A stretch of DNA of 58,026 bases from a virus. A program made the position numbers and the translations under genes. The DNA lies in IMG/VR virus record IMGVR_UViG_3300003323_001276, positions 1-58,026 of that record; one strand, 5' to 3'. The notes under the pieces were generated by a model. It was not told the origin of the DNA and did not search any database. It saw nothing but the letters and a program-made list of their open reading frames with translations. How positions within the stretch are numbered: the first letter of the stretch is position 1; every line of letters starts with the position of its first letter. Shown here in pieces: positions 1-58,026 of the stretch.

Positions 1-25
1 AATTGGTTGCGGGGGTTGGATTTGA
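1..25. repeat. Left copy of 25-bp terminal direct repeat
   Basis: The first 25 bases are identical to bases 58002-58026. The repeat covers the 3' part of the initiator tRNA gene (CCA, acceptor strand and part of the T arm). The simplest reading is a circular contig cut open with a short overlap. A prophage att core is possible because tRNA 3' ends are common integration sites, but no integrase was seen. Confidence 0.9.
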
Positions 26-80
26 ACCAACGACCTGGAGGGTATGAACCTCCCGTGCTACCAAGCTGCACTACCCCGCG
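4..80 (-). tRNA. Initiator tRNA-fMet (anticodon CAT), CCA encoded
   Basis: On the minus strand the sequence folds as a full 77-nt cloverleaf: acceptor with a C1xA72 mismatch (the initiator hallmark), D stem GTGC/GCAC, anticodon stem GGAGG/CCTCC around loop TTCATAC (anticodon at 44-46), T stem GTTGG/CCAAC, and an encoded CCA at 4-6. The usual three G-C pairs of the initiator anticodon stem are altered to A29-U41, G30-C40, G31-C39. In the circular genome it lies just beyond the last ejection-protein gene, in opposite orientation. Phages often carry tRNAs, but an initiator tRNA is less usual. It could instead mark an integration site. Confidence 0.95.
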
Positions 81-170
81 TCAAAGTAAGTGGATGATAG
101 TAAGTTATGGAAATGAAGTCAAGGAATCAATTGGGTTGAACTGTTAAACGTTCTTGGTTATATTCAGGTT

Positions 171-254
171 GATAATTTGTGTAAACTTATTGTCGTTTCT
201 TAATTATATTGTTTCATCCCGCCCTTTAAGAACGTTTGCAGGCGGGTTTTTTTT
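171..254 (+). ncRNA. Candidate small RNA 1 of the tandem array
   Basis: Promoter TTGAAC (136-141), 17-nt spacer, TATATT (159-164), predicted start near 171. The RNA has an AT-rich body and ends in a terminator: CCCGCC (218-223) pairs with GGCGGG (241-246), followed by eight T (247-254). No reading frame with a ribosome site is visible. Predicted length is about 84 nt. It heads a four-unit array of the same design. Confidence 0.6.
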
Positions 255-289
255 ATTGCGGGTATTGAAGATAAGTGTTATTGTTCTTG

Positions 290-376
290 TGCCTAAAAAG
301 GCAAAATTAGTTATTATTTTAACGTAAAGTTCATCCCGCTGGTGTAGTCAACTAAGTTCAAAAGCGGGTTTTTTTT
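290..376 (+). ncRNA. Candidate small RNA 2 of the tandem array
   Basis: The -35 TTGCGG (256-261) starts in the tail of the preceding terminator; a 17-nt spacer leads to TATTGT (279-284). The predicted start falls at the hairpin GCCTAAAAAGGC (291-302). An AU-rich linker containing TTATTATTTT (311-320) follows, then terminator CCCGCT (335-340)/AGCGGG (363-368) with eight T. Promoter and 5' hairpin resemble those of unit 3, indicating duplication of whole sRNA genes. The linker stretch is complementary over 10 nt to the leader at 42181-42190. Confidence 0.65.
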
Positions 377-411
377 ATTGCGTGCAATGTGATGTGATGG
401 TATTGTTCTTA

Positions 412-499
412 TGCCTTCGGGCAAGCTTTTAGATATTTATAAATTTTATTATTCTTTGGAAAAATGCATCCCGCCACCCTCTCAGGGGCGGGTTTTTTT
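412..499 (+). ncRNA. Candidate small RNA 3 of the tandem array
   Basis: Promoter TTGCGT (378-383), 17-nt spacer, TATTGT (401-406), followed by TTCTT as in unit 2. A UUCG-type tetraloop hairpin TGCC-TTCG-GGCA (412-423) sits at the predicted 5' end. The linker is very AU-rich and includes TTTTATTATT. Terminator CCCGCC (470-475)/GGCGGG (487-492) is followed by seven T. Length is about 88 nt and no ORF is visible. Confidence 0.65.
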
Positions 500-535
500 A
501 TTGATAGAATGAAAGTGAAATGGTAATGAGTGGGT

Positions 536-609
536 GGAATTTATGATAATTCCTTTATTTTAAAGTCATCACCCGCCGTTCATTCATAACTTTGTAGGCG
601 GGTTTTTTT
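536..609 (+). ncRNA. Candidate small RNA 4 of the tandem array
   Basis: Possible promoter TTGATA (501-506), 17-nt spacer, TAATGA (524-529; a weak -10). A perfect hairpin GGAATT/AATTCC (536-541/548-553) begins at the predicted start. The linker holds TCCTTTATT (551-559), an anti-Shine-Dalgarno-like stretch complementary to the leader of the capsid-region gene (42189-42197). Terminator CCCGCC (572-577)/GGCGGG (597-602) is followed by seven T. About 74 nt. Confidence 0.6.
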
Positions 610-711
610 ATTCCCATTATCGACCTACGCTGCTGGCGCACTTTAGTATTGATTCATACACAGATGCATGAGATATAGGCATATTACATGTGAATATTCA
701 TTGGGCTAAAA

Positions 712-734
712 TTAGGCAACAATTGTTGTCCTAA
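712..734. promoter_or_regulatory. Operator-like dyad in the leader region
   Basis: Inverted repeat TTAGG-CAACAA / TTGTTG-TCCTAA, one base short of perfect symmetry, in the gene-free stretch between the sRNA array and the early-operon promoter. It could bind a dimeric regulator or fold as a hairpin. The rest of 613-888 shows no convincing gene; a hairpin GTTGC/GCAAC lies at about 825-841. Confidence 0.35.
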
Positions 735-888
735 ATCGATTTTGTGGTTGTTTTGGTGGAAGAAAACTTATCAAAAAGAATGTGTTTCGCGAAAGCATCT
801 CAATAAACATGCGGGTTTTTCGTGTGTTGCAAGATGGCAACAAAAGTAAAAATAATTAATATTTCTATATGATGGCGTGATTTTATTG

Positions 889-917
889 TTGACTCACTAA
901 TTTTAAAGAGTTATATT
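889..917 (+). promoter_or_regulatory. Promoter of the 950-16735 operon
   Basis: TTGACT (889-894), exact 17-nt spacer, TATATT (912-917), a good sigma70-type match with predicted start near 924, 26 nt upstream of the first ATG. The same -10 TATATT occurs in the promoters at 159-164 and 21212-21217. All genes to 16735 are on the same strand with short gaps, and a strong terminator follows, so this is probably the main promoter of the block. Confidence 0.75.
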
Positions 918-949
918 TAGGATGTAATCAATAGAAAGGTAACCGTATC

Positions 950-1411
950 ATGAAGAATCAAGTTCAAGACAAGTTCTTACAAGAAAATTTTTTGCATCGT
1001 ATCGAAATATTTTCTATTAAACCTTATGTTAATTCTGATAGTTCGTCTGAGGGAAATGATCACGATAAGTACTTACTATCTTACAAGTACCGTAACCCCT
1101 TTTATAAAGACAATTATTTTTTTAATGCGTTGTTGAATAAATCTAATCTTGAATTCGAAACTGCATTTGAATTGCAAAGCTTCATCGAGTATATTTCAAA
1201 ACATTTTTATCACAACTGTAGTACTGAGGAATTTGCTTTTAGCAAGGATGGTAAAGTTATACTAGATAGTCAGCATAAGCTTTACATAACAATAAAGTGC
1301 AACGAGCTAAACTCAATGAAGTTTGGCGATTGTTTGAATAAGTTTTTTCATATTCGTGACGACGCTGTAACACTTTCGATCAGCCCTCGTTATTGTTACA
1401 AGCCTTTATAA
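950..1411 (+). CDS. Hypothetical small protein (paralogue of the 1889-2314 product)
   Basis: 153 aa, unrecognised family. It aligns along most of its length with the product of 1889-2314: both open with a His-Arg-Ile motif, share LDSQHKL/FGSDHKL-type blocks and a conserved acidic block before a C-terminal Tyr-Lys-Pro-Leu. The sequence looks soluble and beta-rich, with no signal peptide or membrane segment. Start ATG follows AGAAAGG at a good distance. It is the first gene of the long operon behind the 889-917 promoter, a position typical of early host-takeover or anti-defence functions, but nothing in the sequence proves such a role. Confidence 0.8.
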   Translation: MKNQVQDKFLQENFLHRIEIFSIKPYVNSDSSSEGNDHDKYLLSYKYRNPFYKDNYFFNALLNKSNLEFETAFELQSFIEYISKHFYHNCSTEEFAFSKDGKVILDSQHKLYITIKCNELNSMKFGDCLNKFFHIRDDAVTLSISPRYCYKPL

Positions 1412-1432
1412 CCAACGGATAGGAGATTTATT

Positions 1433-1867
1433 ATGAGATTTGGAATCAAAAGAAACCCAGTAGAGATTGTTGTAAAAATTGAATCAATCACACAGACGCA
1501 TTTGTCCTCGCTAGTTTATGGCGAGGTATCAGAGAAAGCGTTTAATGTAGTCAATCTTTCGTACTACGCCCCCAACTCAATTGTACGCAACGAATACACA
1601 GTGCTTGCACCTGCTAATGAAACTGCTACATGGCTTGCAATGGATTTGTACGGATTGCTTCATGGAATGTCTGCCAATCACGATGGTGATTTTGACTATG
1701 AAGATTGGTTGTTGTTTGAGGGTGACAAAAGCTTGATAGCTAATGGGTTTAAGTTGCTAATCATCAATGAATGCGAGCATATAAACTTTGATTTGTTTGC
1801 TGAACAGTTGAAGGAACATATCGCTTGTGAAAATCTAGTGTTAATACAGACAACTGAAGCTGCATAA
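1433..1867 (+). CDS. Hypothetical small protein
   Basis: 144 aa, no recognised family. It has the same general plan as its neighbours: an N-terminal beta-type segment (VVKIESIT), a central helix, and a C-terminal segment with INFDLFAEQLKEHI that resembles the equivalent helix in the 2807-3268 product. It may therefore be a very diverged member of the same family. The 21-nt gap upstream holds the conserved block AACCAACGGATAGGAG, which joins the ACCAACG motif to the Shine-Dalgarno site. The same block precedes the next three genes. Confidence 0.8.
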   Translation: MRFGIKRNPVEIVVKIESITQTHLSSLVYGEVSEKAFNVVNLSYYAPNSIVRNEYTVLAPANETATWLAMDLYGLLHGMSANHDGDFDYEDWLLFEGDKSLIANGFKLLIINECEHINFDLFAEQLKEHIACENLVLIQTTEAA

Positions 1868-1888
1868 CCAACGGAAGGGAGAAGTATT

Positions 1889-2314
1889 ATGACGATTAGA
1901 CCGCCAGTGAAGTACCTTCATCGCATTAAAATATTGAAGATAAAGCCGTATACTTACCTTGGCTTTAAACCAGCAGAACAAACTGCTAATAAATGTTTGG
2001 TAGAATATGAATACACAGACCCTTTGTATAATGATACTTACGGTTATTCTATCTTGGTAAAGAAAGATAATATTGAATTAGGTGTAGCAAGGGATATGCG
2101 AAACTGTATCGAGGGTGTTTCTTATAGCGATGAATTTGTAACTTATAATAATGATAAGCTTGTTTTTGGTAGCGATCATAAGCTTTGGATAGGAATTAAA
2201 GCTAAGCCACTTAATGCAATAGTTTTTGGTGACTTAATAGAAGAGTTGTTTTGTGTTGAAGATGACGCTGTAACAATTTCTATCACCCCTGATTATTATT
2301 ATAAACCCTTATAA
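1889..2314 (+). CDS. Hypothetical small protein (paralogue of the 950-1411 product)
   Basis: 141 aa, unrecognised. Clear paralogue of the first operon gene: shared HRIKI start, SDHKLWIGIKA block, FGDLIEELF helix and C-terminal DDAVTISITP...YYKPL. It is separated from its paralogue by one unrelated-looking gene, so the array probably grew by block duplication. Upstream block AACCAACGGAAGGGAG provides the ribosome site. No catalytic motif is visible. Confidence 0.8.
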   Translation: MTIRPPVKYLHRIKILKIKPYTYLGFKPAEQTANKCLVEYEYTDPLYNDTYGYSILVKKDNIELGVARDMRNCIEGVSYSDEFVTYNNDKLVFGSDHKLWIGIKAKPLNAIVFGDLIEELFCVEDDAVTISITPDYYYKPL

Positions 2315-2335
2315 CCAACGGAAAGGATAAATATT

Positions 2336-2785
2336 ATGACAAATAAAGCATCGAAAAAAGATTTGCGAAAGATGTCAATCACTCTAGATCTTAAGAATGG
2401 CGATAATTCCAATGAAGTTATTGTTTGGATACACACCGAGGGTTTGCAAAGTGGGTGCAATGGTAGTAATAGGAGTCATGAGGAGACCAGGAATAAATAC
2501 GTTATTGAGGATATCTCTTTTAGGATTGATAAGGATTGCGGAGCAGGTGAATTTTGCAAGAAGCTAATGGATGCAATAGTTCCTGTGTTATCCGAAAACA
2601 TATACCCTTATGGCTTAAGGTATATGCTGGACTCTGAGCTTAAACGAATTAAGTTTTTCGCTCACTGGCGTATAAAGCCTGAATTTTTATTTGAGTTAAT
2701 CAGCTATTTTTCAGTTAGATCTTCAGAGCTTAAACATGTAGAAAGAGACTTTGCGTATCCATGGGTACTCAAGGTGACGAATTAA
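2336..2785 (+). CDS. Hypothetical small protein
   Basis: 149 aa, unrecognised, with no obvious motif. It contains one short Gly/Ser/Asn-rich loop near residues 38-48 and a helix-rich C-terminal half (EFLFELISYFSVRSSELKHV). Upstream block AACCAACGGAAAGGA is nearly identical to those before genes 1433, 1889 and 2807. It appears soluble. Translation is likely coupled within the operon because gaps here are about 21 nt. Confidence 0.75.
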   Translation: MTNKASKKDLRKMSITLDLKNGDNSNEVIVWIHTEGLQSGCNGSNRSHEETRNKYVIEDISFRIDKDCGAGEFCKKLMDAIVPVLSENIYPYGLRYMLDSELKRIKFFAHWRIKPEFLFELISYFSVRSSELKHVERDFAYPWVLKVTN

Positions 2786-2806
2786 CCAACGAATAGGAGA
2801 ATTATT

Positions 2807-3268
2807 ATGACATTTGATGTAAAGGTAACGATAGAATCTGTAAAGGATGCGGTGCATTCAGAAGAATGGGTAAAATGGTGTGAAGTTAGTGGCAATATTA
2901 AAATATTTGAGGAGGGTATTAACAATAGGTTTGCTTTTGATGTTAACCAAGAGTTTCTTAATCAAGGCATAACCCAGGGTATTTGTACATTGTTAACAGA
3001 ATTATCAACGAGAAGTTATTTGCAATCGGGCATAGATTGGTTTGCTTACAACTATAAGGTTGGTGCTGATACTAAGTACACAATTCCCAACGAAGCATTT
3101 TTAGAGATTGAAATAGATACTCAAGACATAGATTTTTCATCCTTTGCCCAAGAATTCTTTAAGAAGGTTAGGCTTTTTAATCTAAGCGTTCATGTATCTG
3201 ATGAAGTGCAGGTAAAGAATATGGAAGATTGTTTTTACAAACCAATCATAGTGAACGCAAGGGGGTAG
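2807..3268 (+). CDS. Hypothetical small protein with Tyr-Lys-Pro motif
   Basis: 153 aa, unrecognised. A diverged relative of the 950/1889 pair is suggested by its N-terminal strand (KVTIESV), the EIEIDTQDIDFSSFAQEFF segment and the FYKPI motif close to the C-terminus. It is preceded by AACCAACGAATAGGAG. Its stop is two bases from the next start, suggesting translational coupling. Confidence 0.75.
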   Translation: MTFDVKVTIESVKDAVHSEEWVKWCEVSGNIKIFEEGINNRFAFDVNQEFLNQGITQGICTLLTELSTRSYLQSGIDWFAYNYKVGADTKYTIPNEAFLEIEIDTQDIDFSSFAQEFFKKVRLFNLSVHVSDEVQVKNMEDCFYKPIIVNARG

Positions 3269-3270
3269 TT

Positions 3271-3687
3271 ATGGAATACAGCACACTAAATATGAAACTC
3301 AGCACATTAAAGTGGGTAAATGCTGACCTAGAAGGGCTTGAGGAATCGGAAAGCGATGGCTATAGGATTCGTCTTAAGATCGAAGGGATAACCGAGTACA
3401 CGGGTTTAATCTCAAAGGCTTTGCTGTATAAAGAAATAGTCAATGAATTAGCGATTTGTTTGTATCATTTTATACTAAAGAATGAAGATTTGTGGGCTAA
3501 ATGGGAATTCTTTTACTTAGACCTTGGGGGGTATAAATTTTATCAGCAAATAGGGCTTGTTTTTAAAAATTACATTCAAGAAATCAATTCTTTAGAATTA
3601 TTTTTGGAATGCGCACGTCACGTTAATAGAGGGGATAGCCCTGGAATCAAAGCTATGACTGTAATTGATGAAACGACTAAACAATAG
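3271..3687 (+). CDS. Hypothetical small protein
   Basis: 138 aa, unrecognised. I choose the ATG at 3271, just after the upstream stop and behind AAGGGGG, rather than the longer frame that overlaps the previous gene by 40 bases. The protein is mixed alpha/beta with several Trp and Tyr residues (WAKWEFFYLDLGGYKFYQQIG). No signal peptide or membrane helix. Confidence 0.7.
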   Translation: MEYSTLNMKLSTLKWVNADLEGLEESESDGYRIRLKIEGITEYTGLISKALLYKEIVNELAICLYHFILKNEDLWAKWEFFYLDLGGYKFYQQIGLVFKNYIQEINSLELFLECARHVNRGDSPGIKAMTVIDETTKQ

Positions 3688-3699
3688 AAAGGATAGATT

Positions 3700-4650
3700 A
3701 TGACTAAACTTACCGATGAAGAAAGGGTATTTGTGGAATATTGGGATAAAATCAAAGACCATCCCGATATTAAAAATAGAGGGCTCAAAACTCCATTTCC
3801 AGATAAGTATTTTGTATTTTTTAAAGATACTATTTTAGACGACAGGGGGTACGAAGTCTCTGCTGGTAAACATTATAGCTTTAAAAAAATTGTAGACGTT
3901 TTAATTGATAAGAAAAACAACATACCAGATTATCTCTTTGAAGACAACCTAGGTAGAGTAAGATACTCATATAAAGTATTAACTGAAGGTGATTTTAAAG
4001 CAAAGCTTATGACTCATGGGGCGCGAAATCAGAACGTTCTTTGGAGTAACGAATGTTTATTTTATTATTTTTCGAACGAAGGTCATCGTACTAAGTTCAG
4101 ACAAAGATATTTGCACGTTAATAAAGCTGGCGAATGGAGTCTGGTATTTTTGCCAGATGTTTATGAAAAATATAAAACGGATTGGGAAAGATATCGTGCA
4201 TGGTTTTTTAATTCTAGGAAAATTAAATATTTTAATGTAACTAATTGGTGGGAAAAAATTTGTAAAAAAAATGAACCACTTTATGATTTAGTATCAAAAT
4301 GTGATCCGCTTGCTTTTCTTGAGTCGTTCTTATATGAAAAAAACCCTAACGCAAATCTAAAATCAAGCAAAGATGATAGGCTTGAATTTGCTAAACATAT
4401 TGAAGAAAAACTTAGAATTATGCAGACGAAGGATACTCAACCGATTGAGTATCGCTTAGCTTGCGTAATAGCCGAAAATAATCCAGAAGCTTTTGATGTA
4501 GAATCGAATGAAGAAGGGTTAAAAGTGTTTAAGATTAAGACGGGATTGCAATTTTATATGGGGCAATGCAATAAAAAGAAAATAAGCTTTGAAAAATTGA
4601 GGGAATATATTTCAGGTGAATTATATTTTTGCCCATCAAATCTTAAGTAA
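3700..4650 (+). CDS. Hypothetical protein, 316 aa
   Basis: 316 aa, larger than its neighbours and unrecognised. It is rich in Lys and aromatic residues, with clusters such as NWWEKICKKNEPLYDLV around residue 182. No nuclease, methyltransferase or ATPase signature is visible. Base composition is more AT-rich than the flanking genes, hinting at separate acquisition. Ribosome site AAAGGA lies 7 bases before the ATG. A frame inside it on the same strand (4016-4240) is a shadow. Confidence 0.75.
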   Translation: MTKLTDEERVFVEYWDKIKDHPDIKNRGLKTPFPDKYFVFFKDTILDDRGYEVSAGKHYSFKKIVDVLIDKKNNIPDYLFEDNLGRVRYSYKVLTEGDFKAKLMTHGARNQNVLWSNECLFYYFSNEGHRTKFRQRYLHVNKAGEWSLVFLPDVYEKYKTDWERYRAWFFNSRKIKYFNVTNWWEKICKKNEPLYDLVSKCDPLAFLESFLYEKNPNANLKSSKDDRLEFAKHIEEKLRIMQTKDTQPIEYRLACVIAENNPEAFDVESNEEGLKVFKIKTGLQFYMGQCNKKKISFEKLREYISGELYFCPSNLK

Positions 4651-4684
4651 TGAAAACAAACCAACCAAAACATAGGAGAAAATT

Positions 4685-5170
4685 ATGACTACAGAAACTA
4701 CAAAACCAAACCTTTATACGATCGATGTTAAGTTAGACTTTCCAGAAGTCGTGGATGAGTTAGAAACTGAACTTAGCTATACAATTGAAGTAACAACACC
4801 CTCTAAAAGGTTTTCGTTTGAGGATGTCGTTAAATCTGAATCGCTTTATTACGATGCGGATGGTGATTTTTATGATGATTTATACGAACAGCTTGGAGGG
4901 GGTATTCGGAAAGCTAAAGAGATGGCAGACGCAACGGGTGCAGAGCTTCGACACATGAAAGTTTACTTTCATTGGAAGGGTATAGAATCGCCACAAATAT
5001 GGAATATGTTTGCTGGATTTTGGAATTATGTACAATATGTTGGCGAGCTATCGGAAGAAAGTGCATCAACTGGGTTTATGTATATTTCCGATAACTACCC
5101 ATTAATTATTGATCGTGCAAGCGGCAGCTATGTTTATGCTGATAGCCACTACAAACCAACGGAGGACTAA
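4685..5170 (+). CDS. Hypothetical acidic small protein with Tyr-Lys-Pro C-terminus
   Basis: 161 aa, strongly acidic, unrecognised. It ends in SHYKPTED, recalling the YKP motif of the first operon genes, and has an N-terminal strand IDVKLDF. This suggests it belongs to the same loose small-protein family. The ribosome site is ATAGGAG. Acidic small early proteins in phages can be DNA mimics that block host enzymes; that is only a possibility here. Confidence 0.75.
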   Translation: MTTETTKPNLYTIDVKLDFPEVVDELETELSYTIEVTTPSKRFSFEDVVKSESLYYDADGDFYDDLYEQLGGGIRKAKEMADATGAELRHMKVYFHWKGIESPQIWNMFAGFWNYVQYVGELSEESASTGFMYISDNYPLIIDRASGSYVYADSHYKPTED

Positions 5171-5175
5171 AATAT

Positions 5176-5736
5176 ATGAATGATACGCTGTCAAAAGCCG
5201 AGCTCCAAAAGGAGCTTGGTTGCGAGCCAGAAAAAAAACAACCTTTGACAAAGGAGCTTTATACTCTCGTTGTCGAAATTGGAGATCCTAAAGTAATCTG
5301 TGAAGATAAAGACAGTATGTTTATGAATATCTATAATGTTGAATTGCAGAGGTGGGTTTACGATGGTGAAGGTATGGAAGTCTATGATGAGTATGATTGG
5401 ACTGAATATCCTGTTTACGAACCACGCATAACTCCTTATACCCTTTCGCCACTCCAATTCTTTTTTGGGATAAAGAATTTTTTAATACCCGATGAAAGCG
5501 ATTCTTTTAGCTGGGGTGGGATGTATAAAATTGAGGATTGTGTGTACTATATGGTAATAAAGTTTTCACCTGCGGAGGGTCGCGAAAGACTGATAGAGCG
5601 ACTCATAAATTCTAAGTATAAACTCTTTGTAAAAGGAAATCCAAAATCATTGGATAACGAAAAAGATAGCTATTATTTTTCAGATAAATTTGACCTTGAA
5701 GAAGCTTGGGATAGCGAAAACAACTGTTGGAAATGA
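5176..5736 (+). CDS. Hypothetical acidic protein
   Basis: 186 aa, acidic, unrecognised, with many Tyr and Trp residues. It starts 5 bases after the previous stop; the GGAGG that serves it lies inside the end of the upstream gene and overlaps an ACCAACGG copy (5155-5162). No motif, signal peptide or membrane segment is visible. Confidence 0.75.
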   Translation: MNDTLSKAELQKELGCEPEKKQPLTKELYTLVVEIGDPKVICEDKDSMFMNIYNVELQRWVYDGEGMEVYDEYDWTEYPVYEPRITPYTLSPLQFFFGIKNFLIPDESDSFSWGGMYKIEDCVYYMVIKFSPAEGRERLIERLINSKYKLFVKGNPKSLDNEKDSYYFSDKFDLEEAWDSENNCWK

Positions 5737-5747
5737 GGATATGAGCC

Positions 5748-6161
5748 ATGCAGAATACTGTTTATTATACGATAACTTTAAAACATGTGGTTGAAGCTAA
5801 TTGCAACAACATAGAAACTGGAAAAACTTATTCCAAAGTTAGTAATGATTATATATCGGTTAAGATAGAAACCTGTGATCCTATGTATACGGAACATATG
5901 CCTGAATGCGGATATGCATTAAGGGTTGACGAACTTTTGCCGCTCAATATAGCTAAGTTGTTTTTGGATATAGATTCAGAAAGCTACACAGCCCCAAAGG
6001 ATGATAACTGGAGCATAGATGAGAATGGGCAGGAAATTTTCTATATGCCAGAACATTTTAGAATAATCATCGAAAACCAGCTAGCAGAAGGATTTGATGG
6101 GATTGATGTTGAAAAACTTTACAACGCGTTTCGACATAGGCAGCCACTGGAGGAGGAATAA
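5748..6161 (+). CDS. Hypothetical small protein
   Basis: 137 aa, acidic, unrecognised. It opens with a beta-type segment (VYYTITLKHVVE) like several neighbours in this array, and contains a central helix and an acidic C-terminus. GAGG lies upstream of the ATG. The stop codon is one base from the next start. A remote relation to the other small operon proteins is suggested only by size and layout. Confidence 0.7.
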   Translation: MQNTVYYTITLKHVVEANCNNIETGKTYSKVSNDYISVKIETCDPMYTEHMPECGYALRVDELLPLNIAKLFLDIDSESYTAPKDDNWSIDENGQEIFYMPEHFRIIIENQLAEGFDGIDVEKLYNAFRHRQPLEEE

Positions 6162-6162
6162 C

Positions 6163-6582
6163 ATGCAAGAAAAGGATGTTTACTTAAAGATAGAAATAAG
6201 TCAGGGATTTTCCCCAGATGATAAGGAATTGTACAGCGATTCGCACCTTTGGGTAGAATTTTATATACAAAAATTCAATTTGCCAAAGAAAGAATTGCCT
6301 AAAAAACTTATACATCAACTATGGGAAAACTACCTTTTGCATGAGGACAACCCTGAGGAATGGTTGGCGCATGATATAGCGGACTTTTTGGGGGATTACT
6401 TGGAAGAAGACCCTAAGATATGCTCTCGCTATTTGATAAAACCAAACGTTAGATTGTTTTTTTATAATTATCTTAGGCATGATTACATGCGGTTTTCAGG
6501 AGACAAGTTCCTTTGGAGTTTTAACAAAAAATGTGACACCGAAGAGGAGGCATTGCAAAAGATTCGCTTATATATTGATTAG
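6163..6582 (+). CDS. Hypothetical small protein
   Basis: 139 aa, unrecognised. The start at 6163 is chosen because GGAGGAGG lies 8 bases upstream and the previous gene stops at 6161; a longer frame from 6094 would overlap that gene. The start MQEKDVYLKIEIS again has the N-terminal strand seen across the array. The centre contains WLAHDIADFLGDYLEEDP, closely similar to WLAEIVRDFLGDN in the next gene, so the two are probably paralogues. Confidence 0.75.
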   Translation: MQEKDVYLKIEISQGFSPDDKELYSDSHLWVEFYIQKFNLPKKELPKKLIHQLWENYLLHEDNPEEWLAHDIADFLGDYLEEDPKICSRYLIKPNVRLFFYNYLRHDYMRFSGDKFLWSFNKKCDTEEEALQKIRLYID

Positions 6583-6603
6583 TAATAATAAAAAGGACTT
6601 ACC

Positions 6604-7140
6604 ATGTCGGATGAAAAAAGACTAATAAAGATGACGATATTACATAATATTACAGTAGATAATGGTTATGAGGGTGAGGAAGGACAAACTTTTGAAGATT
6701 ACAAAATAAAAGGTAATTTATTAATAAGTCGCCCTTTCGAATCAGCTCCCAAAGATGATAGGAAACTTTTAATTAAAATTTATGCGTACGCCTATAAGGA
6801 AGAGGGATGGACATTAGAGGGATGGTCGGGAAAAATAATAGAAGAGGTGGTGTTAAGAAAATTGGAGTTTGAATGGGAGGTAGACAAACGAATGTGTGAA
6901 CCGCACAAGTGGTTGGCTGAAATTGTTCGTGATTTTTTGGGCGATAACATTTGTGTCAAAAGTTGGAGAGTGGAATATTTTGGGTCGATTGGAACATTTT
7001 TGTCGAACGTGGATTTTACATTTGAAAACGAGCTTGAAATGTTTGTTGACTCCTTTGATTTTTTAAGGTTTTGCAACTGTTTTAAAAAAATAGATGAGAA
7101 GCTGACGAAGCAATATGTAAGGAGGTACAGGATTGGATAA
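6604..7140 (+). CDS. Hypothetical protein (paralogue of the 6163-6582 product)
   Basis: 178 aa, unrecognised. It shares the helix KWLAEIVRDFLGD with the preceding gene (EWLAHDIADFLGD). The C-terminal third is aromatic-rich. Its last codons overlap a strong AAGGAGG site that serves the next small gene. Confidence 0.75.
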   Translation: MSDEKRLIKMTILHNITVDNGYEGEEGQTFEDYKIKGNLLISRPFESAPKDDRKLLIKIYAYAYKEEGWTLEGWSGKIIEEVVLRKLEFEWEVDKRMCEPHKWLAEIVRDFLGDNICVKSWRVEYFGSIGTFLSNVDFTFENELEMFVDSFDFLRFCNCFKKIDEKLTKQYVRRYRIG

Positions 7141-7270
7141 AGAGAGTTTTATTTTGTTTTGCAAGGCACTCCTTGCAGATCAAGAAATAAGATACGATCA
7201 CATAGATTGGGAAAAGTTTTACGAAGATTTTAAATCGGAAAGGTGGAAAAAAGATGACAAGAAGACGTGA
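7133..7270 (+). CDS. Hypothetical 45-aa protein, TTG start
   Basis: A short frame begins with TTG at 7133, 6 bases after a perfect AAGGAGG (7120-7126), overlaps the end of the upstream gene by 8 bases and the start of the next by 17. It encodes a mostly charged helix (LDKESFILFCKALLADQE at the start, Lys-rich end). It fills what would otherwise be the only gap in this stretch. TTG starts also occur at 8519. The strong ribosome site is the main evidence. Confidence 0.6.
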   Translation: MDKESFILFCKALLADQEIRYDHIDWEKFYEDFKSERWKKDDKKT

Positions 7271-8507
7271 TGCGGCAGAGATAACTAAGCAAACGCATGA
7301 ATTTAGAGAGTTTTTAGTGCGGGGAGGGGTTGAAAAAGCTTTTGATATCCCGCCCAAGATTGAGAAAATTTTTAAGGATGCGTACTTTGCATTAAAAAAA
7401 CAATCTTATACCGATCAGTATTGGTCGGTAGTGATTGGGGAATGGAAAATGGTATTAGAGTTTTTGCTTGAGGAGGAGACTCGCAGCCGAAGCAAAGGCT
7501 ATAAAACAGTTTTTTTTAAACAAGCACACAAGTATCTTATGAATATGAAGGGTGGTCGTTGTGGAGATTCTGAATATGCCTCCTCATTGCAAATTGATGA
7601 AGAGCGTAGGGAGTTTCGCGAATTTTTACAAGGTCGCGGTATTAGCTCTTTTTTCGCCATACCCGATGATTTTTTGGAAATACTTTGCACGGCTTTTCAT
7701 GAGATTAGATATGACGTTTGCCATAATTGGAAAGAGACACTTCAAACATGGCAAAAAATAGTTGCGTTATTGTCGGTGGTGAACACGTCAAATAAAAATG
7801 TAAAAGAATTTAGGGATGAGTTTAAAGAGCCCCCCATCGATCGGAGCTATTATACTTACGATGACAACAACGCTTGTAGGGCAAGCCCAAGAAAAAAGAT
7901 AATGGAAATCTTGGGTAATTATAAAACGAAATGGCGTGCTATATCATCTACTAACGATAAAGAAGAGGGCTTGGAACATGTTTCTGTATGGGATCCAACA
8001 CCAACGGAGGTTGTAAACGATGAACCAAAACGCTGTCCATATACCTTTAAAAATGACAAGCGATTTTCAAAAGAATTGCAGGCAACTAACGATACAACGG
8101 GGGAAAAGTGGTGGTTTCAAGTTGAGAGCTTGCGAGAATCCCTTTTGCAAAGTAAATCACACGTAATTTCTAATCTTGCTAAGTGTGGAATGAAAGACGA
8201 CCCCTCTTTAAGGGATTGTATCAATGCTTATGCAATTTTAGAATTACTTAAGAGTGATAACAAAGATCATGGCTTTACGCAACTTATTGACGGTACATAC
8301 GATATGGATAAAAAAGCGATTATATTTATCAATGTCGATAATAAAACAGTCAACTGGGAAGGGCTGTTTGAACGATTAGGATATTTTTTAAACGGCACTC
8401 TTAGGAAATATATACAAACCGAAAACTACATATGCATGAATGGGTTGGTCATCATCAAGACCCTGCCGTATTGTATCATAATTCGTAAAAATACAAGGGG
8501 CGCATAG
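7254..8507 (+). CDS. Hypothetical protein with tandem EFREFL repeats
   Basis: 417 aa, unrecognised. Two tandem copies of an approximately 70-residue helical module are visible (about residues 11-80 and 117-185). Each opens with EFREFL, followed by a Gly, a Phe-x-Ile-Pro motif and spaced Trp residues before a hydrophobic helix. The region after about 200 is different and Lys/Asp-rich. An ACCAACGGAGG copy lies inside the gene at 8000. No catalytic motif is apparent; the repeated helical module suggests a binding role. Confidence 0.75.
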   Translation: MTRRRDAAEITKQTHEFREFLVRGGVEKAFDIPPKIEKIFKDAYFALKKQSYTDQYWSVVIGEWKMVLEFLLEEETRSRSKGYKTVFFKQAHKYLMNMKGGRCGDSEYASSLQIDEERREFREFLQGRGISSFFAIPDDFLEILCTAFHEIRYDVCHNWKETLQTWQKIVALLSVVNTSNKNVKEFRDEFKEPPIDRSYYTYDDNNACRASPRKKIMEILGNYKTKWRAISSTNDKEEGLEHVSVWDPTPTEVVNDEPKRCPYTFKNDKRFSKELQATNDTTGEKWWFQVESLRESLLQSKSHVISNLAKCGMKDDPSLRDCINAYAILELLKSDNKDHGFTQLIDGTYDMDKKAIIFINVDNKTVNWEGLFERLGYFLNGTLRKYIQTENYICMNGLVIIKTLPYCIIIRKNTRGA

Positions 8508-8518
8508 GAGGTAAGGAG

Positions 8519-9085
8519 TTGAAAAAATCTAAAGAAAAACGGACATGGGAAGTGGTTTATAGCATACGTGATTGGTATTTATTTATACCGGGTGCAAAAA
8601 AGCCTATAGACCTTCTTTGGAAATCGTCAGAGGCTACGAAAAGGTACTTCCTTTTTAAGGATGATAAATTTTTAGGGCGGCTCAAAGATGCTAAAGATAC
8701 CCTAGAGTATGTTTCATATTTTGATATAGCAAAATGCTTGCTTGAAAAGTTATGTAGCAAAAGGGTGGTTAAAAAAGGAAGATTACTCCATAAAAGGCAA
8801 TTGATTTGGATAGATGACCCAGAAATTAAAACCATCAAGATTCGTTGTGATGACTATTGTCTCAATATGCATAAAGTTTTGAGGGCGTTTGAGTATATCG
8901 TAGGAGATAGGATGAGGATGGAGCATTTTTGTTATGAAGGGCTGTTATTTGATAACTTTGATCAACTGGAGGGTTTTCTTTTACTTGAGAATGGTTTGGA
9001 AATAACTTCGGACTGGGATTCTGGGGTACGACAACAAAACTATATTAGATTTACAAAAGGAGAAAATTATGGAACTGGAAAATGA
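8519..9085 (+). CDS. Hypothetical protein, YIRFTKGE family member 1
   Basis: 188 aa, TTG start preceded by AGGAGG and AAGGAG. Unrecognised. Its last 35 residues (ENGLEI...NYIRFTKGE) match the end of the next gene's product (KNGLEI...NYIRFTKGE), and the middle parts align weakly, so the two are tandem paralogues. Basic N-terminus; no membrane segment. It overlaps the next gene by 17 bases, consistent with coupled translation. Confidence 0.75.
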   Translation: MKKSKEKRTWEVVYSIRDWYLFIPGAKKPIDLLWKSSEATKRYFLFKDDKFLGRLKDAKDTLEYVSYFDIAKCLLEKLCSKRVVKKGRLLHKRQLIWIDDPEIKTIKIRCDDYCLNMHKVLRAFEYIVGDRMRMEHFCYEGLLFDNFDQLEGFLLLENGLEITSDWDSGVRQQNYIRFTKGENYGTGK

Positions 9086-9605
9086 AAACGAGAAGCGTTT
9101 TGCTTTTTATACTATTCAAGATAAGCTTTTTATCATTGATAGGGATTCACAAAAAGAACCTGCCATAATGGTAGAGCTCGCAGAAGTTGTAAGAACGCTT
9201 CACAGTGACCACCCTCTTTATCAAAACCCATTTCATTACCAATCAAGAATTGCCTACGCAGATCTTGCTAGGGCGATCATACGTGGTTTGTCAGGTAGTT
9301 ATTATGCTAAAAATGATGTGCTAGAATACAGACACAATGAACTCAGGATACCCAATAAAAATATCACTTCGATAACTCTTGATTGTATTTCAGATCATAT
9401 TCATTTGAGGCTTTTATACGAGGCGTTGCTATTTATTACCGATACGAGAAGCACATATAATGCAGGCATTGGCAAAGAGGGGAGCGCAAAATGTAAATGT
9501 AAAAATGGACTGGAAATAATGTTCGCATGCAACAAATTTAAAGGGGTGAATTATATTCGCTTTACAAAAGGAGAGCCAGAGGAAGAGGTAAAGGAAAATG
9601 ACTGA
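9069..9605 (+). CDS. Hypothetical protein, YIRFTKGE family member 2
   Basis: 178 aa, unrecognised. Tandem paralogue of the 8519-9085 product, with the same C-terminal NGLEI and NYIRFTKGE blocks and a similar central LLYEALLF versus CYEGLLF segment. The ATG sits inside the end of the upstream gene behind AAAAGGAG. The stop overlaps the following start. Confidence 0.75.
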   Translation: MELENENEKRFAFYTIQDKLFIIDRDSQKEPAIMVELAEVVRTLHSDHPLYQNPFHYQSRIAYADLARAIIRGLSGSYYAKNDVLEYRHNELRIPNKNITSITLDCISDHIHLRLLYEALLFITDTRSTYNAGIGKEGSAKCKCKNGLEIMFACNKFKGVNYIRFTKGEPEEEVKEND

Positions 9606-10125
9606 AATTGAACTTGAACTAACGTGCGGGCATTATGCGATTTCGTGCATAACTAAAAATAACCTTAATAGTGGTTGTTCTTTAGGCGGTTCCATGTGGC
9701 GCACTCGTGTGAGAATGGAAGGTAAGCTTGGACGCTTAGATTACATTACAATGTGCGAAGTAATGTTTCAGGAATTGATTTTTGCTGAATCACTCAAACA
9801 TGATCACAGAGTGTTTACCTTTGATTCCGTGCCACTAATGTATACAGGAAGGGAATATATTTTAAAAGAGGATACGACTATTCGAGTCACCTGCAAGCAG
9901 CCTGACAAAAAGGAGATGCTTTTGGTGACCGATAAAACCGTTGAGATTGATTTGTTCGAAGTTTTTAAGGCTTTGGCATATTTGGTGAATAAAGATGGTG
10001 AGATTCAAGCTTACCGTTCTAATATAAGCTTTTTCCAAAAGGGAGGCGTGCGGGTGACATTTGAGAGAAACTGGGAGGATTCTGTCATCACTTTTCAAAC
10101 CATTTCAGAAAAAAGCGACGCGTAA
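9598..10125 (+). CDS. Hypothetical protein, possible third family member
   Basis: 175 aa, unrecognised. Overlaps the previous gene by 8 bases. The segment IDLFEVFKALAYLV and the ending with GVRVTFERNW are arranged like the corresponding parts of the two upstream paralogues (NMHKVLRAFEYIV, RFTKGE), so it is probably a diverged third copy. A gap of 120 bases follows, with a possible minor internal promoter but no clear motif. Confidence 0.7.
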   Translation: MTEIELELTCGHYAISCITKNNLNSGCSLGGSMWRTRVRMEGKLGRLDYITMCEVMFQELIFAESLKHDHRVFTFDSVPLMYTGREYILKEDTTIRVTCKQPDKKEMLLVTDKTVEIDLFEVFKALAYLVNKDGEIQAYRSNISFFQKGGVRVTFERNWEDSVITFQTISEKSDA

Positions 10126-10245
10126 GAAAAGGTTTGGGATGTTGGAAAGGGGAAAGTTTAAAACATTGAGGGGTTTTTAAGTAACACTCATATATCAATA
10201 AAGGAATAAAAAGATGAGTTAGTAACATTATTATAGGAGAACGAA

Positions 10246-10692
10246 GTGAAGGAATACATAAAATATAAAGACATAAATTTGGAGCGACTTTTAAAGGATA
10301 ATGCGGGCTGTAAAAGTTTTATAATCAGCTCTATTAAAATTGAAGAGGTCGAAGGTAAAAATTGGGTTAGATACTCGGTTTCAACCAATCCATATGATGA
10401 GGAGAGCAGATCGCGTTTGAAGTTTGATTATTTTACCAATCTTGAACCAACGGTTTATGGTTTTTATCGTGAATTTTGGGAAAAGGGGGTGATGTCGATT
10501 TCTATCTTAAACGACACGTGCAGAACCTTTTACGTGTTTTGTTTCGATAGGATAGGTGGAAAGTTTAACAAGTGGTTGTTTTTGAATTTTCTCAAAACTG
10601 AACTTGAAGAGCTTTCCCATGTATGGGTAGTTGATGAAAATTTGTTTATTGTGTCGCCGATGGGCGCAAAAATTGAAAGGAAAAAAAGATGA
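10246..10692 (+). CDS. Hypothetical protein, GTG start
   Basis: 148 aa, GTG start preceded by ATAGGAG. Unrecognised; basic and aromatic-rich. It carries an ACCAACGG copy at 10446. It overlaps the next ATG by 4 bases, so the two are probably translated together. No signal peptide or motif. Confidence 0.7.
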   Translation: MKEYIKYKDINLERLLKDNAGCKSFIISSIKIEEVEGKNWVRYSVSTNPYDEESRSRLKFDYFTNLEPTVYGFYREFWEKGVMSISILNDTCRTFYVFCFDRIGGKFNKWLFLNFLKTELEELSHVWVVDENLFIVSPMGAKIERKKR

Positions 10693-11333
10693 GACGTAAA
10701 ACTAGAAGAGAGTGGGTAGAAGAGGGTGCGGTTGTTGAATTTATTCCAACTACAGATCCAAAAGCTTTTTATGAAAAGGTGGCAAAGAGTTATTGCAAAG
10801 AAACAAAAATGTCTATTTTTAAAGAGCTTAACAAGATTACTAATGTTGTTTCTGAAAACCCTAACTTGTCAGTATTGATAGTAACAGTTATGGAAGCCAT
10901 GATGGATATGCGATATGGGGGAGAAGTTAAATATATGGTATGCAACGCGGAATATATGGGCAAGGCAACCACAACGTTCACCATTCATTCCTTTCCAGAG
11001 GGTGAAGAAAAGTATACCGATGAAGCTAAAGATAAAATAGCCGAAGAAGTCGGGAATAGACTTATGGAAACCACAATGGAGCATGATGAGATTATAGGCA
11101 ACACAGCCCTACCACCTTTAGTTGCAATGGTGGTTGAAGATATTGCAGAAGCTTTTAGAGATTTACATAACTTGTTCGACAAGAACGTGAAGCCCCAAGG
11201 CGATTCTGACAAACCTTTGGATAGATTGCTTTTGATAGGCATTAACGGAAAGTTATGCTTTAGGGAAATTTCATATGCGAACAAAGGGGATAGTCCAAAC
11301 GATGGATTTAGCCCAAAAGTAACATTCCACTAA
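10689..11333 (+). CDS. Hypothetical protein, FIPTTDP family member 1
   Basis: 214 aa, unrecognised. It is a tandem paralogue of the next gene: both share FIPTTDP near the start, a GEVKYM/NEVKYI block around residue 85, and a C-terminal LLLIGINGKLCF/LIVAINGKICI strand-loop-strand. A central acidic helix-rich region follows. No catalytic residues can be named. Ribosome site AAAGGAAA is in the end of the upstream gene. Confidence 0.75.
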   Translation: MRRKTRREWVEEGAVVEFIPTTDPKAFYEKVAKSYCKETKMSIFKELNKITNVVSENPNLSVLIVTVMEAMMDMRYGGEVKYMVCNAEYMGKATTTFTIHSFPEGEEKYTDEAKDKIAEEVGNRLMETTMEHDEIIGNTALPPLVAMVVEDIAEAFRDLHNLFDKNVKPQGDSDKPLDRLLLIGINGKLCFREISYANKGDSPNDGFSPKVTFH

Positions 11334-11347
11334 TTAAGGAGAACCCA

Positions 11348-11947
11348 ATGAGAGATTATATTTTAGAAAATAAGTGTATAACTTTTATACCAACGACAGA
11401 TCCTGCGGCATTTTGGACAAAGTTAAAGCATGTAGTTTTTTTGGACGATAAAGAACGACTCACTAATACAATGAATGAAGCTGTTAAACCTTATCTCATG
11501 GAGGAAAATAATGAATCCGTGCTTTTTGTAAACATATTGGAGGCAGTTTCCGATCAAAAATATGACAACGAAGTAAAATATATAATGGGTGCATTATGTT
11601 TTGAAGGAATTCTTGGAAGACCTTTTTCGATCCTTCTTTTTCCTACAGTTTCTGAGCGAGAGTATACACCTGAATTTAGGGCAAGTTTAGCCATTGGGGA
11701 TGAGGGGTGTCGGATTGCAGATCAAGGATATGAAAAAGAAGCCGAAGATCAAAATACAATAGCGTTGTTTCCCATAGGTCAATTTGAAGATTTGTTTAAA
11801 CATATTCACAATTATATTCAATCCTCTATAAGTAAAACTCACCAAGAGGCTAAGCAGCGTTTGATCGTAGCGATCAATGGGAAAATTTGTATAAATAGGG
11901 TGTCTGATTTTTCAGGGGAACGTAAAACAAACCTACTTAAGGAGTAA
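11348..11947 (+). CDS. Hypothetical protein, FIPTTDP family member 2
   Basis: 199 aa, unrecognised, paralogue of the 10689-11333 product by the motifs FIPTTDP, SVLFVNILEA versus SVLIVTVMEA, NEVKYI and the terminal AINGKI block. Start behind AAGGAG. The tandem pair adds to the pattern of local duplication across this operon. Confidence 0.75.
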   Translation: MRDYILENKCITFIPTTDPAAFWTKLKHVVFLDDKERLTNTMNEAVKPYLMEENNESVLFVNILEAVSDQKYDNEVKYIMGALCFEGILGRPFSILLFPTVSEREYTPEFRASLAIGDEGCRIADQGYEKEAEDQNTIALFPIGQFEDLFKHIHNYIQSSISKTHQEAKQRLIVAINGKICINRVSDFSGERKTNLLKE

Positions 11948-11950
11948 AAT

Positions 11951-12691
11951 GTGAGAATAGACGGATATCTTGATGATCCATGGCTGATGCGCCTGATAAG
12001 AAATGGAAAGGAATGGAACACTATAGGGATAGTAATAGAAAACATTTACGACCTATGGATGAAAGAATCATCTACAATTGATGGAAAAAACCCAAAACTT
12101 AAGCATGTTGTGGATAAAAAATTTATTGATGAAGATGGACAAGTATTCACGAAACATGGAAAAACATTCACAAAAGAAATACGAAAAGAAAGAACAAAGC
12201 TTAGAATGTTTTACGAATGCGGCTTTGGGCATAAAACATACAATTATAATATAATTGGAGTTCCTTCTGATCTTTATGAATTACACATACCAAGGGAATT
12301 ATTGATCCTCAAAGGAATACTTTTCCAGACATGTTTTTTGCAGACTATTGGACATGTGTATTCAAAGTATGGGGGTACTTCAAACGAAGATAAGGACTTA
12401 GTCGTTATGTTGATTGATAACACACGCACGTGCTTAGATTTTGAGAAGCTAATGGAAATATATGCTGAATACGATAAGCGAATTCACGTGATGACCACCC
12501 TCAACGTAAGGGAGGATGGGAATGGTAATAAAATTATGGTTAGAATACCCGCAGAAGTAATTAGGGATTACGAGGAAGAATGGGAAGGTTTAAAAGGGGT
12601 TGAGCATATTAACAATATACTCAATAAACCCTTTAAAAAAGAGGACGCTGAAAGCAATTGTTGCGACAGTGTTGAGACAATTAACAAATAG
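11951..12691 (+). CDS. Hypothetical protein, GTG start
   Basis: 246 aa, unrecognised. GTG at 11951 follows AAGGAG at 6 bases. Contains a conserved-looking stretch YNIIGVPSDLYELHIPRELL and a basic segment near residues 60-80. No membrane segment. It is preceded by two bases after the previous stop region and followed by a 38-base gap. Confidence 0.7.
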   Translation: MRIDGYLDDPWLMRLIRNGKEWNTIGIVIENIYDLWMKESSTIDGKNPKLKHVVDKKFIDEDGQVFTKHGKTFTKEIRKERTKLRMFYECGFGHKTYNYNIIGVPSDLYELHIPRELLILKGILFQTCFLQTIGHVYSKYGGTSNEDKDLVVMLIDNTRTCLDFEKLMEIYAEYDKRIHVMTTLNVREDGNGNKIMVRIPAEVIRDYEEEWEGLKGVEHINNILNKPFKKEDAESNCCDSVETINK

Positions 12692-12729
12692 TGCAGGAGG
12701 TGTCTGCACAATTAAAGAAAGGATAAATT

Positions 12730-13224
12730 ATGAAGAGAGAGTATACAAAAAAAGGAATGGAGTATGATTGGGAAAAAATATCATCCTTTGATACAGGGGT
12801 GCCGTTTTCAATCGAAAATTTCATGGGAAGCATTTCATATCACCATACGGGAAATATAACACGCGATATGTATGCAAAGATTAGGACGCTTTTTTACGAA
12901 CTTGCGATAGAGGATAACTTAAGAATGGGGTTTTTAAAGGGTGTTACGCTTCAAATATGCAACCTTCGCATGAGCGAAGAGAGCATTAAGATGTTGGAGA
13001 GCAAAAAGAATGCACTACTGACCAAGTTAGTTAAAATATTTATGTTGCCCCAATTGAGCTTCATGGAGTTTGCATCAGACAACCCCCATCTCTACAAACG
13101 CCCTTGTGCTGACGATATTCTAGATACGCGACTAATAAAGGGATTCATGAATGAGTGTGTACCAACGATAGATGGGTTGTATGCGATGTTTGGAGATGTA
13201 GTTGAATTAGAAAGGACTGCCTAG
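12730..13224 (+). CDS. Hypothetical protein
   Basis: 164 aa, unrecognised, mainly helical (LRMSEESIKMLESKKNALL). An ACCAACG copy lies near its 3' end at 13161. The ribosome site is AAAGGA. The stop is two bases from the next gene. Confidence 0.7.
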   Translation: MKREYTKKGMEYDWEKISSFDTGVPFSIENFMGSISYHHTGNITRDMYAKIRTLFYELAIEDNLRMGFLKGVTLQICNLRMSEESIKMLESKKNALLTKLVKIFMLPQLSFMEFASDNPHLYKRPCADDILDTRLIKGFMNECVPTIDGLYAMFGDVVELERTA

Positions 13225-13225
13225 T

Positions 13226-13945
13226 ATGAAAGAAGAAATTGATATTCAAATTGAATCCGAAGACGAAGAAGGTGTAGTGGATGAGTCGCTACCAGAAACA
13301 ATTCAGAAACTAATTCGTGAGCGAAAGGTTTCAAAACTGGATGGTGCTGCATTGCAGAATTCTGACATACCCGTTGAAGATGTGATTTCGTACTATGAAA
13401 AGCATCCGCTGCAGCTTTACAATTTGTTCGCTTTTGTGAGGTGGCATGACGGCATCTCGTGTACAAAATGTGGGTGTGAAACAGTAACCGCGGACATTTC
13501 TTTTGTAAGCAAAGAGTATCCTTTTTTTAGATGCGTAGGGGATGTCGATTCACCATCACATAGATTTAGCGTATTTACTGACTCTATCTTTGAGAAGGCT
13601 CGTTTTGACCTTGTGCCATTGGTGAACTGGGTGAAACTTTTTGTTTTTTACCTCAATCACCCAAATAAGAGTGGCGCAACTATTAAAGAGATGGTTGAGG
13701 TAATAGGTTCGAAAAATCTTACGTTCTTCTATCAGACAGTAACTGGAAGAAGTATAGCAAGAGTCCTTTTGATTGCCAGAAAATCTAAGGCGTTTGGGAA
13801 GAATTTTCAGATCAGAAACCTCTCACACCTCGTAAAAGTTTTGAAATGGATTATGTCGTTCAATCGAGATGGAACGCTAATCGTTTCAAAAATGACCTCA
13901 TTGTTGTTTGACAAAAAGAGCAAGAAAGGAAAAAAGGATGACTAA
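13226..13945 (+). CDS. Zinc-ribbon protein derived from IS1595-type transposase N-terminus
   Basis: 239 aa. Residues about 78-150 resemble the N-terminal part of IS1595/ISXO2-type transposases: a zinc ribbon with CTKCG, a third Cys in FFRC and His in SHRFSV, then the characteristic FSV-x-T-x-S-IFEKAR segment and a Trp-led helix-turn-helix-like region (NWVKLFVFYL...ATIKEMVEVIG). The catalytic DDE domain that should follow is absent; the protein ends in a Lys-rich tail. I infer a domesticated DNA-binding protein, perhaps a regulator of the phage or host. It overlaps the next gene by 8 bases. Family membership is judged by eye. Confidence 0.6.
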   Translation: MKEEIDIQIESEDEEGVVDESLPETIQKLIRERKVSKLDGAALQNSDIPVEDVISYYEKHPLQLYNLFAFVRWHDGISCTKCGCETVTADISFVSKEYPFFRCVGDVDSPSHRFSVFTDSIFEKARFDLVPLVNWVKLFVFYLNHPNKSGATIKEMVEVIGSKNLTFFYQTVTGRSIARVLLIARKSKAFGKNFQIRNLSHLVKVLKWIMSFNRDGTLIVSKMTSLLFDKKSKKGKKDD

Positions 13946-14672
13946 GGTTATTGAAAAAAAAGAGTTTTTGCCCTATGCGGAGGCGCAAGCCATCGTAGCT
14001 CAAAAGAACTTCAAAAAAGTAGAAGAATTTAGGATGTGGAAAGATCGACCTGCAAACATACCTTTTAATCCTAATGAATTTTATTTCAAGAGGGGGTGGA
14101 ATGGGTGGGAGAATTGGCTAGGTATACGAAGGCTTTCAAAATTCGTTTCCTATGAAGCAGCTAAGGCATGGGCTAAGAAAAATTGTATCAATACAAATAT
14201 TGAATGGAAAAAGCTTCGACCAAAATATATGCCAAAGTTTCCCGATCTTACATACAAGGGTAAAGGATGGGTGAATTGGTATGAATTTTTAGGCAAAACC
14301 TCCATAGGGCAGTTTTTACCCTTTGAAGAAGCTCGTGAGATAATAAGGGCTATGAAATTAAAATCTTACACTGAGTTTCTTCAGCTTAAAAATCGCCCTA
14401 AGAATATTCCATCGTGTCCAAACATAACCTACAAAGACAAGGGTTGGGTAGATGGGTATGATTGGGTGGGAATTCCAAAAAAAAGGAATTATAAGGAATT
14501 TTTACCTTACGAGGAGGCGGAGAAGGTAGTTCAAGCATTGAAGCTAAAAACGATACTTGAGTTTCAGGCATCCGTTAAGGCTTTAAAGGGTATCCCATTT
14601 CGTCCAGATTACTACTACAAAGACAAGGGTTGGCTTGGGTGGGGTAAATTTTTGGGTAGAGACAAGCATTAA
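13938..14672 (+). CDS. Protein of four Trp-rich INT_rpt-like repeats
   Basis: 244 aa consisting of four tandem repeats of about 58-60 residues. Each follows the scheme FLPYEEA..(V/I)(V/I)...LK....F......IP..P...YKDKGW..W..FLG. This matches the repeat found beside phage integrases and in many bacterial and algal proteins (INT_rpt type). The repeats probably bind nucleic acid, although no integrase catalytic domain is present. The start at 13938 is chosen for AGGAAAAAAGG just upstream. It is followed by two further genes of the same set (14690 and 14879). Confidence 0.65.
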   Translation: MTKVIEKKEFLPYAEAQAIVAQKNFKKVEEFRMWKDRPANIPFNPNEFYFKRGWNGWENWLGIRRLSKFVSYEAAKAWAKKNCINTNIEWKKLRPKYMPKFPDLTYKGKGWVNWYEFLGKTSIGQFLPFEEAREIIRAMKLKSYTEFLQLKNRPKNIPSCPNITYKDKGWVDGYDWVGIPKKRNYKEFLPYEEAEKVVQALKLKTILEFQASVKALKGIPFRPDYYYKDKGWLGWGKFLGRDKH

Positions 14673-14689
14673 ACATAAGGAGTGGAATT

Positions 14690-14869
14690 ATGAAATTTTT
14701 TGAAAAACTTAAGCATTTAATTCGTTCTCGAGGGGTTGGTGAAATAACATTAAAACCTGGGGAAAGCCTAAATTTAATAGTAATGGAGGAAAGTGAGTTT
14801 GAGCAATTAGTAAACAAACGAGTAAACGAGGCGTTGGAAAAAGAACGCCAAAAAGTCAATGTAAAATAG
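14690..14869 (+). CDS. 59-aa stand-alone copy of the next gene's N-terminus
   Basis: A short frame with ATG behind AAGGAG. Its product starts MKFFEKLKHLI and ends with an acidic/basic helix VNKRVNEALEKERQK; the next gene starts MKFLNKLKKII and contains MHVDEALAKERS at the matching place. It therefore looks like a complete duplication of just the N-terminal domain of the 618-aa protein. It may be an oligomerisation or regulatory partner. A small antisense frame covering it is a shadow. Confidence 0.65.
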   Translation: MKFFEKLKHLIRSRGVGEITLKPGESLNLIVMEESEFEQLVNKRVNEALEKERQKVNVK

Positions 14870-14878
14870 GAGTAAATT

Positions 14879-16735
14879 ATGAAATTTTTAAACAAACTTA
14901 AAAAAATTATTGGTCGAGAAACAGCTGAAAAAACTGTACCTCCAACTAAAATTGATTCGATAGTAACCATGGAAGGTGAGGAGCTTCTGAAGCTAATACA
15001 AATGCATGTTGATGAAGCTTTAGCAAAGGAGCGCTCTTCGAAAGAGGAGAAAGCGGAGCAATCAGGCAATAAGGATGCGCCTCGCAAAGATATTTATACA
15101 TGGTGCAATGAAGATGAGGAGAATCTTAGGGAAATATTTTTGGACAAAAAAATCGATGCATTTAAAGATAAAATTGGGAAAGTAGGGTCGGATACCCCAG
15201 CAGAAATTGCAGGAAAACATTTCAAGAATATAGTAGATGGCAAGTTTGACGGTGAGAGTGATAATTTTTCAATTGAACAAGAAATAGATGAAATCAAAGC
15301 CGAGAAAGAGGCTTGCGAGAGAGAACTTTCAGGTCATGGGGTTGGGGGATATTTTACGCTCGAGGAACTGAAAAACTTTTGCAAAGAAAAGAACATTACC
15401 TACAAAGGTCAATATGATTATTTTCGAGAGCAAAATATTCACTCCTTCGGCTATAAGATGCCCGCCTCTCCATTTAAGGTTTACAGTGACTGGGTATCCT
15501 ATGATGATTTATTTGGTCGAAAGGTGAAAAAAGAAATTGTAGATTATGACACTTTTAAAGAGCTAATGAAGAGGTATAATCTTAAAAAATCTACTGATTA
15601 CACAGTTTTGCGAAACTCAGTTCCAGAATGTGAAAATTTACCTTCTAATCCTAACACTTATTATGCCGATAAATGGATATCCTGGCACGATGTTATAAAT
15701 AATGTTGGAAAGTATTTTACTTTTGATGAATTAAAAAAATTATTAAAAGAACGCAACATTAAAACACCTGGGGAATACCAACGAATAAGAGTAAATAATG
15801 CTTTTGAATTAAAAATGCCTTGGAGACCTTCGACATACTATCGAAGTGAATGGAAAGGTTGGAATGATTTTTTGGGATTGGGGGCGGGAAGTTTTTGGGG
15901 TAGCGTTTATTACACCTATGAAGAATTAAAGGAGTATGTTCAAAAGAACAACATTAAAACACCTAAAGGGTATTATGAATTTAGAGATAATAAAGAACAT
16001 GAAAAGAAAATGCCCATGCGACTTTTTGACTTTTATCGTAATGAATGGATAGGATGGAATGATTTTTTGGGATTGGGGGCTGACGGTGAGAATGTTGTTG
16101 TTACACCTGTGCGTGCATTCAAGAAAAAAATGCTAACCTATCAGGAATTCAAGAATGTCATCATTGAATATAAGATATATCGGAAAACAGATTATTTGTA
16201 TTTCAGAAAGAAAAGTCCTTTAAAATATCAGTTACCAGAGCTTCCACAAGAGGTATATGATGATTACCCAGGATGGATTACTATGGTATCGCAATTGTTA
16301 AAAGAAGATAAGGAATACGAGGAGTATTATTACAAGTCAAGAGGAGGGAAAATCCGCTTTGAGGAGGATAAAACTGAAAAACAAAAAATAATTCCTCAAG
16401 AAGAGTCAAAGCTTGTAATTAGTGAGCCTCCAAAACCAATGGTACAGGAAACAATACCACATAGAGAAACCCTTGTTACAAAATACTCCTTGAACAAAGA
16501 TGGTACAATCAATGTAGTATCCAAACCATCGATTAACTCGCTTTTAATTCAGCAGAAAAATGATGGACACTTGCCCTTTGAAAAGGCGAGAGAGATAGTT
16601 AGAAAATTCAAGTTCAAGAATAAGGAGCAATTTAATAACTATCTCTTTAAGCCAGTAGGAATACCAGAAAAACCTGATCTCGTTTATTTCCACACAGGAT
16701 GGGAAAGTTGGGATGATTTTTTGGGTAATATATAG
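14879..16735 (+). CDS. Large protein with N-terminal helix domain and several Trp-rich INT_rpt-like repeats
   Basis: 618 aa. The N-terminal 60 residues duplicate the preceding small gene. A charged helical region follows (to about 155), then repeats of the same class as in 13938-14672: YFTLEELK..., YFTFDELK..., YYTYEELK..., each ending GW.(D/S)FLG-like, and a last copy LPFEKAREIV...GWESWDDFLGNI at the C-terminus. A linker near residues 490-545 is Pro/Lys-rich. The repeats are likely DNA- or RNA-binding. It is the last gene of the operon; a terminator follows after 9 bases. Confidence 0.65.
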   Translation: MKFLNKLKKIIGRETAEKTVPPTKIDSIVTMEGEELLKLIQMHVDEALAKERSSKEEKAEQSGNKDAPRKDIYTWCNEDEENLREIFLDKKIDAFKDKIGKVGSDTPAEIAGKHFKNIVDGKFDGESDNFSIEQEIDEIKAEKEACERELSGHGVGGYFTLEELKNFCKEKNITYKGQYDYFREQNIHSFGYKMPASPFKVYSDWVSYDDLFGRKVKKEIVDYDTFKELMKRYNLKKSTDYTVLRNSVPECENLPSNPNTYYADKWISWHDVINNVGKYFTFDELKKLLKERNIKTPGEYQRIRVNNAFELKMPWRPSTYYRSEWKGWNDFLGLGAGSFWGSVYYTYEELKEYVQKNNIKTPKGYYEFRDNKEHEKKMPMRLFDFYRNEWIGWNDFLGLGADGENVVVTPVRAFKKKMLTYQEFKNVIIEYKIYRKTDYLYFRKKSPLKYQLPELPQEVYDDYPGWITMVSQLLKEDKEYEEYYYKSRGGKIRFEEDKTEKQKIIPQEESKLVISEPPKPMVQETIPHRETLVTKYSLNKDGTINVVSKPSINSLLIQQKNDGHLPFEKAREIVRKFKFKNKEQFNNYLFKPVGIPEKPDLVYFHTGWESWDDFLGNI

Positions 16736-16744
16736 CGTAAAAGA

Positions 16745-16766
16745 AACCGCCTTCGGGCGGTTTTTT
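16745..16766 (+). terminator. Intrinsic terminator of the early operon
   Basis: AACCGCC-TTCG-GGCGGTT followed by a T run; a UUCG-capped hairpin. It closes the unit that starts at the 889-917 promoter. Confidence 0.9.
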
Positions 16767-16816
16767 GTTTGCTTAATATAAAGATAAGTCATACAATAAA
16801 TAAAAAAATAATAAAG

Positions 16817-17098
16817 ATGACCAACTGGACTTCCACCTTCATAGATATGTCTTTTAATCCCGAAATTAGAAATTTTTCGGCGATTGGTCAATGTCAGTTT
16901 TCAAACGCTATCGTATATATGGACGACATGGTTCCATACCTCGAATATGCAGGAAACAGCTTGTATAATACGGGGTTAATGGGTCATAAAATGTTTGTCG
17001 ATCAGCCACAGCCTGCACTTCTTGCGCCTAAAATCGTGCTTGATCCTGAGCCAGTTCCTAACCCAAGACCAATCCTTAACTTTTTACCATGGCCATAA
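16817..17098 (+). CDS. Hypothetical virion-associated protein
   Basis: 93 aa, unrecognised. The ATG at 16817 is preferred over a TTG at 16769 that lies in the terminator tail. The leader is AATAATAAAG, like those of other late genes. The product is Pro-rich at the C-terminus (PEPVPNPRPILNFLPWP). It is directly followed by a beta-rich protein and the tail adaptor, so a structural role is likely from context only. Confidence 0.6.
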   Translation: MTNWTSTFIDMSFNPEIRNFSAIGQCQFSNAIVYMDDMVPYLEYAGNSLYNTGLMGHKMFVDQPQPALLAPKIVLDPEPVPNPRPILNFLPWP

Positions 17099-17099
17099 G

Positions 17100-17750
17100 A
17101 TGATCAAACAAGAAAGTGTAAAAATAACACAAGGCCCAGGATTAACAGATACAACTGTTACTCTATCTTCCACGGGAAATGTAATTATAACATCTATATT
17201 AGCATCAAGTGATGCTATAGGAGTTGTTGATTTCATTAGGAGTGATGATGGTTTAACAATGTTTCGAGCATCAGTAAACAGTAATGTAACCCCAGGTTCG
17301 ACAAGCTTTTTATTTCCAGTATTTATGCTTAAGAAAGTTTTGTTAATTAGAACAGATTTTGCAGACACTTCAATCATAAATGTAATTATAAATTATATTG
17401 ATGCGACCGCAGATAACCCATTATTTGAGCCAAGTAGTCATTTTACAATAGGTTATGTTTCTAACGATACTGCGACTGATACGTTAATGCTTTCGAATTC
17501 ATCCTCCGATAACCTCAATTTTAAAAGCATCCACGCTACTTCAAATAATACAGCCAACGACATTAGTCTTTTTTTAGAATCACCTTTATTTACGCCAAAA
17601 ATACAAATAACAAACATTGCATCAGGATTGGTAGCGTATCAATTGTTAAGCAATCCCTTTGTTCTTAAGCCTGGCGAAAAGCTTTATGTTAGACAATCTC
17701 TCGCTGAGCCTGTAACTGCCTATGCATCCATTGTAAAGTTAACAACATGA
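17100..17750 (+). CDS. Probable beta-rich virion protein
   Basis: 216 aa, Ser/Thr/Val/Ile-rich with alternating hydrophobic pattern, as in phage decoration or tail-decoration proteins. The start at 17100 follows the previous stop by one base; a longer frame from 16995 would overlap the upstream gene. The last 4 bases overlap the adaptor gene start (ATGA type). No specific family recognised. Confidence 0.6.
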   Translation: MIKQESVKITQGPGLTDTTVTLSSTGNVIITSILASSDAIGVVDFIRSDDGLTMFRASVNSNVTPGSTSFLFPVFMLKKVLLIRTDFADTSIINVIINYIDATADNPLFEPSSHFTIGYVSNDTATDTLMLSNSSSDNLNFKSIHATSNNTANDISLFLESPLFTPKIQITNIASGLVAYQLLSNPFVLKPGEKLYVRQSLAEPVTAYASIVKLTT

Positions 17751-18403
17751 CATATAACGACCTTGTTGAAGAAATCAAATACATTACCACGAAGGGAAAC
17801 GAACCAAGTTTTGTAGCCCAAATCCCATCCATCATTGACAAGGGTGAGCGCGAAGCACAACTAAGACTAAACATACTCCAGTCTGAGAAGACTGTTGAGG
17901 GCATTATCGCCCCTTTTACAAATTTGATTTTAAAGCCCTTTGATTGGCTGTATACGGTATCTCTGACCATCGTCAATCCAGACGAGAATTACAAGGTATA
18001 TAACCTTAAGCGGAGAACCTATGGCTATGTAAGACGTATACAAGAAAATGATGATAACTTTGGAATTCCTGAATTTTATACCAACGAGGCGGAAAATCAA
18101 TATTTTATGTTTGCCCCAAAAGCAATGCTTCTGAAAAGTAACCTTAACAAGGAGTACTTTGCTTATACCCTTCGCTACCATGTAATCAAAGATACCCTTA
18201 ATGAGGGTAATCAACAAAATTGGCTTACAACCACATACCCAACTCTGTTGTTACAGTGCTGCCTCTATTATGCGTTTCTGATGTTACGCAACAAGGAAAT
18301 GGCAGACTATCACTTTTCTAAAATGCAGGAACTCGTTCAAGTTGCCTCCAAAACCAATATGGTTGGTAAAACTGACGAAAATATTCACTATCGCATCAGC
18401 TAA
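17747..18403 (+). CDS. Head-tail adaptor protein (SU10-type)
   Basis: 218 aa. The layout matches phage adaptor proteins that bind below the portal: an N-terminal helix TYNDLVEEI, then IPSIIDKGEREAQLRLNI, a beta domain with PFDWLYTVSLTI, the GIPEFYTNEAENQYFMFAP segment, and the NWLTTTYPTLLLQCCLYYAFLML helix. These features are typical of SU10-like adaptors. It would connect the portal (36887-38968) to the tail. It lies far from the portal in this genome, next to groEL. Confidence 0.7.
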   Translation: MTYNDLVEEIKYITTKGNEPSFVAQIPSIIDKGEREAQLRLNILQSEKTVEGIIAPFTNLILKPFDWLYTVSLTIVNPDENYKVYNLKRRTYGYVRRIQENDDNFGIPEFYTNEAENQYFMFAPKAMLLKSNLNKEYFAYTLRYHVIKDTLNEGNQQNWLTTTYPTLLLQCCLYYAFLMLRNKEMADYHFSKMQELVQVASKTNMVGKTDENIHYRIS

Positions 18404-18426
18404 TCCTTTACAAATTAACAATCAAT

Positions 18427-18456
18427 TCTCTAAGATAACCTAGTCAATTAACAACA
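18427..18456 (+). promoter_or_regulatory. Possible groEL promoter
   Basis: In the 66-base gap before groEL, a TTTACA-like -35 near 18407-18412 is followed 18 bases later by TAAGAT near 18431-18436. The elements are moderate. A later ribosome site AAAGG precedes the ATG. The exact limits are approximate. Confidence 0.35.
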
Positions 18457-18469
18457 AAGGTAAGAATTC

Positions 18470-20251
18470 ATGACAATGGTTATCAAAGATATCGTTAAAG
18501 GCGAAGAAGCCCATAAAAAGGTTTATTCAGGATTAAAAAAACTTGCAGAAACTGTTGGAAGCACATTTGGACCATCTGGTCGCCCTGTGTCCTTACAGCG
18601 TGATGATGGTACACTTCACTGCACTAAGGATGGTGTCACTGTTGCTCGTGAAATCACGTTTGCAGACCAAGTTGAATTTTCTGCTACAACCTATATCAAA
18701 GATATCGCCAACAATACTGTTGCTCGTGCGGGTGATGGAACAACAACCTCAATTCTTTTGGCTTGGATAATGTACCAACGGGCAAGAAATGAAAAAGGAG
18801 AGGCTTTAGTAAACGTTAACGCTGATTTTATGCGTGGAATGAAAGATGCGGCTGATTTTGCTATTAAGAAAATTAGGGAAGATGCCATTCCTGCTAAAGA
18901 CCCAGAGATTCTAGAAAAGGTAGCTTTAATTGCCTCTAATAACGATGTTGAAATTGCAGAATTACTTCGTGATGCGATGAAGGTGCTGGGTGAAACAGGT
19001 AATATCTATGTCGAAGAAAGTAAGTCGACAAAAACAAAAATGTTTACCTCACCTGGTATGGGTATTATGAAGGGCTTTATGTCTAACTATTTTGTGAATA
19101 ATCCAAAGCGTCTTACAAGCGAACTCTTATTACCTTTTGTGTTAATTACTGAAGATGAGATCCATTCAATATTTCAGTTAAACAATATTTTCCATCAGAT
19201 GGCAGAATATCATTTTGGGGAAAGAGCAAGCAAAGACGATGAACGTGTAAAATTGACAGATATGCCCCATATATTAATTATATGCAAAAAAATGAAGGAG
19301 GATGTCTTGGAATGGGTGATTACACAGCATGCATATCGAGGTATACAAGCGTGTGTGATTCAGGCGGATCATTTAGGTAATGACAATGAAGGTATTGAAG
19401 CATGGATGAGTGATTTAAGGCTCATTACTGGATGTCAGGGTATTGGAGGAAAGTTCTTGAGACGATTAGGCACAGGCTCGGCACAATGTAACATAGGTGA
19501 TCTAGGTCGTTTAAAGAAATCTGTTGTTAATAAAGAAAAGTCAATTCTTATCCCACTACCATCTTGCGAACAAAAGGTAAAAGATTACTGCGAGGGATTA
19601 AAAGAGCAAATCGAGAATGAAAAGGATGAAGATATTCGCGCTGTTCTCAGGTCAAGATTGGCTCGGCTCTCAGACGGGGTGGCAATCCTATCTATTGGAG
19701 GCATTACTGAAAAATCCGTTAAGGAACGTGCAGATCGTATTGAAGATGCTGTTTGCGCAGTAATGGTTGCTCGTGAAGAGGGTGTGTTGCCAGGTGCATG
19801 TTCTGCCTATATAAGAGCAGCATATAGTTTTGAAGATTGGACAGAGCCATTTAATAATAAAAGTTATTGCGATGGATATTTATTGGTGGGAGAGGCTTTA
19901 GTGAGTCTTTATCGATATTTATTAAGTACCGCTGGGATTGTTCAAGAAAGAAAAGAGGAAGATAAAATCATAAAGTGGGGGGATGAATACTACAAACCTA
20001 AAGAATGGATGGGCTTTAACTTAAGAACTCCCGAGATGATGGTAAATCTTTGGAATGAGGGTATTATTGAACCCGTGAAAGTTCAAATTGAGGCTATTCA
20101 AAATTCTGTAGACATAACCGCTATGCTTCTGAATACTGATTCGTTTGTGATCTATGCCGATGATCAAGATAAAAAGCAAATTTATCCCCCTAAGGGTGGG
20201 TATCAGGCATTAATGAATGGACTGAAGCCTGAAATGGCAATACGTATGTAA
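18470..20251 (+). CDS. groEL: Phage-encoded GroEL-type chaperonin
   Basis: 593 aa, longer than bacterial GroEL (about 545). Key ATPase motifs are present: TKDGVTVAREI, GDGTTTS, and the late IGGITEKSVKERADRIEDA block. The usual GAGGG-like glycine stretch is replaced by EEGVLPGACSA, and no C-terminal Gly-Gly-Met tail exists. The apical region is strongly diverged. It should fold phage proteins, perhaps the capsid, alone or with the GroES-like product of 39099-39755. It follows the adaptor gene after 66 bases and is followed by a perfect 14-bp hairpin. Confidence 0.9.
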   Translation: MTMVIKDIVKGEEAHKKVYSGLKKLAETVGSTFGPSGRPVSLQRDDGTLHCTKDGVTVAREITFADQVEFSATTYIKDIANNTVARAGDGTTTSILLAWIMYQRARNEKGEALVNVNADFMRGMKDAADFAIKKIREDAIPAKDPEILEKVALIASNNDVEIAELLRDAMKVLGETGNIYVEESKSTKTKMFTSPGMGIMKGFMSNYFVNNPKRLTSELLLPFVLITEDEIHSIFQLNNIFHQMAEYHFGERASKDDERVKLTDMPHILIICKKMKEDVLEWVITQHAYRGIQACVIQADHLGNDNEGIEAWMSDLRLITGCQGIGGKFLRRLGTGSAQCNIGDLGRLKKSVVNKEKSILIPLPSCEQKVKDYCEGLKEQIENEKDEDIRAVLRSRLARLSDGVAILSIGGITEKSVKERADRIEDAVCAVMVAREEGVLPGACSAYIRAAYSFEDWTEPFNNKSYCDGYLLVGEALVSLYRYLLSTAGIVQERKEEDKIIKWGDEYYKPKEWMGFNLRTPEMMVNLWNEGIIEPVKVQIEAIQNSVDITAMLLNTDSFVIYADDQDKKQIYPPKGGYQALMNGLKPEMAIRM

Positions 20252-20263
20252 GCGCAGTGTTAG

Positions 20264-20296
20264 ATCAATTCTACAACTAGAGGTTGTAGAATTGAT
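20264..20296. other. Perfect 14-bp hairpin after groEL
   Basis: ATCAATTCTACAAC (20264-20277) and its exact reverse complement (20283-20296) flank a 5-base loop, 13 bases after the groEL stop. There is no T run on either strand, so it is not a standard terminator. It may be an mRNA-stabilising or RNase III site, or an operator. Confidence 0.7.
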
Positions 20297-20304
20297 TAGC
20301 AAAT

Positions 20305-20396
20305 AAAAAAGCCCCCATTGAAACTTAAGAGACTCATAAAGGGGGTGGTGAGAAAAAATTTATAACTAATTTAATAACGTGAGGCAAACCGCCTCG
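20305..20396 (-). ncRNA. Candidate small RNA, minus strand, downstream of groEL
   Basis: Reading the minus strand: -35 TTGCTA (20431-20426), 17-nt spacer, -10 TATTTA (20408-20403), predicted start near 20396. A 5' hairpin GAGGC/GCCTC (20395-20381) follows at once, then an AU-rich linker with six consecutive T, then terminator CCCCC/GGGGG (20345-20341/20316-20312) and a T run (20310-20305). Same design as the array at 130-612. Confidence 0.6.
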
Positions 20397-20500
20397 TTCG
20401 TATAAATATCATTAACTTTGAAATTTAGCAAGTCCATCTTAATTCACTTGCAATGTGATTAAGGGATGTTATATTAAGCAACCAATAGGAGAAGTTGTTG

Positions 20501-20683
20501 ATGTTCCATAAGATTTTAAGATGTTCTTTTTTGCTAGTAGCCTTTCCCTTTTTTTTAAAAATATTTGAATGCGGCTGGAATATGGATTTTGAGAACGCAA
20601 TGAAAGCTTATATGCTGCTTGGTATTATAGGTATGATATATCTCATCCTTGCTCTTCTAGGGAATCTTTTAGATAAGGATTAA
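20501..20683 (+). CDS. Small membrane protein
   Basis: 60 aa with two predicted membrane helices (about residues 9-22 and 36-55). The ATG at 20501 is chosen behind ATAGGA; TTG codons at 20495 and 20498 are alternatives. It precedes two more small membrane proteins of similar topology. Holin-like or exclusion functions are possible, but unproven. Confidence 0.6.
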   Translation: MFHKILRCSFLLVAFPFFLKIFECGWNMDFENAMKAYMLLGIIGMIYLILALLGNLLDKD

Positions 20684-20686
20684 GTC

Positions 20687-20881
20687 ATGAAACCGTTGAT
20701 TAAAATTTTAGCCAAATGTTATGCCATCCTTATCACCCCATTTGTTTTGAGATTACTTTATGGGTTGTGGATTTTTGAAAGATCTTATGCAGATTGGAGT
20801 ATGGGCGCAATTGCATTCTTAACAGTTTTTTTCGGATTTATTATGGTTATGATTTTTATTACTGGGATATGGAGGGATTAA
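20687..20881 (+). CDS. Small two-helix membrane protein, tandem copy 1
   Basis: 64 aa with two hydrophobic helices. Its first 30 residues (MKPLIKIL...ITPFVLRLLYGLWI) are nearly identical to the next gene, showing a recent tandem duplication with a diverged second helix. It starts 3 bases after the previous stop. Function unknown. Confidence 0.65.
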   Translation: MKPLIKILAKCYAILITPFVLRLLYGLWIFERSYADWSMGAIAFLTVFFGFIMVMIFITGIWRD

Positions 20882-20884
20882 GCC

Positions 20885-21115
20885 ATGAAACCATTGATTA
20901 AAATTTTAACCATTTGTTATGCCGTCCTTATCACTCCATTTGTTTTGAGATTACTTTATGGGTTGTGGATTTTAGAAAAACGATATGTGTCTTGGGGTTT
21001 ACTTGCGGCAGCAGTTTTATCATTATTATTCGCACTAGCTCTTGCATTTGTTTATTTAACTAAAGACATTGGATCTGGGGAAGATTCATGTTTGTTTCGG
21101 GTGCAATTTATATAA
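20885..21115 (+). CDS. Small two-helix membrane protein, tandem copy 2
   Basis: 76 aa, nearly identical to the upstream copy over the first membrane helix and different afterwards, with a charged tail. The 3' end overlaps a 25-codon frame. Adjacent copies with a constant first helix and a variable second helix suggest diversification. Function unknown. Confidence 0.65.
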   Translation: MKPLIKILTICYAVLITPFVLRLLYGLWILEKRYVSWGLLAAAVLSLLFALALAFVYLTKDIGSGEDSCLFRVQFI

Positions 21116-21165
21116 TATTAGGCTTTGTATTGGGTCATTTTGTATTTTCCAAAATGAAGCTATGA
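21088..21165 (+). CDS. Possible 25-aa membrane peptide
   Basis: ATG at 21088 after GGGGAAG opens a 25-codon frame that is almost entirely one hydrophobic helix (MFVSGAIYIILGFVLGHFVF...). It overlaps the end of the upstream gene by 28 bases in another frame. Small membrane peptides are common in phage lysis or exclusion gene sets. Evidence is limited to ribosome site, composition and position. Confidence 0.4.
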   Translation: MFVSGAIYIILGFVLGHFVFSKMKL

Positions 21166-21188
21166 GAACCTATCCTAAAGGAAGTCTG

Positions 21189-21217
21189 TTGACACCTTTT
21201 ACCCTCTAGGGTATATT
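21189..21217 (+). promoter_or_regulatory. Consensus-like sigma70 promoter
   Basis: TTGACA (21189-21194), exact 17-nt spacer, TATATT (21212-21217). This is the best promoter match in the window. No protein gene follows on this strand; only two terminator-ended small units lie downstream, so the product is probably RNA. Confidence 0.8.
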
Positions 21218-21223
21218 TAAGCG

Positions 21224-21276
21224 TGAAGTTTTAGATTTCATAATTTATCCTGACTTCCCCTCCTCGGAGGGGTTTT
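21224..21276 (+). ncRNA. Candidate 53-nt small RNA
   Basis: Starts behind the 21189-21217 promoter and ends at the hairpin CCCCTC-CTCG-GAGGGG (21257-21272) followed by four T. A weak 5' hairpin TGAA/TTCA is present. The short T run may allow read-through to the second terminator at 21382, giving a longer RNA of about 160 nt. Confidence 0.6.
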
Positions 21277-21309
21277 CAAAATTTAAAACTGATCATGTAT
21301 AATTTCATG

Positions 21310-21382
21310 ATACGAATCTCCTAACCAAATAAAGTTGGTAATACCGCGGAATTGAAACCTTTCTGACCAATTCCGCTTTTTT
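21310..21382 (+). ncRNA. Candidate 73-nt small RNA with two hairpins
   Basis: TATAAT (21298-21303), with TTCAAA 17 nt upstream, gives a start near 21310. The RNA carries hairpin ACCAA/TTGGT (21324-21339), then terminator GCGGAATTG (21346-21354)/CAATTCCGC (21368-21376) and six T. It ends 4 bases before the stop of the convergent tail-fibre gene, for which the stem can also act as a barrier. Confidence 0.6.
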
Positions 21383-21385
21383 ATT

Positions 21386-22480
21386 CTATTTCACGTTCCC
21401 AAGCTGTACCTTGATATCCTCTAGTTCAAGAGCGAGCTTTGAGTTTTCTGCCTTGAGATCTTTTAAGGCTGCCAAAAGAAGTACTGCGATACCATTATAA
21501 TCGATTGAAAACGGCTCACCGTTATCGTCCAAATTAACCACCTCAGGAAAGAGTTTGTTAACCTCTTCGGCAATCAAACCAACGGTTTTCTTGTTAACAG
21601 AATTACCCTCAGAACTACCATTTTTATATCTAAAGGTGACTGGCTCAAGCTTGTATATATTGCTCAAGACCTCATGATTGACTTCGATTGGCTGAATGTC
21701 TTCTTTGAAGCGTTGTGAAGAAGTAAGTAAGAATAGCTGATTAGCAGCACCAACAACTACAGTCGTACCTGTGCTAGAAGTAAAGTTGGTGTAAACGTTT
21801 CCTTGCAAGTCAACTTCAACGTTGTTTTGATAGGTTACTTTTAAGGGTGTGCCTATAACCTGTCTTTTAAAGACTATATCGGTTGTATTTGATTGGATAG
21901 CGTTTGTTGTAAGGGTTGGGCCATCGAATCCCGTATCCGAACCAACGGTATTACCATTCAATGCATAGGAGCCTGCAGTCATAGAAATAGTATTGGCAGT
22001 TGTAAACTGAATGTCATTTGTATCAACAATAAATGCGTCTACGTTGCCAAACGTTAGATCTTGACGAGGAACTGAGGTAGTTCCAAGGTTACATGAGGTT
22101 GTTTGGCTCATATTACCTGAGTTGTCTACAAACAAAAACCCAGACTGATCTTGTTGCAAGACGTTTCCGACTATATTCGCCTCCCCAAACACGCTGGGGT
22201 TATTCATTAAAAGAGCTTGCGAACCAACGGTGAGGTTGGTGTTTCCAATGTTGATGGAGTTCGGTAATGCAGTTGTTTGGTCGGTATTGGTTAAATATGT
22301 TGCATCAGAAGGAGCGCCACCCGTTCCTGAAGGGTCAAAGGTAATGCTTCCAATAGCTAATTGCTCTACAACAGTTGGGTCGCCATCGCTTACAACCACC
22401 ACCCCCTCATAGGGTTGGAGGGTGTCCTTAAGGGCGGCGTATTCTGTTTGCGTTAAAACTTTTCTTACTAAATAATCCAT
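21386..22480 (-). CDS. Tail fibre/spike with C-terminal S74 intramolecular chaperone
   Basis: 364 aa. The C-terminal approximately 110 residues match the Peptidase_S74 chaperone domain: SSQRFKEDIQPI with the self-cleavage Ser, LEPVTFRYKNG, VGLIAEEV, and a final coiled coil. The N-terminal part is beta-rich and repetitive like fibre shafts. The chaperone domain assists trimer folding and is cut off by autoproteolysis. Ribosome site AAAAAAGGA. It is the last gene of the minus-strand tail block. Confidence 0.85.
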   Translation of the reverse strand: MDYLVRKVLTQTEYAALKDTLQPYEGVVVVSDGDPTVVEQLAIGSITFDPSGTGGAPSDATYLTNTDQTTALPNSINIGNTNLTVGSQALLMNNPSVFGEANIVGNVLQQDQSGFLFVDNSGNMSQTTSCNLGTTSVPRQDLTFGNVDAFIVDTNDIQFTTANTISMTAGSYALNGNTVGSDTGFDGPTLTTNAIQSNTTDIVFKRQVIGTPLKVTYQNNVEVDLQGNVYTNFTSSTGTTVVVGAANQLFLLTSSQRFKEDIQPIEVNHEVLSNIYKLEPVTFRYKNGSSEGNSVNKKTVGLIAEEVNKLFPEVVNLDDNGEPFSIDYNGIAVLLLAALKDLKAENSKLALELEDIKVQLGNVK

Positions 22481-22553
22481 TTTTTATTCCTTTTTTATTT
22501 TTATTTAGTTTATTGAGTTATTTATCTCAGTATGTTGAGATAATTAGTTGTCC

Positions 22554-24392
22554 TTATGTGGATATCGAAAGTTCAGATGGATTTCCTACCTCCTGATCAC
22601 CCAATTGGAAGCCTACTTGGATTACTCCTATGTCCGTTACCCCGAGTTTTGGAACAAAAGGTGCGGTTGCAATCGGTGTTCTTTCGCTTGAAGAGGGTGT
22701 AAATTGAACAACTCGTGAAAAGCTACCGCCCGTGTTTTGAATTATATATGTGAACGCACCGCGGAATTGGGCGGAAGTAAAGGCTGCCTCATCGGTATTT
22801 TGGGTGACTAAGTTAGAGTAGTTAATTACTGTCTGTGTTCCAGTTTTGAACAGGTTATTTTCTGGGTCGTCACAACCAACGTAATATTCCAACATTAATG
22901 ATGGGTTTTGGGTAGGTGTTGTAAGGTTTACGATACCAATATTGTAGCCTGCAACGCCTGTTTTTGATAACTCTGCGGTTAATGGTGCAAAGTCAGTTGG
23001 CGTCGAAAACGCAAGCGAATACGTAGCAGGGTAATTTTGTGAAATAAAGTCAGGACTTACATCAAAATCGGTGTTGTTAGTCCATGTAACTGTAACAGGT
23101 TTTGCGTAGCGTGAAGAAGACCAATCCACGAAATTTACACCATCGATTTCAACCGCGTTATCTAACCCTATAACCCGTGCATATAGTATATTCGTGTCGT
23201 TACCCTCAACCAACGCGCCGAAAGATTTTCCACCCGCAAAGAAGTAAATTCCACCGTTATAACGCCATACCTGAACTGTATTGTAGAATCCAAAATCAGC
23301 AGGAGTTGTAAATATGAGACTTCCGTCCACATATACTTGATAGCGTGGCGTTCCGCTCACATATGTCATCATGAGGGCATATTTAATGGTTCCAGATTGA
23401 GTATCTGAAAGCCCAAACATCCATTGATCAGTTGTAGCTGTAGGGGTCGCCGCACATGTGGCTTCTAGGTAACAGTTTCCAGGTAATCCCTGCACGCTCG
23501 AAACGGTTGCGTTAGCGTCCAATGCTACCAAAATAGATCTGTCTACTTGATGGGTGTTTTCAGTTGTCCATTGAGACGATAGATCAGGGTCAACATCCAA
23601 TACCCCAAACGTGCCATCGACCTTAGAATACAGGAATGAAAGTTGTGGAAAATCGCCCGAAAGCATAGGCTCTTGATAAGCAAAATACATTAAACCAGGC
23701 TTATATTGTGCGCTCAGATATAATACATCACCTTGGGTAACTAAGCGTGTTCCATAGGGGTTGTAAAAAGGAGGGTTGGCTGCATCTGGAGTTACATCTG
23801 CCTCTGGAACAGCTGATTTAGCCCACGCGCCAGTTACGATTGGGGCGGTTGTGACAGTGCCTGTAGCGATTCGAATTCTAATCCATTTTTCACGTGGAAT
23901 TGAAGGCACTCCAATGTAATCCTCTTGCCAGTTTGTAGGTATTGTTCCAAGGGTAAGGGTGCTATCGCCAGTGGTAGCCAAAAAGTCTTCGCTTAATGTT
24001 GCCCCAGGAAGGGTGATATACCCCGATGGTGAGTTATACTCAACTACATAGGTAAATGTGCCAGTTGATGCAGTAGTACAGTTGAATCTATATCCATTAA
24101 TACCTTCTCTATAAGAGATATAGAGCGAAACATAGTTATAGTTTGGATCGGTGCCAGGAGTGAACAATTCTTGGGCTGTTCCATCGTTAAAATTGTCTTG
24201 AATTTCAATCCAGTTTTCTTCAACAGGGGAGGTGGTAAACCCCTGCATTACAGCATACTGAAACTCATGATATTGACTCCAGAACGAAAGTCCGTTGTAG
24301 TCGCGTTTGTTGAATTTACCCAAAAGGGCACCATCGTGGGTGTCGCCACTATCAACGCCGATGGTTTGAGGCAAATCAAAAATATAAGCCAT
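22554..24392 (-). CDS. Probable tail fibre/tailspike with lectin-like region
   Basis: 612 aa, beta-rich, Gly/Thr/Asn-rich without charged coiled coil. Residues about 300-430 have the pattern of a concanavalin-like (jelly-roll) domain: a WMFGLSDTQSG...YALMMTYVSG...YQVYVDGSLIF succession. It is probably a receptor-binding protein. The leader is AATAATAACAAT followed by AAAAAAGG. It precedes the S74 fibre gene. Confidence 0.65.
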   Translation of the reverse strand: MAYIFDLPQTIGVDSGDTHDGALLGKFNKRDYNGLSFWSQYHEFQYAVMQGFTTSPVEENWIEIQDNFNDGTAQELFTPGTDPNYNYVSLYISYREGINGYRFNCTTASTGTFTYVVEYNSPSGYITLPGATLSEDFLATTGDSTLTLGTIPTNWQEDYIGVPSIPREKWIRIRIATGTVTTAPIVTGAWAKSAVPEADVTPDAANPPFYNPYGTRLVTQGDVLYLSAQYKPGLMYFAYQEPMLSGDFPQLSFLYSKVDGTFGVLDVDPDLSSQWTTENTHQVDRSILVALDANATVSSVQGLPGNCYLEATCAATPTATTDQWMFGLSDTQSGTIKYALMMTYVSGTPRYQVYVDGSLIFTTPADFGFYNTVQVWRYNGGIYFFAGGKSFGALVEGNDTNILYARVIGLDNAVEIDGVNFVDWSSSRYAKPVTVTWTNNTDFDVSPDFISQNYPATYSLAFSTPTDFAPLTAELSKTGVAGYNIGIVNLTTPTQNPSLMLEYYVGCDDPENNLFKTGTQTVINYSNLVTQNTDEAAFTSAQFRGAFTYIIQNTGGSFSRVVQFTPSSSERTPIATAPFVPKLGVTDIGVIQVGFQLGDQEVGNPSELSIST

Positions 24393-24455
24393 TTTAGTAC
24401 CTTTTTTATTGTTATTATTGATTTATTATACCGCTTAAAAGGCTCTAAAAACATA

Positions 24456-24546
24456 AAAAAAACCCCCTAATGTAAACATGAGCGGGGGCTGATAGTTAAT
24501 AAAAAAACAAAAGAAATTTATAATATCTTAAAAGGGAGCTAACCCT
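24456..24546 (-). ncRNA. Candidate small RNA, minus strand
   Basis: On the minus strand, TTGACT (24581-24576) is placed 15-17 nt before TATAAT/TAATCT near 24560. The 5' hairpin AGGG-TTAGCT-CCCT is at about 24545-24532. A U-rich linker with runs of T follows, then terminator CCCCC/GGGGG (24489-24485/24468-24464) and eight T (24463-24456). Layout as in the 130-612 array. The terminator lies upstream of the 24392 gene start. Confidence 0.55.
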
Positions 24547-24583
24547 GGTTAAAGATTATATATTTACTTTATTCCAGTCAATG

Positions 24584-24733
24584 AAAAAAACCGCCAATAA
24601 CGGTGAATTATACTAGAACTTGGCGGGTGAATTTATACAATATTTAATTTGTGGGCTAGGGGTCGGAACGTTGTTGAGATCCCGACCCTGGCGAAAAGCT
24701 AAAAAAGAGTGATCTAAAAAAGCTTTTCAAAGA
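24584..24733 (-). ncRNA. Candidate larger small RNA, minus strand
   Basis: Minus-strand promoter TTGTAA (24763-24758), 17-nt spacer, TATTTA (24740-24735). The RNA begins with hairpin GAAAAGCT/AGCTTTTC (24728-24721/24700-24693), then a GC-rich hairpin GGGTCGG/CCGACCC near 24689-24659, an AU-rich linker, and terminator CCGCCAA/TTGGCGG (24626-24591) followed by seven T. It starts immediately after the stop of the upstream membrane-protein gene. Confidence 0.55.
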
Positions 24734-24767
24734 TTAAATAGCATATTGGTTCTATTTTTACAATATT

Positions 24768-25136
24768 TTAATGTTTTGTTGCACTTCCATTAAGAGGGGT
24801 GTTTTTAGACTCTTCCTCAACGTGTCTGAAAAGGGTCATTTCTATCTCTTTGCGTTCTTTCAAGTAAGTTGCGTGGATTAATTTTCCTAATACAATTAAA
24901 AAGCACCAAGCAACTGTTATGAGATACACAAAAAATTCATTAATTTGGTCTTTTAAATAAATGAAGATAAAAGTAAATATCATTAATTTACAGTGTAATC
25001 TCAATGAAGGAAGAACGATAGCCATCAGATGGTATTTTTTAAGCACTTTAACTCCAATTCCTTTGTAAACTATAAAACGTAATTTCGCCCATATAATCAG
25101 CAAATAAACTGTGGTTTTAAAGTCTTTCCACTTCAT
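24768..25136 (-). CDS. Small membrane protein
   Basis: 122 aa with two to three hydrophobic segments (around residues 35-75 and 85-108) and a charged, soluble C-terminus. It overlaps the upstream gene by 20 bases and ends a three-gene operon behind the operator region at 25.7-25.85 kb. It could be a holin or a superinfection-exclusion protein; neither can be shown. Confidence 0.65.
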   Translation of the reverse strand: MKWKDFKTTVYLLIIWAKLRFIVYKGIGVKVLKKYHLMAIVLPSLRLHCKLMIFTFIFIYLKDQINEFFVYLITVAWCFLIVLGKLIHATYLKERKEIEMTLFRHVEEESKNTPLNGSATKH

Positions 25137-25410
25137 CTTCTATCCTTTCTTGATTGTTAACTTTTAAGCGGTATCGCTTAAACTCATCCTCTAAAATACG
25201 TATATTATAGGGAAGATTCATATTTTTAGCATATTCTCCCAAAAATTCATCGCATTTTTTGATAGCTTTGTTGATGGCTAAAATTGCGCCTCGAACTTCA
25301 TTAGTTTCTTTGTCGGTTAGGTTGGTGTGTATGAAACGATTCAAATCGCCTTCGCGAATTTGATATAAATATCGCATGAATTCCTTCAATAAATTAAAAT
25401 AACCGTCCAT
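25117..25410 (-). CDS. Hypothetical helical protein
   Basis: 97 aa, all-helical and charged, unrecognised. It shares one base with the upstream stop and overlaps the downstream gene, consistent with a tightly coupled operon of three. No HTH motif is convincing. Confidence 0.65.
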   Translation of the reverse strand: MDGYFNLLKEFMRYLYQIREGDLNRFIHTNLTDKETNEVRGAILAINKAIKKCDEFLGEYAKNMNLPYNIRILEDEFKRYRLKVNNQERIEDEVERL

Positions 25411-25652
25411 TATTCATCTCCTAAGTTAGTGATCATTAGTACTGCCCAATCCTGCCAATTCTCGCCATAAAAAGACCTTAGAGGAGTGGGTATCTTTGAG
25501 AATTTCTCTAAAGGTATAAGCAAAGATCCCCATTCTGTCCAGTGACTTCTGTGTTTTGGAAAGGCTATGTTTTCATTTGGATAGTTTGATATGAATTGTT
25601 CAGCCCATTTTTCAAAGGTGAGTTTTCCAGGTAAGGGAACTTGCGGTTTCAT
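25410..25652 (-). CDS. Hypothetical Trp-rich small protein
   Basis: 80 aa, unrecognised, Pro/Trp-rich (ENWQDWAVLMITNLGDE at the end). It is the first gene of the operon 25652 to 24768. Ribosome site GAAGGAA lies before the ATG. The region upstream carries three palindromes, so this operon may be repressed under some conditions. Confidence 0.65.
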   Translation of the reverse strand: MKPQVPLPGKLTFEKWAEQFISNYPNENIAFPKHRSHWTEWGSLLIPLEKFSKIPTPLRSFYGENWQDWAVLMITNLGDE

Positions 25653-25718
25653 GATTCCTTCTGTTTACCTATATGTTAAATTCTTCTAATAAAGATTAAC
25701 ATATATGTTGATTCAGAT

Positions 25719-25735
25719 GGTTAGAAACTGTAACC
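25719..25735. promoter_or_regulatory. Operator-like site 1
   Basis: GGTTAGAAACTGTAACC, an imperfect inverted repeat GGTTA-C/G..GTAACC. It differs from site 2 (25836-25852) by one base. Located 67 bp upstream of the minus-strand operon start. Confidence 0.65.
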
Positions 25736-25797
25736 GACTCAATACGTAAAATGTATATTTAATTACCCTATAAGATATTATCTATACATTATATGTG

Positions 25798-25822
25798 AGT
25801 TATTAGGAAATTCCGAATAACT
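25798..25822. promoter_or_regulatory. 25-bp palindrome between the two operators
   Basis: Arms AGTTATT-x-GGAA and TTCC-x-AATAACT form a nearly perfect palindrome. It differs in sequence from the flanking GGTTAC sites, suggesting a second regulator. Confidence 0.6.
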
Positions 25823-25835
25823 GCTTCAATTAAAG

Positions 25836-25866
25836 GGTTACAAACTGTAACCGGTTGTGGTATAAG
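25836..25866 (+). promoter_or_regulatory. Operator-like site 2 overlapping a promoter
   Basis: GGTTACAAACTGTAACC (25836-25852) is a perfect inverted repeat GGTTAC-N5-GTAACC. It overlaps TTACAA (25838-25843), the -35 of a promoter with 17-nt spacer and -10 TATAAG (25861-25866). Binding here would block transcription of the following small RNA. Confidence 0.65.
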
Positions 25867-25871
25867 AAATT

Positions 25872-25961
25872 GGTGTTTATTTTTTTGACACCTCATTCTA
25901 AATTATTACGCACCTCCCACCTTTTAGGCTTGTTAATTTCTTTGAGGCGGGGGGTTTTTTT
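25872..25961 (+). ncRNA. Candidate small RNA under operator control
   Basis: Starts behind TTACAA-17-TATAAG. A 5' hairpin GGTGT/ACACC (25872-25892) with a U-rich loop is followed by an AU-rich linker and terminator CCTCCCACC (25913-25921)/GGCGGGGGG (25946-25954), one A-C mismatch, then seven T. About 90 nt. Confidence 0.6.
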
Positions 25962-25997
25962 ATTTAATCGGCACACAGATTCTGATATATAAAGGTT

Positions 25998-26092
25998 GAG
26001 AGTATTTTTCATTACTCTCCTTTTAATTTGAAGAATATATTCACCCCCCTTTGTATTGTTATATGTTATCCTTTCCAAAGGGGGGCTTTTTT
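25998..26092 (+). ncRNA. Candidate small RNA upstream of the tail-hub gene end
   Basis: A weak promoter (TATATA/TATAAA at 25986-25993) precedes the perfect hairpin GAGAGTA/TACTCTC (25998-26019). A linker with CTCCTTTTAATTTG follows, then terminator CCCCCCTTTG (26044-26053)/CAAAGGGGGG (26076-26085) and a T run that touches the stop of the convergent gene. A 39-codon antisense frame overlaps it. Confidence 0.5.
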
Positions 26093-27662
26093 ATGTAATG
26101 TCCGAAGTTGTTGGTCGAGTATTCCCGTTTTCGTAATTAATCACCAACGGCCCGAATTGATAAAATCCATTCAATGCATTTGATGAAAACTTGAAGCTAA
26201 AGAGGCTAGATTCTTTTGCAAAGTTAATATTTGTCGTTTCAGGGGTAAACTTGATCTTTTCTAAGGCAACTGGCTCGGAATCTGGGTAATTGTAGTGTTT
26301 TACCTCCAAAAACATATCACCCGTTTGGTTAATATTTTTTTCATACCGTCTTAGAAGGAGGGCTATATTAGCAGATACATTCTCAAGGTAAATTGAAAAC
26401 ATTTTGGACTCCACCCAAGCCTCAATTGGATATTCTTGGTCGCCTACTTTTTGATTAACACCCTTGTCGTGATACCAAACGGGGTAATCATTAGAGAAGA
26501 ATGGAAGGGTTTTATTATCCGCCATAACAGGATAAGGGGCTACCCCAGTTGTGATGCCGCATGACCTGTTCAAAATCGTCTTGTACCATGTTTTTTCTTC
26601 AGTATTGTGGAATATACCGAGGGATGCTTCTTTGTCCGTTCCTTGAGGAACAAACCAAGCAATTTCTGTAAACCCTTCAAGGTACATACCCCAGCAATTG
26701 CCAAGATAAGAACGATTTAAGTGTTCATAAAGATAGTTTCTGTTGTTATCGTTTTGGAACACTGATAAAGCACCATTATAGGCATACATTTGGTTCAAAC
26801 CCATCCAATAATAGGTCGAATTTCGTCCATCAATAATAGAGCTTGGGCTGGCTATTGTGATGCTTGTAACGGGCGTTAGTAATAACTTTAAATCTGCTGA
26901 AAATTGACCTAGATATAATACCTCTGGCGACCAAAACAATAAGTTTCCTCGCCAGGGTCTAGCTGCCAAAAGTTTCAAAGAGCCGCCTGCTGAATAACTT
27001 CCAGAAAGGATTGTTTGGGGTTCGTTTCGTTCTGTATAATAAACTAACCCTCCATTTCCGTATATATATAGCCTTTGGTTAGACTCAATGATGCCACCGC
27101 TTGTAGAAATTACGGTTGGCGATCCCGCACCACCGATTGTTGCCTCGTATGGCTTGAAAGGGGTATCTTCGTCAATTCGACCAAAATATACCCCTTTCTC
27201 TCGATTGGTATACGGGTTTTTAGCGTTTTCTAAGGGTACAAAATACAAGTATGTATCGGAAACAATAGAGCCATCTTGGCTATTAATCAATGAAAATTCT
27301 GTATAAGAGAAGTTGTAATTGTTATCTGAATCTGGTGGTTCCCAGCTTGCGGGGGTTCGATTAACAACCTTTACTACATTCCCCGTTGGGCTTACATCTA
27401 CCTGTAAAACACCATTGTCCTGCATGTAAATGTATCTTCTGTTATCCTCGACTATATTGACATAGATGGCACGTGTAATTGAGCTATTTCCGTAGCTAAT
27501 TAATTCATATCCGCCCATTTTTCGGGGAAAGCCGTTATCCCAACGCGTATGCTGGGCGTCAATCCACATATTGGTTGCAAACTTGGTCATATCCAGGTTG
27601 GTGCCTGGTTGAATGGGGATAACTTTTGCAAATTCCCCTAGTGAATTGTCGTATATGCTCAT
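26091..27662 (-). CDS. Tail hub/nozzle, P22 gp10-like DNA-stabilisation protein
   Basis: 523 aa. The N-terminal signature RWDNGFPRKMGGYELI is typical of the P22 gp10-like packaged-DNA stabilisation family; the remainder shows propeller-like beta repeats (YYWMGLNQMYAYNG, NCWGMYLEGFTEIAWFVPQG). In P22-like virions this protein closes the tail tube below the gp4 ring. It is consistent with the adaptor and gp4-like ring encoded elsewhere. Start behind AGGGAATTAAA. Confidence 0.75.
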   Translation of the reverse strand: MSIYDNSLGEFAKVIPIQPGTNLDMTKFATNMWIDAQHTRWDNGFPRKMGGYELISYGNSSITRAIYVNIVEDNRRYIYMQDNGVLQVDVSPTGNVVKVVNRTPASWEPPDSDNNYNFSYTEFSLINSQDGSIVSDTYLYFVPLENAKNPYTNREKGVYFGRIDEDTPFKPYEATIGGAGSPTVISTSGGIIESNQRLYIYGNGGLVYYTERNEPQTILSGSYSAGGSLKLLAARPWRGNLLFWSPEVLYLGQFSADLKLLLTPVTSITIASPSSIIDGRNSTYYWMGLNQMYAYNGALSVFQNDNNRNYLYEHLNRSYLGNCWGMYLEGFTEIAWFVPQGTDKEASLGIFHNTEEKTWYKTILNRSCGITTGVAPYPVMADNKTLPFFSNDYPVWYHDKGVNQKVGDQEYPIEAWVESKMFSIYLENVSANIALLLRRYEKNINQTGDMFLEVKHYNYPDSEPVALEKIKFTPETTNINFAKESSLFSFKFSSNALNGFYQFGPLVINYENGNTRPTTSDIT

Positions 27663-27671
27663 TTTAATTCC

Positions 27672-28673
27672 CTAAGGGTAGATGCCAGCAAACTCAAGTA
27701 AAAGATCCCCCTGAAGTCTATAGTTCCCCCGATAAAGCCTTACACCCTCAGGCGTGCAAGCAAATGTAGCCACCCCATCATTAGTGATAGACAAACCACC
27801 CCCTCCTTCGGAATATATACCTGTATCTGGCTGAGTAATAAAAGCTAAGGATGGAAACGCAGCTGTGCCATTGGCAAGCTTGAGTCCATATTGGTCGATT
27901 TTAACAACACTACTAAAGGGAAACGCGCCCAAACCAACGGTATACCAGTTTCCTGTAGCTGCATCCCTTATAACAATGGTTGATTGTTCGACTCCAAGGA
28001 CGATAGAGGTTCCATTATCAATGCTTGCTGCTGAAAGCGTAAGTATACCATTGTCTGGCGAAGAATTTTTAATAAGGAAATAAAAGCCTTCCATTGGTGC
28101 GGATAAAGCATCAAGATCAAGGGTAAAATTACCCCCCTCCCAATTGATTAAGGATGCATCATGCGAATCAAGCAAAGCAAACGTGTCATTAAAAGTAAAA
28201 GTTTTATAAAAACAATTTAGTTTATCCACTATTGGAAGCAAGCCATACCCAGCTAGAGCCGAAGCATCTGGAGGGGCTGCATTTTGTCCAAGATTTATCA
28301 CATACCATGCCCCTGCTTCAGTGGGAGTGGTTTGATTCAACAATACAAAAAGTTTGGTAATCCCTGCGGGTACCGTAGAAATCTGCCCACCTATATTGTT
28401 TTGAACAATAATAGTATCGTCCGCCACATTGGAAATTGAACATACAACCGCCTGCGCTATTTGAAGCGCGTTTGGCATTCTTAGCACGCCATTGGAAAAA
28501 CCAGTTCCATTTTCAGCAAGGATAGCAGACGCAAGGTAATAGGGGGTTTGTATGAATGTTGATGGGTATACTAATTGGACAGGTGAATTATTCGCGTTTA
28601 TTACAATAGAGTTAACCCCAGCATTCGCTGGAACGATGGGGTTAATAGTGGTTTGGGTTATGTTTGTTGGCAT
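27672..28673 (-). CDS. Probable tail fibre protein
   Basis: 333 aa, beta-rich. The C-terminal segment PSLAFITQPDTGIYSEGGGGLSI is the repeated fibre element found in many tail-fibre proteins. It lacks the S74 chaperone seen in 21386-22480. The leader carries AAATAATAATAAG. Located just upstream of the tail hub gene on the same strand. Confidence 0.65.
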   Translation of the reverse strand: MPTNITQTTINPIVPANAGVNSIVINANNSPVQLVYPSTFIQTPYYLASAILAENGTGFSNGVLRMPNALQIAQAVVCSISNVADDTIIVQNNIGGQISTVPAGITKLFVLLNQTTPTEAGAWYVINLGQNAAPPDASALAGYGLLPIVDKLNCFYKTFTFNDTFALLDSHDASLINWEGGNFTLDLDALSAPMEGFYFLIKNSSPDNGILTLSAASIDNGTSIVLGVEQSTIVIRDAATGNWYTVGLGAFPFSSVVKIDQYGLKLANGTAAFPSLAFITQPDTGIYSEGGGGLSITNDGVATFACTPEGVRLYRGNYRLQGDLLLEFAGIYP

Positions 28674-28711
28674 AATGAATCTTATTATTATTTAGAATAA
28701 TAATAACAGCA

Positions 28712-30022
28712 TTAATCCACTAAGAAAATCCTTTTCAAAGCCCCCAAATAATCGGTAGCAAATTCATCATCATAAGGAATATGCGTTTTCTTATCTTTTA
28801 CCTTAGGTCGCTTGTATTTATGAATTATTTCAATATCTTCCCAGGCTTTTAACTCATCCTTTAATCGCCATTTCATTCTTTCGATGATTGAATCTTGTTC
28901 TGATGAGGGAAGATTTAAAAGGTACATGAGAATGAATGGTATTTTTGATGAATCAGGATATTGATCCCTAGGAAGCTCAGCTATGACCCAAGAACGAAAG
29001 AAAAGATTGTTTTTTAAAAGGGCTGTTTCATAAACCTTTCCTTCGCAAACAACATCTGCATATAGTTTGCGCATTTTTGAAGAAAAATTATCAAATCCAA
29101 GTGCTAAAGGTGTTCCTATAAGATATTTACCAACGTCAGTCATCAAATAAATCGCATAAAGCCTGTAAATCTTTAAAAGCGTTTTTTTAAACCTTTTTTT
29201 ACCTTTTTTACCACAGATAGTCTCGTAATGATCAAAACAGTTTAAAATCTTGGCAAAACTTTTGATTTTTTTCAGATCCATAAAAACATCAAACGCATAT
29301 GGCTCTTTATAATCTCCATGGTCTTCACTTAAGATTTTTATGATAAGATCAATTTTTTCTACTTCACGAGCTATTTCATTTAACTCAACTATAATACCCT
29401 GAACAAGTAAGCCAGTTTTGTGTTTCTTGTCAAAATTATACAATTCTGCGGCATCTGTTATGCATGAATTGCCTGGGGTCGAAAATTTAGCAATACGATC
29501 TTTTTCTTCTTTAGCCACATCCGTCATTAACATGGTTGAATCGCTAAAAAGACGATAAAGATAACCCATAGTTTTTTTCTGAATATATGGTGCGATGAAA
29601 TTTTCAATTTTTGTGAGAGGTCCATTGTAATCTTTTTTTGAAAAAGGACCATTGTAATCTTGAGATGTATCTTCAGGTTCGTAATGCGTGAGATTATTTC
29701 TTGGATTTTTTGTATATTTACCTATTATTATGACTTCCCCTAGGTATTCCTGGAATATATTCTCTAAAATTGCCTCGAGTCTCTTCATATTATAAATGCC
29801 TGAGGCAAATAATTCTTGAAGAGTCAGAATGGTGCTAGTATGGAAAAAATTTCTAAACATGGGAAAGAAACTCACATCCATATCAACCAATTCCTTTTTT
29901 TTCAATAGGTCGAAAAGCTTTTCTCTCGTGTAATATTCATGTCTGAGTTGTTGTTTGTATATATCGTATCCTTCGGTGAATTTAATAAACCCTTTCATTA
30001 TTTCCTTTTCGTCAGTAGCCAT
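28712..30022 (-). CDS. Large alpha-helical protein of unknown function
   Basis: 436 aa from the ATG at 30022, chosen because GAAGGAATTAAA precedes it; an upstream ATG at 30043 is possible. Almost entirely helical with basic C-terminus; a short duplication DYNGPFSK/DYNGPLTK at about residues 120-132. No family recognised. It diverges from the Hfq-like gene and leads the minus-strand tail block. Confidence 0.75.
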   Translation of the reverse strand: MATDEKEIMKGFIKFTEGYDIYKQQLRHEYYTREKLFDLLKKKELVDMDVSFFPMFRNFFHTSTILTLQELFASGIYNMKRLEAILENIFQEYLGEVIIIGKYTKNPRNNLTHYEPEDTSQDYNGPFSKKDYNGPLTKIENFIAPYIQKKTMGYLYRLFSDSTMLMTDVAKEEKDRIAKFSTPGNSCITDAAELYNFDKKHKTGLLVQGIIVELNEIAREVEKIDLIIKILSEDHGDYKEPYAFDVFMDLKKIKSFAKILNCFDHYETICGKKGKKRFKKTLLKIYRLYAIYLMTDVGKYLIGTPLALGFDNFSSKMRKLYADVVCEGKVYETALLKNNLFFRSWVIAELPRDQYPDSSKIPFILMYLLNLPSSEQDSIIERMKWRLKDELKAWEDIEIIHKYKRPKVKDKKTHIPYDDEFATDYLGALKRIFLVD

Positions 30023-30043
30023 TTTAATTCCTTCTTTTTTCAT

Positions 30044-30071
30044 TTGACTTCTTATCCTTATATACTAAAAT
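30044..30071 (+). promoter_or_regulatory. Promoter of the Hfq-like gene
   Basis: TTGACT (30044-30049), 16-nt spacer, TAAAAT (30066-30071), start near 30078. Ribosome site GAAAGG precedes the ATG at 30103. Together with the terminator at 30499 this makes a one-gene unit. Confidence 0.6.
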
Positions 30072-30102
30072 GGGGCTTTAAAACTATCAGAAAGGTTAAA
30101 TT

Positions 30103-30444
30103 ATGTCTTATGAATCAAGGGGTACTTACCCACAAAACTCTTCTTATAAACCAAACAATCAATTTGGTTCAAAGCCGAAGCCAGCTTATCAAAAGGCCGC
30201 ACCTAAGAAAAAGGAGCTTGTAAAGGTTACCCGAACTTCTATGGTGCAAGATATGTTTTTGGAATCGATGCAAACACAGGGGAAGACTTTAATTGTTCGC
30301 ACAGCAAGCGGAGAAGTCCATACAGGTCAAATTAGTCATTTTGATCTTTATATCATTGTACTTGGACCCGTTAGCGCACCCACTTTACTTTACAAAAGTG
30401 CGATAGAGTCCATTAAGCTAGTTGGGGATATCAATCAGGAATAG
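30103..30444 (+). CDS. hfq: Hfq/Sm-like RNA-binding protein
   Basis: 113 aa. Residues about 47-109 align with bacterial Hfq: VQDMFLES (Hfq LQDPFLNA), then an SGEVHTGQISHFDLYIIVL Sm1 block (Hfq NGIKLQGQIESFDQFVILL), and LLYKSAIESI for Sm2 (Hfq MVYKHAISTV). Gln8, Asp9, Gly29, FD and YK-x-AI positions are kept. Changes: Gln41 position is Leu, His57 is Ser, and the rim Arg patch is missing. A basic, low-complexity N-terminal extension of about 45 residues is added. It should form a hexameric RNA chaperone binding U-rich tails and A-R-N motifs. Own promoter and terminator. Confidence 0.8.
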   Translation: MSYESRGTYPQNSSYKPNNQFGSKPKPAYQKAAPKKKELVKVTRTSMVQDMFLESMQTQGKTLIVRTASGEVHTGQISHFDLYIIVLGPVSAPTLLYKSAIESIKLVGDINQE

Positions 30445-30498
30445 TCTTGATATGATAGTTAAAAATTGATAAGGTATCTCACCTTGTTAAGTTTTTGT

Positions 30499-30523
30499 GG
30501 GGCTTTTTAAAGCCCCAATTTTT
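30499..30523 (+). terminator. Terminator of the Hfq-like gene
   Basis: GGGGCTTT/AAAGCCCC hairpin followed by AATTTTT. It separates the gene from the convergent 30522-30866 gene. Confidence 0.85.
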
Positions 30524-30866
30524 ATTCATTATCGAAGAATTCTGGTAAACCATCATCCCTTTGTTCTATATAAATACATTCGAGGTTAGTGCCTCCGTTC
30601 GCGTGTAATACGAGGGCTGTATATACCAGCCAATCACACTCCCATGGCTCACTATAATAGAAAACATTGTCACCACTTCTTTCGTTTGAATTAATGACGC
30701 TTGCAACTAAAGGATCCCCAAAGTCTTTTGTAACCTTGAGATTTTGTTTGTTTTCGCCTTTGGTTGACATAACAAAAAAGTCATTATAGTTTTCGAGGGC
30801 ATGTTCAAGAGCTTCCGCCCCAAAACAATTACCTAATAGTAGCGATAGACTTAGTAGTATTTTCAT
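30522..30866 (-). CDS. Small secreted protein
   Basis: 114 aa with a clear signal peptide (MKILLSLSLLLGNCFGAEA, cleavage likely after FGA). The mature part is acidic with three Cys. No family recognised. Together with the 36548-36883 product it is one of two exported small proteins, which could act in the periplasm, for example in superinfection exclusion. Ribosome site GAAAGG upstream. Confidence 0.7.
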   Translation of the reverse strand: MKILLSLSLLLGNCFGAEALEHALENYNDFFVMSTKGENKQNLKVTKDFGDPLVASVINSNERSGDNVFYYSEPWECDWLVYTALVLHANGGTNLECIYIEQRDDGLPEFFDNE

Positions 30867-31005
30867 AATTTACCTTTCTCCATTATCGACACGTTAGCAA
30901 ATATATATACTTTCATCATAAAAAATCTATTAAATCTTAGGCAAAAAGCATAAATTATGTATAAACAGCCTCAACTAGACGAATAAGAAAAATGATAGGT
31001 GATCA

Positions 31006-32712
31006 ATGTTGGTTAAAAGCCAAACCGAAAAGGTAATCGACGCTAGTTATGAAAAAGTTCAGCACTTGGTCGATTTTTACAAAAACGACTCCAAAAAGAA
31101 GACTTTAAAGCGAAAATTATTACTTAATTTCAAAGAGTTTGCTAAATATTTTTGGGATGAGGCTGGTACCTCAAACCCATTTAGCGAATCAGTATCTGTG
31201 GATGCAATTTGTGCATGTGTAGACGCCATAATGAGGGGGGAATTGAGAGATACCCTAATACATACCCCTATGCGAGAAGGAAAATCAACCCTTGTAAGCA
31301 TCCTTTTGCCTGTTTTCTTAATGCTCCATAAACCAAGGCTATCTTTTCTAACCGCGAGCTATTCCACGTTCCACGCCCGTCTTTTTAACACCGCTATGCA
31401 AGACTTAATTAATTCTAAAAAGTTTAAAAACTTATTTGGCGCAGAGCTTTCTATCGTCAAACAAAACAAAGAGTACACCAAAACAAAACAGGGTGGAACT
31501 CGAAGAGCGGTTGGATTTGATGGTTCATCCACAGGTTCTGGAGGTACTGTTCTTATACTTGATGACCCGAATGACCTTACAAAAATTCGTTACAGATCTC
31601 ATCGTGAAAAAATTTGGAATACCTATACCCGCGTGTTTTATGGACGCAGAGATAACTTCAAAGAGTCCGTTTTAATCGGTGTGATGCATCGTAGCCATGA
31701 TGAAGATTTATTTGGTCGAATCTTGGCTCAAAAGAACCCATATTTGACTTATGTGGTAATCCCTTTCCTTTATAAGCCCGAACGGCATACGCGAATAGTA
31801 AGCCCCTTTACGGGGAGGGTAATTTGGGAAGATTACCGTAAAAATGAAGATGACGTAACAAGCCCCGCAAGATATACAAAAGAGAGCGTTAAAGCATTAA
31901 AATCAAGCATCACCGTTTCCGACTTCAACTCCCTCTATCAAGGTGACCCCACGCCAAAAGAAGGAAACATCATCAAGCTTGAATGGTTTCAGAAATTCAA
32001 TTTAAGGCAATACAACAACATTGAAATGGTCGTTATGTCGATTGACACCGCCTTAAGCTCGAGCATGGACGCTGATTATTCGGCAATTACAACATGGGGA
32101 ATTTTTAAAATTGACGATTTTAACAAGGGGGCAGTCCTGATGAACGTTTGGTACGATCGGCTAGACTTTCCTGAATTGTTGAAAATGCTACATAAACAGA
32201 TGAACAATATCTACGATGATTCATTTGTTCGCCCCCCATCTTCGCCCAATAAAGTAAAGCCTGATATAGTAATAATAGAAGATAAGGCGAATGGTAAAAA
32301 CCTTATTCAGTGCCTTAATCGCATGGGGTTTAACAATATTATCAAATACCTTCCAGTATCATTGTCAGAAAGAGGGTTTGCTCAATTTGATGATGCAAAA
32401 GTGAATCGAGTCATCAAAATTACCCCTATTATTGAATCAGGAAAGATATATCTTCCTGTTGACCTGAATGGGGAATTCACCTCCTTTAGCCAAAAATTCA
32501 TTAATGCCTGTACTTCATTTCCAAATTCAGGAAAAGCTGCACGTGATATTATTGATACGTTTTCGCAAGCCCTTGATTGTATGGAACAGCGAAGGATCTT
32601 GGTTAATAACTTCGAAGCCTCAAACATGAAGAAAATGATGATAGACTTACTCACCAACGTTCCAATAGTTGATGAGACAATGCCTTATAAAGACAAACCC
32701 TTCTGGTCGTAA
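31006..32712 (+). CDS. terL: Terminase large subunit
   Basis: 568 aa. ATPase: Walker A-like TPMREGKST (residue about 88), FLTASYS motif, Walker B LILDDPND, coupling motif VLIGVMHRSHDEDLFGRIL. Nuclease: MSIDTALSSSMDADYSAI, IIEDKANG, and a late Asp motif ARDIIDTFSQALD. This is the motor that packages DNA into the prohead. Length and motifs are typical. It is encoded away from the portal, which is on the other strand. An ACCAACG copy lies near its end, and 10-bp repeats follow its stop. Confidence 0.95.
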   Translation: MLVKSQTEKVIDASYEKVQHLVDFYKNDSKKKTLKRKLLLNFKEFAKYFWDEAGTSNPFSESVSVDAICACVDAIMRGELRDTLIHTPMREGKSTLVSILLPVFLMLHKPRLSFLTASYSTFHARLFNTAMQDLINSKKFKNLFGAELSIVKQNKEYTKTKQGGTRRAVGFDGSSTGSGGTVLILDDPNDLTKIRYRSHREKIWNTYTRVFYGRRDNFKESVLIGVMHRSHDEDLFGRILAQKNPYLTYVVIPFLYKPERHTRIVSPFTGRVIWEDYRKNEDDVTSPARYTKESVKALKSSITVSDFNSLYQGDPTPKEGNIIKLEWFQKFNLRQYNNIEMVVMSIDTALSSSMDADYSAITTWGIFKIDDFNKGAVLMNVWYDRLDFPELLKMLHKQMNNIYDDSFVRPPSSPNKVKPDIVIIEDKANGKNLIQCLNRMGFNNIIKYLPVSLSERGFAQFDDAKVNRVIKITPIIESGKIYLPVDLNGEFTSFSQKFINACTSFPNSGKAARDIIDTFSQALDCMEQRRILVNNFEASNMKKMMIDLLTNVPIVDETMPYKDKPFWS

Positions 32713-32740
32713 TGTGAGATTATGTGAGGTAATGTGAGAA
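32711..32740. repeat. Three tandem 10-bp repeats after terL
   Basis: AATGTGAGAT, TATGTGAGGT, AATGTGAGAA in direct succession, immediately after the terL stop. The 10-bp period places each copy on the same face of the helix, as in protein-binding iterons. Candidate packaging or origin site. Confidence 0.7.
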
Positions 32741-32782
32741 TGCTGATAATGAGCCGATAAATCAGCCTATTTGGCTCAGAAT

Positions 32783-32853
32783 AAAAAAACCACCCTATGC
32801 GGAAGGGTGGCTTGCGTAACTTATCCAAAAAATTACTTGAAAATCAAATAGGC
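32783..32853 (-). ncRNA. Candidate small RNA between terL and the winged-helix gene
   Basis: Minus strand: TTGATT near 32875, 18-nt spacer, TATTTG near 32851, then a short RNA with weak hairpin GTAA/TTAC and terminator CCACCC/GGGTGG (32810-32805/32795-32790) followed by seven T (32789-32783). Weaker case than the others. Confidence 0.4.
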
Positions 32854-32892
32854 TTTCAGGTAAGTTATAATCAATTGTTTAAGATAAACCGC

Positions 32893-34152
32893 ATGAATAA
32901 TCAACTAGATAGTACAAAAAAAAGTTTCCAAAGTAAAGCCAAAAACTATATCATCACCCCAACACAGCTTCTTTGTGATAAAAATACCACATATCGGGAA
33001 AAAACTTTACTGCTGGCACATTACTTGCACAACATAAACGATTCAAATGGGGTCTGTAGTAGGATTTCTTCCTTAGCTTTGCGCTCTTCAAACTTTAAAA
33101 CTAATAAACCAAGCCGCAGATTTATTGATTCTTTGAAACGTCTCCAGGCTAAAGGATACCTAACACTCATTGATGGCAAATATTCCTGCATCAACCCAAG
33201 TAAGTTTAGATATTCTGCCAAAGTAGCCTTGGATTCGATCGTATTTCACAGTAAAGAGCTTAACTTTAATTCACTTTTGGCTGTTTTTTGGCTCTCACTT
33301 CGAAAAGAATCAAACTACAATTGCACTAATTACATGGCAAAATGTTTGAAAATTGATCGAAACACCCTAGCTAAGTACTTACGCGAATTAGAAGCTAAAA
33401 AGATAGTGTTTGCAAACAATACTGAAGTTAATGGTAAAAGCACCAAAAATTTTCATATCCACGAAGAGTTTAAGCCTGTTTTTTATACGAGAAGCAGGGG
33501 TGTGGATAAAAGTGTTTGCAACTCTGTTGAAACTAATGTACACAATTCAGCACAGTTAGATTATTATTATTTTAAAATAATAATAAACAGAATTGTCTCA
33601 TCGTCAAACCTTAAAAACATAGCAAGAAGAATGTTCACCCTTACCGATATCATCGATTCAAAATCATTCGAAGTAAAACGACTCATTAATGCAGTTAAAA
33701 CCAACCTATACTTTAAAAACAAGTTGGTCACATGTGATCAAATCAATGAAAAACTAAGAGATATAGGTGTTGATTTAGATGAACGAGGGGTAATCAAAGT
33801 CTTTAAGAACTCGCATCAATTCATTAATTTTGCCTCAGGTCTCTTTAATACGACCTCTTATCCGCTTGATGCAGCCTTAAGGAATGAGCTGCTTTTAAGG
33901 GATATACAAAAAACAGTCTTCGAAAAGAAAGGGGAGGAATACGGTATTGATTTCATCAAGTGGCTCGCCACAAAGATTTTCCCGAAAGATTTTATAATCT
34001 ATCACGTGAATATTTTCAAAAACCGTATGATAGATGCCCTTATGAATGAAAAACGTCTTGGCGAAGATACTCTTAAGTGGTCGGAGGAAAGCTATATTGA
34101 CTGGGAGGCGGAACATAGGGCTGAAAAGAAACGAAACAACGCATTTTGGTAG
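32893..34152 (+). CDS. Winged-helix DNA-binding protein, possible replication initiator
   Basis: 419 aa from the ATG at 32893; a longer frame from 32797 would begin inside a terminator hairpin. The N-terminal part (ITPTQLLCDK...SRRFIDSLKRLQAKGYLTLI) and the next (NYMAKCLKIDRNTLAKYLRELEAKKIVF) look like two winged-helix units, an arrangement seen in phage and plasmid replication initiators. No polymerase or helicase is encoded, so a protein that recruits host replication would be expected. It could also be a transcription regulator. The C-terminus is charged. Confidence 0.55.
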   Translation: MNNQLDSTKKSFQSKAKNYIITPTQLLCDKNTTYREKTLLLAHYLHNINDSNGVCSRISSLALRSSNFKTNKPSRRFIDSLKRLQAKGYLTLIDGKYSCINPSKFRYSAKVALDSIVFHSKELNFNSLLAVFWLSLRKESNYNCTNYMAKCLKIDRNTLAKYLRELEAKKIVFANNTEVNGKSTKNFHIHEEFKPVFYTRSRGVDKSVCNSVETNVHNSAQLDYYYFKIIINRIVSSSNLKNIARRMFTLTDIIDSKSFEVKRLINAVKTNLYFKNKLVTCDQINEKLRDIGVDLDERGVIKVFKNSHQFINFASGLFNTTSYPLDAALRNELLLRDIQKTVFEKKGEEYGIDFIKWLATKIFPKDFIIYHVNIFKNRMIDALMNEKRLGEDTLKWSEESYIDWEAEHRAEKKRNNAFW

Positions 34153-34207
34153 TCTTGGACACAGGATTGGGTTAAAATATCTCTATAATAATAATAAAGG
34201 TAAAAAA

Positions 34208-34537
34208 ATGGACGAATATTCAAAAAATGACTGGAATACCACAGGTGGTACACGGTTAGGTCACTCTCTTGAAAACCTTCTAAAGACACGCAAGATGGAC
34301 TTAGAAAAAGAAATGGATAAAGGCTACAAAGAAATGGAGTTTTTGCCATCAGGTGGTGAAAACTTTGAAAAAGCTGGAAACCAAATCTATAACTGGTCTG
34401 GGCAACGCGATCCCTTGATGCGAGCGCATCCAGGGGGTTATTTTAATGATACTGAAGACTCTTCTTTCAAAAAACTTACCTATGGTGACAATAAGGTTGA
34501 AATGAAGCGTACAGTTACAAAAATTTTTAATTATTAA
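34208..34537 (+). CDS. Hypothetical late protein with (AAU)n leader
   Basis: 109 aa, hydrophilic, unrecognised. The leader is striking: TATAATAATAATAAAGG just before the ATG, the same AAU-run/AAAGG arrangement seen before 42207. It may be a minor virion protein or scaffold component. It is followed by convergent small-RNA units. Confidence 0.65.
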   Translation: MDEYSKNDWNTTGGTRLGHSLENLLKTRKMDLEKEMDKGYKEMEFLPSGGENFEKAGNQIYNWSGQRDPLMRAHPGGYFNDTEDSSFKKLTYGDNKVEMKRTVTKIFNY

Positions 34538-34539
34538 AC

Positions 34540-34616
34540 AAAAAACCCCGCCTAATAACTTTAAGAAAGGGGCGGGGTGCGATTACATATGATAATAAAA
34601 ACGCTTGTTTAAGCTT
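34540..34616 (-). ncRNA. Candidate small RNA, minus strand, unit 2 of a pair
   Basis: -10 TATTAT (34626-34621) with TTGATT about 19 nt upstream. 5' hairpin GCTT-AAAC-AAGC (34614-34603), U-rich linker with TTTTTATTATC, terminator CCCCGCC/GGCGGGG (34577-34546) and six T. About 77 nt. The terminator is almost identical to those at 34654 and 49020. Confidence 0.6.
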
Positions 34617-34653
34617 ATATATAATACACCTTTTTTTTCAGAATTAATCAAAT

Positions 34654-34728
34654 AAAAAACCCCGCCATAAATGCTTATAAAAGAGACGGGGTGAGATATC
34701 TAACAATAATAATCGATCGTAAACAATC
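34654..34728 (-). ncRNA. Candidate small RNA, minus strand, unit 1 of a pair
   Basis: Promoter TTGAAA (34762-34757), 16-nt spacer, TATTAT (34740-34735), overlapping the end of the upstream gene. AU-rich body, then terminator ACCCCG.../...GGCGGGG (34691-34660) and six T (34659-34654). About 75 nt. Confidence 0.6.
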
Positions 34729-34758
34729 AAACCTATAATATCACCTTAGGCTTAAATT

Positions 34759-35103
34759 TCAATCGCTTTCCTCAAAATCATCATCTAAATCAAGGGCTTT
34801 TTCATGCTGAATCTTAGCTATTTCCAGAATCTTATTCGATTGTAATTGATCGGCAGCTTGACAAATTAGCTTGTATTTCTGTTTGGAAACCCTATCTATG
34901 GTCGAAATGGCTAGCTTGTCTAAATAGCCAAGCAGGCTAAGCATTTTCTCAGCCGAACCGACCTTAATTTTACCCTTTCCAAGGTGTTTTAAAATTTTGA
35001 TTCCTAGCTCGGGTATATCATCTAAAGAAACCAATTCATCTAATAAAAGGTAATCTGTCTCTACATATTTAGGTCTACCTCGTGGCTTAGAGTTCTTTAA
35101 CAT
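34759..35103 (-). CDS. Hypothetical small helical protein, possible small terminase
   Basis: 114 aa, helical and charged. A basic N-terminus KPRGRPKYVETDYLLLDEL could bind DNA. Size, helical nature and position near terL would suit a small terminase subunit, but no family was recognised. It overlaps the upstream gene by 17 bases. Confidence 0.5.
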   Translation of the reverse strand: MLKNSKPRGRPKYVETDYLLLDELVSLDDIPELGIKILKHLGKGKIKVGSAEKMLSLLGYLDKLAISTIDRVSKQKYKLICQAADQLQSNKILEIAKIQHEKALDLDDDFEESD

Positions 35104-35749
35104 TTTCTAATGCCATCAAAAGCTTTTGTGGATTGTAATGCATGTGCATTGAAATTCCAAACCTGTCACATAGGGTGCAAAACTCATAATAATTACTTGA
35201 TGTGGGTAGGTTATTGAACCAACGATAATAACACTCTTCTTCAAGATTGAACGCAAAGCTTGAATCAGTTACAGAGGCTTTGTGCGATTTTAAAATATCT
35301 TCGTAAATTGGGGGTTTAATCAATAATGCCAAAAATAATTTATGCACTTTGACAGGCTGGCTAACCATGTTGGGTTTCATATTGTTAGTTTGTAAAAGCT
35401 TCACGCCAAAATATACCTTGTCAACATTATCAAACTTTGGCAACAATCCCTCAGGAATGTTTTTGATAATGTAATAATGAGGCGGAGTGTCGAGTATCAT
35501 AGAAATCTCGTCTTCTCCCTGTGTTGTTGGACTTGATGAGGCATTTGCATTTTCCTCAGGGTTTGCAATATCTAGGGTGTCACCCAAAAGCTCGCCCAAA
35601 GTAAGATCGGCTGGATTTTCTTTAATTTCTGATTCCACAACTTGTTCGTGAACTTTTTTGGAAGCTTTAGTTTTTTTTACATATTCTGCCTCATCCTTTA
35701 GTATGTCTGAAATGAAGCCCTTTGGCATATCTTCTGTACCTTTGTTCAT
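35087..35749 (-). CDS. Hypothetical protein, 220 aa
   Basis: 220 aa from ATG at 35749 behind TTGGAGAAAA; a longer frame to 35926 lacks a ribosome site. The N-terminal third is acidic and low-complexity, the C-terminal part ordered with several Cys and His (YYEFCTLCDRFGISMHMHYNP). Unrecognised. Coupled to the 34759-35103 gene. Confidence 0.65.
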   Translation of the reverse strand: MNKGTEDMPKGFISDILKDEAEYVKKTKASKKVHEQVVESEIKENPADLTLGELLGDTLDIANPEENANASSSPTTQGEDEISMILDTPPHYYIIKNIPEGLLPKFDNVDKVYFGVKLLQTNNMKPNMVSQPVKVHKLFLALLIKPPIYEDILKSHKASVTDSSFAFNLEEECYYRWFNNLPTSSNYYEFCTLCDRFGISMHMHYNPQKLLMALENVKEL

Positions 35750-35872
35750 TATTTTCTCCAAAATGGTTAATATGAAAAAAGTATAGCATTCATGCGGCTT
35801 TTGAAACATTAAAAAAACTTGTAATAAATCTTTATGCATAATATTATACAGATAGTCAAATAAGTTTAACAA

Positions 35873-36241
35873 ATGATAAAAAATAATATAGAAATAAAAG
35901 GTTATATCAATTTTGACCCAATACACTACCTTTGTCGGAACAAAGATGGTAAGGAAAGTCTTTTAGCCTATATTGACCTATTTGTAGATCAAGAAAATGA
36001 AAAGTACATGAATGTTCCTGTATACATAAGAAAGCCTGAAATCATAGAACATATACGTCTAAATGAATGGATTAATGGTCAGCTTGTGACTTTAAAAGGA
36101 CGATTGGAATGTGAGGTCTCAAGCATTAAAAAGTATTTCGGTTTTCAGAGGCAATGTTATGTTGTGGTAGACTTAGATAGCCATTCTATAGAAACCAATG
36201 AGCCAAACTTATTTGAAACAAAACAAAGGAGAATGTCATGA
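35873..36241 (+). CDS. OB-fold/SSB-like protein
   Basis: 122 aa. The pattern IKGYINFDP..., then LAYIDLFVD, NVPVYIRKPEIIEHIRLNEWINGQLVTLKGRLE and YVVVDLDSHSI resembles the OB fold of single-stranded DNA-binding proteins (strand, strand, helix, GD/G-xVxVxGRL strand, final strand). Length is normal for a core SSB without the acidic tail. It would protect single-stranded DNA in replication. Divergent from the 35749 gene; overlaps the next by 4 bases. Confidence 0.5.
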   Translation: MIKNNIEIKGYINFDPIHYLCRNKDGKESLLAYIDLFVDQENEKYMNVPVYIRKPEIIEHIRLNEWINGQLVTLKGRLECEVSSIKKYFGFQRQCYVVVDLDSHSIETNEPNLFETKQRRMS

Positions 36242-36591
36242 AACCTTGGGTAATTAGTTTAATTTTATCTATTGAACCTTCCGAAGGGGCTAATGAACTT
36301 AAGCATACCCCGTCCGAAATTGTGCATACCCTAGGGGTATGCACCCAAGAGGGGTCTTTACACGAGCTTGAAGAAATGTACTACGAATCAATTCCTGTAC
36401 CAACGCCAGAAATGAACGTCATTATGAATGAAAAGAAACTTAGACGATTTATCATTGGACAAGAAAACAAGGAATGGGCTATTTTGCTTCATAAATGGAA
36501 CGAGATCAAAGATAGAGGTAATCCATTTGATAGGAAAGGTAAATACCATGAAAAAACTTTTTTTAACAATCCTTACGCTAAGCACCCTTAA
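36238..36591 (+). CDS. Hypothetical small protein
   Basis: 117 aa, acidic N-terminal half, unrecognised. Its ATG overlaps the previous stop (ATGA). An ACCAACG copy is inside it at 36409. The last 43 bases overlap the next gene, which has its own ribosome site. Unusually, the internal CATACCCC...GGGGTATG palindrome at about 36303-36341 could form a hairpin. Confidence 0.55.
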   Translation: MKPWVISLILSIEPSEGANELKHTPSEIVHTLGVCTQEGSLHELEEMYYESIPVPTPEMNVIMNEKKLRRFIIGQENKEWAILLHKWNEIKDRGNPFDRKGKYHEKTFFNNPYAKHP

Positions 36592-36883
36592 TGCTGCAGA
36601 ACCCGCACCAACGGAATCGGACGATCTGAAATTTGACTATACATTTTATGAATATGATGACTTTGTAAGGTTTAGACATTTTGATCATTTAAAATTTGCT
36701 TTGCATAATGCTAATGGCTTTGAAAAAGTGTTTGCTTTACAGGATTTTGAACGAGCATTAAGGGAATATATAAATAACGAATATGCCTTCTGCCATATTA
36801 ATTATATAAGCCTTAAAGAAACATTGGACGCTAAAATAAGGTTAGAAAAAGCCCGAAAATATTTAGAACTTCAAAGACAGTGA
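36548..36883 (+). CDS. Small secreted protein
   Basis: 111 aa from ATG at 36548 (AGGAAAGG upstream). It has a signal peptide MKKLFLTILTLSTLNA followed by AEPAP. The mature part is acidic and aromatic in the first half and helical in the second. No family recognised. A longer frame starting at 36428 would hide the signal peptide. Located convergent to the portal gene. Confidence 0.7.
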   Translation: MKKLFLTILTLSTLNAAEPAPTESDDLKFDYTFYEYDDFVRFRHFDHLKFALHNANGFEKVFALQDFERALREYINNEYAFCHINYISLKETLDAKIRLEKARKYLELQRQ

Positions 36884-36886
36884 GTC

Positions 36887-38968
36887 TTAAGATTGATTTA
36901 ATCTTTCTAGAGGTACATCAACACTCATGCCGTATTTTAATTCAAGTTCTTTGATTTTGATCATGTAGTTCATAATAGTTTCCTTACGCTTCTCTTCCTC
37001 GATCATTCGCTGTTGTTCAAGCAATGACTCGTCATGTATGCTTTCCTTATCAATCTTTAACGCCTCTAGCTGTTGATTTGTTTCAAGGGTAAGTTGCTTG
37101 ATTTCAGCATCCATCTTATTCTTTTGAGCCGTAACCTCAAGTTCTTTCTCCATGATCTGATTTTGCTTATCAACTTGCTGTTGTTGCATTTGAACTTGTT
37201 GTTGTTGCATTTGCATTTGTTGTTGTTGCGCTTGTTGCATTTGTTGTTGTTGCGCTTGAATTTCCTCAGGTGTAAGAAGTATTTCATCAATATTGTTAAT
37301 TTTAAGAACACTTAAAAACCTTCTATAAAGGGCATCCATTTTAAAAAGTTCTGGATGACCTTGGGCATATTCAAAAATCGTTTGATACAAAATGACTTGC
37401 ATAGCATTGTTGGTGTAATTTGGGTCTGCTGTTGATTTGAAGTCGATAATCTCTTTGAAAATATCTTGGTTTTTAAGCTTAAACTCTCTGCTGATAAAGT
37501 ACCTTTCGCCCATTTCGTTAATCATGAATTGTTTTACGATTTCAAATAGCTCATTTAAGCTTTGAATCATTTGACGCATAACGGATGACATGGACTTCGA
37601 ATCTTCAAGCAACAAAGAAAGCAAAACCGAACCTTTAATATTTGCAGGTAGGTTTTCCATCTTGATTTGAGAAATAGAGCTGATGGTCTTCATTTTGTTT
37701 TCAATATTTGTAAGGTAATCCACAAAAATAGCCGTGGGTTGAGGGAATTCAATTTTGTGGAACATTTCCCCAGGATTTAGTGCGTTAATATTATTAACTA
37801 TTCCAGGGCGAATTAATAACGATGAATTTTCACCAGGAATGGCTGAACCTGAAATTGCGGTTGGCGTGTAAGCCAAACGCATAGCTTTATCGAGGTTTTC
37901 TTGAACGGTATTCGCGTTTTCATGTAGGTTTTCAAGCAATTGAATCAGACCAAGACCCCAAAAATTAAGAGTTTGAACATAGGTAAACTTGACCATGTCT
38001 ATTTTCTTCTTAATCTCCTCAGATTTTGGGTACCAGCAACGCTTGCGCATTAAAGATATGTTAGTATCCATCTGAAAATGTATTTTGTAGGGCATTTTTC
38101 GTCCGCCTGAAATGCGCTCACCATATTCATCGCCCATATCCTTTGGAAATGCCATAAGAATGGTTTCACAAATTCGATATCGCTTTACATAGTCTTCATT
38201 GTTGGTTTTTTTAACATTACTGATATTTTCGCGAGTTTTTTCTACTGAATTAGCTCGGGTAGCTACGTCATCACCATTGGGGGTAAGCATAGCGTCTACA
38301 TATATGCCAACACGCTTAAGTTCTTCAAGCTGATGCTCATCAATTTCAAAAATATGAGAAACCTCTTCGGCAGTTTCAAGTGAAGAAGCATTGGGGCTAA
38401 TGATAAAATTCTCAGGCTCTATTAGCTTTAGCGTAGGACGCCCCAAAACTGGGTCGAAATATACTTTTCCGATGGCGCCCCCAGTTAAAAAACACGATGA
38501 TATGATTTTTTTAAGCTCTGGAACGAATTCAGACCAACGTTTGCACAAATTTAAATTTAATGCTTCCGAGGCGACCTTACCTACGTTTTCTAGCTCGGTT
38601 ATTTTGTCCTTAAGCTCTTCGTTTTGGTTCAAAAACGATAAGTATTTCACCTCATATGTAAGTAAATTCATAGGTTGAAAAATTTCAGAAGAATAGGTGT
38701 CGCAAAGTCTTCTCCAACATTCCAAATAAGTTGTATTTTTAACATTATTTGGGGTTTGGATGCTTTGAGTATATGTATCCGTTAACCCTAACGATTCGAT
38801 AGACTTTCGAATGCGCTGAAACCAAGCCGTGCGATTCTGAAGGTCATTTTCAAGCCGTCTTCCTACATCACTTTCAATATCAAAATTAGACTGGGGTGAC
38901 TTTAAAAGGAGATTTTCAAAAAAATCATCCGCTTCTTCGTCAAGTGAAAACTGAGGATTCTGAAACAT
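36887..38968 (-). CDS. Portal protein
   Basis: 693 aa, close to the 725 residues of the P22 portal. Central motifs FLTGGAIGKVYFDPVLGRPTLKLIEPENFIIS and DYLTNIENKMKTISSISQIKMENLP are typical of podovirus portals. The C-terminal region (residues about 570-650) is Gln-rich and coiled coil, resembling the P22 barrel. Forms the dodecamer through which DNA enters. It is on the minus strand while terL, scaffold and capsid are on the plus strand, an unusual layout. The Gln repeat makes a short tandem repeat in DNA near 37180-37260. Confidence 0.85.
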   Translation of the reverse strand: MFQNPQFSLDEEADDFFENLLLKSPQSNFDIESDVGRRLENDLQNRTAWFQRIRKSIESLGLTDTYTQSIQTPNNVKNTTYLECWRRLCDTYSSEIFQPMNLLTYEVKYLSFLNQNEELKDKITELENVGKVASEALNLNLCKRWSEFVPELKKIISSCFLTGGAIGKVYFDPVLGRPTLKLIEPENFIISPNASSLETAEEVSHIFEIDEHQLEELKRVGIYVDAMLTPNGDDVATRANSVEKTRENISNVKKTNNEDYVKRYRICETILMAFPKDMGDEYGERISGGRKMPYKIHFQMDTNISLMRKRCWYPKSEEIKKKIDMVKFTYVQTLNFWGLGLIQLLENLHENANTVQENLDKAMRLAYTPTAISGSAIPGENSSLLIRPGIVNNINALNPGEMFHKIEFPQPTAIFVDYLTNIENKMKTISSISQIKMENLPANIKGSVLLSLLLEDSKSMSSVMRQMIQSLNELFEIVKQFMINEMGERYFISREFKLKNQDIFKEIIDFKSTADPNYTNNAMQVILYQTIFEYAQGHPELFKMDALYRRFLSVLKINNIDEILLTPEEIQAQQQQMQQAQQQQMQMQQQQVQMQQQQVDKQNQIMEKELEVTAQKNKMDAEIKQLTLETNQQLEALKIDKESIHDESLLEQQRMIEEEKRKETIMNYMIKIKELELKYGMSVDVPLERLNQS

Positions 38969-39055
38969 GTAAAAAACCTTATTCTTATACTTTTTTTATA
39001 AATTATAGCTTAATTATTACAATTTCTTTACATCATACTTGATAAAAAATTTTTT

Positions 39056-39080
39056 TTTGACATATAGTAGTTGAAAGTAA
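39056..39080 (+). promoter_or_regulatory. Possible promoter of the GroES-scaffold unit
   Basis: TTGACA at about 39056-39061 is followed 15-18 bases later by TAATAA/TAAGAA. The -10 is poor. The region 38969-39098 is very AT-rich and also contains TATAAT on the minus strand for the portal gene. Confidence 0.4.
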
Positions 39081-39098
39081 TAAGAAAAAGGATTTGAA

Positions 39099-39755
39099 AT
39101 GCCAAATACCAATGCTGCCGAAGGACTTACAGAACAAGAAAAAGGAGAATCGGTTTTCCCATATCCTATTTATGATCACGGGAATAAAGACTCTGTAATT
39201 TTTGAATGCCTAGATACTATGGCGAAGCGTTACAAGACATATTTTCCCATGTTAATGGGAAAAAATTCACCATTATTCAACAAAGACCCCTTTACCCCTT
39301 CAAATTCTTACAAGCAAAGAAACAGACGTTTTTGGTCTGATGAAGAGATTAAACAACTTTCGTTAGATTCGTTTGGCATGGATTGTTTTGATCCAGAAGG
39401 TATAAGATTGGTAATTTGCCCATACGAGCATAATTTCAGTCTATACAATGCCCATGGAGAGCTAAGAGATGATTACCATATCGGTAAGGTGATCAAAATA
39501 GGTAAACAAGCGTTTTCTACAGAAAAGTTCATTGCAGGCCCCCCCTGTACATTCGGAGATTATGTTCACTTCAAGTCAATGAATGTGCTTACTAGCAGGG
39601 CTATGAATGGGAAAACGATTTGTGTAGCAGAAGACGTAGCGATTTTAGGTATTGTGGACGATCCTGGAGCTTATTATCAGTCAAAAAAATTTGATGATTC
39701 GAGCTTGAAAGAATTTGAGGACGAAATCAAAAACCTAACTTTCGATACACTTTAG
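39099..39755 (+). CDS. GroES/gp31-like co-chaperonin
   Basis: 218 aa. Residues about 100-200 follow the GroES pattern: RLVICPYEHN (GroES RVIVKR), then HIGKVIKIGKQ (GKVLAVGNG), FGDYVHFKSMNV (VGDIVIFNDGYG), and DVAILGIVDDP (DILAIVE). About 100 extra N-terminal residues are of unknown role. T4 gp31 is a precedent for a phage co-chaperonin needed for capsid folding; here the gene sits just before the scaffold. The phage also has its own groEL at 18470. Judged by pattern only. Confidence 0.6.
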   Translation: MPNTNAAEGLTEQEKGESVFPYPIYDHGNKDSVIFECLDTMAKRYKTYFPMLMGKNSPLFNKDPFTPSNSYKQRNRRFWSDEEIKQLSLDSFGMDCFDPEGIRLVICPYEHNFSLYNAHGELRDDYHIGKVIKIGKQAFSTEKFIAGPPCTFGDYVHFKSMNVLTSRAMNGKTICVAEDVAILGIVDDPGAYYQSKKFDDSSLKEFEDEIKNLTFDTL

Positions 39756-39764
39756 GAGTGTTAA

Positions 39765-40913
39765 ATGGAAAATTTCGAAGATATGTTGCAAAAAGGTTTC
39801 TATGACGAGAACAGTCGAAAAGAAGCCCATGATTTTGCAAAAAATAATCAATCCCTTGATCCGAATGCAGCTGAACTATTAAAAATGTTTCCTGCTTCGG
39901 GCTTGGATAATCCTGTAATAATGCCAAACCCCCATAAAGACATACCCGAATATAAGCAAGAAAAGTTTAGCGACCAAGGGGAGGGGCAAGATAATGGTGA
40001 GGCAAAATCCAAAAAATTAACTCAAAACCAACGCCTTAAAAAACAGCTTGAGGAAAAAGAAAAAGAAAATGCAACGTTAAAAAAAGCAAACGATGAATAT
40101 ATCCTTGCTCTTGCCGCACAAAAACAAAAAGATCTTAATGCGTCCATGTTGATTCTTGAGAAAGATAAGAAGGAATTTGCTAAGCTTGCGGCTGACGAAG
40201 CATATCGCGAGGAATATTATAGAGCTAATGAGCAATATAATGAGGCTCACCAAGCAAAAATACGCGCCATGAGGGCGATAGCAGAAGAGGCTAAGCGCGA
40301 AGAAGATATCAGGATTCTCAAGAGGGATTATGAACAAACAAACCAAATTATTAATCAAGCTTACCAAGAATATCAACAAAAAGACTATTCCTACAAACCC
40401 CAGTACGAATACGAAACAGATGACAACAAAAACGACGCCCAAGAAAGATTCCTAAGGGCGCACCCTTTTTTGGATATGCGTGGTAATAACCCCAACTTTT
40501 CTAAAAACTTAAAGGACGAGGCAGATAAATTAGCTAATACCTTGGCAGATAAATACAAAATAGAAGGAAGAGGTAAAGAAGTATATACCGATTCATTTTA
40601 TGAGGATTTGTCACGAACGTTAAAGGACAATCTAAGAAATACGTTTTCTAGCGTCCTTCCTAATCAAACTAATAACCAGCAATCTTATAACCCATATGGA
40701 GACGGAATGAACATGAACAAATTTTCTTCTGACTTTAGTGCGCCTGTAACACCTACTTCTACAAGCAGAATTAGATATTCCGCCCCCATGAATGAGGGTG
40801 ATAAACAAACAAGAGCTAACTTTATTCAAGCTGCGAAAAGTCTTGGGCTATCTGATGAAAACTTAGCAGAGAGCTACGATAATATTTACAACACATACAA
40901 AAAATCATACTAA
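39765..40913 (+). CDS. Probable scaffold protein
   Basis: 382 aa, highly charged, long coiled coil from about residue 85 to 220 (KLTQNQRLKKQLEEKEKENATLKKAN...), Gln/Asn-rich linker, and a structured C-terminal end. Placed between the co-chaperonin and the capsid region, which is the usual scaffold position. No protease motif. Would assemble the prohead and leave before packaging. Confidence 0.65.
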   Translation: MENFEDMLQKGFYDENSRKEAHDFAKNNQSLDPNAAELLKMFPASGLDNPVIMPNPHKDIPEYKQEKFSDQGEGQDNGEAKSKKLTQNQRLKKQLEEKEKENATLKKANDEYILALAAQKQKDLNASMLILEKDKKEFAKLAADEAYREEYYRANEQYNEAHQAKIRAMRAIAEEAKREEDIRILKRDYEQTNQIINQAYQEYQQKDYSYKPQYEYETDDNKNDAQERFLRAHPFLDMRGNNPNFSKNLKDEADKLANTLADKYKIEGRGKEVYTDSFYEDLSRTLKDNLRNTFSSVLPNQTNNQQSYNPYGDGMNMNKFSSDFSAPVTPTSTSRIRYSAPMNEGDKQTRANFIQAAKSLGLSDENLAESYDNIYNTYKKSY

Positions 40914-40923
40914 GGAGTAAAAA

Positions 40924-41592
40924 ATGTACCCACATAGTCAACGAGATGAGATGCAAGATCGATTTTCATTAACGAAACGTTACCAAGAGCTAAGGGGCAG
41001 AAATGCACATAGATTGGATAATGATTTTGAGGAAGCTCCCAAATGGGAGTCAGATCACAAGCTTAATATGTCAACCAACGAGCTAGATAGAATTTTCAGG
41101 GAGCGACCCGCCAACAAGCGTTATGCGCTCATCCCGTGGAAAATGGTCGATCGAATGGATAAAAAAGCTTACGCTACTAAACAGATGATCGAATTACATA
41201 GGATGCACGGATATACGATCGTTCCTGCGGCAAGACATCGCAAAGCAAACTTGGTTTCTGATCGAGTTTATCGACAACTTGATAGTTGGAGTGCCCTTGA
41301 CCGACATTCTGAACAAGAAGAGGTGCTACATGACCAAGCCATCGTTATTGAAGAAAACATCGTAATGGAAAGAGATTTGGACGAACATAATCGTTATACC
41401 GAGATGCTTCGTGAGGAAAACGCTCAGCAATATCGAGATATTGGACCTAATGGCAGATCAAACGACCCAAGAATCAACGATCGTTTTATGAAAATGCAAT
41501 ACTTGAAAGAAGATGATGCTGGTATGTATACAGATCCTTCGACCTATCTTTATGACAAGTCTCATGCGCCAGCTATAGCCTACGGCTATTAA
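40924..41592 (+). CDS. Hypothetical virion or assembly protein
   Basis: 222 aa, very hydrophilic, rich in Arg, Asp, Glu and Met, unrecognised. It follows the scaffold gene by 10 bases with AAGGAG. The arrangement suggests an assembly role. It ends the unit; a terminator follows. Confidence 0.65.
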   Translation: MYPHSQRDEMQDRFSLTKRYQELRGRNAHRLDNDFEEAPKWESDHKLNMSTNELDRIFRERPANKRYALIPWKMVDRMDKKAYATKQMIELHRMHGYTIVPAARHRKANLVSDRVYRQLDSWSALDRHSEQEEVLHDQAIVIEENIVMERDLDEHNRYTEMLREENAQQYRDIGPNGRSNDPRINDRFMKMQYLKEDDAGMYTDPSTYLYDKSHAPAIAYGY

Positions 41593-41598
41593 AGAAAA

Positions 41599-41632
41599 GG
41601 GAAGAGCTTCTTTAAGGCTCTTCCCTATTTTT
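41599..41632 (+). terminator. Terminator of the scaffold unit
   Basis: GGGAAGAGC (41599-41607)/GCTCTTCCC (41617-41625), 9 perfect pairs, followed by TATTTTT. Confidence 0.9.
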
Positions 41633-41638
41633 GTACTG

Positions 41639-41709
41639 TTTATGATACGGGGGTCGAACCCGTATACCCGACTATAAAAAGCCAGATTCTACCTTTGAAT
41701 TAATCATCA
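41639..41709 (-). tRNA. tRNA-Lys-like gene with 8-nt anticodon loop
   Basis: Minus-strand cloverleaf of 71 nt: acceptor TGATGAT/ATCATAA with one mismatch (G2xA71), D stem ATTC/GAAT, T stem ACGGG/CCCGT with loop TTCGACC. The anticodon stem CTGGC/GTCGG (with G-U pairs) closes an 8-base loop TTTTTATA, one more than the normal seven, containing TTT. No CCA is encoded. It is either degenerate or a specialised variant. It follows the tRNA-Glu-like gene and may share its promoter. Confidence 0.55.
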
Positions 41710-41721
41710 ACACATACAAAA

Positions 41722-41815
41722 CCTATAATGTTGGAATCGAACCAACTCATTCCAACGTATTCCCTTTATCCAGGAAAAAGGAAAGGCTGGTACTCTGCCA
41801 TTGAGTTAATTATAG
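41722..41815 (-). tRNA. tRNA-Glu-like gene with 22-nt insertion in the anticodon loop
   Basis: Minus strand: perfect acceptor CTATAAT/ATTATAG, TA, D stem ACTC/GAGT, anticodon stem CCAGC (41790-41786)/GTTGG (41756-41752), variable AATGA, T stem GTTGG/CCAAC, discriminator G. The loop is CTTTC, then 22 extra bases (about 41780-41759), then AC; without the insert it is CTTTCAC, exactly a Glu (TTC) loop. Part of the insert can pair with the anticodon region (CCTTT/AAAGG). No CCA encoded. A well-spaced promoter lies upstream (41823-41851). Confidence 0.7.
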
Positions 41816-41822
41816 ATTTCAT

Positions 41823-41851
41823 ATATTAACTAACTTCAAATTTCATTTCAA
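41823..41851 (-). promoter_or_regulatory. Promoter of the tRNA-like pair
   Basis: On the minus strand TTGAAA (41851-41846), 17-nt spacer, TAATAT (41828-41823), 8 bases before the tRNA-Glu-like 5' end. This supports transcription of both tRNA-like genes. Confidence 0.6.
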
Positions 41852-41964
41852 TCCCTAAAAAAGGGGCGATTGCAGCAGTTTTTACCCTCGTACTTCCCCT
41901 TTTTCTTAAACATGCGCTTCAGCTTACATTTTACCGACAAATAAACGGCTCTTATTATATTCAT
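41848..41964 (-). CDS. Possible 38-aa basic peptide
   Basis: Minus-strand ATG at 41964 behind AAAAGG (spacing 6) opens 38 codons. The product begins MNIIRAVYLSVKCKLKRMF and is Lys/Arg-rich with three Cys. Its stop overlaps the tRNA promoter. It lies in the otherwise gene-free region 41816-42206, which also holds an inverted repeat CAACTT/AAGTTG (42144-42161) but no other convincing gene. Confidence 0.35.
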   Translation of the reverse strand: MNIIRAVYLSVKCKLKRMFKKKGKYEGKNCCNRPFFRD

Positions 41965-42143
41965 TGTTTGCCTTTTGGTAATGTTTTGTATTAGTCTGAA
42001 TAATTTGTTGCGGAATTTCAACAAAAATATTACAATATACTTGCTTCTTCTGCGAACCCCTTCGGTTTTTGAAAAGCTCGAAATTATCTTGATTTTGAGC
42101 GCAAAAAGTCAAATAGTTTCAACAAAATTAAGCTTATTTTTGT

Positions 42144-42161
42144 CAACTTCAGCGAAAGTTG
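42144..42161. promoter_or_regulatory. Inverted repeat upstream of the capsid-region genes
   Basis: CAACTT-CAGCGA-AAGTTG, embedded in two copies of TTGTCAA. No good -35/-10 pair is seen, but TATAAA occurs near 42177 and the AATAATAATAAAGG leader follows. It could be an operator for late transcription. Confidence 0.4.
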
Positions 42162-42206
42162 TCAAACAAAAGGTAGTATAAAAATAATAATAAAGGACTT
42201 TTCACA

Positions 42207-43028
42207 ATGGCAACTTTCAAACCTTTTGGTTTCCAGGGGGCGTATTCAACAAGTGCGGCATCAATTGCCAAACCAACGTTGTTATCGTTCCCTTGGAATG
42301 TCGATTTTTCAGGATGGTCAGGCGACTTAGCGGTACAATATTTACCTAAATCACCTACTGAAAAAGTCAGTGCTGATGGGTACGTATACCCTGCACCAAT
42401 TTCATTTGATATTACTCCTCCTTCTGGATATAGATTTAATTACCCTCCTATTGTAGGCGTAATTGTTGGATTTAAATATACACCAACTGATAATGCGATC
42501 ACACCTAACGATACTTGGTCTTCTTATATTAGGAATACAGAAGTTGTAGGTAACAAAGTTGAAGTCATTATAAGTACGGATGCACAAGCTCGTTATTTAA
42601 TCCAATACAATGGAACGACAGAAGCTCCAGGTGTAACTTCAGATGCTTTATTTGGTGCTGGAACATTAGGAGCTGGAGCTACATATCCAAGAACGCTTCA
42701 AGGAATTGATTATGTGTTTGCACAAGGAACAGCTAATAGCTCTACTTCAACTGCAAATGGGCAACTTCCTGGCACTTCCACTATGTGTATGGCAAGCTTT
42801 GTAACCCAAACTCAACTCTTGGCGCAAGCAAACTACCCGCAAACTAAATCAACCTCTTATCCAATGTTTATACAGACTCAAAATAATTATAACGGAACAT
42901 CTGGTTGGTATGATCCTGCAAATATTGATCCAGAAACAACAAATACCATTGTAGCTGTCATGTTAAATCCAAGCTTTATGATTACAGGATCTTATCCAAT
43001 GTTGGAGCAACAACCAGCGAGTGCTTAA
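42207..43028 (+). CDS. Probable capsid decoration or minor virion protein
   Basis: 273 aa, beta-rich, Thr/Ser/Pro/Tyr-rich, no charged coiled coil. Located directly before the major capsid gene, separated by 49 bases. The leader is AAAATAATAATAAAGGA, the clearest (AAU)n leader in the genome. An ACCAACG copy lies at 42272. Decoration is inferred from context. Confidence 0.6.
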   Translation: MATFKPFGFQGAYSTSAASIAKPTLLSFPWNVDFSGWSGDLAVQYLPKSPTEKVSADGYVYPAPISFDITPPSGYRFNYPPIVGVIVGFKYTPTDNAITPNDTWSSYIRNTEVVGNKVEVIISTDAQARYLIQYNGTTEAPGVTSDALFGAGTLGAGATYPRTLQGIDYVFAQGTANSSTSTANGQLPGTSTMCMASFVTQTQLLAQANYPQTKSTSYPMFIQTQNNYNGTSGWYDPANIDPETTNTIVAVMLNPSFMITGSYPMLEQQPASA

Positions 43029-43077
43029 TTAAGATATAAAAAATTTTATAAAGTTCAGAATAAAAAAGGAATAAGAA

Positions 43078-44007
43078 ATGAACGATTTAGCGATGATCAG
43101 CAACAATATCCAGGATACGATGCCTGGATACCTATTCCACAAAGGAATATATGCTACAATGAGTAAAATGTACGAAAAAGAGTTCGATACAATTTACACA
43201 CAACGCCATACAGAATTCTCCGTAGGAAAGCGTATGATGGCTGCAGCCTCACAAATTAACGAAGGACAGCAATCACCCTATTCAACATTCTCTAACTATG
43301 GTCAAAAAGCGTTTACCTTCCCAATTTATAGCCTTCAAGTCAACATTACTCGAACATACCTCCAAGATAACCTTTATAGAGAAGTTGCACCTCAACTAGG
43401 TGTAGCATTCATTCAGTCAATGATTGAAGCGGTTAACTTAGAAGTTGCTAAGTTCTATGCGGACGGGTTTGTGGCAGGAAAGAACGTAGGTCTTGATGGT
43501 GTAACTCTTTATTCGACTGCTCACGATACAGCAAAAGGTAACGTTTCAAACACCCTTGATGGTGGTGCAATGTTAAACGTTTCGAGCTTCTATCAATTGT
43601 TGGTAAGAATGTGGAGATTTAGGGCAAATAATGGATTCTATGTTGCCAATAACAAGGCAAAAGTAGTGACATGCCCTCCTGAGGCAACAGCCAATTTATA
43701 CGTAATGCTTGAGTCTCAATTCAGCCCAAACACCAGTAGTTTCGCGGTGAACGCTGCCAGTGGCATGCGCTGGATAAGTGATGGCATTCATGTCAACCCG
43801 TATATCAATCGTGACTCAATTCTTGTCAGAACTAACTTGCCAGGATTTTACATGTTCATTCGCTGGCCGTTTGATATTTCTCAAATGCCAAACATTTCTA
43901 CCTTTACTCTATTGACCTCATGCTTTATGCGATTTGCATTAACATATGATGACTTCAGAGCGGGGCTTGGAATGCAGCAACCCTTAGGCGCGGACAACTA
44001 TATTTAA
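43078..44007 (+). CDS. Major capsid protein (HK97 fold, Mu gpT-like)
   Basis: 309 aa. The segment GLDGVTLYSTAHDTAKGNVSNTLDGGA followed by a helix and FYVANNKAKVVTCPPEATANLYVMLESQFSP is the usual pattern of Mu gpT-like major capsid proteins. The N-terminal helix contacts and the C-terminal ALTYDDFRAGLG also fit. Forms the prohead shell. Strong ribosome site AAAAAGGAA. Position after scaffold and before the tail proteins supports the call. Confidence 0.8.
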   Translation: MNDLAMISNNIQDTMPGYLFHKGIYATMSKMYEKEFDTIYTQRHTEFSVGKRMMAAASQINEGQQSPYSTFSNYGQKAFTFPIYSLQVNITRTYLQDNLYREVAPQLGVAFIQSMIEAVNLEVAKFYADGFVAGKNVGLDGVTLYSTAHDTAKGNVSNTLDGGAMLNVSSFYQLLVRMWRFRANNGFYVANNKAKVVTCPPEATANLYVMLESQFSPNTSSFAVNAASGMRWISDGIHVNPYINRDSILVRTNLPGFYMFIRWPFDISQMPNISTFTLLTSCFMRFALTYDDFRAGLGMQQPLGADNYI

Positions 44008-44020
44008 ATAGGAGGACGCT

Positions 44021-44908
44021 ATGTCCAGCTATAATTCTTATTCGCCTGGCACTACATTTTTAGACTCCATTACTACGGGTGGTTTTCTGCAATATGGTAA
44101 TGGAGCTACGGGCGTTCCAACAGGCGTTACGATGGTTTATTCTTGGAGACCACAGGCTTCGTTAGAAATTTTGAAGTTACCTGATAATAATCCTGGGTTT
44201 GCTACTCCTAAGGGTGCTTATGTGGACCTTAGTCAATCCAATCTTACAGATAAATTTGAGGTCATTAATTTTGAAGTTCCTTTGGATGTTTGTAGAACGG
44301 TTGTTATAACCGCTTCACAGAATTTTACAGTTCTGTTTTCATGTAAAGATTTTTACGGTCAAAAAATGACGTGTGGGGGTGCTTCACAATTAATTAATGC
44401 TGAACAAGCGTTCATTACTCCGAGGGGTGTGTCTGCAATCAATTCAGTATGGGTTTCAGGAGAAGCTGGTTTGAATAATGTTCAAATTAGAACACTTAAT
44501 GAAATTGAACTACCTTTTGCTGATTACAATGGGGCTGCAATATCTTTTGTTAATTACGATCAACAGCCACTATATTGTATTAAAGAGGAAGCAGAGCCGC
44601 CATATGCTTTGAAACAATTGTATGAATATAAACCTTCATCAGTGGGGCAAACATTAAGCAGTAATAATCCTAGACCCCTTTTGCTTTTAGCAAATACAGG
44701 AACGCCAACGCCCACGCCTTTTGACGGGGAAAAGGAACTTGTAATAGGTCAAAACGCAACTGGGTATGGATTCAACAAGCCTATACCCCAATCAGAGGGA
44801 GCTAGCCCCGCATTTACACTTCAAGAGCGAAATCAATTTTTAAACTTAAGTACTTATGTGTTGGGCGAACCTTCGTATAACGTAGGATGGGTAGGGTGGC
44901 AATCATGA
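44021..44908 (+). CDS. Virion protein, paralogue family member 1
   Basis: 295 aa, beta-rich. Shares with the next three products a central pattern: VVITASQNFTVLFSCKDFYGQKMT resembles NVYFSYYDQYGKKGIRKVTL and IEVSAMDRYEQKFVTK in the neighbours. Likely a capsid-decorating or tail-decorating protein duplicated in tandem. Ribosome site AGGAGG. It overlaps the next ATG by 4 bases. Confidence 0.65.
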   Translation: MSSYNSYSPGTTFLDSITTGGFLQYGNGATGVPTGVTMVYSWRPQASLEILKLPDNNPGFATPKGAYVDLSQSNLTDKFEVINFEVPLDVCRTVVITASQNFTVLFSCKDFYGQKMTCGGASQLINAEQAFITPRGVSAINSVWVSGEAGLNNVQIRTLNEIELPFADYNGAAISFVNYDQQPLYCIKEEAEPPYALKQLYEYKPSSVGQTLSSNNPRPLLLLANTGTPTPTPFDGEKELVIGQNATGYGFNKPIPQSEGASPAFTLQERNQFLNLSTYVLGEPSYNVGWVGWQS

Positions 44909-45831
44909 GCGAGAATCTATTTTTAAGCGGCTCTAATTTTCAATCAGGTTTTACTGCTGGAACATTTCAAATACCTAATGAGGTAGCTCCAGGCATTCCT
45001 GTGGGCATTGGAACACCCTATGTAATTAGAGGACCAAAACCTAGCTCTACGTTTTTAACCATAAATGATTTAAATGTAATTCCTAATACCAAAAACTTTT
45101 TAGATTTATTGCAAATTGACGGAACTTTCTTTGAAATCACTTCTACTGAGAAGATGTATAAGTTTGATTACTCAAGGGTAATTGGCGTTAAATTAGTGTC
45201 TCAGACAGTTTCGACAGATGTGAACGTTTATTTTTCCTACTACGATCAATATGGAAAAAAAGGAATTAGAAAAGTAACACTAACTGCCATAGAAGATAAC
45301 TTTGAACCCATTGTTGCATGTCTTGGCATTGCGTCTATTTATGTAGAGACAGCAGAAGCTACGGAAATTTCACTTGAGTTTAATTTATCAAACATTTTTG
45401 AGCTTCCTTTTACTGATCTAGGGCTAAAATCACAAATGTTATATTTCTCAGGGTTTAGATATAAAGATGTACCCGCCATAAACATACCCTGGATGGTAAC
45501 TTCAAATGAAGCAGAGCCATATGCCTTTACATGGGATTGCAATTATGGTGAAGCCAATAGACCAGACATTCCCATAACATTAACAACTGGTAGACCAAGA
45601 CCATGGGTTCTAATATTAAATAAATTAGATCTCTTTGATGATTCAATCGCTGATTATAGTTTTGTATTTCAGCAGGCTGTTTATGGGTTGGGCAACGGCA
45701 CCCAATTTAACAACCTTATTGGAGGCGTGCCAATTGAAGCTTTACCAAGTGTTGCAGCTAACACCTATGATGGACGATATGTTTTTGGTCCACATAATTA
45801 CACGGAAGGATTTGAGCCATGGAAAGGTTAA
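44905..45831 (+). CDS. Virion protein, paralogue family member 2
   Basis: 308 aa from ATG at 44905 (ATGA overlap). It has the same central DxYGKK block and a C-terminal FxDLFDDSIADYSFVFQQAVYGLGNGTQF, with parallels in its neighbours (member 1 GQNATGYGFN, member 3 FTQHFGFGN). Probably arises by tandem duplication. It overlaps the next gene by 13 bases. Confidence 0.65.
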   Translation: MSENLFLSGSNFQSGFTAGTFQIPNEVAPGIPVGIGTPYVIRGPKPSSTFLTINDLNVIPNTKNFLDLLQIDGTFFEITSTEKMYKFDYSRVIGVKLVSQTVSTDVNVYFSYYDQYGKKGIRKVTLTAIEDNFEPIVACLGIASIYVETAEATEISLEFNLSNIFELPFTDLGLKSQMLYFSGFRYKDVPAINIPWMVTSNEAEPYAFTWDCNYGEANRPDIPITLTTGRPRPWVLILNKLDLFDDSIADYSFVFQQAVYGLGNGTQFNNLIGGVPIEALPSVAANTYDGRYVFGPHNYTEGFEPWKG

Positions 45832-46736
45832 ATCAGGGAATAGTTTCAAAACTTATGCTTACACCCACCAACGTTAAAGATGGGATTAAAGCTGGTTCGT
45901 TTCAAGGCAATGGATACTTAGGAAGAGGTCCAGGTATTTATATCGGTGATGTTTTTCCTTATTCAATAACGCCAAATTATTCTGCAACACCATTGTTAAG
46001 TTCCGATGATTTTACAGAGATTGCCCCAAATGATTCGGTTTACTTACCACTTGGAAGCATTAATTTTGCGAATTACCCAGGTTATGTAACCAAGGTTTTA
46101 ACAAACCAGGGTTATGCGATAAAGCTAGACTACGAAAGAACTGTAAAGCTAACTTTTGATCAAGATTGCACTATCGAAGTTTCAGCAATGGATAGATATG
46201 AGCAAAAATTTGTAACCAAAACGCCAGGAATAGGAAGTGGCACACTTAATTTAGGTCCGCAGCAATATATTAGCAGCATAAAGGTTACCAATAATGGGAA
46301 TTCCAATTTAAGCTACACTTTATCGCTTGGATATACCTTTGGCGTACCATATAACATGCTTTACGATGCGGAAACATTCACTAAAATGCTAATTTATGAT
46401 GGGTTCCCATTGTATAAGACATTTAACCCTCCTGCTCCTGTTGAGTGGTTTGCAGAGATCATTAGTAGTTTACCTGCTGAAACACTTCCAAATATTACAA
46501 ATGGATTTACGCGCCCAAAGATAAACTTTGCTCAAATGTTTGAGGATGATAACTCACCCTTTGCTCAAATACCTTTTAATGGGCGAAGAGTATTAACGAT
46601 GTTTACGCAACATTTTGGATTTGGAAATTTACCGCCATATGCAACCGATAAAGATCAACAAAAATTCTTAAATGGAAACCTTCGATCGGTAATGGGTTCA
46701 CTACTGTATAACGAAAACTATGTAACGTGGATGTAA
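45819..46736 (+). CDS. Virion protein, paralogue family member 3
   Basis: 305 aa, beta-rich, in the same family as the two upstream genes by the MDRYEQKFVTKTPG and SLGYTFGVPYNMLYDAETFTKMLIYDGFPLYK blocks. The pattern of three to four similar proteins after the capsid gene suggests a set of surface or fibre components that could form heteromers. Confidence 0.65.
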   Translation: MERLNQGIVSKLMLTPTNVKDGIKAGSFQGNGYLGRGPGIYIGDVFPYSITPNYSATPLLSSDDFTEIAPNDSVYLPLGSINFANYPGYVTKVLTNQGYAIKLDYERTVKLTFDQDCTIEVSAMDRYEQKFVTKTPGIGSGTLNLGPQQYISSIKVTNNGNSNLSYTLSLGYTFGVPYNMLYDAETFTKMLIYDGFPLYKTFNPPAPVEWFAEIISSLPAETLPNITNGFTRPKINFAQMFEDDNSPFAQIPFNGRRVLTMFTQHFGFGNLPPYATDKDQQKFLNGNLRSVMGSLLYNENYVTWM

Positions 46737-46746
46737 GGAGAAAATC

Positions 46747-47379
46747 ATGCCTGGTATGTCGATAAGTTATCAAGGAAAGGTGATTTTCCCTGGGAATTCA
46801 TTATCACAGTTTTTAAGTTCAACAGATGTGAAGGCTAATGTTCCTGTTTTTACGGGCTATATACCCTCGGACTACACTCGAAAAAACTACAGGATTATAA
46901 CATTTCAAGCTGGTGATGATCCCAACACTTCAAAAGTAACATTAACTGGAATAACCCTTTACAATCAAGTTATTAAGGAGGAGGTTCAGCTCAATGGAAC
47001 TAACGCAGTAAATAGTGCGAATATGTATCGACTATTCCAGGTTATTCCTCAAGCCGATATACCTGGGTTAACTATTGGAAATGCGCAAGGAATGTCCGAC
47101 TTAATTTTTTATGATGGTACACCTACAAACCATAGAGTAATCATATCAGGAAATACGAGTATTTCTTACACAGTATATGGATTGTTGAACCCAGCCCCAA
47201 TGTCATTAGCACAATTGAATATAGAGCGTTTTCAATTGGATCCCGACTTAAGTGGAAGCGCAACTACAAATGGCTCAATAGAATATCAGGGGGCGGCGCA
47301 AAGAATCTATATCGATGTTCCGACTATCTCACCTGGTATGGACTTAACCTGGTACTGGACAACCTATAGCAACCTATAA
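46747..47379 (+). CDS. Virion protein, shorter family member 4
   Basis: 210 aa, beta-rich. ITLYNQVIKEEVQLNG aligns with the DxYG-type block of the three previous genes, but the protein lacks their C-terminal third. Ribosome site AAGGAG. A minor structural role is likely. Confidence 0.6.
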   Translation: MPGMSISYQGKVIFPGNSLSQFLSSTDVKANVPVFTGYIPSDYTRKNYRIITFQAGDDPNTSKVTLTGITLYNQVIKEEVQLNGTNAVNSANMYRLFQVIPQADIPGLTIGNAQGMSDLIFYDGTPTNHRVIISGNTSISYTVYGLLNPAPMSLAQLNIERFQLDPDLSGSATTNGSIEYQGAAQRIYIDVPTISPGMDLTWYWTTYSNL

Positions 47380-47394
47380 AAAGGAAATAAAATC

Positions 47395-47772
47395 ATGATT
47401 AAAAAATATAATGGACCTGGGGGCTACTACATAAAAGATAGCGATGTTGGTCCAGACCCTTTTTCAAAAAAAATGCTCGAAAACCCTTTTTCTTGCGAAC
47501 AATATTACAAGGATACGTGGGATAAGCCAGAAATGAGAAGCGATTATAGGTCGTTAAACTTCGCATATGAGTCATTATCACCCAAAGAGTTTGCTGGTGG
47601 GGGTGAACAATATGCCGATGCCATGTATAAGCTAGAATCAGGCGAAACAGAGCGTAAAAATCCTTTCGAACAACCTAAAAATGGCTCCGAAAGGGAAAAC
47701 TTTGGCTCTGGTAAGGCTGAAAAGTCTGAAAAACAAGAAAAAGGCTCTAGAAAGAAGCGTGGGTTTGATTAA
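47395..47772 (+). CDS. Hypothetical hydrophilic protein
   Basis: 125 aa, unrecognised, strongly hydrophilic, with a Lys/Glu/Ser-rich C-terminal tail. It lies between the virion paralogues and the ring protein and starts behind AAAAGGAAA. Could be an assembly factor. Confidence 0.6.
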   Translation: MIKKYNGPGGYYIKDSDVGPDPFSKKMLENPFSCEQYYKDTWDKPEMRSDYRSLNFAYESLSPKEFAGGGEQYADAMYKLESGETERKNPFEQPKNGSERENFGSGKAEKSEKQEKGSRKKRGFD

Positions 47773-47774
47773 AT

Positions 47775-48869
47775 ATGGTATTTACGTCCAATCTTGACCC
47801 TTATGGGTTAAAAATGCGCAATATCGACATGATCGAAAAGTGTTTTCAATACTTAACGATCACGCCAGATATGTTAACAGACATTCATATCGATAATGCT
47901 TTTGCGATGATGGATAAAGTTATTAAAGATTGGACTAACCCTTACTTTATGCAGATGAATGAGGTGTTATTACCTGTAAAATTGATCAATAATTGCTCGT
48001 GGTATCCTCTTCCGCCCGAAATTCTCAACGTATATGACGTTACAGTACGTACTGCTGAGCGATTTAGGACAGGAAGCTATAGTGCAGTAGGCGGAGGAAA
48101 CCCCTCATATGCGTTTGATAAAGATATAAACACAATATTTGAGCAAACTTCACCTGGAGGAAGCATTACTTTTGGTATGGAAGCGCCAGTAGCAATGAAT
48201 TGTTTTGGTGTGTTAGCTGGAAAAAATGCCTATTATCGTCTAAAGCTATCAGGATCTAATACAAACCAAGATGGAAGTTGGGTAGAGCTATATGATACTG
48301 GGCGGCAATTACCTTTTGAAGGCTCGCCAACGGTTATGAATACCCGATGGTTTACTATTTTAATCCCTCAGGAGTTTAGATATTACAAATTGGAGGAAAT
48401 TTCAGGTGAAACTCTATCAATAAGAGAGCTTTATTATCAACGATTCAACATTTCAAGACCTATTTCAACCATAGGAAGATCAACCTACCAACAAATAACA
48501 ACTCCTAACAACGTTTCTATGACTTCTATTTGCTCGCTTCAAAAGGCAAACAATCGAATTAATATTCAGCTATGGGGAACACCAACGAACATAGGGGATG
48601 ACGACTCGGTTAAGAACACTTCTTACTTCAATTTTCTCTATGTCAGAGGGTCGAGGTTTCCTTTTGATTTCAAATCGCCCCTATCCAACGTTGATATGAA
48701 TGGAAGATTCATTGGAACGTTCATGGATCACCTCACTGTAGAGCTAGCAGCAATGTATAAGCCCGATATGTATGAATTGAGAAAGAAAATAGCTAACGAT
48801 TCATTATTAAGGGCGAGAATGCAAGACAACGACCTTGGTGGCTTACAGTTTACTTCATATTACAATTAA
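47775..48869 (+). CDS. P22 gp4-like tail ring protein with discoidin-like insertion
   Basis: 364 aa. N-terminal helices (AFAMMDKVIKDWTN) and NCSWYPLPPEILNVYDVTVR, then ISTIGRSTYQQI and QLWGTPTNIGDD...DHLTVELAAMYKPD match the P22 gp4-type tail accessory ring. Between them, about residues 95-225 form an F5/8-type C (discoidin-like) domain: SYAFDKDINTIFEQTSPGGSITFGM, SGSNTNQDGSWVELYDTG and FRYYKLEEISG. Such domains bind sugars, so the ring may carry a receptor-contact function. The stop overlaps the T run of a minus-strand small RNA. Confidence 0.65.
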   Translation: MVFTSNLDPYGLKMRNIDMIEKCFQYLTITPDMLTDIHIDNAFAMMDKVIKDWTNPYFMQMNEVLLPVKLINNCSWYPLPPEILNVYDVTVRTAERFRTGSYSAVGGGNPSYAFDKDINTIFEQTSPGGSITFGMEAPVAMNCFGVLAGKNAYYRLKLSGSNTNQDGSWVELYDTGRQLPFEGSPTVMNTRWFTILIPQEFRYYKLEEISGETLSIRELYYQRFNISRPISTIGRSTYQQITTPNNVSMTSICSLQKANNRINIQLWGTPTNIGDDDSVKNTSYFNFLYVRGSRFPFDFKSPLSNVDMNGRFIGTFMDHLTVELAAMYKPDMYELRKKIANDSLLRARMQDNDLGGLQFTSYYN

Positions 48870-48985
48870 AAAAAACCACGCTTTAAAGTTAATAAAAAAA
48901 GGTTAGCGTGGTATGAATGAAAAATAAAAAAAATTAAAGACCTAACAGTCCTTTTTTGAAAATAATTGTCCACTCTATTTTCAAA
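48868..48985 (-). ncRNA. Candidate small RNA with strong 5' hairpin
   Basis: Promoter TTGATT (49018-49013), 18-nt spacer, TATGAT (48994-48989). The RNA starts with a perfect 10-bp hairpin TTTGAAAATA/TATTTTCAAA (48985-48976/48964-48955), then a GAC/GTC hairpin, a very U-rich linker (ATTTTTTTTATTTTT), and terminator CCACGCT/AGCGTGG (48911-48876) with eight T. About 118 nt. One of the best sRNA candidates. Confidence 0.7.
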
Positions 48986-49019
48986 GCCATCATACCAATT
49001 GTATAAGGGGCAAATCAAT

Positions 49020-49094
49020 AAAAAACCCCGCCAAAGAAAAACAGATAAGAAGGCGGGGTGAGGTTAACCCAATGAAAGGTAGGATAGAAGTTGT
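49020..49094 (-). ncRNA. Candidate small RNA downstream of the lysozyme gene
   Basis: Promoter TTTACA (49129-49124), exact 17-nt spacer, TATACT (49106-49101). The RNA (start near 49094) has CTACCTTTCATT (anti-Shine-Dalgarno-like), a GGTTAACC palindrome, and terminator CCCCGCC/GGCGGGG (49058-49026) with six T. About 75 nt. No ORF with ribosome site. Confidence 0.65.
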
Positions 49095-49133
49095 AAAAAC
49101 AGTATAAAGAGTTATAAAAAAATTGTAAATACC

Positions 49134-49763
49134 CTATTGATAAATACGGTTAAGCCAACCCTTATAAAAAACTTTTTGGGAAGGGTTAGTTTCAACAATC
49201 CTATCAACAAACCTTTTCAATTCCTCTCGATACTTTGCAAGCAACGTGCCTGAATTGTAGTTGTTAATTATCTTAATCATTTCATCGTCTAGGATTCCAT
49301 CCTTAGGAATATTGAAGCCAAGTTTGATTAAAGTGCTTTCAAACAGCAATGTAGCCCTGGCTTTACCCATCAGGACACACATATCAAATACTTTATTGAG
49401 TATATCTTGATCTTTAATGCGATCGAGTCTGAACTTATCCCAAAAATCTTTGCGATATATTTTAATCGCATCTTCTTTGGTAAGTTTTTCAATATCTAAT
49501 TGCGGGTACGAAGACTTGGATATGCCAAACTTTGTAGCGCCCCCTCGGTCATTGGGATTGTTAACATAACCCCCTTCATTGTTTAATATCATTTCAATAG
49601 CAATATCGAACTTTGAAGAAGCCTTGGGCTGTAAGTGATGCAGCCCTTTTTGGAACCCTAGATAAAAACATATATTACACAACGCACCGCAAATTATTCC
49701 CGAAATAAAAAAATTTTTGTTTTCAATTAAGAATTGAAAGAAAATACGTTTAAGAAATAACAT
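49134..49763 (-). CDS. GH108-type lysozyme with N-terminal membrane anchor
   Basis: 209 aa. The motif ILNNEGGYVNNPNDRGGATKFGIS (E near residue 62) is the catalytic signature of glycoside hydrolase family 108 N-acetylmuramidases; the peptidoglycan-binding half follows (FDMCVLMGKARATLLFE). A weakly hydrophobic, Gly/Ala/Cys-rich helix at residues 17-35 looks like a signal-anchor-release segment, so export may not need a holin. It degrades the cell wall at lysis. The gene is alone on the minus strand. Confidence 0.85.
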   Translation of the reverse strand: MLFLKRIFFQFLIENKNFFISGIICGALCNICFYLGFQKGLHHLQPKASSKFDIAIEMILNNEGGYVNNPNDRGGATKFGISKSSYPQLDIEKLTKEDAIKIYRKDFWDKFRLDRIKDQDILNKVFDMCVLMGKARATLLFESTLIKLGFNIPKDGILDDEMIKIINNYNSGTLLAKYREELKRFVDRIVETNPSQKVFYKGWLNRIYQ

Positions 49764-49925
49764 AATTACCTCCTTAGTTTACCTATAAATAGCGTAGCAG
49801 CTTTAAGGTAATTTGCCAAATGTTTCAAGACCAAATCGAATTGAATTAAGCCTTACAAAATGCATGTATGTTCCCTCAAATAGTGCTAAAATCATAATAA
49901 AATAATAATAAAAATAGGATTCAAA

Positions 49926-51095
49926 ATGCATTCTTCACACGAGCAATTACCTGAAAATTTACAAGATACGCCTTCATACATTATCGCTCACATGAGCTCT
50001 CCTGAAGTGGAGGAGTTAGCCAAAATTCAAGGTGGTAAAGTAATGGATCATTCAACAGGTTACCCATCCTTCTTACCCTTGGGGGAGGTGTTATCACATA
50101 GGGGGGTAATTCCTCATGTTGAAAATTTCAAACGAGACTATATGGCTAAAAATTATGGGTCAAATGGTATTGAAGACATGATTCGTAAATCTGGTAGATA
50201 TGGTGATACTGAAGCGGTCATATTGCCACGCCACCTCGCAGACTTATTCGACAACTTACTATATGGGGGCAAGCAGCCAGGAAATCCTAAAACTGGAAAG
50301 CGTGAGTATTTCTTGGGCGGTTTTTTAAGTTCTTTGGGTAATCTTTTGAGTCCAATTGGAAACATGATCGGTGGGGCTATTAAATCATTCGCACCCCAGA
50401 TCGGTCAATTTGCTTCGCCCTTAATACAAAAGGGAGTATCTGCGCTAGGTCAAAAGGCTGGTTTATCGCCTGAACTTAGCCAGAGCCTAGGTGAAGGGGT
50501 AAGTGGAATAGGTACGAACCTATTAAATAACTACGCAGCCCAAGGACAAGAAGGTGCTGAGGGTGGAGCTGAAGGTGGAGCGGCACCAACGTCTTCGTTG
50601 GACATATTGAAACAGGGTGCTGGTGATCTTTTGAATAGATCACTACCCAGCATAAGTAATTACGCCCAAAACAAGGCTACCGAAATGGGAAATAAGATCA
50701 GCCCAACCGCTGGAACAGCAATAGGAAGTCTAACAGGAAACCTATTGAATAATGTAGGTGGAAACGTTGCTAGTAATTTGCAACAAGGTCAGACTCCAAC
50801 TGCTTCAGGAATGGGGAATTCTGCTCTTGATGCTTTAACCTCATCTGCAAGAGAACAATTACCGAACTTGGTGCAAAACCCAATGGGTAGAGCTGCGGGC
50901 GAAGGTGCAATCAACGCATTTGAAAACTACCGTGGTGGAGCAAGTCCAATGGATGCAATCCAACAAGGAGTCCAAGGAATAAGTCCAGAAACAATGCAAG
51001 GAGCGCAAAGTTATGCCTCTAATGGTATCTCAAGCATTCTAGACGAATTGTTCCCAATGGCTGAAGAAGCATTACCTTTAGCTGCAGCAATATAG
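49926..51095 (+). CDS. Probable ejection protein A, membrane-active
   Basis: 389 aa. After a soluble N-terminal region (residues 1-120) it turns Gly/Ala/Ser/Asn-rich with amphipathic and membrane-like segments (FLGGFLSSLGNLLSPIGNMIGGAI), as in P22/T7 internal proteins that form a DNA channel. Its N-terminal part is paralogous to the next gene (EVEELAKIQGG / EIQQLDLLQGG; GDTEAVILP / GDTEIAFMP). Leader AATAATAATAAAAATAGG. Confidence 0.6.
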   Translation: MHSSHEQLPENLQDTPSYIIAHMSSPEVEELAKIQGGKVMDHSTGYPSFLPLGEVLSHRGVIPHVENFKRDYMAKNYGSNGIEDMIRKSGRYGDTEAVILPRHLADLFDNLLYGGKQPGNPKTGKREYFLGGFLSSLGNLLSPIGNMIGGAIKSFAPQIGQFASPLIQKGVSALGQKAGLSPELSQSLGEGVSGIGTNLLNNYAAQGQEGAEGGAEGGAAPTSSLDILKQGAGDLLNRSLPSISNYAQNKATEMGNKISPTAGTAIGSLTGNLLNNVGGNVASNLQQGQTPTASGMGNSALDALTSSAREQLPNLVQNPMGRAAGEGAINAFENYRGGASPMDAIQQGVQGISPETMQGAQSYASNGISSILDELFPMAEEALPLAAAI

Positions 51096-51104
51096 GAGAA
51101 AATC

Positions 51105-52205
51105 ATGGATGTTTGCGCTCACTTTAAGTCGGAAGAAATACAGCAGCTCGATTTGTTACAAGGGGGCGCAGACCTCGAAAAGTATGGCGCACCCTATTAT
51201 GGTAAGCTTTGGCAGATCATAGAATCAAATCCAGAAGTTAAAACTAAAACAGCTCAAGCTGTACAAGAACTAATGGGCATGCCAATCGATCAAGGGGAAA
51301 AAGTTGCAAATGATCTGAGGACTTTAACCTCACAAAAGATTGGCAACCCAAAACAAATGCCAATTCCAAAACCTGAAAACCCAGAAGCATTAGCTCTAGC
51401 TTCAAAGGGTGAAGAGGGGGATACAGAAATAGCATTTATGCCAAATGAAATGCTTGAATTCTTTTGGGATCTATACCCTGATGAAATACCAATTGAAGAA
51501 CGCATTAATGAAGAGACAGGCTTACCAGAATTTTGGTCATTGTTTGATATTATATTACCTGTTTTGGGTGGGTTTGTAGGAAATATCATAGCCCCTGGAA
51601 TAGGTGGTGCTATTGGAGCAGGGCTTGGATCAGTGGGAAGCGATGTCATACATAACATGACATCGCCTGAAGAAGAGCAAAGAGGTTTAATGAGTATTTT
51701 GGGAGGAGGTTTGCTTTCTGGAGGCTTAGGGTATCTGGGGGGTAATGCTTTAGATGCTTTCGGTAAGGGTGGTTTAGATGCAGCGGGAACAGCCATAAAG
51801 GAGGGAATGGGTAGCCTACCATTTCTTTTAACGTCTGGTGGTGGATCGATTTTAAAGGGAGTGGGTAACGATAGCGACAAGAAAGCTGCTGCTGCTAAAA
51901 AAGTATCAACCACAGGAAACCCGCTTGATGATTACAATAGATACATATTGGAAGCTAGAGAGCGTGACAGAGGGCGTATAGATAAATATAACGAAGAAAT
52001 GTCTCAGCATAGAGAAAGTGAAAACAAACGGCTAGCTAAGCATCAGGAAGATTTGGATAAATGGAGGGTAATGCAGGAAGCAAACGACAAACTTTATCGA
52101 GCAAAACGAGAACAGGTATGGGCTAGACATAATGCACGATACCACCCAGAAATAGACCCACGTTTAATTTCAGACATGCTCGATAAGTACAATGGAGTAA
52201 TTTAA
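51105..52205 (+). CDS. Probable ejection protein B
   Basis: 366 aa, paralogue of the previous product over the first 160 residues, then a Gly-rich membrane-like region (VLGGFVGNIIAPGIGGAIGAGLGSV) and a charged coiled-coil C-terminus. Paired ejection proteins that differ only in the C-terminus suggest they form one assembly. One base from the next gene. Confidence 0.6.
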   Translation: MDVCAHFKSEEIQQLDLLQGGADLEKYGAPYYGKLWQIIESNPEVKTKTAQAVQELMGMPIDQGEKVANDLRTLTSQKIGNPKQMPIPKPENPEALALASKGEEGDTEIAFMPNEMLEFFWDLYPDEIPIEERINEETGLPEFWSLFDIILPVLGGFVGNIIAPGIGGAIGAGLGSVGSDVIHNMTSPEEEQRGLMSILGGGLLSGGLGYLGGNALDAFGKGGLDAAGTAIKEGMGSLPFLLTSGGGSILKGVGNDSDKKAAAAKKVSTTGNPLDDYNRYILEARERDRGRIDKYNEEMSQHRESENKRLAKHQEDLDKWRVMQEANDKLYRAKREQVWARHNARYHPEIDPRLISDMLDKYNGVI

Positions 52206-52206
52206 G

Positions 52207-54276
52207 ATGTATTTACAACAAAGAGATTTTGAATTTCCAACACGGATATTTTTACCATCAGGAAATGATGTAGTTGTTAAAAACCTTAAAGAAGGTCAAG
52301 ATTTTGCAGAAAGTTTGCGTAAACGATATGAAGAAGTACTTAAAGCTTCAAAAACACCAGAAGATAAAATGGTGGCGCAAGAATTCTATGATGATTATTT
52401 AAAATTATCAAAGGATCTACAATATATTAAAAATAGTTATCACTTAGTTGAAAGAAAAGAAGCCCCTGAACCAACATATGAAGGGTTGGCAAAGTTTCCA
52501 ATGCGCTTCACTGCGCCAAGCGGAGCAGTGTATACATTAAACAATTTTAATGATTTCAAAAAGTTTAAGGATGAAAATTTTTGGAAAGGAGAATTAGCAG
52601 CCCGAAGTTCTTCAAAAGAATATCCAAGTACTCGCGAGAAGTTAATGAAAGAAGCTGATGCCGATTATAGATATTTAATGGGCGAAAGGGAAAAACTTTT
52701 AACAAAAGGATGGGAAAACAAAGGTAAGGATAAATATTGGTTTAAGCGAGGAACTAAGGAGCAAAACGAAGAGCGCGAAGAGCAATATAAGGACTTGCTA
52801 AGAAGAACATGGGGTATTCCTACAGGAAAACCCAAGCGCCCCGCTTCTACAATAACGCAAGAACAGGAGGCGGGATCACAACCGCCCGCAACAACCGCAC
52901 AACAACCACTGCCTGATGAAGGAAATGTTCCTCAAGCAAGATCACAACGAAAAGAAAAGAAAGCTAAGGTTAAAGAGCCAATTAAGATAGACGAGGATAT
53001 GTTAAGTGCAACTTTATTATCCAAAATTGATTCAGACGATACATTAACAGATGAGCAGAAAAGAACATTTAAGATAATAGCTGAAGATTCACATAAGATT
53101 GGACTTGAAAAATTCTTAGAAGATGAAAAAAAACTTGTTGAAGAAGATGATAGCCTTACGCCCGAACAAATTGCTGGTTTTCATAAAACTATAGAAGATT
53201 ATCTTAAATATAAAGATAATGTCACTAAAGCTCTTCAAGAAGAACAAACCGCGGGAGAAGTAGAGTATGAAACCCCTCATGAAGAAGATGAAGAAGGATT
53301 ATACAATACAGAACAAAATGTGGGAGTTGACCCAGAAACATTAACACGCCTTGGAATTCAGGCTGAAAGTAAAAAATTAGCTAGGCGTCCGTTTAAACCA
53401 AATCCTTATGCGACAGAAGAACCTATAAGTGAAATGGAACAAGAGGGTATTGATACTTTCAATAGGTTGTCAAATGAAGCAAACTTACCAAGGGAAAAGG
53501 GCGAACAACACGAAACAATCCAGAAACTCCTTAAAGATTATATAGACCCTAGTGTAATGGATCAAAGAGCTGAGACTTTAAAGGATATGTTAATATCAAA
53601 AGTTCGTGAAAGAGCGCAACAGCGTTTAATGAAATCCTATGAAAAATTAGGAATGAAACTTAGCGCAGCGGGTATGGGACGCTCTGGCTATGAAGAGAAA
53701 ATGCGTCAGGAAATGGCTAAAGAAATGGAAATTGAGCTTGCTGAACGTGAATTTGTTGAAGGTATGAGAATACGACAGCAGGAAGAAGAAAATCACAGGG
53801 CAAAATTGAATTCTGCTATACAAGCTTATGTTCTTAATCAAAAAGAAGAAGAAGCTAGGAAAGCGGAACAAACGAGGGCAGCTATTAATAAACTTGAAGC
53901 TGCAAAATATGCCTCTGAAAGAATTCGACGTGCAAAAGAAAGGCAATCAGAAGAGTTTACAAGGGAGCAAGAGTATCCATGGCGTGCGCAAAATCAATTG
54001 GCGGATATTATTAATAAAACAACAAGGGGAGAAGCTAAACCTGTTGAACCGTCACTAGATGAAATAAAGAGACCTGAAGTTGTACCACAAGCTGCTCCGG
54101 CTGCTGTTGAACGGGAAATTGGACCAACACATGTACCACCAGCACTTGGTCACGCCCCTGAAAGAGATACTACGTTTGCTGATACAACAGCTGCAGGGTT
54201 AGGGCTTGGTAAACTTGTGCTTGATGCATACAATACGTTTGGTGGAGGATCTAAAAAAGAAGAAGCTAAAACATAA
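52207..54276 (+). CDS. Probable ejection/internal virion protein C
   Basis: 689 aa, highly charged with coiled coils. A short duplicated motif near the N-terminus (FPTRIFLPSGNDVVVKNL and FPMRFTAPSGAVYTLNNF) occurs at about residues 10 and 98. Long acidic and Gln-rich linkers in the centre, a helical region with Met/Glu/Arg, and a Pro/Ala-rich end. Resembles the large inner-core proteins of podoviruses in size, position and composition; no enzymatic domain recognised. Confidence 0.55.
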   Translation: MYLQQRDFEFPTRIFLPSGNDVVVKNLKEGQDFAESLRKRYEEVLKASKTPEDKMVAQEFYDDYLKLSKDLQYIKNSYHLVERKEAPEPTYEGLAKFPMRFTAPSGAVYTLNNFNDFKKFKDENFWKGELAARSSSKEYPSTREKLMKEADADYRYLMGEREKLLTKGWENKGKDKYWFKRGTKEQNEEREEQYKDLLRRTWGIPTGKPKRPASTITQEQEAGSQPPATTAQQPLPDEGNVPQARSQRKEKKAKVKEPIKIDEDMLSATLLSKIDSDDTLTDEQKRTFKIIAEDSHKIGLEKFLEDEKKLVEEDDSLTPEQIAGFHKTIEDYLKYKDNVTKALQEEQTAGEVEYETPHEEDEEGLYNTEQNVGVDPETLTRLGIQAESKKLARRPFKPNPYATEEPISEMEQEGIDTFNRLSNEANLPREKGEQHETIQKLLKDYIDPSVMDQRAETLKDMLISKVRERAQQRLMKSYEKLGMKLSAAGMGRSGYEEKMRQEMAKEMEIELAEREFVEGMRIRQQEEENHRAKLNSAIQAYVLNQKEEEARKAEQTRAAINKLEAAKYASERIRRAKERQSEEFTREQEYPWRAQNQLADIINKTTRGEAKPVEPSLDEIKRPEVVPQAAPAAVEREIGPTHVPPALGHAPERDTTFADTTAAGLGLGKLVLDAYNTFGGGSKKEEAKT

Positions 54277-54332
54277 TCAACTCACGACTAAAAATAAGTA
54301 GGAATTAGAACCAAATAAGAAAGAATAAAAAA

Positions 54333-55583
54333 ATGGTTTCCATGATCGACACACTCAAGCGTAACGTTGTGCAAAATCAACTCACGCCTACTCAACAGCA
54401 AATGGGTGCGCAAGCACAACAACAGGCTCAAGGTGCTATGCCTCCTCAACAAGGTCAACCAAGACCAAACCCTCATCTGCAAACAATAGATGCGTTACAA
54501 AAGCAAAAAGGACAGCTTCAAAAACAATATCAAAACATAAGCCCAGTTTCGAACATGTTAGGTAATGCGGCTGAGTCTATTTTGAATGCTCAACCAGGGG
54601 AAAGTGCTATGCGGACGTTAGCACGTGGTTTTCTGGGTGCTTCGGGTGGTTTGCGGGGAGCTGGTGAACAACAGCAGGAAAACTTAAGGCAGCAATCTGA
54701 AATTGATAGGGCGATTGCAAACACGCATCAATATATAGAAGACTATCAGTATAATAAGATGGTTGAACGTGAAAAGCTAAACATGGAACATGAAAAGATA
54801 GATATAAGTCGAGGCGAGGCGGCAAATAAGAATTTGAACCTACAACGCCAGTTAATGCAAGACATGCAAAAACAAAACTTTGAACAACAAAAGTTTAATC
54901 ATGAGTTAACTAAAAACTATCAAAAAGAATCTGAAGATATAGTACATGCGTATGATCAATCTAAGAATTTGATGAAAAGCGTTAATGAAATTGAAAACCT
55001 TTTGAAAAATAAAATTAAAGACTGGTCACCAATGACAGCCTCAATAGCAAGTAAATTTGGCGATCAAACATTACCAGTAGTTTCGGGTCAAGACTTAACA
55101 CAATGGGCATTATTAAAGAAGAATTTAAATGACCTTCAAACACAATATACTCAAGGTTTTGGTAATCACAACAAATTAACTAATGCAATAGTTGAAATGG
55201 TACGAAGCGGAAAAATAGATATAGGAATGGGTAGGGCAGCTATGTTGGAAGCCCTTGGAAAAATCAAAAGTAATTTGCAAACCTCAATGAAACGGGATGA
55301 GTTTACATTAGATGCTATGCGTAAAGGAGTAGACAAAGATTTGGCGATGCGTGGATTTGATGCTTACTCTGAAGACCCAAAAAAATACAAAGACCCTTAT
55401 GAGGCAATGAATAATATTGCACAAGGAAATCAGTTTGAGTTTGCACCAAATTATAGTCAAGGTGCAAATACTGAAGCCTCAAATCAAGAAAACGAAAAGC
55501 CGAAACGTGACCATGAAGAAAAAGAGGGAAGGTCGGCAAGGGCAAGAGAAGCGGCTAAGAAACTATTCGGAGGTCAGCAATGA
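54333..55583 (+). CDS. Probable ejection/internal virion protein D
   Basis: 416 aa, Gln/Met-rich and helical. The first 40 residues contain QQQ-rich low complexity; the middle is a long coiled coil; the Ala/Gly segment near residues 75-115 could be membrane-active. It lies in the ejection block and overlaps the next start by 4 bases. Confidence 0.55.
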   Translation: MVSMIDTLKRNVVQNQLTPTQQQMGAQAQQQAQGAMPPQQGQPRPNPHLQTIDALQKQKGQLQKQYQNISPVSNMLGNAAESILNAQPGESAMRTLARGFLGASGGLRGAGEQQQENLRQQSEIDRAIANTHQYIEDYQYNKMVEREKLNMEHEKIDISRGEAANKNLNLQRQLMQDMQKQNFEQQKFNHELTKNYQKESEDIVHAYDQSKNLMKSVNEIENLLKNKIKDWSPMTASIASKFGDQTLPVVSGQDLTQWALLKKNLNDLQTQYTQGFGNHNKLTNAIVEMVRSGKIDIGMGRAAMLEALGKIKSNLQTSMKRDEFTLDAMRKGVDKDLAMRGFDAYSEDPKKYKDPYEAMNNIAQGNQFEFAPNYSQGANTEASNQENEKPKRDHEEKEGRSARAREAAKKLFGGQQ

Positions 55584-58003
55584 AACATAAGATAAACCCA
55601 CAGGCATATGAAGCTCAAATACGTGAATATGCTAAATCAGAAAACATTCCTTATGAACAAGCAAAGTCAGAAATAGATGCAGCGATTATGGAGCTTGAAC
55701 AGCCCGAACAAGAGTCGAAACAAGAAAAAAATAAGCCAACAGGTAAAGAACATTTTGCATGGTTAAGTAAACCTATGCTTTCAAAAGATAACATTTTTTC
55801 AAAAGCAGGTGATTATGCAGTTGAAACAGTAAAACACCCGCTTGATAGAGCAGGGCAAATAGCAGCGTCAGCATTATCTGTATTGCCGGGGGTTGCAGAC
55901 TTTGCAACTACTGCTGCTGCACTTGTACCGGGATTGGGAATAGAACCTACACGATATGGGCAACGCGTACATGAGGACATAACTAAGTTTAATAAGAATG
56001 TGTTGGGCTTAAATCCTGCTGAAAATAGAACAGCCGAAGGACTAAATGAAATACCTGGAAGTGTATTAGGAATGCCTTTTTTGAAACTAACAGGAAAAGG
56101 TTTGCAGGAAGTAGGTAATTTGGTCAAAAGGGGAACTAATATTAAAGGGTTAGAAACAGCAGGAAAGGTGGCAGAAAAAGCAATAGGTGGTGCTGGACGC
56201 TTTCTAGAAGGTGGATCAAACATTAAGAACCCTGTTGATATAGGAGCTACGGTTGGAGCTACGGCTGCACCAAACATAATTGATGAAGAAAACAGAAACC
56301 TCGGAACAAATCTTGTTATGTCATTAATTGGAGGAAATATAGGAGGGAATGCTGCAAGAAGGTTAATGCATAAATATTCGCCAAAGTCTAAAGAGTATAA
56401 ACAGTCTAAAGAATATGAAAAGATCATAAGCCCTGAACAAGAAAACATTAATCGATACGAAGAATTGGGTGTGCCAAGCCATGTGTTCAATGCTGTAGAT
56501 TTTAAACCTGTTAAGTTATTGGCTAAAAAGGCAGATACTTCTTTGTTTGGGCAAGATGTGAATAAAGCGTTGAATGAACAGAAAGAGGCAATATCAGGGC
56601 GTATTACACCCCTACATAATCAGGAAGTAAGCCAATCGGATATTGGAAAAATGTTAAAAGAGCCTTTCAAAAATCACACGCAAAGTATTAAGGATGAGTT
56701 TGCTACAAAGTTTGATCGCTTATACGATTTGGTAGAAGAAAACACTAGCTCAAATGTGCCATTAAAAAATGTATCTAGCTTTTTACAAAGTAAGATTAAA
56801 CGTTTATCACCTAACCCAGTAGATATTAAACATTTCTTAGTGAGTAGGGCTGGACAGATGTTTCAGGATTTGATGCGTCCTGTAGTAGAAAGGGAATTAA
56901 ACAAACATGCGAATAATGCTAATAAATTATCTAAGGCTGGGGCTAAGAACGTAAGCGGGAACGATCTTGAGCTAAAAGCATTGCAAGATCAAATAACAAA
57001 AGGGTTGAAGAAAGAAACAGTGACTGTTAATGGCGTTCCTGTTGATATAGACCCATTGCTAGCATCTGTGTTGGCGAATAAAGAACTTAAAAAACAATTG
57101 CTTTCACCAGAACAAATAGCTTCGATAGATTATGTCTTTGCAAACAATAGTTTAAGAAGAATGGGTGATGCGTTTGAGGGTAATCACATTTCACCCTATG
57201 ACGTTGCGGATGTAAAAGAACTTTATGGATCGCTAAAGAAAGACATTATGGATAGTGTGGGTCAAGAATTAAAGCATACCAATCCACGTGGCTTTAATGA
57301 AATGATGAATACTTTGAATGAATACACAGAGTTTAGCAAGGGAACTAAACATGATATTAATTCATTGATGAAAGATATTAACAACCCCATAAAGTTTGCA
57401 CAGAACATTGGGCGAGATCTTAAGTCTGGAGGAAATAAAGGTAAGTTAATCATTGAAGGCTTAGACCCAAAACAACGACAGGAATTTATCGATCACACTA
57501 ACCGTGTATTAGGAAGCCCAAGAGAAAACCCAGGAAGAGATTTTAACCCTTTAGTTTGGAGTCGCAACTTTCAAGATTTAGATGCGATGACTAAGAAGAA
57601 TCTGTATGGGGATAAAGTACAATACTTTGATAAGGTTTCAAAAGTTGTAGATGATATTGGTAAAGTGCATGGGTTTGCTAACACGTCTCAAAGTGGTGTG
57701 CATGTCCAGTCTGGAGCTGAAATGTATACACTAATGTCGGTTATTAAAAGTATTGGCTCTGATTTGATTAAGGGTAATTTGGGGAATGCGATAGGTACTT
57801 TGTTGCCTGCATTGTTTGGAACTGTAGGGGTGAATAAACTATTAACTTCAGAACCTGCTAAGAGGGCTTACCTCAAATTAAAGAATGCTCAAAGTAAACG
57901 TGAGGCTCTGGATGCAATCAATGGGATTGAAAAATATACAACGAATAAGGCGTTAAGGACTGTCTTTAAGAACTTTGGTGCTTTAGTAAGGATGAGTAAG
58001 TAA
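55580..58003 (+). CDS. Probable large ejection/internal virion protein E
   Basis: 807 aa, the largest product. After an N-terminal charged region, a Gly/Ala-rich hydrophobic stretch at about 95-260 (AGQIAASALSVLPGVADFATTAAALVPGLG, DIGATVGATAAPNI) looks membrane-active; then a long helical region. The C-terminus contains a further Gly-rich hydrophobic segment (LGNAIGTLLPALFGTVGV). Fits the role of a DNA-ejection channel protein. Its stop overlaps the terminal repeat by two bases (58002-58003). No lytic transglycosylase motif was found. Confidence 0.6.
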   Translation: MKHKINPQAYEAQIREYAKSENIPYEQAKSEIDAAIMELEQPEQESKQEKNKPTGKEHFAWLSKPMLSKDNIFSKAGDYAVETVKHPLDRAGQIAASALSVLPGVADFATTAAALVPGLGIEPTRYGQRVHEDITKFNKNVLGLNPAENRTAEGLNEIPGSVLGMPFLKLTGKGLQEVGNLVKRGTNIKGLETAGKVAEKAIGGAGRFLEGGSNIKNPVDIGATVGATAAPNIIDEENRNLGTNLVMSLIGGNIGGNAARRLMHKYSPKSKEYKQSKEYEKIISPEQENINRYEELGVPSHVFNAVDFKPVKLLAKKADTSLFGQDVNKALNEQKEAISGRITPLHNQEVSQSDIGKMLKEPFKNHTQSIKDEFATKFDRLYDLVEENTSSNVPLKNVSSFLQSKIKRLSPNPVDIKHFLVSRAGQMFQDLMRPVVERELNKHANNANKLSKAGAKNVSGNDLELKALQDQITKGLKKETVTVNGVPVDIDPLLASVLANKELKKQLLSPEQIASIDYVFANNSLRRMGDAFEGNHISPYDVADVKELYGSLKKDIMDSVGQELKHTNPRGFNEMMNTLNEYTEFSKGTKHDINSLMKDINNPIKFAQNIGRDLKSGGNKGKLIIEGLDPKQRQEFIDHTNRVLGSPRENPGRDFNPLVWSRNFQDLDAMTKKNLYGDKVQYFDKVSKVVDDIGKVHGFANTSQSGVHVQSGAEMYTLMSVIKSIGSDLIKGNLGNAIGTLLPALFGTVGVNKLLTSEPAKRAYLKLKNAQSKREALDAINGIEKYTTNKALRTVFKNFGALVRMSK

Positions 58004-58026
58004 TTGGTTGCGGGGGTTGGATTTGA
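58002..58026. repeat. Right copy of 25-bp terminal direct repeat
   Basis: Identical to bases 1-25. It begins with the last two bases of the stop codon of the 55580-58003 gene and would continue into the complete tRNA-fMet gene if the ends were joined, so the junction leaves both genes intact. Confidence 0.9.

Follow-up and report, generated by a model that had tools for sequence, protein, structure and literature searches.

We consider with moderate confidence, judging from sequence, that the array at positions 130-612 of the phage genome described here consists of four small-RNA (sRNA) genes in a row and is one cluster of a phage-wide set, whose RNAs would be transcribed by the host, would be stable, and would likely act on the host's Hfq-like chaperone, disturbing the regulation of host mRNAs. 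At three junctions, the layout, place and strand of such units are conserved between this phage and its close relative, whereas their sequence is not. The window, that is, the whole stretch of DNA analysed, is the complete record IMGVR_UViG_3300003323_001276 (58,026 nt), and all coordinates are given on that record.

The window is a whole phage genome, which codes for the large terminase, the portal, structural proteins, an endolysin and a GroEL homologue. Its bases 1-25 are repeated at 58002-58026, and this 25-nt terminal repeat may reflect either an assembly broken at a conserved tRNA or the trace of an attachment site. The repeat falls within a tRNA-fMet-like gene (minus strand, 4-80), at the 3' end of that gene, in which CCA is encoded and the C1-A72 mismatch is present, but the anticodon stem is GGAGG/CCTCC. 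The sole close relative in the collections is IMGVR_UViG_3300037462_000746 (hereafter G001; 55.5 kb), whose terminase, portal and capsid protein are 70%, 73% and 77% identical to those of the window and whose gene order is mostly that of the window in reversed orientation. The G001 counterpart of the window's 807-aa gene continues into the early block, an arrangement in favour of joining the window's two ends. More distant kin are marine and freshwater phages of 50-65 kb, e.g. Pelagibacter HTVC027P and DSL-LC04, with portal identities of ca. 20-24%. In a DNA similarity search of phage records, the tRNA gave the only convincing match, and no match was obtained when bacterial genomes were searched with the capsid and portal proteins.

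Several other features of the genome were recorded. About 25 co-directional early genes occupy 950-16735, and those tested had no Pfam or PHROG match; several of them look paralogous (e.g. those at 950 and 1889, and at 10689 and 11348). Repeats ending in KGWxxWxxFLG build the proteins of window 13908-16735 and of L020 14361-14996, and are also found in G001. A GroEL-like chaperonin gene lies at 18470-20251 of this 58-kb phage, and its product is 62% identical to that of G001 and ca. 30% identical to other phage GroELs; GroES genes are present in the annotated parts of the distant kin DSL-LC04, HTVC027P and Pag-Yong1. A second tRNA-like gene (41638-41709, minus strand; Rfam tRNA score of 32 bits), absent from G001, has an abnormal anticodon loop, reported as 'ttta' by ARAGORN.

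The array is composed of the following units, the RNAs being predicted:

136-254, plus strand: unit 1; -35 TTGAAC (136-141), 17-nt spacer, -10 TATATT (159-164), RNA 171-254; 5' hairpin GATAAT/ATTGTC; terminator 218-254 with a 17-nt loop
256-376, plus strand: unit 2; -35 TTGCGG (256-261), 17-nt spacer, extended -10 TATTGT (279-284), RNA 291-376; 5' hairpin GCCU/AGGC; terminator 335-376
378-499, plus strand: unit 3; -35 TTGCGT (378-383), 17-nt spacer, extended -10 TATTGT (401-406), RNA 413-499; 5' hairpin GCC-UUCG-GGC; terminator 470-499
501-609, plus strand: unit 4; -35 TTGATA (501-506), 17-nt spacer, extended -10 TAATGA (524-529), RNA 536-609; 5' hairpin GGAAUU/AAUUCC; terminator 571-609

All four head-to-tail units of promoter, hairpin and terminator described in a sequence-only reading of this DNA were recovered, each with -35 and -10 hexamers separated by 17 nt. 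The extended -10 (TGn) is present in units 2-4. The terminator stems are CCCGCC/GGCGGG in units 1, 3 and 4 and CCCGCT/AGCGGG in unit 2, followed by T tails of 8, 8, 7 and 7 nt in units 1 to 4. That reading held the hairpin at or near +1 to be clear in units 2-4, which is correct (the hairpin of unit 3 is short and has a UUCG tetraloop), but the hairpin of unit 1 also starts at its predicted +1. Likewise, it placed the -35 elements of units 2 and 3 in the tail of the preceding terminator, and the -35 of unit 4 proved to be positioned in this way too, directly after the tail. The absence of an ORF with a ribosome site holds across the array except for one 6-codon frame in unit 4, and no convincing small peptides were found in the units. 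From the end of unit 4 it is ca. 340 nt to the gene at 950, in front of which a separate promoter-like site is present (TTGACT-17-TATATT, 889-917).

The terminators of the array are far beyond chance. Exactly four sites with a perfect GC-rich stem and T6 occur in 85-700, against a mean of 0.0005 and a maximum of 1 in 2000 local dinucleotide shuffles, and no such site appeared in 60 shuffles of the whole genome. A terminator scan limited to loops of 8 nt or less misses the array, whose loops are longer. On the other hand, the array promoters are significant only as a class, and those of units 2-4 are weak singly. When scored against shuffles with an E. coli sigma70 matrix, the promoters of units 1, 3 and 4 were within chance (p = 0.11, 0.96 and 0.63, respectively), and in unit 2 a different site outscored the named promoter (p = 0.18, same matrix). 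Over the 39 bases that run from the T tail to the 5' hairpin, units 2 and 3 agree at 26, a level reached by none of 20000 random pairs; the segment from -10 to +4 is almost identical and the spacer has diverged. The bodies of units 2 and 3, as well as units 1 and 4, showed no clear relationship. The proposal that entire sRNA genes had been duplicated thus stands for the promoter segment of units 2 and 3 alone, the RNA bodies not being demonstrably related.

Terminators were then listed in both phages with loops of up to 30 nt. In both genomes, such terminators occur in tandem, 100-150 nt apart, at several further junctions, giving ca. 14 units (six clusters) in the window and ca. 12 (five clusters) in G001. 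Most of the longer intergenic gaps of the window phage appear, from their sequence, to hold such rows. Upstream of each terminator, the order is promoter hexamers, a hairpin at or near the predicted first base and an AU-rich linker, and the terminator loop is usually 11-22 nt. The further clusters of the window are as follows:

21189-21385, plus strand: two units; TTGACA-17-TATATT with a short CCCCTCC/GGAGGGG hairpin and a weak T tail, then TTCAAA-17-TATAAT with a terminator at 21346-21385
24455-24760, minus strand: tandem units upstream of the gene for a 612-aa tail protein; terminators end near 24590 and 24461
25855-26092, plus strand: tandem units; predicted +1 hairpins GGTGTT/GACACC and AGAGTA/TACTCT; terminator loops of 20 and 22 nt
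34540-34765, minus strand: two tandem units; predicted RNAs 34728-34654 and 34614-34540
48868-49130, minus strand: two tandem units between the convergent tail and endolysin genes; predicted RNAs 49094-49020 and 48982-48868

The sequence-only reading had therefore seen one of at least six clusters, but its interpretation as small-RNA transcription units is still the best one, as the same plan recurs elsewhere in the genome and in G001.

The units were evaluated as a class. Promoter scores 5' of 30 such terminators from both phages gave a combined p of ca. 1e-6 against shuffles. When promoters were chosen blind to hairpins, a strong hairpin was found exactly at -10+7 in 8 of the 15 best (score of at least 7), while adjacent offsets had 4-5 hairpins and other offsets 0-2. 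Because promoter and hairpin were found independently, this phasing is the strongest evidence. In G001, the hairpins GAGCU-UAU-AGCUC and GAAGAU-UAA-AUCUUC both start exactly 7 nt after the -10. A strict joint scan of the two genomes returned 5 and 8 units (one G001 start being counted twice), against a shuffle mean of ca. 0.4 and a maximum of 2. The excess was smaller in a looser control with displaced hairpins, in which 5 compares with a mean of 1.5 (maximum 4) and 8 with a mean of 2.6 (one offset reaching 7). Many unit boundaries were placed by eye, and since the unit list was partly set in this manner, the combined p value for 5' folding (7e-9) is biased.

These results bear on the explanation that the array is a series of terminators only, with hexamers arising by chance, which would halt transcripts entering over the circular junction (58003 to 1) from the 807-aa gene. 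That the hexamers of units 2-4 are within chance when taken singly agrees with this, but the promoter enrichment at the class level, the phasing of hairpins to the predicted +1 and the retention of the segment from -10 to +4 in units 2 and 3 despite a diverged spacer do not, and we regard it as improbable. Its variant in which the terminators serve the tRNA side does not fit, as the tRNA at 4-80 is encoded on the minus strand, so that its transcription proceeds away from the array.

The comparison with G001 separates layout from sequence. Coding DNA of the two phages aligns at 66-77% up to or near the edges of three junctions, at 34.5-34.8, 48.9-49.2 and 20.3-21.4 kb of the window. At each of them, the window and G001 both carry a cluster, with the same relative strand (2/2, 2/3 and 2/3 units in window/G001, in that order), but the clusters themselves do not align, and no pair of RNA bodies across the phages exceeded the shuffle maximum. 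Unit bodies within one genome also differ; apart from units 2 and 3, their similarity is hardly beyond that of shuffles. Where the window has the reported array, the units of G001, at least two in number, lie on the opposite strand. This last observation, together with the lack of a GC-skew switch at the array and the similar clusters in five other places, speaks against a cis-acting role of the RNAs in DNA replication near the early/late junction, be it as primers or as origin transcripts. Such a role is very unlikely in our judgement, even though the array sits where the late and early blocks meet and no DNA polymerase, primase or other replication enzyme was recognised among the tested ORFs of the window.

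Searches beyond the two phages recovered little of the kind. In Rfam searches with gathering as well as relaxed thresholds, the units reached the gathering score of no family; the two tRNAs alone scored, and the best matches in the array were far below. A scan of IMG/VR for the tandem-terminator pattern gave ten matches, none of the same system, and essentially no tandem units were seen in the distant kin (ca. 60 marine loci, Pelagibacter HTVC027P, DSL-LC04, and Planktothrix and Caulobacter phages). When IMG/VR was scanned for the exact fusion of terminator and -35, 26 stretches were found, nearly all leading straight into protein genes. On an unrelated contig (L101 1505-1543, minus strand), a single terminator/promoter fusion is followed possibly by a short hairpin RNA and not by a protein gene.

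A fused terminator tail and -35 is thus a common phage device, and this is in keeping with the units being cassettes that join a terminator to a promoter, as in the PeSLs of T4-type phages; such cassettes would insulate gene blocks, drive early transcription and give short homologies for shuffling, with the RNAs as by-products. PeSLs precede protein genes and share sequence. The units resemble them in combining a sigma70-type promoter with an intrinsic, stem-loop terminator in multiple copies at gene junctions. The clusters of the two phages occupy junctions of gene blocks, several of which are convergent, and the unit number varies between the window and G001. PeSLs are described as promoter and stem-loop elements that mediate shuffling (PMC4503421). 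However, where the promoter of such fusions elsewhere nearly always feeds a protein gene, here another terminator follows within ca. 60-115 nt and the promoter-to-terminator units enclose no gene; units 1-3, instead of driving an adjacent early gene, each lead to another terminator-promoter unit. Nor do the units share a conserved sequence as cassettes would, the promoters of units 2 and 3 being the exception, so that homology for recombination is almost absent, the units differing even inside one genome. Besides, a boundary element needs neither a hairpin at +1 nor two to four repeats. We therefore hold the cassette explanation to be rather unlikely, though it is the main rival of the sRNA reading.

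The sRNA reading finds partial parallels among known systems. Tandem sibling sRNAs such as OmrA/OmrB and the LhrC copies are arranged head to tail, each with its own promoter and terminator, and share seeds and targets. The unit plan is alike, but what is common here is the layout and not the sequence, as no body or seed is shared between units and a clear relationship is confined to the promoters of units 2 and 3. Hfq-binding sRNAs of bacteria and phages (VpdS of phage VP882, lambda PreS and OOP) are, like the predicted RNAs of the units, short, with their own promoter, an AU-rich single strand ahead of the terminator hairpin and a tail of at least 7 U (PMC12197685; PMC5558911). Phage sRNAs have been reviewed as single genes with defined targets, without mention of tandem arrays (PMC12197685). 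In contrast to these, the units form rows of 2-4 at several junctions, have the hairpin fixed at +1, are unconserved in sequence and match nothing in Rfam.

The predicted RNAs of ca. 60-115 nt have a 5'-terminal hairpin, an AU-rich linker, a terminator and a U tail, which is at least 7 nt in 17 of 23 units including all four of the array. In the four array units, the 20 nt before the terminator hairpin are 75-85% A+U and 40-60% U, in a genome that is itself AT-rich. U-rich tails also belong to ordinary terminators, and a hairpin at the extreme 5' end slows 5'-end-dependent decay. The minimal Hfq-binding module combines a terminator hairpin with a U-rich stretch and a poly(U) tail of 7 nt or longer (PMC5558911), and the U tails and AU-rich linkers of the predicted RNAs agree with this module. 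We infer that the units are transcribed and that their RNAs are stable, bind a chaperone and have host targets. In the mechanism that we consider most likely, host RNA polymerase with the main sigma factor would initiate each RNA, whose first base would open a hairpin protecting the 5' end against decay. Next would come a linker that is AU-rich and single-stranded, and a terminator with a large single-stranded loop; termination would take place in a run of 6-9 U, whose DNA would often supply the -35 for the following gene. The RNAs would then load onto the host's Hfq-like chaperone and disturb host mRNA regulation, by pairing through linkers and loops whose sequence changes fast, by competing collectively for the chaperone, or by both.

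Pairing of the RNAs to the phage's own translation starts showed no excess (35 segments, combined p = 0.51), and regulation of the phage's own genes is therefore not favoured. The turnover of sequence at constant form fits either fast-evolving seeds directed at the host or collective competition for the chaperone. We suggest tentatively, as a possibility short of an even chance, that the lineage keeps more than a dozen sRNAs conserved in layout and free in sequence, whose function would be set by form (5' hairpin, AU linker, large-loop terminator and U tail), for instance in the collective capture of the host's RNA chaperone or decay machinery, or as fast-evolving guides against changing host mRNAs.

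Phage sRNAs have so far been known mostly as single genes, and the unit rows of these two phages suggest an unexplored set of viral small RNAs. If the reading is true, the lineage would offer compact, clearly bounded units, open to direct tests of transcription and chaperone binding. Intergenic rows kept by place and strand and not by sequence would then suggest that the phage takes over the host's post-transcriptional control collectively, by means of RNA.
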